Both the position numbers and the translations under genes were made by a program. Shown here piece after piece: positions 1 through 36,421 of a stretch of DNA of 36,421 bases. The stretch's first letter is position 1. Each line of letters starts with the position of its first letter. A model generated the notes under the pieces. The model saw only the letters and a list, made by a program, of their open reading frames with translations. It was not told where the DNA came from and made no database searches. The stretch spans positions 1 to 36,421 of IMG/VR virus record IMGVR_UViG_3300026118_000027. One strand, written 5' to 3'. Origin of the DNA: a virus.

Positions 1-779
1 ATCAGCTCGAGCAGATCCGCCGCGTCACTCGCGCTCGAGAGGTTGGACACATCGACGTTGGCGATCCGCACGGCGTAGCGCCAGTCCTTGAGCGCGATCC
101 CGCATTTCCACTGCCAGTGATCGCGATACGCGCGCATCAAGGCACCGGTCACGCCGCCGGCGTTCTCGACCGTCTCGAGGCCGAGGTCTTCGTGCATGAT
201 GCCGGCCTTCGATCCCTTGGGATAGATGCCGGTGATCGTTTCCGGGTCCCACGAGATGAGCCAGATCGAGGTGTTGTCGGTCGACCCGGTGCCGCCGCCG
301 GCGACGATGTTGTCGCCATTGCCGGCGCTGAGGGACGAGTAGCGCGCCGACAGCCCGATGAACTCTTCGGGCGCGAGCGCCGATCCGTAGAACAAGGTCG
401 ACGCCATTTCGTTGTTCATGGCCTCGAGGAAGGCGCGCGCTTCCGAGAGCCGCACGGCGCCGGGGTTGCCCCCGAGCTCCGCCAGGTCGCGGTCGACCTG
501 TGAGTACGCTTCGAGCATTCCGCACTGCTCATCGATCTGTGCGGTGTGGCTCTTGGACGTCGCGACGCCCTGGTTCAACATGCGCCAGAACACGTCGGGC
601 AATCCGGTGCGGACCGTCGTGCGCTCGCCGGTAATGAGATTGCCTTCCTTGAAGGTCATGTCGGCGAGGATCTGGTTCGTCTGCGTGAGTAGCTCGATAA
701 TCCGCGACACCTGATCGTTGGGGTCGAGGCGCTTCGCCAGATCGACCAGCGTCAACGCCGTCGTTGCGAGAGTTGCCAT
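1..779 (-). CDS. Major capsid protein (partial, 3' end outside window)
   Basis: The visible part is 259 codons, read from ATG at 777-779 towards base 1, and it runs off the left edge without a stop. It begins MATLATTALTLVDLAKRLDP and contains RTTVRTGLPDVFWRMLNQGV, SKSHTAQIDEQCGMLEAYSQ and SEARAFLEAMNNEMASTLFY. I recognise these as the GP7-type major capsid family of podoviruses and related siphoviruses, presumed HK97 fold. The protein forms the icosahedral shell of the head. GGAG lies 9 bases before the ATG. It sits directly downstream of the scaffold gene, the usual scaffold-capsid order. Family assignment is from memory of the sequence pattern, not a search. Confidence 0.9.
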   Translation of the reverse strand, partial: MATLATTALTLVDLAKRLDPNDQVSRIIELLTQTNQILADMTFKEGNLITGERTTVRTGLPDVFWRMLNQGVATSKSHTAQIDEQCGMLEAYSQVDRDLAELGGNPGAVRLSEARAFLEAMNNEMASTLFYGSALAPEEFIGLSARYSSLSAGNGDNIVAGGGTGSTDNTSIWLISWDPETITGIYPKGSKAGIMHEDLGLETVENAGGVTGALMRAYRDHWQWKCGIALKDWRYAVRIANVDVSNLSSASDAADLLEL

Positions 780-794
780 GTTGGGGGACTCCGT

Positions 795-1442
795 CTACGC
801 AGCGGGGCGTGGCGCCGTCGACGGAAACATCACGTCCTCGGTCGACCGACGCTCGGCAAACGGAGAAGGCAAGGTGCCGGCAGACGGGCGGTCCTCGCCC
901 ATTGCGTGACCGATGCGGGCGAGCAGCACCACGAGGGGTGCGTACGACTCGTAGCCGCCTTTGTGAAGGACCGAGCGGAGCTGCTGCCCTTCCGGCGACG
1001 AGGCCGGGAGGAAGCGATCGATCACGCGCAGCATGCGTTCCTGCGCGACGCCGAACTTGTCTCCGCCAACTTCGGGATGGGCCGCGAGCTCGACGCGGAA
1101 CGCCTCGCGTTGGGCGGTGAGGCCCGTGGCGAGCTCGGTCAGCGCGGCTTGCGCCTGCTCGTTCGTCCAGCCGCGTGCGGTCGCCATGGCGGTGACGGTC
1201 GCGACGTCGGCGGCATCGAGCCCGCCGGTGGCTGGCAACGTGAGCGCATAGGTCGTCGGCGGTGCCGGCGCAGCCACGACGGGCGCGGCGGGAACAACCG
1301 GAGCTGCAGGCGCGGGCGCTGCAGGAGGAGCCGCCGGCGCGGCCGCGGCCGGCGCGGGGGCCGGGGCTGCGGGTGGCGCGGCGGGCGGAGCCGTGATGCC
1401 CGGTGCGGGGTCGCCGACCGGGGGCACTGCTGGTGTCGTCAT
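795..1442 (-). CDS. Putative capsid scaffolding / assembly protein
   Basis: The product is 215 residues. Residues 1 to about 65 are an almost pure Pro/Ala linker. The rest is helical and charged (ATARGWTNEQAQAALTELAT, then VAQERMLRVIDRFLPASSPE). Scaffolds of this phage type are acidic, Ala-rich, helical, and lie immediately upstream of the capsid gene, as here. I chose the ATG at 1440-1442 because GGAG lies 5 bases before it. The frame is open 12 codons further, but that part is the terminator stem and its T-run. The function rests on position and composition; a head fibre or decoration protein is less likely. Confidence 0.65.
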   Translation of the reverse strand: MTTPAVPPVGDPAPGITAPPAAPPAAPAPAPAAAAPAAPPAAPAPAAPVVPAAPVVAAPAPPTTYALTLPATGGLDAADVATVTAMATARGWTNEQAQAALTELATGLTAQREAFRVELAAHPEVGGDKFGVAQERMLRVIDRFLPASSPEGQQLRSVLHKGGYESYAPLVVLLARIGHAMGEDRPSAGTLPSPFAERRSTEDVMFPSTAPRPAA

Positions 1443-1450
1443 GGGCACTC

Positions 1451-1492
1451 CGAAAAAAAAGGCCGGCCCCTCCTGCACGGAGAGGTCGGCCT
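1451..1492 (-). terminator. Intrinsic terminator directly before the scaffold RBS
   Basis: On the minus strand, a 14-bp GC-rich stem (arms 1479-1492 and 1460-1473, one mismatch and one G.U pair) closes a 5-base loop and is followed by eight T. The T-run ends only two bases before the scaffold ribosome-binding site. Anything transcribed from the portal side must therefore pass it to reach the scaffold and capsid genes. Confidence 0.85.
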
Positions 1493-1500
1493 GGTGAACG

Positions 1501-1528
1501 GCTGACAGCGGGCAGCTACCCGGTCAGC
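1501..1528 (-). ncRNA. Conserved hairpin element, copy 1
   Basis: The minus strand folds as GCTGAC, CGGG, loop TAGCTG, CCCG, bulge CT, GTCAGC: a 6-bp outer stem, a 4-bp inner stem and a two-base 3' bulge. A second copy at 4706-4737 has the same inner stem, loop core and bulge but a different, still perfectly paired outer stem. It lies 8 bases upstream of the intrinsic terminator. This suggests a structured RNA with a regulatory role, such as antitermination or processing. Confidence 0.65.
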
Positions 1529-1552
1529 GAGTCGTGTGAACGTGTCGTCGTG

Positions 1553-1933
1553 TTAGGTCGTGAACACCTCGTCGTACCCGTCGTCGTCGCCGGTGCGGTG
1601 GGACTTGCGCACCGTCGCGAGCTCGTGGTCGCGCTTCAGCCCTTCGCTGACCATCTGCAGATAGAACTCGGGATGCTCCTGCAGCTGGCGTCGGAGGTCG
1701 ACGCCGACGTTGTGCAGCGCCGCCTGGGCGAACACGTCCTCGAGCGAGCCGCCCATCTTCTCGTCGGCGCGAAACGCCGGCAGCAGCACGTCGTGCACGA
1801 ACTCGCGCCCGTCGCGGGTCGAGAGCACCCAGCGCACGAGCCCGCGGTGGCGGCGCAGCGTCGCCTTCGCACTGCGGCGCCCCTCGGTGACCTGGACGGG
1901 GTCGGCGGCGTTGGTCTGCAGCGGTTCGTCCAT
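1553..1933 (-). CDS. Bbp19-like phage protein
   Basis: The product is 126 residues with the pattern LVRWVLSTRDGREFVHDVLL, then NVGVDLRRQL and EHPEFYLQMVSEGLKR. This matches the Bbp19-like family found beside portal and capsid genes of podoviruses (GRR/GREF, an N-x-G-x-x-L helix, PE-x-Y-x-x-M). Its molecular role is not known to me; conserved position suggests head or neck assembly. The ATG at 1931-1933 shares one base with the upstream stop (TGATG), implying coupled translation; a GTG one codon earlier is also possible. The 60 bases after it hold the hairpin and terminator. Confidence 0.7.
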   Translation of the reverse strand: MDEPLQTNAADPVQVTEGRRSAKATLRRHRGLVRWVLSTRDGREFVHDVLLPAFRADEKMGGSLEDVFAQAALHNVGVDLRRQLQEHPEFYLQMVSEGLKRDHELATVRKSHRTGDDDGYDEVFTT

Positions 1934-2607
1934 CACTCGAACAGGCCCGTCGTTAAATTGAGGATGTAGTAGAAGGTGGTCACCGTCAGCGTGTTCGCCG
2001 GATCGCCGACTGGCTCGTCAAACGCGGTATCGAGAAGCAGGTGGAATGGCGCATTGACGGTTCGCGCGTTCAGCTGGAACATGCGACCAAAATGTTCCGC
2101 GTCGTCATTGTCGGACGCCCCAAGTACCCGGAGTCCTGCAATCCCCACAGTGTCAACCGCGAAGAAGCTCAACAAACCCACCCCATAGGCCTGGTGAGTC
2201 TTTTGGTTGAAGGCGAGAAGCTCCGACAGCCGGAGATAGTTCTCCCCGTCAACGTCGACCACAGCAGGCATGATGACAAACAGCAGCGGGTCATCCCCGG
2301 TCGGGTCAGTCCAGGCGAGTGGGGTCACGATGTGAGTCACCAGCACCGCCCGCTCAAAGAGCAGCATCTTGTTCGCGCCAGGCGCCGCGACAATCGGAAA
2401 CCCGGGGTAGGGGTTGAGCGCAATCATCTGCGCGTTGGTGAGCGTCACCGTCGCCTGATGGAGGAGGGAGGCGCCGCCGGCCTCGATCGCCTCCCCGCCC
2501 ACCGTCAGCGTGCCGGGAACGGCGACGCCGGCCTCGGTGAACGTCATCACGGCGCCGCCCAGGCGAATGCCGTCCTTCGTATACGCGAGCTCGTTGGTGC
2601 TACTCAT
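1933..2607 (-). CDS. Phage structural protein, capsid-surface/decoration type
   Basis: The product is 224 residues. The N-terminus is beta-rich (LAYTKDGIRLGGAVMTFTEA, then GTLTVGGEAI). The core reads LTNAQMIALNPYPGFPIVAA then PGANK, and the end is DPANTLTVTTFYYILNL. Many phages encode a protein with the LTxAQ, LN-x-x-P, IVxAPGxxK and final tVxxYY-x-L pattern near portal and capsid genes. It is thought to be virion-associated, but I know no proven function. The start overlaps the portal stop by four bases (ATGA) and the stop overlaps the Bbp19-like gene. Confidence 0.6.
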   Translation of the reverse strand: MSSTNELAYTKDGIRLGGAVMTFTEAGVAVPGTLTVGGEAIEAGGASLLHQATVTLTNAQMIALNPYPGFPIVAAPGANKMLLFERAVLVTHIVTPLAWTDPTGDDPLLFVIMPAVVDVDGENYLRLSELLAFNQKTHQAYGVGLLSFFAVDTVGIAGLRVLGASDNDDAEHFGRMFQLNARTVNAPFHLLLDTAFDEPVGDPANTLTVTTFYYILNLTTGLFE

Positions 2608-4379
2608 ACCGCTCCTGTTCCTGAGGGCGCCTGTGCCGGTGAGGCGCCCTGGCCGCGCATCACGGCATCGAGCGCACTGTCACGATTGAGTGGGGCGTTC
2701 GCGAGTGACTGCGCGCCCTGGCCGAGGGTCTTCAGTTGTTCGGCCTGCTGCGCGTTCGCGAGCGCCTGCTGCTCGGCCTCGAGCGAGGCCTGCGCCTCCT
2801 CATCGGGCCGCACGATCTTCGGGTCGACCCCGAGCTTGTCGGCGTAGGCATCGACCACCTGGAAGACGTCGACCTTGTGCTTGACCTCGGGAAAGAGCGG
2901 CGCGAGATTGAGCAGCCCCTGCAGGAACCGGTCTTGGCCGACGACGCCCACCAGCTTCTGGGCCGCCGCCATGATCGAGATGTATTCGACTTTGAGGTCG
3001 ACGCCCTCGAGCTCCTCGGGCGGCTCGGGAATCGCGCCGGCGCTCGTCATGATGTCGAACGCGCGATCGATCAGCGGGTCGAGCAGCTCGTCGTTCAACC
3101 GCTCGAGCACCGGGCCGAGCGCAATGAGCTTCTCCTCCTGGCGCGCGCGAATCTCTTCGGCGGTGACCGGCTGCACGTTCTCCGATTGCGCAATCATCAG
3201 GAACAGGTCCGCGTAGAACGCGTCGCGGATGCGGAGCCGCACTTCGGCCATGTCGGCGACGAGCTCGCGAATCCCCTCGAGGCGCACCTCGTGAATCGGC
3301 GAGAGCCCCTGCTGCCCGTCGCGGCCGTCGGTGTAGGTGATGTCGCCGGCGAGCAGCGACACTTTCTGATTGCGGAGCGCGGACGGTCCCTTGAGCGGCG
3401 GGTCCAAGGCCTTATCGATCGCCTTGGCCTTTTTTTTCTGCATGTATTGCAGTTGTTTCACGTCGCCGATGGCATCCATGCCCGGGCTACCGGTTCCATA
3501 ACTGTCGTCCCCTGTGACTTCCCATCTCGGAATCAGGAAGGGGAAGGTGCGGAAGCCGCTCTCGCGTAGGAACCCCGAGCGCCCCGCGAAGTCCGCATCC
3601 GGTGTGCCCCGCTCGAAGTGGCAGCTGCTCCACTTCATGTACTTGCTCTCGAGCCGATGCGGCGCGTACGCGTCGTTCGGCGCCACGTACCAGCAGACGT
3701 CGACGCCCGTCTCCATCTGCCCCTGGTCGTAAAGGCTCTTCACCTTGTTGGAGAAGTGCGACCAATCGATCACGCCGGGCGCTTCGGGATTCGACCCGAA
3801 CTCTTCGATCAGTTGCCGCACCGTGCGGCGGTAGTCGTAGCACCAGGTGGTCGCGACCGAGCGCGCGTCGAGGCCGAAGACGAAGGAGCCGAGCGGATAC
3901 GCGTAGGTCCGCAACATGTCCTGGTCGTCCTCGAGCATCGCCATCGCGGCCGTGCCGAAGACGCCGAGGTCGCCGTAGAGCACCGGCAGCGAGTTGTAGA
4001 TGTTGCTGCGCAGCAAGACCGTGTGCATCCGCTGCGTCACGACGTGGAGCCATTCCTTGATCGCGCCCTGGTCCGCCAGGTCGGGGTCAGGCGTCGTCAG
4101 CCGGAACCACGGGCGCGCCGGCGACGTGATGCCGGCATGGAGGCCCGACTGCAGCGTGCGCGCCGCGCCCCGCGGGCTGCTGTCGATGATCAGTTGCGTG
4201 CGTTTGCCGCCGCGGTTCTTGTCGGTGACCTGGAAGCGCGTGCGCTTCGGCGCGATGTAATCACTGAGCTCGCGCCATTCGCTGTCACAGCTGCTGCGTC
4301 CGCTCAGCAGCGCGGCGCGCGTCTGCTCGATCTGCTGGCGCTTGCTCAGCCCGCTGCGCGTGCCGGGGACGTCCGCCAT
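2604..4379 (-). CDS. Portal protein (head-tail connector)
   Basis: The product is 591 residues, normal for the Head-tail_con family of T7-like and Bordetella BPP-1-like podoviruses. Signature stretches are SEWRELSDYIAPKRTRF, IIDSSPRGAARTLQSGLHAG, ITSPARPWFRLTT and FGTAAMAMLEDDQDMLRTYA, then TYAYPLGSFVFGLD. The C-terminus is Ala/Gln-rich and probably flexible. The protein forms the dodecameric ring at one vertex through which DNA is packaged and ejected. TerL lies upstream and the capsid genes downstream. Its ATG shares one base with the preceding stop (TGATG) and its stop overlaps the next start. Confidence 0.93.
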   Translation of the reverse strand: MADVPGTRSGLSKRQQIEQTRAALLSGRSSCDSEWRELSDYIAPKRTRFQVTDKNRGGKRTQLIIDSSPRGAARTLQSGLHAGITSPARPWFRLTTPDPDLADQGAIKEWLHVVTQRMHTVLLRSNIYNSLPVLYGDLGVFGTAAMAMLEDDQDMLRTYAYPLGSFVFGLDARSVATTWCYDYRRTVRQLIEEFGSNPEAPGVIDWSHFSNKVKSLYDQGQMETGVDVCWYVAPNDAYAPHRLESKYMKWSSCHFERGTPDADFAGRSGFLRESGFRTFPFLIPRWEVTGDDSYGTGSPGMDAIGDVKQLQYMQKKKAKAIDKALDPPLKGPSALRNQKVSLLAGDITYTDGRDGQQGLSPIHEVRLEGIRELVADMAEVRLRIRDAFYADLFLMIAQSENVQPVTAEEIRARQEEKLIALGPVLERLNDELLDPLIDRAFDIMTSAGAIPEPPEELEGVDLKVEYISIMAAAQKLVGVVGQDRFLQGLLNLAPLFPEVKHKVDVFQVVDAYADKLGVDPKIVRPDEEAQASLEAEQQALANAQQAEQLKTLGQGAQSLANAPLNRDSALDAVMRGQGASPAQAPSGTGAV

Positions 4380-4612
4380 CAGCGCGTGCCCACCGCGGCC
4401 TTGCGGGCGCGCGCGCCGGCGGCGTTGGCCGCGGCATACATGCCCGAGAGCAGACGCGAGGAGTAGAGGGGCGCGTTGACGAGCAGGTTCGGCCGCGGCT
4501 TGGCGTAGCCGAGGATCGGCAGGCCGTTCCGATCGCGGCCGCCGTTGGCGGGCGTGTTCGGCGAGCCGAGCGGCGGCGGCGCCATCGGGACGCGTGGGGT
4601 GGCGTAGGCCAT
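4379..4612 (-). CDS. Small Pro/Ala-rich phage protein of unknown function
   Basis: The product is 77 residues starting MAYATPRVPMAPPPLGSPNT. It contains GLPILGYAKPRPNLLVNAPL and ends in a basic helical segment (AANAAGARARKAAVGTR). I do not recognise the family. Position between TerL and portal suggests a head-completion or packaging accessory. The start is uncertain: ATG at 4610-4612 has AGGA about 12 bases before it, while ATG at 4634-4636 would add eight residues but has no good RBS. Its 3' end is coupled to the portal start. Confidence 0.6.
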   Translation of the reverse strand: MAYATPRVPMAPPPLGSPNTPANGGRDRNGLPILGYAKPRPNLLVNAPLYSSRLLSGMYAAANAAGARARKAAVGTR

Positions 4613-4645
4613 GTCGATCGCGGGTCCTCTCCTCATGGGTGCACC

Positions 4646-4689
4646 AACTAAAAGAGCCCCGCTCCTGCCGTGCACAGGAACGGGGCTCT
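4646..4689 (-). terminator. Intrinsic terminator before the portal operon
   Basis: On the minus strand, a 15-bp stem (arms 4675-4689 and 4653-4667, one wobble pair) encloses a 7-base loop and is followed by TTTTAGTT. It lies between the TerL-side genes and the portal-side genes, and the next start codon follows within about 30-75 bases. The T-run is shorter than in the copy at 1451-1492, so partial read-through is plausible. Confidence 0.75.
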
Positions 4690-4705
4690 TCGTCTTACGT
4701 TGGCG

Positions 4706-4737
4706 TGTCGAGAGCGGGCAGCTACTCCCGCTCGACA
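4706..4737 (-). ncRNA. Conserved hairpin element, copy 2
   Basis: The minus strand folds as TGTCGAG, CGGG, loop AGTAGCTG, CCCG, bulge CT, CTCGACA. The inner stem, loop core TAGCTG and CT bulge equal copy 1 at 1501-1528. The outer stem has different bases on both arms that still pair, which is compensatory change. It lies 16 bases upstream of a terminator, as copy 1 lies 8 bases upstream of one. Just 5' of it a second hairpin (GCGTC, loop CGCGC, GACGC) is visible. Confidence 0.65.
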
Positions 4738-4765
4738 AGGTTGTCAGCGTCGCGCGGACGCCGTG

Positions 4766-5014
4766 TCAGTAGAACGCGTGCGCCGCCGTGACGATCAGTT
4801 GCTCGAGGTCCGCGCGGCCCGCCTCGGCGGCCTCGCGATTGACGCGACGCGCGGTCGCATACGCCTGGGTCTGCGAGCGCAGGCTCGCGTCGAGCTCGTC
4901 GAGGTGCCGCGCCTCGCGCTCGAGCGCGACGAGCTTGGAGATCAAGTTGAGCGCCAGGTCGCCCGGCGTCGTCGTCGCCGTGGGCGGATGGAGCTGCTTG
5001 AGCTCGGGCGTCAT
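4766..5014 (-). CDS. Small helical protein of unknown function
   Basis: The product is 82 residues. After a Pro/Thr-rich start the rest is predicted helical with coiled-coil character (LISKLVALEREARHLDELDA, then TARRVNREAAEAGRADLEQL). I do not recognise it. The ATG at 5012-5014 overlaps the upstream stop by four bases (ATGA). It is the last gene before the hairpin/terminator block at 4646-4737. Position in the packaging module suggests an accessory role there, but that is inference. Confidence 0.65.
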   Translation of the reverse strand: MTPELKQLHPPTATTTPGDLALNLISKLVALEREARHLDELDASLRSQTQAYATARRVNREAAEAGRADLEQLIVTAAHAFY

Positions 5015-5235
5015 GCGGTCGCCTTCCGCGCGAGGCGCCGGCGCAGCTTGTCGGCCGCGCGCGCTTTCTTCCCGCGGACCTTTGGCACCGTGCGCGTCAG
5101 CGTCATGCCGAACGGGCGCCAGGCAATGCCCAGATTCGACACGACGTAGCGCACGCGGTCCTTCCCTTCGACGACGGTGCCGTTGCCGATCGTGCGCGCG
5201 GGGAGCGGACGGGGCGCGCGTCGGCCGTCGATCAC
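5011..5235 (-). CDS. Small basic protein of unknown function
   Basis: The product is 74 residues and very basic at both ends (GRRAPRPLPARTIG and KVRGKKARAADKLRRRLARK). A short beta-like middle reads VEGKDRVRYVVSNLGIAWRP. It starts with GTG at 5233-5235 inside the TerL stop (GTGA overlap), so translation is probably coupled to TerL. Nucleic-acid binding is suggested by charge only. No family recognised. Confidence 0.6.
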   Translation of the reverse strand: MIDGRRAPRPLPARTIGNGTVVEGKDRVRYVVSNLGIAWRPFGMTLTRTVPKVRGKKARAADKLRRRLARKATA

Positions 5236-6749
5236 TGGCCGCCTCCGTAGTCAGGCTCGTATTCGGTCGCGGCGTGGCCGATGGTCGCGGCGCCCGGACG
5301 TCCGCTGCCTGGACGTGCGGCGAGCCCGCTCGGCAGGTCGGGGAGCGCATAGGTGAGGGCGAGCGCATCGGCCAGGTCAGGGCTGCGCCCGATGCGCTTC
5401 TTGACCATGTCCTTGTCTTCGAGTTGGAAGACGCCGTTGTTGAACGTGTAGGTGACGGTGGTGAGCTCGGGGATCATCTCGCCGATCATCGGCAGCGCCG
5501 CACCGCCTTTGATCGCGTCGGCCATCGTGATCCACATCTCGGCGCGTCGGTTCTTGAAACGCGGGTCGATCGCGGGCGCGTGGAACACGACCGGGTGCGG
5601 GTGAATGCCGGTCGTCTCGAGCTGGTCGATCACGCCGTGGCCCCAATGGCCCGTGTCGTCAATGAGCTCGAGCTCGCTGTGCCATTTGAGCTTGGCCGCC
5701 ATCACCCGCGCGGCGATCTCGGTCGTGCGCGCGCCGCGCATGATCACGGGCCGGAACGACTGCATCCCCTGGCGCGGCCAGATCACCGTGCGGTCGTCAC
5801 CGAACCGCGCGACATCGACGCCGAGGCGCTTCTGAAGATGCTCGAACTGATGCACCTGGAGCTCGCGCGCCATCGCGGCCTGCACGTCCTCGATGCCGAG
5901 GAGCGTGTTGAGACTCGAGGGCGGGAACTTCCCGAGAATGAAACTCATCACCCACGGGTTGTCCCGGCCGTAGGTGGCGATCTGCTGGCGCGCCCAGTCG
6001 ACGTCGATGCGCGTCGCGCGCTTCGGGTCATCGGGGTCACCGGTAATGATCACGATGAACCACTGCTCGCGCAGGCGGTTCGCCGCTTCGTGCAGCATCC
6101 CCTCGAGCGAGCTCGGGTTGCCGGATTGAAAGAGCTTCCCGAACGCCGGGCGCGTCGAGAGCATCTGCTCGCCGGCCCGCAGCACCGTCGGCGGAATGTT
6201 CCCTGACTCGTCGATGAACACCGCGACGTTCTGCCCGTGCAGCCCGCTGAACGTGCGGCCCTGGTCTTCGGCGCTCCCGGTCTTCGGCCACGCGCGCGCG
6301 TCGAGGAACCACGTCTCGGGATGGTCGACCGCGAAGATGCGGCCATGCGTATGGCGGAACGTCTCGCGCAGGTACGGCGATCGCTGCTGCCACTTCGCGA
6401 GCTCGGGCCAGAGGTTGCCGTCGAGGTTCTCTTTGGTGATCGACGTCGCGAGCGCGCGCGGATGCTCGAACCCGCCGTCCTGCCAGGTGCAGCGCGTCGC
6501 CAGGAAGTACCAGGCGCAGACGCTCATGACCGCGGTCTTGCCGGGGCCGGCGCACGCCTGCAACGAGATGCGTTGAATGTCGGGGTTTGCGAACGCGATG
6601 AGCGTCTCTTCCTGGAAGGGTTCCGGCGTGAAGCCGAATTGATCCTGGGCGAAGCGACACGCGCCGTGTGGCAGCTCGCGCCAGGAGGCGAAGCGCGCGT
6701 CGGCGTCCGCGGTCAGCGTCGACACAACGAGGAGGAGGGCGAGCACCAT
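5232..6749 (-). CDS. terL: Terminase large subunit
   Basis: The product is 505 residues. The ATPase half has a Walker A loop ACAGPGKT (about residues 65-72) and a Walker B VAVFIDES (175-182). The C-terminal RNase-H-like nuclease shows acidic motifs GVDVARFGDD (310-319), LIDDTGHWGHG (362-372) and SPDLADALALT (456-466). It is the motor that cuts and pumps DNA into the prohead through the portal. The ATG at 6747-6749 follows the preceding tiny ORF by one base, with GAGG 12 bases upstream. Oddly, the first 16 residues (MVLALLLVVSTLTADA) look like a membrane or signal segment; conserved sequence begins only near WRELPHGACRF. Confidence 0.93.
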   Translation of the reverse strand: MVLALLLVVSTLTADADARFASWRELPHGACRFAQDQFGFTPEPFQEETLIAFANPDIQRISLQACAGPGKTAVMSVCAWYFLATRCTWQDGGFEHPRALATSITKENLDGNLWPELAKWQQRSPYLRETFRHTHGRIFAVDHPETWFLDARAWPKTGSAEDQGRTFSGLHGQNVAVFIDESGNIPPTVLRAGEQMLSTRPAFGKLFQSGNPSSLEGMLHEAANRLREQWFIVIITGDPDDPKRATRIDVDWARQQIATYGRDNPWVMSFILGKFPPSSLNTLLGIEDVQAAMARELQVHQFEHLQKRLGVDVARFGDDRTVIWPRQGMQSFRPVIMRGARTTEIAARVMAAKLKWHSELELIDDTGHWGHGVIDQLETTGIHPHPVVFHAPAIDPRFKNRRAEMWITMADAIKGGAALPMIGEMIPELTTVTYTFNNGVFQLEDKDMVKKRIGRSPDLADALALTYALPDLPSGLAARPGSGRPGAATIGHAATEYEPDYGGGQ

Positions 6750-6750
6750 G

Positions 6751-6819
6751 TCAGAGCAGTGCCTCGAGCAGGCGCCACACGCAGGCGGTGACGACAATCA
6801 GCGCGAGCTCGCAGATCAC
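6751..6819 (-). CDS. Possible 22-residue hydrophobic micropeptide
   Basis: A GTG at 6817-6819 overlaps the preceding stop (GTGA) and opens a 22-codon frame, MICELALIVVTACVWRLLEALL, ending one base before the TerL ATG. It would be a single membrane helix. The support is the perfect overlap architecture, shared with every neighbouring gene, plus its hydrophobicity. It may instead be only a coupling ORF that keeps ribosomes moving into TerL. Confidence 0.4.
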   Translation of the reverse strand: MICELALIVVTACVWRLLEALL

Positions 6820-7208
6820 TTGCGCACCTTCGCGCCCGCTGACGGTTTCACTTCCGCCCAGGACGACGGGTCGCCGGTGTCGGTCGCACTCAGGACGATC
6901 GACAACACGCTCGCCCGCTCGAGCCCCGCGTTCACCAGCGATTCGACCAGGCGCTCGACGTTGATGCTGCTGCGCCCCTTCTGCCCGCGCCGCACGACGT
7001 CGTAGCCGTTGCACGTCACGACGTCGCCCTGGACGAGGCCGGCGTCGACGAGCAGCGAGTCGATCTGCTTGCGGACCGCTTTCTCCTGGTCTGCGTAGGC
7101 GCCGTCCTCGTTGCCGAGCAGGGCTTCGAACTTGCGCTGACGACGGACCAGGGGCGGGAGGTCGGCGAGGGCGGGATAGCGGGTATAGGAGCCGCTGTTC
7201 GTGTTCAC
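6816..7208 (-). CDS. Conserved phage protein upstream of TerL
   Basis: The product is 130 residues. It begins SGSYTRYPALADLPPLVRRQ and contains VVTCNGYDVVRRGQKGRSSI, LVESLVNAGLERASVLSIVL and DPSSWAEVKPSAGAKVRK. The GYDV...G..SxN and GdPxxWAxVKPxxGAKVR pattern recurs in phage proteins I remember as hypothetical. The role is unknown; a DNA-metabolism or packaging accessory is possible. It starts with GTG at 7206-7208 directly abutting the upstream TGA, and its stop overlaps the 22-residue ORF. Confidence 0.65.
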   Translation of the reverse strand: MNTNSGSYTRYPALADLPPLVRRQRKFEALLGNEDGAYADQEKAVRKQIDSLLVDAGLVQGDVVTCNGYDVVRRGQKGRSSINVERLVESLVNAGLERASVLSIVLSATDTGDPSSWAEVKPSAGAKVRK

Positions 7209-7472
7209 TCAGTCCTCGCGTCGGTGTCCGGTGACGAGCTCCTCGAGCGTCAGGTGGCCGCTCACCTCGAGGCTCTTGGTCGGCGTGCCGTGCGCGTAGT
7301 GCCACATCAGCACTTGCAGCTTCACGTCGGCGGTGCCGTTGTCGAACGACTTGCGCAGCTGGGCCAGGTACTTCTTGCGCGCGACCATCGCGGCCGCGAA
7401 CGCCGTGATCGCGGGCGTCGCCACGTTTCGCGTTCCGCGTTGCCGACCGCCGGTCTTCCTGCCTGCTGCCAT
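7209..7472 (-). CDS. Putative terminase small subunit-like protein
   Basis: The product is 87 residues. It begins with the GRKTGGRQRGTRNV basic motif typical of many phage TerS-like and DUF5681-type proteins. A helical section follows (ARKKYLAQLRKSFDNGTADV), then LMWHYAHGTPTKSLEVSGHL, which matches the usual YG-x-P-x-x-x-x-E-x-x-G ending. TerS recognises the packaging site and loads TerL. Location two genes upstream of TerL fits. The ATG at 7470-7472 has no clear RBS. The protein is shorter than classical TerS, so the call is tentative. Confidence 0.5.
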   Translation of the reverse strand: MAAGRKTGGRQRGTRNVATPAITAFAAAMVARKKYLAQLRKSFDNGTADVKLQVLMWHYAHGTPTKSLEVSGHLTLEELVTGHRRED

Positions 7473-7565
7473 CGGTGCTGAAAACGTGGTGGCGCCAGAG
7501 CGTTCCCGCCTATATGGCGCTGCGGCCCGCCCACAGTTATCGGGCCTCCGCGTGAAGTGAAGGGG
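7473..7565 (-). other. Non-coding gap before the packaging genes
   Basis: These 93 bases separate the zinc-ribbon gene from the TerS-like gene. The minus strand has a GC-rich inverted repeat (GGCCCG and CGGGCC, 11-base loop) without a T-run. It also contains CATATAGG about 45 bases before the ATG, which could be part of a promoter, but no clear -35 is seen. Confidence 0.35.
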
Positions 7566-7913
7566 CTACCTGTGCCGGGGGCTGCCGGGTTCGCGATGTT
7601 GGAGGGCGAGCACGATGCGCTCGAAGTTGAGCCAGTCGCGGCGCACGTAGTGGTGCGCGATGCACTGGTCCCAGGCGCGTTGAAAGGCCTCGACCAGGTC
7701 CTGCCAGGTGGCGTCGCCCTCGATGCGGAGCTCGGGGTGCTCGCGCCAGAACGTGGGCCAGTCGACCCGCTCCGCGGTCGGGAAGCGGCCGCGCTTCCCG
7801 TTGCGGTCGACGCAGGAGCCGCACTCGCGGCGGCGGTGAATCTCGTCCTTGACGATGGCGCCGTGTGAACGGACGACGCCGCTCTCTGAGGTCCCACAAA
7901 TCGGGCAGGACAT
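7566..7913 (-). CDS. Protein with an NrdR-like zinc ribbon
   Basis: The product is 115 residues. The first 50 read MSCPICGTSESGVVRSHG, then EIHRRRECGSCVDRNGKRGR and FPTAERV. This follows the NrdR zinc-ribbon layout: C-P-x-C, about 25 residues with IRRRREC, C-x-x-C, then RFPT-E as in RFTTYE. The C-terminal half (TWQDLVEAFQRAWDQCIAHH) is not the NrdR ATP cone. It is therefore a zinc-ribbon DNA- or RNA-binding protein, not an NrdR repressor. The ATG is at 7911-7913. It is the last gene before the packaging block. Confidence 0.6.
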   Translation of the reverse strand: MSCPICGTSESGVVRSHGAIVKDEIHRRRECGSCVDRNGKRGRFPTAERVDWPTFWREHPELRIEGDATWQDLVEAFQRAWDQCIAHHYVRRDWLNFERIVLALQHREPGSPRHR

Positions 7914-8281
7914 CTTCAGGGCGCAGCTGACACGAGCACGGGCACGGCGTGCAGGCAGAGCTCGAGCCTACTAGGGGATTCCCCTAACTGACTGCTCACA
8001 AAGGGACAGGGAGGGCTGTCGTGGACAGCCGAGGTAGGCGTCGGGTGGGTAGCTTCTACACAGCGACGCACTCGACGTGGGGTTCGAGTGCGTAGGTGGT
8101 CCTAGTGGTCCTGGTTACTTCTCAGGAGGGCAGCACACCTGGATCTACGCCCACTGTCTCTCGGCGGTTGCCGTTCGGACGCAGTCCAATTCCCCACCCT
8201 GTCGCCCCGCCGGCGACCGCAGCGATGAAGACCTCCGCACCTGAACCCCACAAACGCTGCCCTCACGACAGCGACTGAATT
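7914..8281. other. 368-bp non-coding block with three strong hairpins
   Basis: No convincing gene is seen on either strand. It holds TAGGGG-ATT-CCCCTA (7970-7984), GGCTGTC-gtg-GACAGCC (8014-8030) and a 9-bp stem CGCACTCGA with TCGAGTGCG (about 8067-8092). TGGTCC is also repeated at about 8097 and 8106. None of the hairpins is followed by a T-run on the minus strand. The block lies between the early small genes and the packaging genes, so it could hold promoters, a packaging site or RNA processing sites. Confidence 0.4.
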
Positions 8282-8614
8282 CTACCGCCCGGTGCGGTCG
8301 CTCGGTGCGAAAGTCTGCTCTCCCTGGTTGAACAACGCCTGCATCTGCTGGAAGCTGCGCGGCAGCGCATCCGACTGCGTGACCACGAGCTCGTCGCTCG
8401 ACACCCAATCAATCAGCCCGCGGTGGTCGATGATCTTCTCGCAGGGGCTCATGCCGACCACGTCAGCCTGCCCGATCACCGTCACGAGCTCTCCGCGCAG
8501 CCTGGCCTCGAACCGCTGCTGATAGGGGGAGGCGTTCCGAATCGCCCCGAGTCCCTCGCCTGTACTGGGCGCGTTCCGCAGCGCATGGTTCGCGAGCAAT
8601 TCACTTCTCCTCAT
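8282..8614 (-). CDS. Hypothetical protein
   Basis: The product is 110 residues starting MRRSELLANHALRNAP. The middle alternates strand-like segments (LRGELVTVIGQADVVG) with an acidic motif (LIDWVSSDELVVTQSDALPR). It ends in a helix (SFQQMQALFNQGEQTFAPSD). I recognise no family. The ATG at 8612-8614 has AAGGGG 8 bases upstream and a further AAGGAG, so the start is well supported. It stands alone, with 88 bases of gap before it and the hairpin block after it. Confidence 0.6.
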   Translation of the reverse strand: MRRSELLANHALRNAPSTGEGLGAIRNASPYQQRFEARLRGELVTVIGQADVVGMSPCEKIIDHRGLIDWVSSDELVVTQSDALPRSFQQMQALFNQGEQTFAPSDRTGR

Positions 8615-8702
8615 GTTGCGTACCCCTTCTCCTTCGGTCGAGTGACACGGCTCGACACGGCTCGCAGGCTACGCCCGGAAACTGCATTTTGAAAGTGCCG
8701 TT
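8615..8702 (-). other. Intergenic gap with a tandem 10-bp repeat
   Basis: The minus strand carries two consecutive copies of CGAGCCGTGT (about 8646-8665). An A/T-richer patch TTTCAAAATGCAGTTT at 8677-8692 could contribute to a promoter for the 8282-8614 gene. No terminator-like T-run is seen after the upstream gene. Confidence 0.35.
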
Positions 8703-9410
8703 TTACTGCGGCACGCCCCGGCACCACCCGAACAGCCAGAACGCCCCGCCCGGGTCGAGGCTCTGCTGCGTGGTCGTGGTCGGCACCTTCGCCCACTGCT
8801 CGCGGGTCCACTCGACGTGCCAGCCGTCCTGCCGCAGCCGCCCGATGCGCGTCTCGACGTTGTAGGCGCCGGCGGTCGAGTAGAGACTGCCGGCCGCCAG
8901 CGACGCCGCCGTGTTGGGCAGCACCGCCCCGACGTCGTACCGGGTGCCGTCAGCCAGGCACCACGGGCGCTCGAGCTTCACCGAGACGGCGAGGCCTTGG
9001 GCGATGCTCGTCGTGGCCAGGTCGAGCGTGTGAATCCCCTGCTGCGCCAGGACGCTCACCGCGCCGGGCGGCAGCATCGCGTAGCAGAGGATCGGGGTCG
9101 GCGCCGTCGGGTGCGCGCGGCAGGCGACGGCCAGCAGCACCTGGGGCCCGCCATCGACGGCGAGCTGCCAGGCGGCGGTCTTGGCCTGGTCGAGCGTTGC
9201 GCTCTCAAGGCACCACTCGACGAGCGCACCCGGCCGCACGTCGATCCATTGCGGCGGCGCGTTGGGCACCGGTGGGAGGTCGCAATCCCAGGACGACACC
9301 GTGCCGCCGGCGGGGACCGCCAGCAGCGGCGAGCGCAACGAGGGAATGGCTTGGGCGGAGGCCGCGGTGGCCCAGAGCGTGACCAGGAGCGCGAGGGCGA
9401 GTGGTTTCAT
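8703..9410 (-). CDS. Secreted protein with Sec signal peptide, unknown function
   Basis: The product is 235 residues. The first 19 (MKPLALALLVTLWATAASA) are a textbook Sec signal with an A-S-A cleavage site before QAIP. The mature part is beta-rich and carries six cysteines (near 43, 67, 98, 109, 151 and 230), consistent with disulfides in the periplasm or outside. Segments include QVLLAVACRAHPTAP and IAQGLAVSVKLERPW. The ATG at 9408-9410 has AAGGA 5 bases upstream and overlaps the preceding stop (ATGA). I know no family; a role in superinfection exclusion or surface change is only a guess. Confidence 0.7.
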   Translation of the reverse strand: MKPLALALLVTLWATAASAQAIPSLRSPLLAVPAGGTVSSWDCDLPPVPNAPPQWIDVRPGALVEWCLESATLDQAKTAAWQLAVDGGPQVLLAVACRAHPTAPTPILCYAMLPPGAVSVLAQQGIHTLDLATTSIAQGLAVSVKLERPWCLADGTRYDVGAVLPNTAASLAAGSLYSTAGAYNVETRIGRLRQDGWHVEWTREQWAKVPTTTTQQSLDPGGAFWLFGWCRGVPQ

Positions 9411-9826
9411 AGTGTCCTTGATGGGGGCTGATCCTCGCCCCGCCAGCGTGACCGCGTGGTGGCCGACCGCTTGGCCTGGCGTCCGACCCGCCAGCCAATT
9501 TCGAACGCATCCCGCAGGGTCAACGCGTCGCCCGTCAGCTTGGCATACAGGCGGAGGTGATAGTCGGCCCGGCGTCGGATGTAGGCGCGTTGGTTCGCGT
9601 TGCGCGTCTTGGTGCCCTTGCGCTGGAGCTTCAGCCAGTAGTCGTCGGGCAGCTGCATCGTCTTGGTGTGGGCGGCGCAGGAACAACTGCAGTGGACGTG
9701 TCGGCTCCACGGGCCTTGATGCTTCGTCGGTGCCCAGACAAAAAACCCCTGACACCAGCGACACCGGCGCCACCAGATGCGGCAGTAGCGCGTCGAGCGC
9801 GGGAGCGGGTGCTCGGGGGCGGGCAT
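9407..9826 (-). CDS. Small Cys-rich (probable zinc-binding) protein
   Basis: The product is 139 residues. Its N-terminal half has CRIWWRRCRWCQGFFVWAPT followed by HVHCSCSCAAH, enough Cys/His for one or two zinc sites. The C-terminal half is basic and helical (DDYWLKLQRKGTKTRNANQR, then ADYHLRLYAKLTGDALTLRD), as in DNA-binding proteins. Codon third positions are mostly G/C, supporting the frame. The ATG at 9824-9826 lies 6 bases after the previous stop, and the stop overlaps the secreted-protein start. No family recognised. Confidence 0.6.
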   Translation of the reverse strand: MPAPEHPLPRSTRYCRIWWRRCRWCQGFFVWAPTKHQGPWSRHVHCSCSCAAHTKTMQLPDDYWLKLQRKGTKTRNANQRAYIRRRADYHLRLYAKLTGDALTLRDAFEIGWRVGRQAKRSATTRSRWRGEDQPPSRTL

Positions 9827-9832
9827 CGTGTG

Positions 9833-10297
9833 TCACGGACGCGGGCGCACCCGCCCCGGCTGCGGTGGACCGCTCTCGCGCGGCGCCGGCGTGACCACGA
9901 CCGGCGGCGCGCCTGGCGCCGGGTCGATGTAGACGGCGCTGAGATGCGCGCCGGCCGACAGGAAGAACACCAGCGGGCCATCGACGTCCCAGGCCACGAG
10001 CGCGCCGGTCGCCGGCACATGCACTGTCTCCGCCGCGATCGGCCGCGGGTCGTCCCAGACGGGCGTGACGACGAGGCGGACGTCCCCTTCGCCCTCGAGC
10101 CGCAAACGCAGGCGCTGCGGCTGCTGCACACTCGCACACGCACAATGGAGCGGCAGGCTATTGGGGTCACTAAAGACGACCGAGCCATGGGTGCCGATCG
10201 CCGCCCCGTCGACGGCGTCCACTCCGACAAAGGTCGCCCGCGGCTGCGCGACCGCGGGCGCGGGGAGCAGGAGGAGCAGGAGGAGCGCGCGCGTCAT
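9833..10297 (-). CDS. Second secreted protein with Sec signal peptide
   Basis: The product is 154 residues. MTRALLLLLLLPAPAVA is a Sec signal with an A-V-A cleavage site before QPRATF. The mature core is beta-rich (RLRLRLEGEGDVRLVVTPVW, then GALVAWDVDGPLVFFLSAGA). The last 25 residues are Pro-rich (PAPRESGPPQPGRVRPRP), like a cell-envelope-spanning tail. The frame stays open 49 codons upstream, but AAGG lies 6 bases before the ATG at 10295-10297, which I take as the start. It lies one gene away from the other secreted protein. Function unknown. Confidence 0.65.
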   Translation of the reverse strand: MTRALLLLLLLPAPAVAQPRATFVGVDAVDGAAIGTHGSVVFSDPNSLPLHCACASVQQPQRLRLRLEGEGDVRLVVTPVWDDPRPIAAETVHVPATGALVAWDVDGPLVFFLSAGAHLSAVYIDPAPGAPPVVVTPAPRESGPPQPGRVRPRP

Positions 10298-10330
10298 AGG
10301 GCGCCTTTCACCAGGGAGCGGACCGACGGC

Positions 10331-10362
10331 GCGACGAGGCGGCTTCCAGACCGCCTCGCCGC
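10331..10362 (-). other. Stable intergenic hairpin
   Basis: A 12-bp stem (arms 10351-10362 and 10331-10342, one G.U pair on the minus strand) closes an 8-base loop TCTGGAAG. It lies between the stop of the coiled-coil gene and the start of the secreted protein. There is no T-run, so it is not a classical terminator; RNA processing or stability control is possible. Confidence 0.55.
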
Positions 10363-10370
10363 TTGTGAGT

Positions 10371-10721
10371 TTACGCGTTCGGGTCGACCGGATCGACGGG
10401 CGCGTCGCCCTTGAGCGCCGCGTTGATCTCGTCGACCTGCGCATCGAGGCCGTCGAGGTCGGCTTGGGTCACGGCGACGCCGCTCGCGAGCTGCGCGGTG
10501 AGCTCCGCAATCTTCGCCTGGAGCTCGTCAACCTTCGCGACGCCGGCGGCTTTCAACGCCTGGACGCCGGCCTTGACTTCGACGAGCTCGTCTTTCAATT
10601 CCTGTACTGATGCCATGAGTTGTGTTCCTTGCTCGAGCAGCTGCCGCAGCAGGCTCGTGGTGAGGGTGTCGTCGTGGATGTGCAGATGCACGTCGCCGCC
10701 GTGTGTGAGCGTGATGTTCAT
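10371..10721 (-). CDS. Coiled-coil protein, unknown function
   Basis: The product is 116 residues. It opens with a His/Asp-rich strand (MNITLTHGGDVHLHIHDDTL). It then forms a long heptad-type helix (LKDELVEVKAGVQALKAAGV, then VDELQAKIAELTAQL) and ends ADLDGLDAQVDEINAALKGD plus an acidic tail. Small coiled-coil proteins of this kind are common in phage accessory regions. Oligomerisation is likely; function is unknown. The ATG at 10719-10721 has only a weak RBS. The frame is open upstream, but that part is GC-biased filler. Confidence 0.6.
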   Translation of the reverse strand: MNITLTHGGDVHLHIHDDTLTTSLLRQLLEQGTQLMASVQELKDELVEVKAGVQALKAAGVAKVDELQAKIAELTAQLASGVAVTQADLDGLDAQVDEINAALKGDAPVDPVDPNA

Positions 10722-10797
10722 CGGGTGGACCGCCGGCGAGTGTGCGGCGGCGGCGGCGCGCGCGGCGGCTAGTGGTGCCGGGGCTACCGCTAGGCGG

Positions 10798-11034
10798 TCA
10801 CGACCACACCGGCGGCTGTCCCTCGCGCGGCACCCGGTGCACATGCACGGTGTGTCTCAGCGTAAGGCGCCACCACCGCGCGCACACGAGGCAGCGCCCG
10901 CCTGGCCGGCCGCGCAGGAGTCGGTGGTCATCGGGCGCGAGTTGGCGCTCGCTGCGCGCGTCGACAATGTCTTCGCGAATCCACAGCGGGCGCTGCCGCC
11001 CGCCGGGGCACCACGGGCGATCGCTCTCCTTCAT
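10798..11034 (-). CDS. Small basic Cys-containing protein
   Basis: The product is 78 residues starting MKESDRPWCPGGRQRPLWIR. It contains DDHRLLRGRPGGRCLVCARW and ends HTVHVHRVPREGQPPVWS. One C-x-x-C plus several His could bind zinc. The ATG at 11032-11034 overlaps the upstream stop by four bases (ATGA), which fixes the start. No family recognised. A GC-rich gap of 76 bases follows it. Confidence 0.55.
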   Translation of the reverse strand: MKESDRPWCPGGRQRPLWIREDIVDARSERQLAPDDHRLLRGRPGGRCLVCARWWRLTLRHTVHVHRVPREGQPPVWS

Positions 11035-11309
11035 TGCACGCGGTCCTCGTCGCTGAGATGCCCCGACGCCTGCATCGCCGCGATCATGCGCGCGCCGAGC
11101 TCGGCGTTCAGCTTCGACGTCGCGGTCGACGCCTCGCCCGCGGTGCGCCACGCCTCGAGCGCCTGACGCGAGACGTCGACGAGCAGGACGTAGCCGGTGA
11201 GGAGCGCCGCGAACATCCACGACAGGCCGGCCTGCGCCCACTGGCCGCGCACCAGGTCCAGCACGCCGACCCCGAGGTTGATGGCTACGCAGAGCCACAT
11301 GATGGCCAT
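11031..11309 (-). CDS. Small membrane protein with two TM helices
   Basis: The product is 92 residues. Helix 1 is MWLCVAINLGVGVLDLV and helix 2 is LSWMFAALLTGYVLLVDV, joined by a short RGQWAQAG turn. A charged, helical cytoplasmic tail follows (TATSKLNAELGARMIAAMQA). The layout fits small holin-like or superinfection-exclusion proteins, but no lysis gene is adjacent. The ATG at 11307-11309 shares one base with the upstream TGA (TGATG). Confidence 0.6.
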   Translation of the reverse strand: MAIMWLCVAINLGVGVLDLVRGQWAQAGLSWMFAALLTGYVLLVDVSRQALEAWRTAGEASTATSKLNAELGARMIAAMQASGHLSDEDRVQ

Positions 11310-11890
11310 CACACGAGCTCGTCGAGCACCTTGCGCGCGATCTTCTCGCCGCGGCGGTCGGCGATCGACGTCAGGGAGCCGTCCGCAATCAGCCGCTTGA
11401 TGGTCGGCTGCGACAGCGTGGTGAACGCGGCGGCCTCCGCCACCGTCAGGAACGGCTTGTCGGAACCGTCGGCACGTTTCCAGGAAGGGTTCCCGGAATT
11501 CCACGTCCCTTCCAGGAACCTGTTCGGGTCGACCCGCGCCAGCGCGACGGCCTCGCCCGGCAGCACTTGCTGCGGCGGCTTGGGCTTCTTCCGTTCGGCT
11601 TCTTCGCGCGCCACGCGGCGCACGTCGTCGGGGTGATAGACCGTCCGTTCGCGCGCCCCGTGTTCGGGCTTTCTCCATCGCGCCTTCGTCAGTCGCCCCG
11701 CGGCGGCGTAGTTGCGCACACTCCGAGGGTCGACCCCAATCGCCGCGGCGGCCTGGTCTTCATCCAGCCAGGTCGAGACGTCGACCGCGAGCACCTCGGC
11801 ATTCCCGGAAGCGTTCCCGGAAGCGTTCCGAGCACGTACGTTCCCCGTGGAATCCGGCCTGGTGTAGGGCACGATGTGCGGCGGGCTCAC
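11309..11890 (-). CDS. DNA-binding protein with two excisionase/MerR-type HTH motifs
   Basis: The product is 193 residues. HTH 1 is at 41-71 (WLDEDQAAAAIGVDPRSVRN, then YAAAGRLTKARW). HTH 2 is at 147-176 (FLTVAEAAAFTTLSQPTIKR, then LIADGSLTS). Both follow the HTH_17/excisionase layout. A basic linker (EERKKPKP-like) separates them. The likely role is transcriptional control or DNA architecture. GTG at 11888-11890 has GGAG 9 bases upstream and overlaps the previous stop (GTGA). The gene itself contains five TTCCNGGAA palindromes, possible sites for its own product. Confidence 0.7.
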   Translation of the reverse strand: MSPPHIVPYTRPDSTGNVRARNASGNASGNAEVLAVDVSTWLDEDQAAAAIGVDPRSVRNYAAAGRLTKARWRKPEHGARERTVYHPDDVRRVAREEAERKKPKPPQQVLPGEAVALARVDPNRFLEGTWNSGNPSWKRADGSDKPFLTVAEAAAFTTLSQPTIKRLIADGSLTSIADRRGEKIARKVLDELV

Positions 11891-12036
11891 AGGTCCAGCC
11901 TCCGACTCTGCACCACCCGCAACACGACGAGGATGATGCAGACGACCAGGAGCACATGCACGGCGTTCCCGCCGATGCCGCCGACCAGGCCGAGCAGCCA
12001 CAAGACCACGAGCACCAGGATCAGCGTTTCCAGCAC
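11887..12036 (-). CDS. lmo0937-like small membrane protein
   Basis: This is a 49-residue protein: MLETLILVLVVLWLLGLVGG, then IGGNAVHVLLVVCIILVVLR and VVQSRRLDL. This is the pattern of lmo0937-family (DUF5670) membrane proteins: hydrophobic helix, LWLLGLVxG, a short loop with H-x-LLV, a second helix, then R-x-x-Q-x-RR. These are common in bacteria and their function is unknown; finding one in a phage is noteworthy. GTG at 12034-12036 has GGGAGG 6 bases upstream. The stop overlaps the HTH gene. Confidence 0.75.
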   Translation of the reverse strand: MLETLILVLVVLWLLGLVGGIGGNAVHVLLVVCIILVVLRVVQSRRLDL

Positions 12037-12057
12037 CACACACCTCCCGTCTACTTC

Positions 12058-12073
12058 GGTCTATTAATAGACC
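12058..12073. promoter_or_regulatory. Perfect 16-bp palindrome (operator or hairpin)
   Basis: GGTCTATTAATAGACC is a perfect inverted repeat with an AT-rich centre in a GC-rich genome. It is placed 22 bases before the start of the lmo0937-like gene and two genes before the double-HTH gene. It could be an operator for that regulator or an early promoter element. No standard -35 is visible. Confidence 0.5.
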
Positions 12074-12076
12074 CGC

Positions 12077-12286
12077 TCAAAAGAGGGTCGACTGCGGATT
12101 GTCGCGGCGCGCGAGCTCGCGGCGCAGCAGCGCCAGGCGGCGTAACACGTCCTCCTCGCGCCCGTCGCGGCAGGCCTCCGCCAGCTCCGCACGGTAGGCC
12201 GCCGCCGCGCGCTTCAGCGCCCACGTCGGCCAGCCGCGATACGTGTCCTCGAGCCACGCGTCGGTCGGCCACGTCGGGTGTGTCAC
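12077..12286 (-). CDS. Small helical protein
   Basis: The product is 69 residues: MTHPTWPTDAWLEDTYRGWP, then ALKRAAAAYRAELAEACRDG and EEDVLRRLALLRRELARRDN. It is strongly helical and amphipathic. GTG at 12284-12286 overlaps the upstream stop (GTGA). I recognise no family. Confidence 0.55.
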   Translation of the reverse strand: MTHPTWPTDAWLEDTYRGWPTWALKRAAAAYRAELAEACRDGREEDVLRRLALLRRELARRDNPQSTLF

Positions 12287-12408
12287 TCAGGGGGGCGCTC
12301 GAACATCTCGCCGGTCGCGCGGTGATACTGCTCGAGCCACCGGGCCGACACTGACCCGCGCTCGATCCATCGCACACGCCGGCGCCAGCGTCGGAGCCAG
12401 GTCCACAT
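12283..12408 (-). CDS. 41-residue Arg/Trp-rich peptide
   Basis: The product is MWTWLRRWRRRVRWIERGSV, then SARWLEQYHRATGEMFERPP and E. The ATG at 12406-12408 comes one base after the previous stop, and the stop overlaps the next start by GTGA, so it fits the gapless chain. It is highly cationic with six Trp-type aromatics, like a membrane-active or nucleic-acid-binding peptide. Function unknown. Confidence 0.55.
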   Translation of the reverse strand: MWTWLRRWRRRVRWIERGSVSARWLEQYHRATGEMFERPPE

Positions 12409-12409
12409 G

Positions 12410-12493
12410 TCAACGGTGTCGGCACGCGCGCCAGATCAGCATCACCCCCCAGGCGAGCGCGGCATCGATCAGGAGCCAGTCGTTCGGGAGCAT
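12410..12493 (-). CDS. 27-residue membrane peptide
   Basis: The product is MLPNDWLLIDAALAWGVMLI plus WRACRHR: a single hydrophobic helix with a basic C-terminus. The ATG at 12491-12493 lies inside the 3' end of the upstream zinc-binding gene, and the stop is one base from the next ATG. There is no clear RBS, so translation would depend on coupling. Supported by architecture only. Confidence 0.4.
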   Translation of the reverse strand: MLPNDWLLIDAALAWGVMLIWRACRHR

Positions 12494-12777
12494 CGGAGGT
12501 CGGCGACGCCGGCGTCGTGTCCCCGTTGCCAGGTAACCCGGGCGCGCCCCGGCGCGTAGGGATTGAGCCCGTCGCCGGTCGTGCGGGGATGCTGGCTCCC
12601 CGCCAGGAACCCTTGGAGGAACGGCCGCGACCAGACGGCGTCGCTGGGCCGCCGCTCCGCCTGCCAGGCGGCATCCACGAGGCGACACCGCCCGCACACC
12701 ACCCCGCGGCCGCGGCGGTGACACCAGCGGCAGCGAGGCGGTCGCACGTTGATCCGCGCGACCACCACGGGGGCCAT
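12469..12777 (-). CDS. Zinc-knuckle protein with an RMF/CrpP-like motif, paralogue A
   Basis: The product is 102 residues. The N-terminal part has CRWCHRRGRGVVCGRC, a four-Cys zinc knuckle. Next comes FLQGFLAGSQHPRTTGDGLN, then PYAPGRARVTWQRGHDAG. The G-x-x-AG ... NPY-x-x ... W-x-x-G-x-x-AG order is that of ribosome modulation factor and CrpP-like proteins. The gene at 14231-14701 has the same two-part layout. A link to ribosome binding is inference from the motif. The ATG is at 12775-12777, 25 bases after the previous stop, with a weak RBS. Confidence 0.55.
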   Translation of the reverse strand: MAPVVVARINVRPPRCRWCHRRGRGVVCGRCRLVDAAWQAERRPSDAVWSRPFLQGFLAGSQHPRTTGDGLNPYAPGRARVTWQRGHDAGVADLRCSRTTGS

Positions 12778-12802
12778 AGGAAACTCGCCCAGGTGGCTCT
12801 CA

Positions 12803-13087
12803 TCATGCGCCTGCTGGCCCCTGCGGGTCCTCAAGAAACCGGTGACACGCCCCGCAGTACCGCTCCGCGACGTCCTTCGGGTGGGCACTTTCGCGTCCGC
12901 ACCGCTGGTGCCAGATCGTCTCGACACCGTTCCGAATGCTCACGACGAAGAGGTCGCCGCCTGTGCCGCGCAAGAGCCCCCCGGCGCCCTCGAGGCGCAT
13001 GGGACCGGTCAGGGTGAAGTGGAAGTTACCCAGGTTCGCGATCGCATCGTGGCGGGGCGCCTGCCGCGGATAAACCGGATCGCTCAC
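12803..13087 (-). CDS. Small protein with a HxxC/CxxC zinc motif
   Basis: The product is 94 residues. The first half is strand-like (ANLGNFHFTLTGPMRLEGAG, then DLFVVSIRNGVETIW). It ends with HQRCGRESAHPKDVAERYCG and ACHRFLED, giving H-x-x-C and C-x-x-C-H zinc ligands. GTG at 13085-13087 overlaps the previous stop (GTGA). No family recognised. It belongs to a run of small zinc-type proteins in this operon. Confidence 0.6.
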   Translation of the reverse strand: MSDPVYPRQAPRHDAIANLGNFHFTLTGPMRLEGAGGLLRGTGGDLFVVSIRNGVETIWHQRCGRESAHPKDVAERYCGACHRFLEDPQGPAGA

Positions 13088-13299
13088 GGTTTCTTCTCCT
13101 CGACGATCTCGAGGTGGTCAGGGTGCGCCGACATCTGCTTGTCTGTGTTCAGCAGCGCCATGCCGTCCGCGGTGTCGGTGACCAGATACGTGCGCGCCGG
13201 GAACGCCGGATGGTCGAACGAGGTCTTAAACCGCACGCGCTTGCCGACGAGTGCCTCGGCGCGCACGCGTTGCGCCGCGCGCTCATTCGCGTCAGCCAT
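13084..13299 (-). CDS. Small beta-type protein, unknown function
   Basis: The product is 71 residues: MADANERAAQRVRAEALVGK, then RVRFKTSFDHPAFPARTYLV and TDTADGMALLNTDK. The second half looks like a small SH3-like barrel (VGKRVRFKT...YLVTDTADGMALL), a fold often seen in phage accessory proteins. The ATG at 13297-13299 lies 8 bases inside the upstream gene. The frame is open further upstream but is not coding-like there. Confidence 0.55.
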   Translation of the reverse strand: MADANERAAQRVRAEALVGKRVRFKTSFDHPAFPARTYLVTDTADGMALLNTDKQMSAHPDHLEIVEEKKP

Positions 13300-13516
13300 A
13301 GTTGCGCCACCCCTTGATGCGCGTCGGCGGTTTGACAGGGTCATCGACGACCGTGACCGGCAGGCCGAGCTCGCGCGCCATGTCGCGCGCCGCCTCCAGC
13401 ACCGTCTCGCGGTTCTGTGGCGTGTCGGTGTAGCCGCTGGCGTCAAGGAGCTCGGCGATGTCGAGGTGCATCCCGCCTTGCTCATCGTCGTAGACGCCAG
13501 GTGCGAGTCGCTTCAT
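13292..13516 (-). CDS. Hypothetical protein
   Basis: The product is 74 residues: MKRLAPGVYDDEQGGMHLDI, then AELLDASGYTDTPQNRETVL and EAARDMARELGLPVTVVDDP. The N-terminal part resembles a short strand-turn-helix module; the C-terminus is basic. The ATG at 13514-13516 overlaps the preceding stop (ATGA). I recognise no family. It is the middle of five tightly overlapping small genes. Confidence 0.55.
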   Translation of the reverse strand: MKRLAPGVYDDEQGGMHLDIAELLDASGYTDTPQNRETVLEAARDMARELGLPVTVVDDPVKPPTRIKGWRNYG

Positions 13517-13722
13517 GGAGCGACCTCCACTTCAGCGATGAGGGCGTTGCAGCGCGCGCAGGTAATCTCGAGCACCCCGTTCTCGCGTCGATAGGTCACC
13601 CAGGTCCCGTCGCGCGGGTGACACCGCGCGAGAAACGTCACCGCACACGCCTGGTCATGGCAGTTGGGATGGTCGCAGCGGGCCTCGTCGAGCTCGTGTT
13701 GCGTGAGCGGCAGCTCGCTCAT
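13513..13722 (-). CDS. Conserved zinc-binding small protein
   Basis: The product is 69 residues: MSELPLTQHELDEARCDHPN, then CHDQACAVTFLARCHPRDGT and NGVLEITCARCNALIAEVEV. The order C-x-x-x-x-C ... RCHP-x-x-GT-x-V-x-Y ... LEI-x-C-x-x-C matches a small zinc-binding family I have seen repeatedly in phages and mobile regions, always annotated hypothetical. Its ATG at 13720-13722 overlaps the previous stop (ATGA). Function unknown. Confidence 0.65.
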   Translation of the reverse strand: MSELPLTQHELDEARCDHPNCHDQACAVTFLARCHPRDGTWVTYRRENGVLEITCARCNALIAEVEVAP

Positions 13723-13937
13723 AGAAACTCCCGCGCCCAGCCAGGGTCACCGGCGGTGCGCTCGGCCAGGCGGTAGGCGTCGAGCGCATCGCGCAACACG
13801 ACGACGAGAATCTCCTGGCCCCGTGGGTCGCAGACGTGGGTCTGCTTGAGCACCCGCAGGTTGAGCGCCTGCGCTGCTCGCTGCACGATCGCCGCGGCGC
13901 GCGGTTGCAGCTGGAACCGGATCGTCTGCTCGCTCAT
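13719..13937 (-). CDS. Hypothetical protein
   Basis: The product is 72 residues: MSEQTIRFQLQPRAAAIVQR, then AAQALNLRVLKQTHVCDPRG and QEILVVVLRDALDAYRLAER. It has an alternating helix-strand-helix pattern. The ATG at 13935-13937 shares one base with the previous stop (TGATG), so I prefer it to an upstream GTG. No family recognised. Confidence 0.55.
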   Translation of the reverse strand: MSEQTIRFQLQPRAAAIVQRAAQALNLRVLKQTHVCDPRGQEILVVVLRDALDAYRLAERTAGDPGWAREFL

Positions 13938-14188
13938 CACTCCCTCTCGAGTGGTCCGTACTTGGCGACGAGCCAATTTAGATGCGCGCGGCGCACGTTC
14001 TCGTCCATGTGCTCGAGCGCTTTGGCGAAGTGGTAGAGCGCGCGGATGTCATCGTGCATTCCCTTGCGCCGCAGCCGCGGCGGTAGCGGCGCCGGCACAC
14101 CATCGACGAAGAACTTGTCGGCGATTTTCTGTTTGACCATCCGCTGCACGTCGGGGTCAGAGTCGGGTAGCACCGCGTCGTCGCTCAT
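13937..14188 (-). CDS. Hypothetical helical protein
   Basis: The product is 83 residues: MSDDAVLPDSDPDVQRMVKQ, then KIADKFFVDGVPAPLPPRLR and DIRALYHFAKALEHMDENVR. It has an acidic start, a basic middle and a helical end. GGAGG lies 6 bases before the ATG at 14186-14188, one of the clearest ribosome sites in this cluster. That makes it the likely head of the 12283-14188 overlapping gene chain. Function unknown. Confidence 0.6.
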   Translation of the reverse strand: MSDDAVLPDSDPDVQRMVKQKIADKFFVDGVPAPLPPRLRRKGMHDDIRALYHFAKALEHMDENVRRAHLNWLVAKYGPLERE

Positions 14189-14230
14189 CTCACACCTCCA
14201 CAGTCGCATAGGGGCTCATTCTGTTAACGA

Positions 14231-14701
14231 TCACGAATCGCCAACTATCGGCCGACGTTTCGCCGCGGCCGGTCGTGTCGGGCCGCGCCGCGTTTTCGCT
14301 ACCACCCGTCGTGGCTCGGTGCGCGGCGCGGCCGTCGATCTGCTCGACCTTTCGCCACTACGGGTTGTGGTTCGTGGCGGCTTGCGCGGCGCGCGCACTT
14401 TCGCTTCTACCAGTGGTGGCCATCCAGCCTGGAAGCCGTGGTCCCAGTACCGCGCGCTGACGCCGGGGCGGTACGGGTTGTGTTGCTCGCTCGCACGTTC
14501 ATCGTCGGCGCCCGTCATGAACCCGCGGAAGAACGCGCGATGCATGTTCGGCAACTTCTGAGCCTTGAGTTGCTGCCATCCGACCTCGACGTCAACACAC
14601 GCCGTGCAGAGCGTTTGCTCTGGGTCCGCCCAGCCGCAGCTGCCCGGGCAGGGTTCGTCGTACGTGCAACCACACCAGCGGCACCGCCCGCTCCTAATCA
14701 C
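14231..14701 (-). CDS. Zinc-knuckle protein with an RMF/CrpP-like motif, paralogue B
   Basis: The product is 156 residues. The N-terminal CRWCGCTYDEPCPGSCGWAD and CTACVDVE form a Cys-rich zinc module. RMF/CrpP-like FFRGFMTGADDERASEQHNP, then YRPGVSARYWDHGFQAG, follows. The last 55 residues are a Lys/Arg/Thr/Pro-rich tail, probably disordered and nucleic-acid binding. It is a longer paralogue of the 12469-12777 product. GTG at 14699-14701 overlaps the upstream stop (GTGA). The role is unknown; the motif suggests ribosome or nucleotide interaction. Confidence 0.6.
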   Translation of the reverse strand: MIRSGRCRWCGCTYDEPCPGSCGWADPEQTLCTACVDVEVGWQQLKAQKLPNMHRAFFRGFMTGADDERASEQHNPYRPGVSARYWDHGFQAGWPPLVEAKVRAPRKPPRTTTRSGERSSRSTAAPRTEPRRVVAKTRRGPTRPAAAKRRPIVGDS

Positions 14702-14931
14702 CGCTGGTCGCCTTTGATCAGTGCATCCACCGCTTTCGCGTGGTCACTCGTCCGCTCGAGGTTTGCGGCTTCGATGATGTCGTCGACGATCATCCGTACC
14801 TCGCTCGTCTCCGCGTCGGTCCATTGGGCGCCCGTGACGCCGCCACGTACGGCGCCGGCAAGAATGCCCGAGAGCATCCGCACCGCGCGATCGCGGGGCA
14901 TCTCAGTCGGGCCGCTATAGGGTTTCAGCAT
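14698..14931 (-). CDS. Hypothetical protein
   Basis: The product is 77 residues: MLKPYSGPTEMPRDRAVRML, then SGILAGAVRGGVTGAQWTDA and ETSEVRMIVDDIIEAANLER. It is mostly helical. The ATG at 14929-14931 has AAGGA 7 bases upstream, and that site lies inside the small membrane peptide gene. Stop and start overlap both neighbours. I recognise no family. Confidence 0.6.
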   Translation of the reverse strand: MLKPYSGPTEMPRDRAVRMLSGILAGAVRGGVTGAQWTDAETSEVRMIVDDIIEAANLERTSDHAKAVDALIKGDQR

Positions 14932-15041
14932 TTGTGAGTCCTTTCCCTTTTTGTCTCCCAACGACCAATCCACGCCCCGATCTGAAACAACAGGGCGAAG
15001 AGGCCCATGCCAACGACAACGCCCAGTAGGAACACGCTCAT
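14925..15041 (-). CDS. 38-residue single-TM membrane peptide
   Basis: The product is MSVFLLGVVVGMGLFALLFQ, then IGAWIGRWETKRERTHKC: one transmembrane helix with a basic cytoplasmic tail. The ATG at 15039-15041 overlaps the upstream stop (ATGA), and its 3' end overlaps the next gene by 7 bases. Small membrane peptides of this kind occur in many phages as holin-like or host-interaction factors; no specific function can be read. Confidence 0.65.
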   Translation of the reverse strand: MSVFLLGVVVGMGLFALLFQIGAWIGRWETKRERTHKC

Positions 15042-15325
15042 TGTTCAAACACCGTGGACCGACTCCCCTGCCGCAGTTCGCGGAAGTCGAGCAGCGCCCG
15101 CGCGGCCGCCTCTTCGGGCAGGCCGACCTTCGTCGTGAGGAATGCGAACAGGAGCCCGTCGGAGACGGCCGCTTCGATCGCGCCCTGCAGCATCCCGACG
15201 ACCTCACGCGCTTTCGGCAGGTCCATCTGGACTTTCTCGTTGTTCACCACGAGCTCGACGGCCCCTTGCAACGTGCGCGCACTGAGGATCGAACCGACCT
15301 CGATCGTGATGTTCTTGCCCGGCAT
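15038..15325 (-). CDS. Conserved phage hypothetical protein
   Basis: The product is 95 residues: MPGKNITIEVGSILSARTLQ, then GAVELVVNNEKVQMDLPKAR, EVVGMLQGAIEAAVSDGLLF and LPEEAAARALLDFRELRQGS. I remember similar small phage proteins (SARTLQG..V.L..N.....D..KAREIVGMLQGAIEAA) without a known function. GGAGG lies 4 bases before the ATG at 15323-15325, which shares one base with the upstream stop. Confidence 0.65.
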   Translation of the reverse strand: MPGKNITIEVGSILSARTLQGAVELVVNNEKVQMDLPKAREVVGMLQGAIEAAVSDGLLFAFLTTKVGLPEEAAARALLDFRELRQGSRSTVFEQ

Positions 15326-15534
15326 CACACCTCCATCTCCCGCCGGTACGGAACAATCGCCGCCGTGGTTTCCTGTTCAAGACCCTGCCTGATGAAGTCG
15401 AGATTTGCTTCGGCATCACGCCGGGTTCTGAACTGGACGATGGGCCCGTGGCCGATGTCCCTGCCGTGCCGCACAAACGCTTCATAGCCGCTCGGGTAGG
15501 TCACCCGGATGCACCAGCGCGTCGTAGTTGACAT
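15325..15534 (-). CDS. Hypothetical protein
   Basis: The product is 69 residues: MSTTTRWCIRVTYPSGYEAF, then VRHGRDIGHGPIVQFRTRRD and AEANLDFIRQGLEQETTAAI. The layout (I-R-V-x-Y-P-S-G ... F-x-T-R-x-x-A-E-x-x-x-x-F) resembles small proteins with one beta sheet and one helix. The ATG at 15532-15534 is 8 bases after the preceding stop. No family recognised. Confidence 0.55.
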   Translation of the reverse strand: MSTTTRWCIRVTYPSGYEAFVRHGRDIGHGPIVQFRTRRDAEANLDFIRQGLEQETTAAIVPYRREMEV

Positions 15535-15542
15535 AACCCGGC

Positions 15543-15884
15543 TTATGACACCTTGCGCAGAAACCTCAACGATCGCGCGGGGTTCATATTGCGATCGCAA
15601 GATCGTGTACTCGCCTTTTGATCGCGAAACGGGAGCGCCAACTGGCCGGCGCGCAGCGCCACCCGTGCCATTCGGATACGGATCGTACGCAGCGCCATGT
15701 GCCGGTCGCGCGCCCGTCGCCGCTCGCGGGCGACGGCGACCTTCAGCAGTTCCGGTTCGGTGAAGAGCAGCATCCCCGAGTCGGTGACGTCGTACTGGTG
15801 CAGTTCGCCGCGCGCGGTGAGCCACCGCACATGTTCCGGCGTCACCTTGAGCACCTTCGCCGCACCGTAGGTCGTGAACTTCAC
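15543..15884 (-). CDS. Excisionase/MerR-type HTH DNA-binding protein
   Basis: The product is 113 residues. Residues 1-50 (MKFTTYGAAKVLKVTPEHVR, then WLTARGELHQYDVTDSGMLL) form a typical HTH_17 motif with a wing. FTEPELLKVA and a very basic tail (RERRRARDRHMALRTIRIRM) follow. This is the layout of excisionase-like or phage regulatory proteins. No integrase is visible, so excision is not implied; transcription control is more likely. GTG at 15882-15884 has GGAG about 9 bases upstream. Confidence 0.65.
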   Translation of the reverse strand: MKFTTYGAAKVLKVTPEHVRWLTARGELHQYDVTDSGMLLFTEPELLKVAVARERRRARDRHMALRTIRIRMARVALRAGQLALPFRDQKASTRSCDRNMNPARSLRFLRKVS

Positions 15885-15897
15885 GTCTCAGCCTCTC

Positions 15898-16485
15898 CTA
15901 CGCGACCGCCTTTTTCCGCGACGCCTTCGGCGCAACAGCGTCGGGTTGCACGCTGCCGGCAACCTCAAATCGCTCTACCGCAAACCGCCCATACCTGGGA
16001 CGCCACGAGCCCATGCCCGCTAGCAGTCCCCCGAACTGCAGCACTTGCTTCAGCGTGTCGGGGTCGATCGATGTGTTGTGTACGAGCAGGCGGAACGACA
16101 ACGTCCAGCCGGGATCGAGCTTGGGCCGAAAGAGCTCGACCATCGCGCCGGTGCGTGGCGGGATGCGGCCCATGCAGGTGTGGAGCCCGTCGTAGTCGAC
16201 GCGCCCGAACGACGGATCGCCCTCGACGGCGACCAGCGCGCGGAGGTACTGGCCGATCGATTTACGTCCGAGTTTCACCTCGCCGAGCCGCGCACCGTCC
16301 TCCATGCACCGTTGGAGATTCCACCCAGGCCACACGAGCACCTGCGTTTCAGGGTCGCGATACACGCGACGGGTCGCCTCTTCGAGTAACTCCTCGTGCC
16401 GGAGTTTTCCTGAGCGCGCCTTCGTCGTGTACGCATTGAACAGAATAGGAACGAGTCCTTTCAGAAGTCCGTCGACTTGATACAA
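15898..16485 (-). CDS. Conserved phage protein with a GLGxxRPxxGRF motif
   Basis: The product is 195 residues. It begins MYQVDGLLKGLVPILFNAYT and contains VWPGWNLQRCMEDGARLGEV, LGRKSIGQYLRALVAVEGDP and, near the end, GGLLAGMGSWRPRYGRFAVE. I recognise a widespread phage family with P-x-x-N-L-x-x-x-L-x-x-G-A and G-x-G-x-x-RP-x-x-GRF. Its function is not known to me. The late glycine-rich loop recalls RAMP/ferredoxin-like RNA-binding folds, which is only an idea. The start is TTG at 16483-16485, because a perfect AAGGAGG (16494-16500) lies 8 bases before it. The GTG at 16494 would have no spacing. The gene directly follows array D. Confidence 0.65.
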   Translation of the reverse strand: MYQVDGLLKGLVPILFNAYTTKARSGKLRHEELLEEATRRVYRDPETQVLVWPGWNLQRCMEDGARLGEVKLGRKSIGQYLRALVAVEGDPSFGRVDYDGLHTCMGRIPPRTGAMVELFRPKLDPGWTLSFRLLVHNTSIDPDTLKQVLQFGGLLAGMGSWRPRYGRFAVERFEVAGSVQPDAVAPKASRKKAVA

Positions 16486-16515
16486 AGCAACCACCTCCTT
16501 TGAAAAAACAACATT

Positions 16516-16595
16516 GCATCGCTAGGCTGCGCTGCGCATTGCCTTGCATCACGTTGCAAGGCAAGGCCTCGCTACGCCGTGCTGCGCTTCGCTTG
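16516..16595 (-). repeat. Phased GCNNN pentamer array D
   Basis: GC occurs every 5 bases from 16516 onward, in 15 of 16 consecutive units (the unit at 16551 reads AC). The three bases between are variable, so this is a periodicity, not a sequence repeat. It contains an 8-bp hairpin, GCCTTGCA with TGCAAGGC. On the minus strand it is followed by AATGTTGTTTTTT, then AAAGGAGG and the TTG start of the 15898-16485 gene. Confidence 0.9.
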
Positions 16596-16621
16596 ACTCA
16601 CCTTTTTTCAAGAACAACATC

Positions 16622-16686
16622 GCATCGCTGTGCTGTGCTCGGCGTCGCCAGGCTGCGCTAGGCAATGCAACGCGAAGCAGAGCAGA
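16622..16686 (-). repeat. Phased GCNNN pentamer array C (no gene attached)
   Basis: Thirteen consecutive GC dinucleotides at exact 5-base steps. On the minus strand it is followed by GATGTTGTTCTTGAAAAAAG and GTGA, the same spacer as the other copies, but with no gene: array D starts directly after. It looks like an empty copy of the array-spacer-RBS cassette. Confidence 0.9.
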
Positions 16687-16711
16687 GTTCACCGACTTCA
16701 AAAACAACATC

Positions 16712-16788
16712 GCATCGCGTGGCTGCGCTCCGCAGTGCCATGCCCAGCTAGGCGGCGCTTGGCGGTGCCATGCGTGGCTGCGCAAGGC
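16712..16788 (-). repeat. Phased GCNNN pentamer array B (no gene attached)
   Basis: Sixteen consecutive GC dinucleotides at exact 5-base steps. The array starts right at the stop codon of the 16789-17103 gene. The minus-strand follow-on is GATGTTGTTTTTGAAGTCGG and TGA, a degenerate version of the T-rich spacer plus RBS, and then array C begins. Confidence 0.9.
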
Positions 16789-17103
16789 TTAGGACTCTTT
16801 CTCTTTCATGCTCGACACCAGCCGCACGATCGGCTCGTTCGGCATCGCCGCCTCCAGGAACCGTTTCAATTCCTCTTTGTCGGCCGCGAGCTCCCGCGCC
16901 ATCGCGAAGTTAAACTCCACTTTCGCGCCGAGGCGCGTCTTGTCTTTCATCTCGGACGCGAACGCGCTCGCGGCGATGCGTCCCACGGTGATGTCCTCCG
17001 CTGACGGCGCTGGGTTCGTGAAGAGCGCGTACAGGGTTCTCCGAGCCTCCGCGACGATCGCGTCGCCGTTGATGTCGATCGGTGTCGTCTTTCGGTTGTT
17101 CAA
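16789..17103 (-). CDS. Array-associated helical protein
   Basis: The product is 104 residues: MNNRKTTPIDINGDAIVAEA, then RRTLYALFTNPAPSAEDITV, NFAMARELAADKEELKRFLE and PNEPIVRLVSSMKEKES. It is largely helical and charged, and I do not recognise it. The start is TTG at 17101-17103 because AGGAGG (17111-17116) lies 7 bases before it. An ATG nine codons upstream would place that RBS inside the gene. It lies between array A (upstream) and array B (downstream), so it is one gene in a cassette series next to the replication genes. Confidence 0.65.
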   Translation of the reverse strand: MNNRKTTPIDINGDAIVAEARRTLYALFTNPAPSAEDITVGRIAASAFASEMKDKTRLGAKVEFNFAMARELAADKEELKRFLEAAMPNEPIVRLVSSMKEKES

Positions 17104-17131
17104 GCTGTCACCTCCTAATTGAAAATTCATT

Positions 17132-17188
17132 GCATCGCCTCGCAGGGCTTGGCTGAGCCTGGCCCAGCGTCGCTCCGCTACGCCTAGC
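17132..17188 (-). repeat. Phased GCNNN pentamer array A
   Basis: Twelve consecutive GC dinucleotides at exact 5-base steps, starting 7 bases after the stop of the replication initiator. On the minus strand it is followed by AATGAATTTTCAATTAGGAG and GTGACAGC, then the TTG of the 16789-17103 gene. It shares the edge GCGATGCAATG with array D. Confidence 0.9.
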
Positions 17189-17195
17189 TCTGGTT

Positions 17196-18011
17196 TCACA
17201 TTCGGCCTCCCTGCCGCGCCTGGCGGGCTCTGTCGCGTGGGCGTGGCGCCGCCCCGCTCACGACCGCCGGGTTTCTGAACTTGAAGAGTTCCGACGTGCA
17301 CATCGCGTGAACGACCTCGCCGTAACCCTGGACGCGCTTCCGCGCACACAGCCGCTTGGTCGCTTCGACCAGGCTGTCGATCGACGTGGCGATCTCGCCG
17401 TTGAGCAGCTCGCGGCCGATGGACGGGTTGAACAGAATGCTCCGCGCCAGGCCGGCGACGCGCGATCGCAGTTTCTGCAGTCGGTGTGCGTGCGCGGCCT
17501 TCAGGGCGACGTGCTCGGGGTGCGGCGGTTTGACATGGAGCGGGAAGAGCGGAAGCCGCGGCGCAGCCGTGGCCTCGGTGGCGTTTTGTACTTGTCTTAC
17601 TGTTTTATTGTTTAGGGGGGACGGGGTGATCGCGGGCGACCACCCCCCTGATCGCGGGCGATCACCCCCCTGATCGCGGGCGATCACCCCCCCCTGATCG
17701 CCGGCGATCACCCCCCTCGCACTTTTTTCGTGGATCGCTTTCTCGATCGAGAGCGCGAATCGGTTGCGCCCACTGAACTCCCGATCGGTCCCGAGGCGCG
17801 TCATCGCGTGCATCGCTTCGAGCTGGGCGAAGACCTTCCGCACGCGCTGAGGCGACAAGCCGACCACCCGGGCAATGTCGCGCGCCGACGGCGCGGCGAA
17901 GCCGCGCTTTTGGTGGTCCCGCCAGCAGAGGATGGTCATCACCGAGAACTGCGCCGGCGACTCCCATAAGTCTTTGGTTCCAAGGAGTAGTTCCATCTGA
18001 TCCCAGCTCAC
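17196..18011 (-). CDS. Replication initiation protein (winged helix, lambda-O-like layout)
   Basis: The product is 271 residues. The N-terminal domain (about 1-92) contains an HTH, PSARDIARVVGLSPQRVRKV, then FAQLEAMHAM, and a wing with RNRFALSIEKAI. This is the pattern of phage replication initiators that bind iterons. Residues about 99-128 are Gly/Arg/Asp-rich and are encoded by the four iterons at 17627-17716. The C-terminal 130 residues are helical (LRSRVAGLARSILFNPSIGR) and could bind helicase or loader. GTG at 18009-18011 has GAGGAG 8 bases upstream. No helicase gene is visible in the window. Confidence 0.7.
   Translation of the reverse strand: MSWDQMELLLGTKDLWESPAQFSVMTILCWRDHQKRGFAAPSARDIARVVGLSPQRVRKVFAQLEAMHAMTRLGTDREFSGRNRFALSIEKAIHEKSARGVIAGDQGGVIARDQGGDRPRSGGWSPAITPSPLNNKTVRQVQNATEATAAPRLPLFPLHVKPPHPEHVALKAAHAHRLQKLRSRVAGLARSILFNPSIGRELLNGEIATSIDSLVEATKRLCARKRVQGYGEVVHAMCTSELFKFRNPAVVSGAAPRPRDRARQARQGGRM
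17584..17615. other. AT-rich tract beside the iterons (possible unwinding element)
   Basis: The stretch around TTTTGTACTTGTCTTACTG and TTTTATTGTTTAG is by far the most AT-rich part of the neighbourhood. It lies 11 bases from the first iteron. In lambda the AT-rich unwinding region flanks the iterons inside gene O in the same way. The function is inferred. Confidence 0.55.
17627..17716. repeat. Four 22-bp iterons, probable replication origin
   Basis: Direct repeats lie at 17627-17648, 17649-17670, 17671-17694 (two extra C) and 17695-17716. Each reads TGATCGCGGGCGATCA plus a run of six or more C. The first 16 bases form a dyad with 7-bp arms in the middle two units; unit four (TGATCGCCGGCGATCA) is a perfect palindrome, and unit one has a single change in the right arm. 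They lie inside the initiator gene, between its two domains. Confidence 0.75.
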
Positions 18012-18037
18012 GAAGGCAGCTCCTCAGAAGAGACGTG

Positions 18038-18754
18038 TCACGCCGCACGCTCCCGGCGTCGTCTCGCGTCGACCGTCATTTGACACATCGCGAACACGCG
18101 CGTCGCGAGGTCGAGCGGCGCGGTTTGAAAGAACGCCACCGGTCCCAACGACCGGAGCGGGGCCACCTGGGCGTCGACATCGGCGAGGAACTGCTCCGCC
18201 TCGCGGGCGTAGCCCGGGATGTCGAGCTCGTCGCGCCAGAGGCGGACGATCACCAGCTGCAACCGCGTGGGCAGGCGATCGTCGAAGCTCACAAAGTCAG
18301 CCCACTTGGCGCCGGTGAGCCAGACGTGATGCCGAATTTGTGAGCGATAGCGCGCCGGCACCCGGCGCGTGAGCAGGTATTGGAGATGCGTCGTCGAATT
18401 GGGATTTTTGATTTCGATGACGCCTTCGAACGCCCCGACATACCCGTCGAGGGAACAGCCGGCCCGCAGCGTGTCGTGCCTGAGGAACCCCGACGTCTCG
18501 ACCCGCTGCCCCGTGTGCGCGGCATAGGCGGCGCGGGCCGCAGGTTCCTGGTGTTCGCCCCGCCGCATGGCAGTCGTCGGCCACGGACAGGAATCCTCGG
18601 GGACCCCCGTCAATGCCTCGCGCACCAACTGCTGCCGGTACCGCTCGGTCCCTCGGCCGTGCGTCACGACGTCGTGCGCGCGGGAGGCGGTCAGATGTCC
18701 ACAGCGCGCGGCGCGCCACGCCGGGGACCGCTGCACGCATGTGAGGGCGATCAC
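18038..18754 (-). CDS. YqaJ-like viral recombinase / lambda-exonuclease family nuclease
   Basis: The product is 238 residues. The fold motifs run in order: QRSPAWRAARCGHLTASRAH (about 8-27), MRRGEHQEPAAR (63-74, with E70), SLDGYVG (101-107, D103), GVIEIKNP (111-118, E114 and K116) and YRSQIRHHVWLTG (136-148, Q139). These are the PD-(D/E)xK catalytic residues of YqaJ/lambda Exo. The enzyme resects double-stranded DNA ends 5'-3' for single-strand annealing. No RecT/Beta annealase is recognised nearby. GTG at 18752-18754 overlaps the previous stop (GTGA); the stop lies 26 bases before the replication gene. Confidence 0.85.
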   Translation of the reverse strand: MIALTCVQRSPAWRAARCGHLTASRAHDVVTHGRGTERYRQQLVREALTGVPEDSCPWPTTAMRRGEHQEPAARAAYAAHTGQRVETSGFLRHDTLRAGCSLDGYVGAFEGVIEIKNPNSTTHLQYLLTRRVPARYRSQIRHHVWLTGAKWADFVSFDDRLPTRLQLVIVRLWRDELDIPGYAREAEQFLADVDAQVAPLRSLGPVAFFQTAPLDLATRVFAMCQMTVDARRRRERAA

Positions 18755-18912
18755 CTGCGCACCGCGAGTTTTCTGCCGAGCGCGGCGATGAGCTCGAGAG
18801 TGGCGGCGTGCGCCTTGTAAATCGCGCGGAGGTCTTCGATTGTTTGAGTGCGGGAATGTTCCGTGGTCGCGGCGCGCGGCGCCGGTCGGCTGGTCGTCGT
18901 CGTCTTACGCAT
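18751..18912 (-). CDS. Small early protein, unknown function
   Basis: The product is 53 residues: MRKTTTTSRPAPRAATTEHS, then RTQTIEDLRAIYKAHAATLE and LIAALGRKLAVRR. It has a basic Thr-rich start and one amphipathic helix. The ATG at 18910-18912 has GGAGG about 13 bases upstream, further than ideal. The frame remains open for 80 codons upstream, but that part has poor codon composition. It is the first gene of the early operon and is coupled to the nuclease by a GTGA overlap. Confidence 0.5.
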   Translation of the reverse strand: MRKTTTTSRPAPRAATTEHSRTQTIEDLRAIYKAHAATLELIAALGRKLAVRR

Positions 18913-19039
18913 GGTGAAAGCAAAGCCTCCAGAGTGAAGCCGTGGGTAGCAGGCCACGGGCGAGTGATGGGTTGAGAGTTGTGAGTCGCGAGACGGAATC
19001 AGCGCGCGCGTGGCGACGGCTGGTGGGGCGAACGACCAC

Positions 19040-19058
19040 TGTCGGCACAGTACCGACA
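19040..19058. promoter_or_regulatory. 19-bp operator-like inverted repeat
   Basis: TGTCGGCACAGTACCGACA has perfect 6-bp arms around a 7-bp centre and lies about 130 bases upstream of the first early gene. No T-run follows on either strand, so an operator is more likely than a terminator. A repressor was not identified. Confidence 0.5.
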
Positions 19059-19197
19059 AGGACCATTGAGTCGTGCTAGTGTCGAACAACTGGCGTTTCC
19101 TCCCGTGTGCGCGGGGTGAGAGCCGGTGACGACAACAGGGGCCTGCTGACACGGCGTCAGACGACGCTCGACAGACGGCGCCCGTGGAGTCGGAGTA

Positions 19198-19231
19198 GTT
19201 TCCAAACCCGTTTCAAACCCTTTTGCAAACC
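19198..19231 (-). repeat. Three tandem GGTTTG(N)AAA units
   Basis: On the minus strand GGTTTGCAAAA, GGGTTTGAAAC and GGGTTTGGAAAC follow one another at about 12-base steps. Such spacing of an A/T-rich core in GC-rich DNA suggests a cooperatively bound protein, or an UP-like element. A hairpin (CAGA..CCGCG with CGCGG..TCTG, about 19232-19260) lies just upstream on the transcribed strand. Confidence 0.45.
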
Positions 19232-19277
19232 AGCAGATCCGCGTTGCCCGCGCGGGTCTGCCTCTCTCCTTGAACCC

Positions 19278-19352
19278 CTACGACACGAGCGAGTCTCGGC
19301 GCGCGTGCTGCCGCCCGAGGCGCTCCGTGACGACGTCGGGTTCGTCGGTCAT
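19278..19352 (-). CDS. Possible 24-residue leader ORF
   Basis: The frame is MTDEPDVVTERLGRQHARRD plus SLVS, ending TAG. GGAGG lies 7 bases before the ATG at 19350-19352, a very good ribosome site in a region with no other gene. It could be a leader peptide or a decayed regulator. Nothing else supports it. Confidence 0.35.
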   Translation of the reverse strand: MTDEPDVVTERLGRQHARRDSLVS

Positions 19353-19511
19353 GCGCGTCCCTCCGCTTTCGCGAAGAGTGAACTGTGGTGATAGGACACG
19401 AGAGGACTGTTCGTGCCGCAAACATCTATTATGCGACGTCGTTGAAACACTGAATGATCTTGAGTCAGAAGCCCACATCTTTCGTGTCCTGTTCGCGTCG
19501 TTGTTACAAGT

Positions 19512-19536
19512 GTGCTAGTCGGTAAGCATAGAGACA
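19512..19536. repeat. 25-bp direct repeat, copy 1
   Basis: The sequence starts GTGCTAGTCGGTAAGC and ends AGAGACA; it differs from copy 2 (19604-19628) at two positions. The similarity continues beyond, into a decayed copy of the end of the 19643-19828 gene. Confidence 0.8.
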
Positions 19537-19549
19537 ACGCCACGCAACG

Positions 19550-19590
19550 TCAAGCGCCATCTTTCGAGGTGCGGCGCTCTTCCGAGTGGT
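19550..19590 (-). pseudogene. Relic of the 3' end of the adjacent small basic gene
   Basis: The minus strand reads SEERRTSKDGA then stop. The intact neighbour ends AEYRRTKDAAA then stop, and both are followed by the same 25-bp repeat. There is no start codon or upstream part. This is what an old tandem duplication followed by deletion would leave. Confidence 0.5.
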
Positions 19591-19603
19591 GTTCGTCTGG
19601 GAC

Positions 19604-19628
19604 GTGCTAGTCGGCAAGCAGAGAGACA
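19604..19628. repeat. 25-bp direct repeat, copy 2
   Basis: The sequence starts GTGCTAGTCGGCAAGC and ends AGAGACA. It lies 14 bases after the stop of the 19643-19828 gene on the transcribed strand. It is the intact partner of copy 1. Confidence 0.8.
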
Positions 19629-19642
19629 CACGCCGCGACCAT

Positions 19643-19828
19643 TCACGCGGCGGCATCTTTGGTGCGGCGATATTCCGCCCACCGTAATTGCGCGGCGCGG
19701 CGGGCGATCGCGGTCCTTTTGGCGGGGCTCAATGAGCGGGTCCGCGCCAGCCCCCCGAGACGGCCCATCTCTTGCGCCGTCATCGAGCCGCGCGCGGCCT
19801 TCGGTTGTCGTTTTCGGGAAGTGGCCAT
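19643..19828 (-). CDS. Small basic protein with a GGLARxxxLSPxxRxxIARxAAxxRW motif
   Basis: The product is 61 residues: MATSRKRQPKAARGSMTAQE, then MGRLGGLARTRSLSPAKRTA and IARRAAQLRWAEYRRTK. The motif is common in small phage and plasmid proteins and in many transcriptional-regulator-like peptides; DNA binding is presumed from charge. The ATG is at 19826-19828. It is transcribed divergently from the plus-strand gene at 20013-20234. A GCTTGAC/GTCAAGC dyad lies immediately upstream. A degenerate partial copy of its 3' end lies at 19550-19590. Confidence 0.7.
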   Translation of the reverse strand: MATSRKRQPKAARGSMTAQEMGRLGGLARTRSLSPAKRTAIARRAAQLRWAEYRRTKDAAA

Positions 19829-19829
19829 A

Positions 19830-19861
19830 GCTTGACGCCTAGCATAGCGCGGCTGTCAAGC
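19830..19861. promoter_or_regulatory. Inverted repeat at a divergent control site
   Basis: Arms GCTTGAC and GTCAAGC (7 bp each) flank an 18-bp centre containing CTAGCATAGC. On the minus strand it reads TTGACA, 7 bases, TATGCT, ending at the start codon of the basic gene. The -35-like and -10-like words are too close for ordinary sigma-70 use, so I read it as an operator overlapping a promoter. Confidence 0.45.
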
Positions 19862-20012
19862 CGCGCGCCCAGGCGGGACGCTCGAACCCCGACAGTGATC
19901 GAAGGTGGACGACTTCGCGACTATGGTCGGCGCCGACGCCACCATTTGGCTGGCCCGTCTTCGGTTGCCGAGCCCTTCCCCAGGCGCGCGTTGTGCGTGA
20001 GACGCGGACACC

Positions 20013-20234
20013 ATGACACTCACAGAGACGCTCGTCGGGGTCGCGATCTTGTCACTCGTGTACGGTCCACCCTTATGGTGGGCCGCCCACTCCGAGCATT
20101 ACCGGCGCAACGTCGGGGCGATCACGTTGAAGGCCGGCGGGCTCGCCCTGGCGTTCGTGGCGGTCGGCCCGTTCGTCTTCGCGTGGGGTTTCAATGAGCT
20201 GATCGATGGTCTGCGCTGGGTCGTGGGGCGCTAA
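20013..20234 (+). CDS. Small membrane protein on the opposite strand
   Basis: The product is 73 residues. Helix 1 is LVGVAILSLVYGPPLWWAA and helix 2 is AGGLALAFVAVGPFVFAWG, with HSEHYRRNV between and NELIDGLRWVVGR at the end. Third codon positions are strongly G/C, supporting the frame. The ATG at 20013 has a poor RBS. It is the only clear plus-strand gene, transcribed away from the basic-protein gene. Such a lone reverse-strand membrane protein next to the control region could be a moron or exclusion gene; this is inference. Confidence 0.65.
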   Translation: MTLTETLVGVAILSLVYGPPLWWAAHSEHYRRNVGAITLKAGGLALAFVAVGPFVFAWGFNELIDGLRWVVGR

Positions 20235-20658
20235 GAGGAAGTCGTGAGCGACCCCCTGCGCCCAAGGGCGCGGCAGATCGAAATAATCCTAATAATCCCC
20301 GCGGGTGGTAACCCTCGGTAATGCGGCGTCGCGGGACTTTCGCCTGTACGTGCGCACGCGCCGAACACGGGGAGGTGCTTACCCTAGCCCGCGCTCGGCG
20401 CGCTTGTTCGGATTCCGCCGGCTGCTACCCCAGCGGGTCCCCGGTCGGCAGTGTAACGCACGACTCCGGGAGTCGCCACAGATCGGATCGACGTCCGCGC
20501 CGCCGCGCGCATCGCCCTGGTCTTCGACCCGGAGCGTATCCGGCTCCTCACCGCCGTCGAGCGCCCGGGGTCCCATGCCGGCGAGTGTGCCGCGCCGGCC
20601 TGGCGCACAGCGGGCAGCAGCGCCCGCGCCACCCCTAGCGGGGCTTGACAGCGCGCGC
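20235..20658. other. Unresolved 424-bp region between convergent genes
   Basis: A plus-strand GTG at 20244 (GAGGA just before it) opens a 25-codon frame ending TAA at 20319-20321. That TAA overlaps an ATG at 20321 that opens 105 codons. The best codon composition, however, is in another plus frame from about 20457 to 20648 (DRIDVRAAARIALVFDPERI, then RLLTAVERPG), which has no start codon. This could be a frameshifted or decayed gene. AATAATCC occurs twice (about 20282-20298). A perfect GACTCC-G-GGAGTC dyad lies at about 20462-20474. Confidence 0.35.
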
Positions 20659-20817
20659 CTAAATGATGAACGAGAGCGTGCCGACGAAGAGCCCCGCCGC
20701 GAGCAGGTTCAGCTTCGGGCGCCCGTCTTTCATCTGCACGCCGATCGCGACGAGGAAAAACAGGATCGCCGCGGTGAGGCGCAGTGCGAGGTCGAGCGTC
20801 GTCATGTCGTGCAGCAT
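20659..20817 (-). CDS. Holin-like small membrane protein
   Basis: The product is 52 residues: MLHDMTTLDLALRLTAAILF, then FLVAIGVQMKDGRPKLNLLA and AGLFVGTLSFII. Two hydrophobic helices are joined by a short charged turn (QMKDGRPK), the layout of small class-II holins. The ATG at 20815-20817 has AAGGA 9 bases upstream. It lies downstream of a membrane-coiled-coil gene and at the end of the structural operon, where lysis genes are common, but no endolysin is present, so holin function is not proven. Confidence 0.6.
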   Translation of the reverse strand: MLHDMTTLDLALRLTAAILFFLVAIGVQMKDGRPKLNLLAAGLFVGTLSFII

Positions 20818-20844
20818 GCGTGACCGTCCTTCGTGTCCACAGGT

Positions 20845-21096
20845 TTAGGTGGCGGCCGATGTCGCCGCGGCGATGTCGAACCGATCGATGGCCGCGAGCA
20901 CGCGCTCCATGAGCAACAGTAGCGCCTTGGTATTCGCTTCGGTCGCCGGGTCGCGCAGCTGCTCCGGGTGCGCCCAGAAATAGTCCTGGAGGGCGGTCGC
21001 AAATTGGGTCCTGACCGCGTGATGGAGCTGCTGGCGCGGGGTCAGGTCCAGCTTCGCCGGCGACGACACCGCCGGCGCGGATGTGCGTTTACTCAC
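20845..21096 (-). CDS. Hypothetical helical protein in the putative lysis cluster
   Basis: The product is 83 residues: MSKRTSAPAVSSPAKLDLTP, then RQQLHHAVRTQFATALQDYF and KALLLLMERVLAAIDRFDIA. It has a disordered Ser/Pro/Ala start and a helical remainder. GTG at 21094-21096 overlaps the previous stop (GTGA). I recognise no family. Confidence 0.6.
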   Translation of the reverse strand: MSKRTSAPAVSSPAKLDLTPRQQLHHAVRTQFATALQDYFWAHPEQLRDPATEANTKALLLLMERVLAAIDRFDIAAATSAAT

Positions 21097-21662
21097 TCAG
21101 CCTCAGCCTTCCGTTCGACCGCCCGGCGAAAAAACTCTTCCCGGTGATGCGAGTCGGACAAAAACATCGCGGCCAAGCGCGCGATCTCTTGCTCCACGCT
21201 CAACAGCTTGCGGTTCACGTCGTTGGCTTCCGTGAATGCGTTGCGGGAAATCTCGGTGTTCTCATCAATCTTGCGCCCGAGCTCATGCGCCTGCGCCGCG
21301 TGCTGGACGCGCACCTCCTCGGTCTTGTTGTGGAGCGCGTCGCGGGTGAGATCCACCTGGGTCTGCACCTTGGCCGCGAGCACTTGCCGATCTTCCAGGT
21401 CCCATCGGCGGTTTCTGTTTTCTCGGAACCAGCTCGCGATGAGCCCGACGATCGTCGTGAGAAAGATCACGCACTGCCCGGTGACCAGAACCCAGATGCT
21501 GATCGCGGATTCGTTCCCCGCGACCACGATCGGGAGCGGCGGCACCGTCTGCGCCTGCAGCACGATCATCTGCCCCAGCGCACTGCACGCCGCGATCACC
21601 AGCATCGCCAGCGTGACGCGCGAGCAGGCGGGCGGCGGGCGGCTCAGCGTGGCGTGCTGCAT
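21093..21662 (-). CDS. Membrane protein with long cytoplasmic or periplasmic coiled coil
   Basis: The product is 189 residues. TM1 is VTLAMLVIAACSALGQMIV and TM2 is ISIWVLVTGQCVIFLTTIVG, then LIASWF. An about 110-residue charged helix follows (DLEDRQVLAAKVQTQVDLTR ... KIDENTEISRNAFTEANDVN). Membrane-anchored coiled coils next to holin-like genes can be spanins or holin antagonists, but the sequence is not diagnostic. The ATG is at 21660-21662 with no visible RBS. The C-terminus is coupled to the next gene. Confidence 0.6.
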   Translation of the reverse strand: MQHATLSRPPPACSRVTLAMLVIAACSALGQMIVLQAQTVPPLPIVVAGNESAISIWVLVTGQCVIFLTTIVGLIASWFRENRNRRWDLEDRQVLAAKVQTQVDLTRDALHNKTEEVRVQHAAQAHELGRKIDENTEISRNAFTEANDVNRKLLSVEQEIARLAAMFLSDSHHREEFFRRAVERKAEAE

Positions 21663-21716
21663 GGGATCTGCAGTGTTCGTGGCCCGGGCGCGGCGGCGTG
21701 GGTAGTGGTGGTGGGG

Positions 21717-24362
21717 CTATGCCATGCCGAAGAAGGCGTGCGAGGTTTCAGCCGCCGCCGCCCCGCCGGCGGCGTTGAGGTCGGCTGGCAGGCCGTCGAG
21801 CCAGTACTGGAGCGAGGTCGGGCTCGCGGCGCCGCCACTCTGCGACCAGGTGTCCACGTAGACGTTGCCCGCGACACCGTCACAATCGACCACGAACTCG
21901 AGGACGCCGTCGGCGGTCGCCGCCGCGGCCGCCGCGGTCAGCGTCTCCCAGGTGTTGGCGCCGACACTCAGCGTGTCGAGCACCGCATCGACCAGGATGC
22001 CGACCGCGGGGTTCGCTTTCACGACGAGGCGCGGCGCGTTGCCCGCGTAGGTGCCGTCCTTGCGGACCTTCACCGACGGCGTCACCGTGCCCCCGCTGGC
22101 GACCGGCACCAGGTAGCCGCGGCCGCGGATGCCGGCGTGGGACTCGAGCTTCACGACGGTGTCGGCCGGCGTCATCTTCAGCGCCGGCGTGACGTCGACG
22201 GTCGTCGTCTCGATCGTCAGGTTCCCGGCGCGGGTGAAGACGCGATTGTCGGCCGCGATCGCGTTGTAGTGTTCGAACGCGAGATAGGACCCGTGCAGCA
22301 GCACGCCGAGCCCGGTCGCATGGATCTTCGTCGTCGACCCCATCGCGGTATGGCTGGCGATCAGCGTGTGGTACCCGCCATTGGTGCTGACCGCCAGGTC
22401 GGCCGTCGCGTGCGCGACCTTGATCCCCGTGGCGACCCCGAACGAGCAATTCAGCAGGCGCCAGTCGGGGCAGAACCCGGCGGCGGCCGACAGCGAACAG
22501 AACAGCCCATACGACGACGCGAACGTGGTGTCGCCGCTCAGCGTGCAGGCACTCAGCGTGAGGCGACTGGTGGACGCCGTCACGCTGATCTGTCCGAGCG
22601 AGGCGACGTTACCGAACCACATCCCCGACGTGAACGTCAGCGCATTACACGACGCGATGCCGGTGCCGGTCGCGTTGCGCCAGCTCGTCTCGGACGCGAT
22701 CGTGAGGTTGCTCACGCCCGAGTAGCTCGCGCCGGTGCCGCCCCCGTGGTAGGTGTTGCCCGAGAACGTCGCCGTCGCGCCGTAGCCGGCCGTGAAGTTG
22801 ATGGGCGCGATCGTCAGTCCCGTCGAGCCGCCCGCGATCCGGTTGTTGGTCAGCGTGAGGCCGACGATCGTCGTGAACGACAGGCACAGGCTGAACTGCG
22901 TCGCGAGGAACACGTTGCCCGTCAGCGTCGTCGCCGCGCAGGTGTTCGCGGACGTGTGGTTGTACCAGGACGCAAACGCGGACCCGCAGTTGTAGGCCAC
23001 GCAGTTGGTCATCGAGAACGTCGCGCCGACTAACATCGCGATGTTGTTCCAGGCGGACTCCCAATCCCGAAACGCGCAGAGGTTGAAGCTGATCGTGTTG
23101 TTCCCGCCCGTGACTGACTCGGTCGCCCAGACGACGGTCGCGCTCGAGCAGTAGCGGAAGTCACACCAATCGGCATCGACGCTGCCGGTGAAGATACAGA
23201 ACGTCGACTGCGCCGCAGTGACCGTCTTCACCTGTACGTTGCGGGTCAATAGAACGACCTCGCCCTGCGTGGGGGACGTGCCGTTGTGCGCGTTGGTGAT
23301 CGCCGTGATCGCCATCGTCGTCGCCGTCGCGTTGCCGGTCAGGGCTTTCGTTTCGTTCTGCGTGGGCGTCTGCGTGGTGGTGCCGAGCGCGACGTCGTCT
23401 CCACTCAACCAGCCCGTGTCGTCGACGACCGTCAGCGAGACGGCCGCGGCCGCGGCGTTCGCATTGAGGAGCGTCGAGACGACGGCCTTGCCTGCCGTGC
23501 GCGGGCTCCCCTGGAAGAGGCACGTACTCCCCGCGCGCCCGATGCACCCGAAATTCCCGTCCGCGGCGCAATCGAACTGCAACACCGCCGACCCGCCCGT
23601 CGGCACCGGGTTGGCGACCGTGCCCTGGTTGTAGGTCCCCCCGGAGAACACGACGAGCTGCCCGGACAGCTGCAGGATGTAGTTGGTGGCGGCGACCACG
23701 CCCCAGGTGAGCACCGAGCCTTTCGAGATACTGAGCGCCGGGGTGTACTGACTGGTCGACGCGGAGCCGAAGTCGGTGGCCGCCACCGAATCCATCGTCA
23801 CCGTGAGCGCCGTGGGTGTCGCGGGGTTCGCGCTGCCATCGAGCAGCTGCGCGAGGTACATGTCATCGCCGGCGGCCGGCGCCTGCGTGGTCGAGCGCAC
23901 CAGGAGGCGCTGCCAGTTGTTCGCCACGCCATTGGTGCAGAACCCGGTGGCGATCGTCGTCGCGCTGATCGTCATGCGAATGAGATAGCTGTCGGTGCCG
24001 TTGGGCGTGACGGCGGTCGCGAACTTGAAGTAATGCCAGCCCCCCTCCGACGCCGCCCCCGTGGTGCAGGCCGGGAGCGCGCTCACATTCGCGGTGACCG
24101 CGCGCGCATCGGTCCCGGTGGTGGAGTTGCGCAGCGTCACCGTGAGCGTGGTCACCGGCGTGCCCGCGGCGCGGCTCGACAGCCGCACCGCCACACCCGC
24201 GAGCGCATTGGCCGGCAGGACGAACGTGGCCGAGTCGAGGTTCCCGGTCGTGAGCGCGGTCTGCCCCGTGTTGGTCGAGACGTTCTTCGACACGGTGTCC
24301 ACCAGGCCCCAGGTGCCGGCGGCGCTGAGGAGTCCCGTGCCGATCGCGACCAGGTCCGCCAT
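21717..24362 (-). CDS. Tail fibre/tailspike-like protein with parallel beta-helix
   Basis: The product is 881 residues. The N-terminal third is beta-sandwich-like (SATFVLPANALAGVAVRLSS). Residues about 330-700 form repeated short strands rich in Asn/Ser/Thr/Gly (SFNLCAFRDWESAWNNIAML, LTNNRIAGGSTGLTIAPINF), typical of a right-handed beta-helix. The C-terminus (SLQYWLDGLPADLNAAGGAA) may be a trimerisation or tip domain. Such proteins bind or degrade host surface polysaccharide; no catalytic residues can be assigned. The start shares one base with the preceding stop (TAATG). Confidence 0.75.
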   Translation of the reverse strand: MADLVAIGTGLLSAAGTWGLVDTVSKNVSTNTGQTALTTGNLDSATFVLPANALAGVAVRLSSRAAGTPVTTLTVTLRNSTTGTDARAVTANVSALPACTTGAASEGGWHYFKFATAVTPNGTDSYLIRMTISATTIATGFCTNGVANNWQRLLVRSTTQAPAAGDDMYLAQLLDGSANPATPTALTVTMDSVAATDFGSASTSQYTPALSISKGSVLTWGVVAATNYILQLSGQLVVFSGGTYNQGTVANPVPTGGSAVLQFDCAADGNFGCIGRAGSTCLFQGSPRTAGKAVVSTLLNANAAAAAVSLTVVDDTGWLSGDDVALGTTTQTPTQNETKALTGNATATTMAITAITNAHNGTSPTQGEVVLLTRNVQVKTVTAAQSTFCIFTGSVDADWCDFRYCSSATVVWATESVTGGNNTISFNLCAFRDWESAWNNIAMLVGATFSMTNCVAYNCGSAFASWYNHTSANTCAATTLTGNVFLATQFSLCLSFTTIVGLTLTNNRIAGGSTGLTIAPINFTAGYGATATFSGNTYHGGGTGASYSGVSNLTIASETSWRNATGTGIASCNALTFTSGMWFGNVASLGQISVTASTSRLTLSACTLSGDTTFASSYGLFCSLSAAAGFCPDWRLLNCSFGVATGIKVAHATADLAVSTNGGYHTLIASHTAMGSTTKIHATGLGVLLHGSYLAFEHYNAIAADNRVFTRAGNLTIETTTVDVTPALKMTPADTVVKLESHAGIRGRGYLVPVASGGTVTPSVKVRKDGTYAGNAPRLVVKANPAVGILVDAVLDTLSVGANTWETLTAAAAAATADGVLEFVVDCDGVAGNVYVDTWSQSGGAASPTSLQYWLDGLPADLNAAGGAAAAETSHAFFGMA

Positions 24363-26473
24363 TACGTCAACTGCACCTTGAGGCTGAGGAGCACCTTCGT
24401 CACGCCCGTCACGCTGTCGACGTTGAACCCGAACACGTCGCCGGCGGTGACGGTCGTCCCCCACCCGGTGAGCGTGCTATCCACCGACTTGGTCGCACTC
24501 GTGAGCGTCGGCTTGGCGCTCGCAGTGATCGTGTCGAACACCGTTGGCGGGTAGTTCGCGTAGGTGTCCTTCCAGACGTCGATCACGATCGAGCCCGACG
24601 TCGGCGTCGCGTCACACGACAGCAGGGTCGCTTCGACAATGGTGCCGCTCACCGGGCAGGACACGTAGCCTTTGATGCCGGTCGTGATGGCGACGCCGGC
24701 GCCGTCGACGAGCAGGCTCACGACCGCGTAGCGCGTCGGCACATTCGCGGCCGGCAGGACGCCCGTGACCGCGGCCGCCTGCGCGAGGTTGACGGCGCCA
24801 AAGCCGATCGCGGTGCCCGAGCGCCGCAGCACCTGGTGGTCGCTCGCCGCCGCGATGTCGGCGGGGTCGCCGCTGCTGTTCGCGCTGCGCCCGACGACCG
24901 AGAGCGCGGCCGAATCGCGCAGCATCGTATCGAGCACTTTGTTCGCGCCGATGGTCGCGGCTTGCGACCCGGCGCCGGGGCCGGCGGTGACGTCGCCGGT
25001 CAGTTGCGTCGTGGCGTCCAGGGCCGCGGCCACCGTCGCCGCATCCGACAGCACGACGGCGATCGTCTTGCCGCCGTCCTTGAGTAACTTGCCTGTCGTG
25101 CCGTCGAACGCCGCGATGCGAGAGTCGACGGCACTCGCGGGCCCGACCATGTCGCCGGCGCCGGCAGGCGTGCCGAACGCGCCATCCCCGCGCAGGTACG
25201 TGGTCGTGCCGCCCGGGAGCTTTTTCAGCAGCCCGTGATGCCCGGTCGTCGCATCGAGGTCGGTGTTGTCATCGGGCGTCGAGAGGTCATCGAGCTTGAT
25301 CGGGTCGGCGCCGCCGAGCTGATGCCGCGGCGCATGAATCAGCGGCGCGTAGCGTGCGTCGGCCTGCGCTTGCGTGATGCCGGGCGCCGCCTGCGTCGTG
25401 CCGCTGGCGACCCAGCTGATGTCGTCGAGATAGAACCCGATGGTCGACGAGCCCGCGCGCGTGAGGCGGACCTGGGTGATGAGCGATCCGGCTGGGACGG
25501 CAAACTGCGTGATCGGAATCGCGAGCTGCTGATAGGTCGTCGTGTTCGCGGAGTCGAACCCGAACTGCCCGTGCGCGATCGTCAGCGTCTGCCCGACGAC
25601 AACCCCGGCGTTCTGTAGGCGGATCTGCATCGACCGATTACTCGACCAGGTCGCTTTGCTGCGGATGTAGATCACCAGCTGCGCGTAGAGGTTCGGGTCG
25701 AACGTCCCGCTGCCGATCGCGCCCTGGAGATAGGCGCCGCTGGCGACGGTGGTCGCCTCGATGTCCTTGGTGCCGGTGCGCGGGTTGTTCGTCGAGGCGA
25801 GCGTCCAGCCGGCGCCGCTCGAGGTCCAGTTCCACTCGGCCGCGGCGCCGGCGTTCTCCGCGTAGACGACGACGCTCGAGGCGGTCGCCGGCGCGGAGCT
25901 CGCCGCCACGACCAGCACGATCGCGAGCTTGAGCTGCGTGGCGGGGTCGATGTCGGGCTCGGCCGGCTGCGCCGCCGCCGTGCCAGGCACCACGACGACG
26001 TCGCCCGCGTCGTCGACGGCGATCACGTCAAGGCGGTCGAGGGTCGCGTGCGCCGCGGCGAGCGTCGCCGTGTCCTCGGCGCTCGCGTAGAGCGTGCCGG
26101 TGATGTAGTAGCTGGCCGCCGACACCAGAAACGTGTAGGCGCTCTGCCAGACCACCTGGCCGCCGCTGACCAGGAAGCTGCCCTGCGCGGCGCCGTCGCC
26201 GCCGCTCGGCCCAGCGGGTCCGGTGGCCCCGGTCGCCCCCGTGGCGCCCGTCGCGCCGGTGGCCCCCGTGGCGCCGGTCGCGCCGGTGGCTCCCGCGGCC
26301 CCATCCGCGCCGTCGGCCCCATCGGCCCCGTCCGCGCCGGTGCCGTCCACGACCTTCGGGTTGCCGGCCGGGTCAGTGATCACCGCCCCGCGCCGGCGGC
26401 CGCCGTAGACCTGGAGGTCACGCTGCGGGCGGCGGCGGTCGCTGCGCGTGGGACGGGTCGGCGTCGACGCCAT
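24362..26473 (-). CDS. Collagen-like tail fibre protein
   Basis: The product is 703 residues. A basic N-terminus (PTRPTRSDRRRPQRDLQVYG) is followed at about 44-94 by Gly-X-Y triplets (GADGADGADGA, then many GAT), a trimeric collagen-like stalk. Further on, IHAPRHQLGGADPIKLDDLS (about 375-400) matches the HA-x-RH-x-x-GGADPI element found in phage fibres. The end is beta-rich. The protein probably links the virion to the beta-helix fibre encoded next. The ATG at 26471-26473 shares one base with the stop of the giant gene (TGATG). Confidence 0.8.
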   Translation of the reverse strand: MASTPTRPTRSDRRRPQRDLQVYGGRRRGAVITDPAGNPKVVDGTGADGADGADGADGAAGATGATGATGATGATGATGATGATGPAGPSGGDGAAQGSFLVSGGQVVWQSAYTFLVSAASYYITGTLYASAEDTATLAAAHATLDRLDVIAVDDAGDVVVVPGTAAAQPAEPDIDPATQLKLAIVLVVAASSAPATASSVVVYAENAGAAAEWNWTSSGAGWTLASTNNPRTGTKDIEATTVASGAYLQGAIGSGTFDPNLYAQLVIYIRSKATWSSNRSMQIRLQNAGVVVGQTLTIAHGQFGFDSANTTTYQQLAIPITQFAVPAGSLITQVRLTRAGSSTIGFYLDDISWVASGTTQAAPGITQAQADARYAPLIHAPRHQLGGADPIKLDDLSTPDDNTDLDATTGHHGLLKKLPGGTTTYLRGDGAFGTPAGAGDMVGPASAVDSRIAAFDGTTGKLLKDGGKTIAVVLSDAATVAAALDATTQLTGDVTAGPGAGSQAATIGANKVLDTMLRDSAALSVVGRSANSSGDPADIAAASDHQVLRRSGTAIGFGAVNLAQAAAVTGVLPAANVPTRYAVVSLLVDGAGVAITTGIKGYVSCPVSGTIVEATLLSCDATPTSGSIVIDVWKDTYANYPPTVFDTITASAKPTLTSATKSVDSTLTGWGTTVTAGDVFGFNVDSVTGVTKVLLSLKVQLT

Positions 26474-29400
26474 CAGCGCGCGTCCTGTGCACGACCGGAG
26501 ACGAGCCCGCGCGTCGCCTCGAGCGCATCGTCGGGCTCTTCGTTGCCGTCGTAGACGTCGGCGAGGTAGCCGGCGGGACGCTTGAACGCGCCGACCGGCA
26601 ACCCGGTGAGCAGCCCGAGCAAGTCGATCAGATCGCGCACCGCTTTCCGTTTCGGCCCCGCCTCGAACACGGCGCGGTACACCTCGAGCGGCGCGCGCAC
26701 CGCGTTCTCCACCATCCCGACCGCGGGCGACGACGAGATGCGATCGTCGGCCGTCGTCTGCGTCGCGTAGAGGTTGTAGGCCGCCGTCGCGATCTGACCA
26801 GCGAACGGCACCATCGCGGCCCCGGTGCGGATCTGCGAGCCGAAAAACAACCACATCAGCTCATCGAGGTGCGTGTCGTCGTCGTCATCGTCCCAGCCGC
26901 CGATCGCCTGCGTGATCGCTTCCGAGAGCACCGCCGGCAGCATGAACCCGAAGAGATAGATGTAGAGCGCGCGGCCGGCGCCCTTCTTCAGGCCCAGGTC
27001 GCGCACGACCAGGCCGAGCTCGGTGCCGTTCACGTTCGCGAGCATGTTGAAGTAGCCCGAGAACATCACGAACGCGCGCACGAACGGGATCTGCGCCTCG
27101 AACTTCGCGATGTCGGCCGGCTCGAACGACCCCTGCGTCTCGCGCACCGCGGCGTCGCCGGCGCGGATCGCCTCGGCGTGGGTCGCGTCGTGGCGCTCGG
27201 TCGCCTGCTCGTAGCCGCCCGCCCAGACGATCTGGTCGACCAGGTTCTGCGCGGACGACTGCAGGAGGTAGCCGTGCTGCTGCCCCCACTGCTGCACGGT
27301 TTCGTAGCGGGACGGGTTGAGGAGAATGTCCTCGAGCTGCTGCTGGAGCTCGAACGCCGCCGGCGTCAGGCGCGTCGTCATGAACTTCGACTCGGCGAGC
27401 GCCGCCTTGAAGTCGTCGGCCTGGGTGATGCGGCGCCAGAGCGCGTTCCGCAGGTAGCGCGGCTTGACCTTGAGCGCCGCAATGAAGCCCCCCGTGAACT
27501 GCTGCAGGGTGTTCATGACGTGCCCGGCCATCATGTTGAGGCCGACGCGCGCCCGCAGCCCGCGGAAGATCCAATCGGCCGCCTGCCCGTCCTGGCCCTG
27601 GCTGGCTTTCGCGACCCGCTGGTTCGCCGTGCGCTGCAGCCACGGGATCAGCAGACTCTGCAACACCGTCGGGTCGTAGGCGTTGAGGCGGTCGCGCAGC
27701 CCGTGCCCCCACAGCAGGCGCCCGACATCGCGGATGCGCGGCTCGATATGAATGAACCGCAGGACCTTGTCGAGGTGTGACGGGATGAGTTGCAGGTTGA
27801 GCGCGAGCGGCTTCGCATACTGTTCTTGCCGCGCCTTGGTGAACCCCTTGCCGGCGGTCGGGAACATCGAGGCGTTATCGTTGCCCTCGAGCGCCGCCTT
27901 CTCGCCGTAGATCGACTGCTGGGCGACCCAGAGCGGATCGACCAGCGCCGGCACGTAGCCGCCGGCGTAGGGGCCGAACGGCGTCTCGACCGGCCAGGCG
28001 GTGATCTCCGAAAAGTAGGTGCCGTACATCTCGCGGTGCGCGCGCTGCGCCTCGCTCTTCACGCTGCCGACCAGGTCCCAGACGGCCTGCACGAAGTCCA
28101 TGTCCCGCTTCGTGACGAGGCCCGTGTCGTACGCGCGCGTGAGAAACGCCTTCCACCGCGCATCGTCGAGCGTGCCGTCGGCGCGGACCACGCCCCACCG
28201 ATAGCCGCGCAGCAGCTTCTGATAGTTGCTCTCGTTGCCGGTGTGCAGCAGCGCGTGCAGCAAGGCCGCGCGCCCGTTGCCGTCGTCGACGCCGAAGACG
28301 AACCCGCCGAGCTCGGGCGCCGTAATCGTGCCGGGCGTCAGCGTGTCCTTGATCCCGTCGACCAGGGCGAGGTACTGCGCCAGATAATCCCGTTTGTGAA
28401 TCCGGTACGTCTCGGTCCCCTCGATCACGGGGTTCCACAGGATGCGGCGGAACGGTCCCGGCGCGCCGCCGTCGACGTAGCTGACCCAATGCTCGACGCG
28501 CCGCGCCGCCGCGCGTAGCCCCAGCAGCCGCAGCTCCCCCTTCGTGTGGCGCTGCTCCGCGAGCGGCGCATTGATGTCGTCGAGCCGGGTGGTGAGCTGC
28601 GTGGTGGCGATGTCACGGTCGACCAGCTGTCCGTCGATGCGGATCTGCTGCGACCGCAGCGACTGCTCCCAGAGCTGCGCCACCGTCTCGCGCAGCATCG
28701 TGAACTGCGCGACGGTCAGCGCCCCCAGGTCGGTGCCCGCCGCGACGACGCCGTCGATCTGTTCCTCGAGCATCGGGGCGAGCTCGGTGTCGTACTCCTT
28801 GACCAGCGTGAACGCCTCGCGCGCGTCGCCGAGGCGCTTCTCGGGCCAGAAGTAGGTCGCCGCCAGCACGCGCGCCGCCTGGACGTAGCCCATATCGCGG
28901 CGCTTGGCGAGCGCGGCGTCGTTGCCGAACATCTTCGCGAAGGTCGCGCGCGTCTCGTCAAGCTCGGCGACCCGGGCGGTCGCCTCGCGGAAGAGCGCCA
29001 GGTGAAAGAGCTCGGCCTGCTTCGCCGTGATCGCGGTGTCGAAGTCTTGCGTGCCGGCGGCGCGCGTGGCCTCCATCGAGCTGCGGCGCGCCGTGTTGTA
29101 GAACCGCTGCACCTGGGTCCGCAGCGTGCGCAGCGGCATCGTCGCCACTTGCGCCTGCGCCAGGCGCGCGAGCGTCGCCGGGTCGGGCATCTCGGTGCGC
29201 AGTCGCGCGGTGCCGGCGCGGGCCTTGTCCTTGGTCGCGGTCTTCTCCGCCCGCACCGACGGCTGGGCCGCCGTGCGGAGCTTATTGAGCAGCGCGAGCT
29301 CGGTGCGGATCAGGTCGTCGCGATGTTCGTCGGCGACGATCGTGCGCGCCTCCTCCTCGAGCCGGGCCGGGTCGTGGAAGATGTCGCCGTGCGCCTGCTC

Positions 29401-32400
29401 CATGCGCGTGTCGGTGCGCGCGTCGACCACCTGGTCAAAGTCGGGCGCGGTGACCAGCGCCTCGACCAGCGCCTCGCCTGACGCAAACCCGTAGAGGGTG
29501 GCGACGGTGTCGGCCGACAAGCCGCTGTCGGCGGCATAGACGTAGGGCCGCGGCAGGCGCTTCAACACGTCGCGCCCGAACTGCGCGACGAGCGCGGCTT
29601 TCGAGAGCGGCGTCGCCGGCGTGTCGAGCTCGCCCCGCATCCCCGCGAGCGCGCGATAGACGGGCTCGGCGGCGACCTCCGCGGCGACGGTCGCGCGCAT
29701 CGTCGTGCGCTCGTCCTGCCACCACTGCAGCCGCGCGCGGTGAAGGTCGGTCAACACGCGGGCGGCGAGCGTCGCCTGGCGCGCGGCGGAGGCGGCCTCC
29801 GCTTTGGCGCGGTAGCCCTCGAACTCGACGTCGGTCATCTTCGCCTGCGCGGCGGTCGTGAAGAGCGCGCCGACGTGCGCGTCGGCTTCCGCCGCCTTCA
29901 GCTGCGCGTCGGTCGCGTGCAGGCGGTCGAGCACCGCGCGCACCTCGGGGCTGATGTCGATGTTGATGGACGGGTGCTTCAGGGTTTTGTAGAACCCGAG
30001 AATCCAGGTCGCGAACCGCGCGAACAGCGGCTGCAATTCCGGCGTCGGCGCTTTCCCCTGCCCGAGGTACTGCTCGACGGTGCGCGCGAACACTTCATGG
30101 CCGGCGCGGCGTTCTTCGTTCGACAGGGCACGCCAGGCCGCCAGGTCGCCCTCGAACCCGACGTGCGCGAGCAGCGCGCCCATGTCAGCCTGCAGCTGCG
30201 GCGTCGTGTGCTCAGACGCCGTGATGTCGGAGAGCACATCGAAGAACAGGTGCGCGCTCTCATGCAGGAAGGTCGTGCGGTTCTGGGTCTTGAAGAGGCT
30301 GATCACGCGCGTGATCGGGTTGTAGCTGCCGTGGCGGCCGGGCGCCGGCGTCTCGTCCTCGCCTTGGAAGAGCGCCTGGCCCTCGCGCACGGCGGCCTTG
30401 AGCGCCGGCGTGAGCGGGAGCGCGGGCTGCGTGGACATCGTCGGATGTGACGCGCCGGCGTTGAACTCAGCCGCGGCCGTCACCGCTTCCGCGCGCGTGG
30501 CGTACCCGCCCCGTTGCTCGCCTGCGGTCGTCACAAACGCCCAGGCGGTCCCCAGACGGATGATGTCGGTCGCCCGCTCACTGGTGTGCCCGGCGTCAAT
30601 CTGCACCGTGCCGACCTTGCCGCCGTTGCGTTTCACCGCGGGCAGGCTGTTGACGACGTTGACGAAGTCGACGTCGTAGAGCCGCTTGAGCCCTTCGCCG
30701 CCGATCTTCAAGCCGTCGCCCTGCAGCTGCCCGTTCTCGCTTCCGAAGATGCGCTCGCTGACTTCTTTCCCGATCACCTCGACGATGTTTTTTCCCAGCC
30801 AGTCATCGGGCGCGACGCCTATGACTTTGACGACCTGGCCGTTCGGCGCCAGGTCCATCCGCGCAAGGCCGTTCGGTAAATCGATCGTGACGTGCCGCCC
30901 ACCCGTCTCGGTGGCGCCGTTGAACGTGAGCGACTGCGGTGCCCACTCGATCCGGCGCACCTGTTTCTCGAGCGAGTAGTGCTTCGCCTGCTGCGCGCCG
31001 GTCGTCCACGCGATCGCGTCGACGCCCTGGTCGACCCCGTAGCGCAGCGCCCACTTGAACGCGATCGCGCGCCAGTGCTTGAGGAACAGCACCGGCATCT
31101 GCTTCTGATTCTCGGGGCCCGGCGGTTGCACCTCCTCGAGGAAGAGCACGCGCTGGCCGTCGGCCGACGTGCGGATGTTCAGACGGATACGGACGATCGG
31201 GTTCTCGATGTCGCGGTATTCGTCGTGTCCGTCTGACCACGTCGGCGCGTCCGACCGAGACGCCTCGCCCGCGCGCCAGGCCTGTAGTGCCTGCGCGACC
31301 TTCGCGGAGTCGGGCTCGGCGGTGCCGACGTAGAACGTCTTGTCGTGTCCGCCGACCAGGTTCTTCCACGGTGCGCCGTTGACCGTCACGGTGAACGGGA
31401 TCGCGTTGGCCGTCGTCGGCGGGAAGACGTCGAGCACCTGGATGTCGGGGTTGGTGTCGCGTGGGCGCGCCGGCGCCGTGATGAACGCTTCGCGGTAGCT
31501 GCCCTCTTCGATCGGCCCCTCGACGGAGTACTCCTGGTAGTGCGTCGCGTTGTCGCCGTCGCCGAGCTCCTCGCGCGCCTGCTCCTGGGCGTCGGCGAAG
31601 GAGACGCCCATCCCGTCGCCGTCCTCGCGCTGCTCGTCCTCGAACGCCTGCCGCAGCTCCTCGACGTACTCCTCCGCGACGACGAGCGCCTCTGCTTCCG
31701 TCTCGTACTCGCTGCCGACCACCTCGCCGTCAACCACGGCGTTCCACGTCACGAGCCCGTCTTCGTCCTCGGAGTCGTCCTGCTCTTCGGCGGACGCCTC
31801 GCCGAAGTTGCGGTTGCGCACCGCGTCGGCGACGGCCTCGTCGACCGCCGCGTCGTAAATCTCGTAAGCCCGTTCCTCGATGCGGTCCTGCGTCTTGGCG
31901 TCCGGCTCACCGCCGAGCAGCACCTCGCGCACTTCGACCCGGTGCGCGCGCAGGTACTGCAGCACCTCCTCCTTCGTGTAGGTGGTGCCGTTCTCGAGGT
32001 CCTGCACCTGGGTCAGCGCGAACTCGTCCTGATTGATGCCGGCCTTGGCGTGTTTGATCGTCGCCTTCCACTGCGCCCCGGACGCGGAGGCCTGCGGCGA
32101 GCTCTCGACGGCGCGCGCGAGGCGCGAGTAGAACGTGGCGTGTGTGTCGGCTTGGAAGAACTCGGTGTCCGGGAACGGGTCTAGTTGTCCTTCAATCCCC
32201 GGTGCAGGGTCCGCAGGTCGGCCATCGAATCGGCCTCCGGGTCGGACAGCGACTCGTCGAGTGCGTCCCGGCGCTCCTGTTTGTCCTCCTCCCGTTGGGT
32301 GAAGTCCGCGTCGATGTCCCGCCGTTCCCGCGCGCGCGCGAACTCGCTGAAGTGCAGCCGCGACGTCGGCGTCGGGGACGCGCCCCTTCGCGAGCGTGAC

Positions 32401-35400
32401 GGCGGCGTTCGAGTAGTCGGGGGCTTTGTCATCGTCGAATCCGTCCTCGCTGTCATCAGGGCTACCCGTGCCCGCATCGTAGAGGCGCTTCTCGGCGTAC
32501 CACAAGATCGCCTGCAAATCCGCCACCGTCATCTTCGCGTAGCCGCGCGCCACCATGTCGGCATGGATGCGGCCGACGACCTCGCGCATATACACGCGTT
32601 CTTGATTGGTCGGCGCTTCCTTCTCGCCGCGCAGGTTGTCCGCGAGCGTATTGCCGTCCAAGCGGAACCGTTGCCCGGCCGGCGTGCGCTCCAGCCGCGT
32701 GCGGATGTCCGTCTTTCCGCTGGCTTTCTTCACCGCCTTCGCGATCTTCTCGAGCGCGGCATCGGTGAAGGTGTGGTCGGTGCCCTTGCCGGCGAGCGAG
32801 ACGCCGACCAGCGTCCCGAGCTTGACGCGTTCGCCGGGCGCCAGGTCATCGATCGCCGCACGCAGGTTGCTGCGGTTCTTCTTCAGGAGTGCGCGGTTGT
32901 CTTTGAGGAGCGTGCCGGTCCAGCGCCCCCAGCTGCGCGTGAACCAGCGGTCCGCGGTCAGCTGGTCGAAGATGCCCGACAGGTTGGCGAAGAACCCGTT
33001 GCCGATCTTGGCGCCCAGGACGAGCGCGCCGAGCACCGGCTGATCGGCGAGCTCGCCGTCAGTGTCGAATCCCGCCTGGCGCAACGCCCGCGGTGTGGAC
33101 GGCGTGACCATAAACTCGCGCAGCTGGTCGACCGTCATCCCTCGCTTTAGGTAGACGTTGAACTTCTTCAGGTTCTTGTTGATCTGATCGCGCGAGATGC
33201 CGAAGCCCGCGTTGGTCGGCATCCGCCCGTGCGTCTTGTAGTAGCCGTAGACGCGTTCGGCGAGCGCGAAGTTGGTGTTGACGCTGAGCCCTTGCGACGT
33301 CGCGGCGAGCGCCCACTTGAATGCGAAGAGTGCGTTCTTGTCGGTGCCGAGCTCGGGATGCAGCAGCGTGAGCACCGCGATCGCCTCGCGCACCTTCGCT
33401 TCGTACCAGCCGATCGCGTTCGGGTTGAACGCGATGCCCGTGAGCGCATCGCGGATGCCGACCCGCACCAGGTAGTCGCGCACGCCCGGGCGCGAGGGGT
33501 CCAGGGAGACGCCGAACCGGGTGGCGGCCCCCAGCACCATGTCTTGGATGTAGACCTTGACGTCGCGCCGGCGCTTGAAGGTGCCCGCGCGCAGGCCTGG
33601 CGTGAGCGCCTCGAGCGACGACACGCGCGTCTCCATCTCGGTTGGAATCTCGGTGCTGTCGCCCTGGTGGTATTCGGTCGACCACCACCGCGCCCCGAGC
33701 TCGACCCCGAGGTCACTGAGCTCGTCGCTGCCCGGCAGACGCGAGGGGTCGACCGCGGTGCCGGCGGCGGCGCCCGCTGAGAGCGCCGTCGTCAGCCGAT
33801 CGACTAGGGCGTCGTAGTCCGCGATGTGCTCGGTGAATCGGGGGTCTTCGCGCAGCGCCTCGGTCATCCGGTCAGGCGTCTTGCCGTCGGCGCGGAACAG
33901 CCCCTTCACGCCCTTCCAGGTATGCGGCGATCGCGCGCTGCGCCGGGGGTCGGCCCCTTCCGCAAGCACCCGGAACTCGCCGCCCCGCGCCACGTCCATG
34001 TCGGTGCGTAGGCCGCCGTACTCCGCGATCGCGCGCAGCAGGGTGCCGTTATCGAGCCCGCTCTCAGCAACGGCCTCCTGCCCTTCGCTGTGCAGCTCGA
34101 GGCGCATCTGGAACGCACGCGCGACCGCCTCGGGGTCCGCGGTCGGGTCGGTGCGCAGGGCGTCGGCGACGACGTACTGGGTGAGCGCCGCCGTGTGGCC
34201 GGCGACCCGGTCGCTGCGTTGCGTGCGCGTCTCGCGTTTGCCGCCGACCGACGCGGGAATGCCCGGCACGCTCGCCTGCGCGGTCAGCGGCACGGCGTTC
34301 GGGTTCGGGTCGGAGCGGCGCCCCGAGGCCACGATGGCGCCGGGGTGCGCGAGCTCCTGCACCGCGGCCGCCGTCAGGCTCGTCGCCATGCGACTGCCGA
34401 CCGCGCCGAACACCGACGCCATCCAGATGCCCTGCTGCGCCGCTTCGTCCTGCGTGAAGCGCCCCGTCGCCAGCGCCTTGGCGACGGTGTCGTCGTAGAC
34501 CTTCTGCCGCGCCTCCTGGTCCGCGGCGTAGGCGGCGCTGCGTGCCTCGGGGTCGTCGACGGCGGCCGCGAGCTCGGCCTTCGTTTCGCGCACGTTGAGC
34601 GCGTTGGTCCCCAGCCGCAGCTCGTTCGTCCAGAACGCGTCGTGTCCGCTGCCCGGGACCTGGGACAGATAGTTCGCGGTCGGGATCGTGAACTCGCCGC
34701 CGGGCTTGGCGAGCGCCTGCTCGTAGGCGGTCGGGTCGCCGGTGAGCGCGGTGGCGAGCGCGGCGGGGTCCTCGCCCTTCTCTTGAAAGTAGTCGCCGAA
34801 GGTCTGCGCGGTGACGGCGACGGTGTCCATGCCGCCCTTCGCCATGCGCGCAACGATGGTGTTGAACGCCTCGGGCGCCGTCTCGCGCAGCGTGGTGTCG
34901 TCGACCGCCTTGTGCAGCGCCGTGATCGTGCGTTCGTCGCTGGTCGTGTTGGTCGCGACGTCGATCGCTTTCACGAGCGCCGACTGCGCGCCGACCATCG
35001 TCACGGTCGCGACCAGCGTCGAGAGCGCGTGCGCCGGGATCTGCGAGGCGTAGCTGTCGACAAACGACTGCAGCGAGAGCTCGGGATTGAGCTCGGCCCA
35101 ATCCGCCAGGTCCTGCAGCACCGTCGCCACTTGCTCGCCCGGCACTTCACTCGCGAGCTGGTGCCAGAGCAGGCGCGCGAATCCGGGGTTGCGCTTCAGG
35201 TCGCGCAGGAACCACAACGCCGGGATGCGCTCGGTGGCGTACTCGACCTCGCCTTGAAACGCGCCGTAGCTCACCGCGTTCAGGAGCGGCTTGCCCTCAT
35301 CGAGCGCGCGCCCCATGGCGGGGAGCGCGGTGCTCAGGCCCATCATCGCCGCGGCGATCGTGCTGGCGACCTTGACGTCGAGGTTCAGGGCACCGGTCGC

Positions 35401-36084
35401 GAGCGTGATCGGCAGCTGCTGCCCGAGGGACGTGAAGCCGCTATAGAAGTCCGACTCGAGGCCGGTTGCCTCCGAGACGCCCTTCCCCGCGATCGTGTTC
35501 GCGATGTCGATCGCGGTGTTCGCTTGCGCCCCGAAGTAGTCCGACCATTCGGTCGCATGCGGCACGCCGGCGACGTGCGCGAGCTCGGCGCCCAGGCGCG
35601 CGACGCCGAACACGTAGCTCGGCACCAGGTTGTAGGTCCCGCCCACCGCGGCGCGCGTGGCGTTGACGCCGACGCGCAGCGCACGCTCGATCCCTGAGAG
35701 CGACGTGAGGTCGTCTTGCGCGACCGCGGCGTGCAGCGGGTCCTCCTCGAGCCAGGACGTGAGCTGCGGATTGAACGTGCGGAACGCCGCCGGGTCGAAC
35801 ACGCCGCGCCGCGCCTGCGCTTCAGCCGCCGGCAGGTTGCGCTGAATCACCTCGGTCGGCAGGTTGGTCCGCAGGCGGAGGTCGAAGACGTGCGCCGCGG
35901 CCGCGGCGGTCTGCTTGCGCGCCTGGTCGAAGGTCAGTTGCAGCGGGTCGGGCGCGCCGGGGTCGGCGTCGGGAAAGCCGGGGCGCGAGCCATTGCGCAC
36001 CGTCGGCGGCGTCGCGAACGTGAACGGGCTCGCCGGCGCCGGTGCCTGCGGGTCGTCGTCGGGAAAGCCGGGGCGTTGCGGCAT
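26473..36084 (-). CDS. Giant polyvalent / ejection-type internal virion protein
   Basis: The product is 3203 residues. Near residues 1630-1800, IRIRLNIRTSADGQRVLFLE, FKWALRYGVDQGVDAIAWTT and GKEVSERIFG ... KIGGEGLKRLYD match a domain I know from large phage polyvalent proteins. Residues 1939-1949 (FLHESAHLFFD) contain HExxH, a zinc-peptidase motif. Several hydrophobic helices occur near the C-terminus (GRALYIYLFGFMLPAVLSEA, FAGQIATAAYNLYA) beside WDDDDDD. Such proteins travel with the DNA and may form a channel or act in the host. Composition indicates a frame change at about 32181-32365. The N-terminus carries RPGFPDxDP twice. Confidence 0.8.
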   Translation of the reverse strand: MPQRPGFPDDDPQAPAPASPFTFATPPTVRNGSRPGFPDADPGAPDPLQLTFDQARKQTAAAAAHVFDLRLRTNLPTEVIQRNLPAAEAQARRGVFDPAAFRTFNPQLTSWLEEDPLHAAVAQDDLTSLSGIERALRVGVNATRAAVGGTYNLVPSYVFGVARLGAELAHVAGVPHATEWSDYFGAQANTAIDIANTIAGKGVSEATGLESDFYSGFTSLGQQLPITLATGALNLDVKVASTIAAAMMGLSTALPAMGRALDEGKPLLNAVSYGAFQGEVEYATERIPALWFLRDLKRNPGFARLLWHQLASEVPGEQVATVLQDLADWAELNPELSLQSFVDSYASQIPAHALSTLVATVTMVGAQSALVKAIDVATNTTSDERTITALHKAVDDTTLRETAPEAFNTIVARMAKGGMDTVAVTAQTFGDYFQEKGEDPAALATALTGDPTAYEQALAKPGGEFTIPTANYLSQVPGSGHDAFWTNELRLGTNALNVRETKAELAAAVDDPEARSAAYAADQEARQKVYDDTVAKALATGRFTQDEAAQQGIWMASVFGAVGSRMATSLTAAAVQELAHPGAIVASGRRSDPNPNAVPLTAQASVPGIPASVGGKRETRTQRSDRVAGHTAALTQYVVADALRTDPTADPEAVARAFQMRLELHSEGQEAVAESGLDNGTLLRAIAEYGGLRTDMDVARGGEFRVLAEGADPRRSARSPHTWKGVKGLFRADGKTPDRMTEALREDPRFTEHIADYDALVDRLTTALSAGAAAGTAVDPSRLPGSDELSDLGVELGARWWSTEYHQGDSTEIPTEMETRVSSLEALTPGLRAGTFKRRRDVKVYIQDMVLGAATRFGVSLDPSRPGVRDYLVRVGIRDALTGIAFNPNAIGWYEAKVREAIAVLTLLHPELGTDKNALFAFKWALAATSQGLSVNTNFALAERVYGYYKTHGRMPTNAGFGISRDQINKNLKKFNVYLKRGMTVDQLREFMVTPSTPRALRQAGFDTDGELADQPVLGALVLGAKIGNGFFANLSGIFDQLTADRWFTRSWGRWTGTLLKDNRALLKKNRSNLRAAIDDLAPGERVKLGTLVGVSLAGKGTDHTFTDAALEKIAKAVKKASGKTDIRTRLERTPAGQRFRLDGNTLADNLRGEKEAPTNQERVYMREVVGRIHADMVARGYAKMTVADLQAILWYAEKRLYDAGTGSPDDSEDGFDDDKAPDYSNAAVTLAKGRVPDADVAAALQRVRARAGTAGHRRGLHPTGGGQTGAPGRTRRVAVRPGGRFDGRPADPAPGIEGQLDPFPDTEFFQADTHATFYSRLARAVESSPQASASGAQWKATIKHAKAGINQDEFALTQVQDLENGTTYTKEEVLQYLRAHRVEVREVLLGGEPDAKTQDRIEERAYEIYDAAVDEAVADAVRNRNFGEASAEEQDDSEDEDGLVTWNAVVDGEVVGSEYETEAEALVVAEEYVEELRQAFEDEQREDGDGMGVSFADAQEQAREELGDGDNATHYQEYSVEGPIEEGSYREAFITAPARPRDTNPDIQVLDVFPPTTANAIPFTVTVNGAPWKNLVGGHDKTFYVGTAEPDSAKVAQALQAWRAGEASRSDAPTWSDGHDEYRDIENPIVRIRLNIRTSADGQRVLFLEEVQPPGPENQKQMPVLFLKHWRAIAFKWALRYGVDQGVDAIAWTTGAQQAKHYSLEKQVRRIEWAPQSLTFNGATETGGRHVTIDLPNGLARMDLAPNGQVVKVIGVAPDDWLGKNIVEVIGKEVSERIFGSENGQLQGDGLKIGGEGLKRLYDVDFVNVVNSLPAVKRNGGKVGTVQIDAGHTSERATDIIRLGTAWAFVTTAGEQRGGYATRAEAVTAAAEFNAGASHPTMSTQPALPLTPALKAAVREGQALFQGEDETPAPGRHGSYNPITRVISLFKTQNRTTFLHESAHLFFDVLSDITASEHTTPQLQADMGALLAHVGFEGDLAAWRALSNEERRAGHEVFARTVEQYLGQGKAPTPELQPLFARFATWILGFYKTLKHPSINIDISPEVRAVLDRLHATDAQLKAAEADAHVGALFTTAAQAKMTDVEFEGYRAKAEAASAARQATLAARVLTDLHRARLQWWQDERTTMRATVAAEVAAEPVYRALAGMRGELDTPATPLSKAALVAQFGRDVLKRLPRPYVYAADSGLSADTVATLYGFASGEALVEALVTAPDFDQVVDARTDTRMEQAHGDIFHDPARLEEEARTIVADEHRDDLIRTELALLNKLRTAAQPSVRAEKTATKDKARAGTARLRTEMPDPATLARLAQAQVATMPLRTLRTQVQRFYNTARRSSMEATRAAGTQDFDTAITAKQAELFHLALFREATARVAELDETRATFAKMFGNDAALAKRRDMGYVQAARVLAATYFWPEKRLGDAREAFTLVKEYDTELAPMLEEQIDGVVAAGTDLGALTVAQFTMLRETVAQLWEQSLRSQQIRIDGQLVDRDIATTQLTTRLDDINAPLAEQRHTKGELRLLGLRAAARRVEHWVSYVDGGAPGPFRRILWNPVIEGTETYRIHKRDYLAQYLALVDGIKDTLTPGTITAPELGGFVFGVDDGNGRAALLHALLHTGNESNYQKLLRGYRWGVVRADGTLDDARWKAFLTRAYDTGLVTKRDMDFVQAVWDLVGSVKSEAQRAHREMYGTYFSEITAWPVETPFGPYAGGYVPALVDPLWVAQQSIYGEKAALEGNDNASMFPTAGKGFTKARQEQYAKPLALNLQLIPSHLDKVLRFIHIEPRIRDVGRLLWGHGLRDRLNAYDPTVLQSLLIPWLQRTANQRVAKASQGQDGQAADWIFRGLRARVGLNMMAGHVMNTLQQFTGGFIAALKVKPRYLRNALWRRITQADDFKAALAESKFMTTRLTPAAFELQQQLEDILLNPSRYETVQQWGQQHGYLLQSSAQNLVDQIVWAGGYEQATERHDATHAEAIRAGDAAVRETQGSFEPADIAKFEAQIPFVRAFVMFSGYFNMLANVNGTELGLVVRDLGLKKGAGRALYIYLFGFMLPAVLSEAITQAIGGWDDDDDDTHLDELMWLFFGSQIRTGAAMVPFAGQIATAAYNLYATQTTADDRISSSPAVGMVENAVRAPLEVYRAVFEAGPKRKAVRDLIDLLGLLTGLPVGAFKRPAGYLADVYDGNEEPDDALEATRGLVSGRAQDAR
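32181..32365 (-). other. Frame-anomalous segment inside the giant gene
   Basis: In the long open frame this segment encodes a Gly/Arg/Pro-rich stretch with only 23 of 58 codons ending in G or C (hand count). The frame shifted by +1 encodes RLHFSEFARARERRDIDADF, then TQREEDKQERRDALDESLSD and more, with 53 of 59 codons ending in G or C, and then stops with TAG at 32181-32183. The normal composition returns to the long frame right after. This implies two compensating indels or a real frameshift. Confidence 0.7.
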
Positions 36085-36421
36085 CAGCGCCCCATCAGCG
36101 CGGCTTGAATCTGCGCCTTGGTGCCGCCGAGCAACCGTACGGCATACGCCCGTTCAAAGCGGGGCGTATAGCTGTCGAGCAGCGCGCGGGTCGTCCAGCC
36201 CTGATACCGCGGGTCGAGCAGGCGCATCTCCTTCGCGTACTCCTCGACGATCGCGTTGCCGTCGGTGCGCTTCAGGATGCGCGCGAGCGGCACGTAGGCC
36301 TTGGCCTTGTCCTCGGGGTTGACGACCGCGCCCGCCGTGAGCTCGGTATCACCGGCCGCGCTGCGGTAGAGCGGGATGCCCGACTGCCCCGTGCCGCGCA
36401 GCAGCACCGTGCGGTCGATCA
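36084..36421 (-). CDS. C-terminal part of an unidentified virion protein (partial)
   Basis: The frame is open to the right edge; about 112 codons are visible. The sequence reads IDRTVLLRGTGQSGIPLYRS, then DTELTAGAVVNPEDKAKAYV, PLARILKRTDGNAIVEEYAK and FERAYAVRLLGGTKAQIQAA. It is helical near the end. I do not recognise it. Position directly upstream of the giant virion protein, with a TGATG junction, suggests another internal virion protein or the end of a tail protein. The true start lies outside the window. Confidence 0.6.
   Translation of the reverse strand, partial: IDRTVLLRGTGQSGIPLYRSAAGDTELTAGAVVNPEDKAKAYVPLARILKRTDGNAIVEEYAKEMRLLDPRYQGWTTRALLDSYTPRFERAYAVRLLGGTKAQIQAALMGR

Follow-up and report, generated by a model that had tools for sequence, protein, structure and literature searches.

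The 36.4-kb IMG/VR record analysed here over its whole length, which we call the window, belongs to a phage of ~67% GC and contains four stretches in which the dinucleotide GC returns at steps of exactly five bases; the question it raises is what such arrays are for. We conclude, with a probability of about 95%, that the four arrays (A to D, Table 1) are guide-RNA genes (vrRNAs) of a phage VIPR system. VIPR was reported in April 2026 as a phage weapon and a possible forerunner of class 1 CRISPR (PMC13142463, preprint). It consists of a RAMP protein, Vipr, together with vrRNAs of 9-16 GGY/NN pentamers and a 3' tail, comes in seven published types (I-VII), is used between phages, and reads DNA via the NN pairs with one base skipped (PMC13142463). 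The original prediction, made from the letters of the window, could name no element that matched; the VIPR vrRNA is such an element, and PMC13142463 was the earliest description of phage GGCNN or pentamer repeats that our literature search turned up.

The four arrays proposed in that prediction are real. Unbroken runs of GC at lag 5 reach 16 units in C, 13 in B, 12 in D and 8+7 in A (interrupted by one broken unit), against a longest run of 5 elsewhere in the window. Dinucleotide-preserving shuffles of the window (n=300) typically gave maxima of 4-5 and never exceeded 8, and no other dinucleotide in the window ran beyond 5 at this lag. The three intervening bases vary freely, as had been claimed, with 1.86, 1.89 and 1.90 bits in the three columns (51 units). 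The single non-GC unit, in array A, is GT and still G-pyrimidine; across the arrays the G is invariant, the next position is a pyrimidine in 53/53 units (52 C, 1 T), and both the NN pair and the first base of the scaffold are free.

The arrays are also strictly intergenic, again as first described. The relevant genes around them all lie on the minus strand, as do the arrays themselves, which adjoin the vipr gene. One gap is taken up by A, B and C: it extends from a 104-aa gene, directly at whose stop codon array C begins, to the ribosome-binding site of the 195-aa vipr gene, and D occupies the gap upstream of the 104-aa gene. In minus-strand sequence, each of A, B and C finishes in GCGATGC(A/G)ATGTTGTT, and a short leader follows. 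Their tails are short and have RATGTTGTT in common, the tail of D being different; folding of the window tails revealed no clear shared fold. By analogy with the published vrRNA tail, the tails of A-C would have the same function.

Table 1. Arrays, tails and neighbouring genes of the putative VIPR locus in the window
Feature	Position	Strand	Remarks
113-aa MerR-like gene	15543..15884	(-)	directly downstream of vipr; phrog_2474, E 2e-4; alternative candidate vap
vipr gene	15898..16485	(-)	195-aa RAMP, TTG start preceded by AGGAGG; G-loop GGLLAGMGSWRPRYGRF
3' tail of array A and ribosome-binding site (AATGTTGTTTTTTCAAAGGAGGTGGTTGCT)	16486..16515	(-)	
vrRNA array A	16516..16595	(-)	16 units, one GT; gene for gp32-type ssDNA-binding protein is predicted target
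3' tail of array B	16596..16621	(-)	RNA sense GATGTTGTTCTTGAAAAAAGGTGAGT
vrRNA array B	16622..16686	(-)	13 GC steps
3' tail of array C	16687..16711	(-)	RNA sense GATGTTGTTTTTGAAGTCGGTGAAC
vrRNA array C	16712..16788	(-)	16 GC steps; predicted target YqaJ exonuclease gene
104-aa orphan protein between C and D	16789..17103	(-)	candidate accessory (vap) gene, by position only
Tail-like 3' stretch of array D	~17107-17131	(-)	precedes ribosome-binding site of next gene
vrRNA array D	17132..17188	(-)	12 GC steps; RNA-sense NGC/NN units
O-like replication initiator gene	17196-18011	(-)	adjoins arrays
Stretch of own YqaJ gene, homologous to site that array C is predicted to target	18305..18346	(-)	19/28 read bases match

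The protein encoded beside the arrays identifies the system. Window Vipr matched the Vipr of Escherichia phage SUSP1 (PDB 36pp) with an E-value of 2.6e-8 when searched alone and 3.9e-38 as a 45-member family profile, and it belongs to the family phrog_4652. Its AlphaFold model (pLDDT 85.6) retrieved Csm3/Cas7-like RAMPs in Foldseek (E 6e-8, TM ~0.5-0.6). The predicted fold thus matches the Csm3 subunits of the Cas7/Csm3 RAMP filaments of class 1 CRISPR; the window differs from these systems, however, in having no CRISPR array, the scaffold recurring every 5 nt in place of contiguous spacer pairing, and no other cas-like gene was found among the window proteins scanned. A search for relatives with window Vipr alone returned only an identical contig fragment, L122 (IMGVR_UViG_3300005719_000268). 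This fragment is identical to window 10901-16595 over 5,695 bases and ends exactly at the outer edge of array A, i.e. its assembly broke at the array.

The VIPR system of SUSP1 (type II; PMC13142463) resembles that of the window in that a ~20-kDa RAMP adjoins intergenic arrays, and its arrays have the same geometry: they lie on the coding strand, consist of 11-14 G-pyrimidine/NN pentamers and are followed by 3' tails. The two differ in that the SUSP1 scaffold is mostly GGT, with G as first base in 37/50 units, whereas the window has NGC, in which the first base is free; the two Vipr proteins have low identity, and no accessory gene like that of SUSP1 can be recognised in the window. The 12-16 units of the window arrays agree with the published 9-16 repeats, the tail sequence shared by A-C is compatible with the published 3' tail, and the units follow a related-consensus form of GGY/NN but not strict GGY. 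Given the Vipr homology, the RAMP model, the homologues at other array loci (below) and the geometry of SUSP1, we regard membership of the VIPR class as about as firm as sequence allows.

Two neighbouring genes are candidates for an accessory gene. The 104-aa orphan had no family match better than E 0.1, and neither it nor the 113-aa MerR-like protein had a relative in the other loci. The arrays had further been placed beside the replication origin, which remains plausible: within the adjacent O-like initiator gene, the iteron-like repeat GATCGCGGGCGATCACCCCCCT occurs in four copies at 22-24-nt spacing (window 17621-17717), and these repeats are likely to be the origin. The window also encodes a podovirus-type head-tail connector (PF12236) and a YqaJ exonuclease, and more than a quarter of the record (26473-36084, minus strand) is a single open reading frame of 3,203 aa.

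We scanned IMG/VR with the pattern (GCNNN)12 and recovered at least 120 stretches, confirming that relatives keep the period. Among the matches listed, most were not simple repeats but varied arrays that read GGCNN or CGCNN in mRNA sense and lie between genes running in the same direction (42 loci were of type GCCNN, 37 of type GCNNG, with other types in smaller groups). Most of the listed loci adjoin a homologue of one ~20-kDa protein: of ~120 loci retrieved solely through the array pattern, ~84 have a gene for a Vipr homologue, usually next to the array. Among the listed arrays, the median gap to the stop codon upstream was 18 nt, and that to the following start 57 nt.

These relatives overturn the earlier assertion that the arrays are strand-symmetric, GC having the same phase on both strands. 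In the mRNA-sense orientation the third fixed base, which precedes GC, was G or C in 111/116 of the co-directional cases listed (111 vs 5), and this tie to mRNA sense indicates that the arrays act as RNA. The self-complementarity of GC, and the position of the window arrays beside an O-like initiator gene with iterons, would suit a DNA element, with GC once per half helical turn forming a bend or a protein-binding array, e.g. for an origin or partition. This is very improbable, as the third fixed base reveals, in relatives, an orientation tied to transcription, most loci place the arrays beside the RAMP gene and not beside origins as such, and the variable bases decode to gene sequences (below). 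Of the original proposal of DNA shape or protein binding, a register of five nucleotides imposed by a protein is the best explanation, and half-turn phasing of the DNA is not needed.

The free dinucleotides in the listed arrays comprise all 16 types, and identical neighbouring units numbered 220 against 243 expected. This lack of any excess argues against an origin by slippage; as first stated, the arrays are not simple tandem repeats. A decayed microsatellite is the least likely explanation we considered: although some IMG/VR matches are true simple repeats (e.g. L025, L033 and L097), adjacent units of the arrays at issue resemble each other no more than they do after shuffling, the scaffold is kept while NN is free, a Vipr gene lies adjacent, and the diversity of units refutes slippage for those of the window. 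Steps that leave the register were strongly biased among the listed arrays (36 of 4 nt, one of 6 nt). Four loci (L054, L059, L071 and L096) have arrays split into sub-arrays by 4-nt steps of the form GGCA|GGC, which are possibly the joints of overlapping vrRNAs. Strand lock, free and unlike units, and step bias together point to an RNA read in a 5-nt register.

A 5-nt register with a short fixed motif and a free spacer also characterises the (G/U)AGNN leader repeats bound by TRAP. TRAP-like ring binding of the RNA was the first mechanism that we considered, from the strand bias, and it was dropped upon the Vipr homology; unlike TRAP repeats, the window arrays go with a RAMP gene and hold information on targets, and no TRAP protein is needed. 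Another way of acting as RNA would be as a structural leader whose alternative hairpins, suggested in the original prediction, control translation of the downstream genes. The arrays do sit in the leaders of two genes and one contains an 8-bp stem, yet this too is very improbable: folding energy was no lower than in NNN-column shuffles, which preserve the GC phase (z +0.37 to +1.17, rounded +0.4 to +1.2), and Rfam contained no family at gathering score, the weak matches lying below cut-off.

The variable bases were then read as guides. The arrays had been called "not a codon pattern", but the variable bases of array C, concatenated in RNA sense, read as codons of a target gene (L A H M T Q A L W M T G A H). 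For searching, the first two bases of each triplet were used as a gapped pattern (1-nt-skip rule). A 20-base pattern of C had one match in IMG/VR, in codon phase within the YqaJ gene of locus L123, where 26/28 read bases agree (12, 14 and 4 of 14 by codon position). A shorter pattern of C found two further YqaJ genes (23/28 and 22/28), making three in all; shuffling the unit order of guide C gave at most 19 at the YqaJ sites, compared with 26, 23 and 22. The other 8 of the 11 viral matches to the shorter pattern (seven in one small membrane-protein-like family, one unrelated) were judged to be chance because their flanking units do not match. Scanning genomes with the 20-base pattern of C yielded no match; an 18-base pattern yielded one, in Puniceibacterium and not in a YqaJ gene, which was judged to be chance.

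Array A gave no target with an earlier 20-base pattern. A later pattern had two matches, both in gp32-family ssDNA-binding genes and in codon phase (24/30 and 22/30); support is weaker than for C, the shuffled maximum at the better site (L135) being 21 against 24. The gapped-pattern search found no target for arrays B and D. Exact natural targets of A and C were not found, L123 differing at 2/28 read bases and L135 at 6/30. From these matches, array C appears to be directed against a rival phage's recombination exonuclease of YqaJ/lambda type, and the probable target of array A is a gp32-type single-strand DNA-binding protein gene. RecT and a weak match to NinB are present at L123 as well, which suggests that the rival is a phage possessing a recombination module of its own.

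Within its own genome, guide C scores best, out of ~72,800 positions, at the homologous codons of the phage's own YqaJ gene (Table 1). The score of 19 is itself unexceptional, being reached by 8.7% of shuffled guides, and it is the location alone that is telling. The mismatches would presumably keep the phage's own YqaJ gene safe from array C.

The decoded targets bear on how many bases of each unit are read. The third variable base matched the target at 4, 1 and 2 of 14 positions for C and 2 and 2 of 15 for A, i.e. at about chance or below in all five genes, and its GC content in the window arrays is 36% in a phage of ~67% GC, unlike real GC-rich wobble positions. Agreement at chance suggests that this base is a relaxed scaffold base and not a third read base; most simply, it is the first scaffold base, unconstrained and lying over the skipped target base. 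The skipped base fell on the codon wobble in the computed matches of C to YqaJ and of A to gp32, which is support and not proof. A comparison of skip lengths at L123, L127, L129, L135 and L136 is circular, these loci having been found via the 1-nt-skip pattern, and does not count as evidence. We disfavour, as improbable, a VIPR variant with a two-base scaffold in which all three variable bases are read against a contiguous target. In its favour are the free variation of all three bases and their concatenation into open codons, and the targets, found with the wobble ignored, are imperfect matches. Against it are the behaviour of the third base on targets and its low GC, and contiguous A or C guides gave only chance matches in a blastn search of 50,697 phage records.

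With the third base taken as scaffold, the window can be set against the other loci. At the 84 Vipr loci with arrays among the matches listed, window included, the first scaffold base was G in 68 and C in 8; two of the remainder were GCA-like, one reads reversed, four were partly relaxed and the window had no preference (1.90 bits, 51 units), a survey biased towards GC-containing scaffolds as the search pattern itself contained GC. Two VIPR-like loci, L011 and L057, appear to have GCA/NN in RNA sense and not GGC/NN. Window Vipr forms a long branch, its nearest relatives found being L063/L069 (E 1e-16, 32% identity), which share the array geometry of the window but use CGC/NN (first base C in 29/35 units) and not NGC. 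The cultured Gordonia phage Trine has a VIPR-like locus in which a Vipr homologue adjoins a 12-unit array; it differs from the window in its GGC/NN scaffold and in that the array lies beside a tRNA-T-arm-like stretch. In Trine (L139, 2930-2987) this stretch, GGTTCGACTCC, follows the array and is repeated in L061; Rfam gave no match to it at gathering score. As even SUSP1 has G as first base in only 37/50 units, the window is better seen as the extreme of a range than as a separate code. Tentatively, and at somewhat less than even odds, we suggest that it represents a VIPR subtype whose scaffold has shrunk to a bare G-pyrimidine dinucleotide, with the first base wholly free.

By analogy with the published systems, minus-strand transcription would give one RNA per array, with 12-16 pentamers in which N-G-C (rarely N-G-T) alternates with NN, and a short 3' tail. 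This RNA would be covered by Vipr, the RAMP encoded just downstream, with one copy for every 5 nt; the protein would keep the scaffold bases out of the way and present the NN pairs. The complex may then bind double-stranded DNA at sites that consecutive NN pairs match when one base, usually that at the codon wobble position, is passed over, and the bound gene would be repressed. Silencing of its exonuclease and SSB genes would hamper the recombination and replication of a rival, while mismatches would protect the phage's own exonuclease gene.

This kind of system has been known since April 2026; what is new is the member in the window, its loose scaffold, the decoded targets, and the recovery of VIPR loci in bulk from periodicity alone. 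The window provides an example of VIPR from an uncultivated phage, found from sequence periodicity without a structure search, with rival recombination and replication genes as plausible decoded targets. As the periodicity scan returned VIPR loci by the dozen, the arrays are a simple and sensitive search handle. The window also reveals how loose a guide scaffold can be: if the subtype proposed above is real, the Vipr RAMP would need only two fixed bases per 5-nt step, and the scaffold consensus (GGC, CGC, GCA or NGC) would be set by the Vipr lineage. The spread of these scaffolds over Vipr lineages makes the question of RAMP recognition directly testable.
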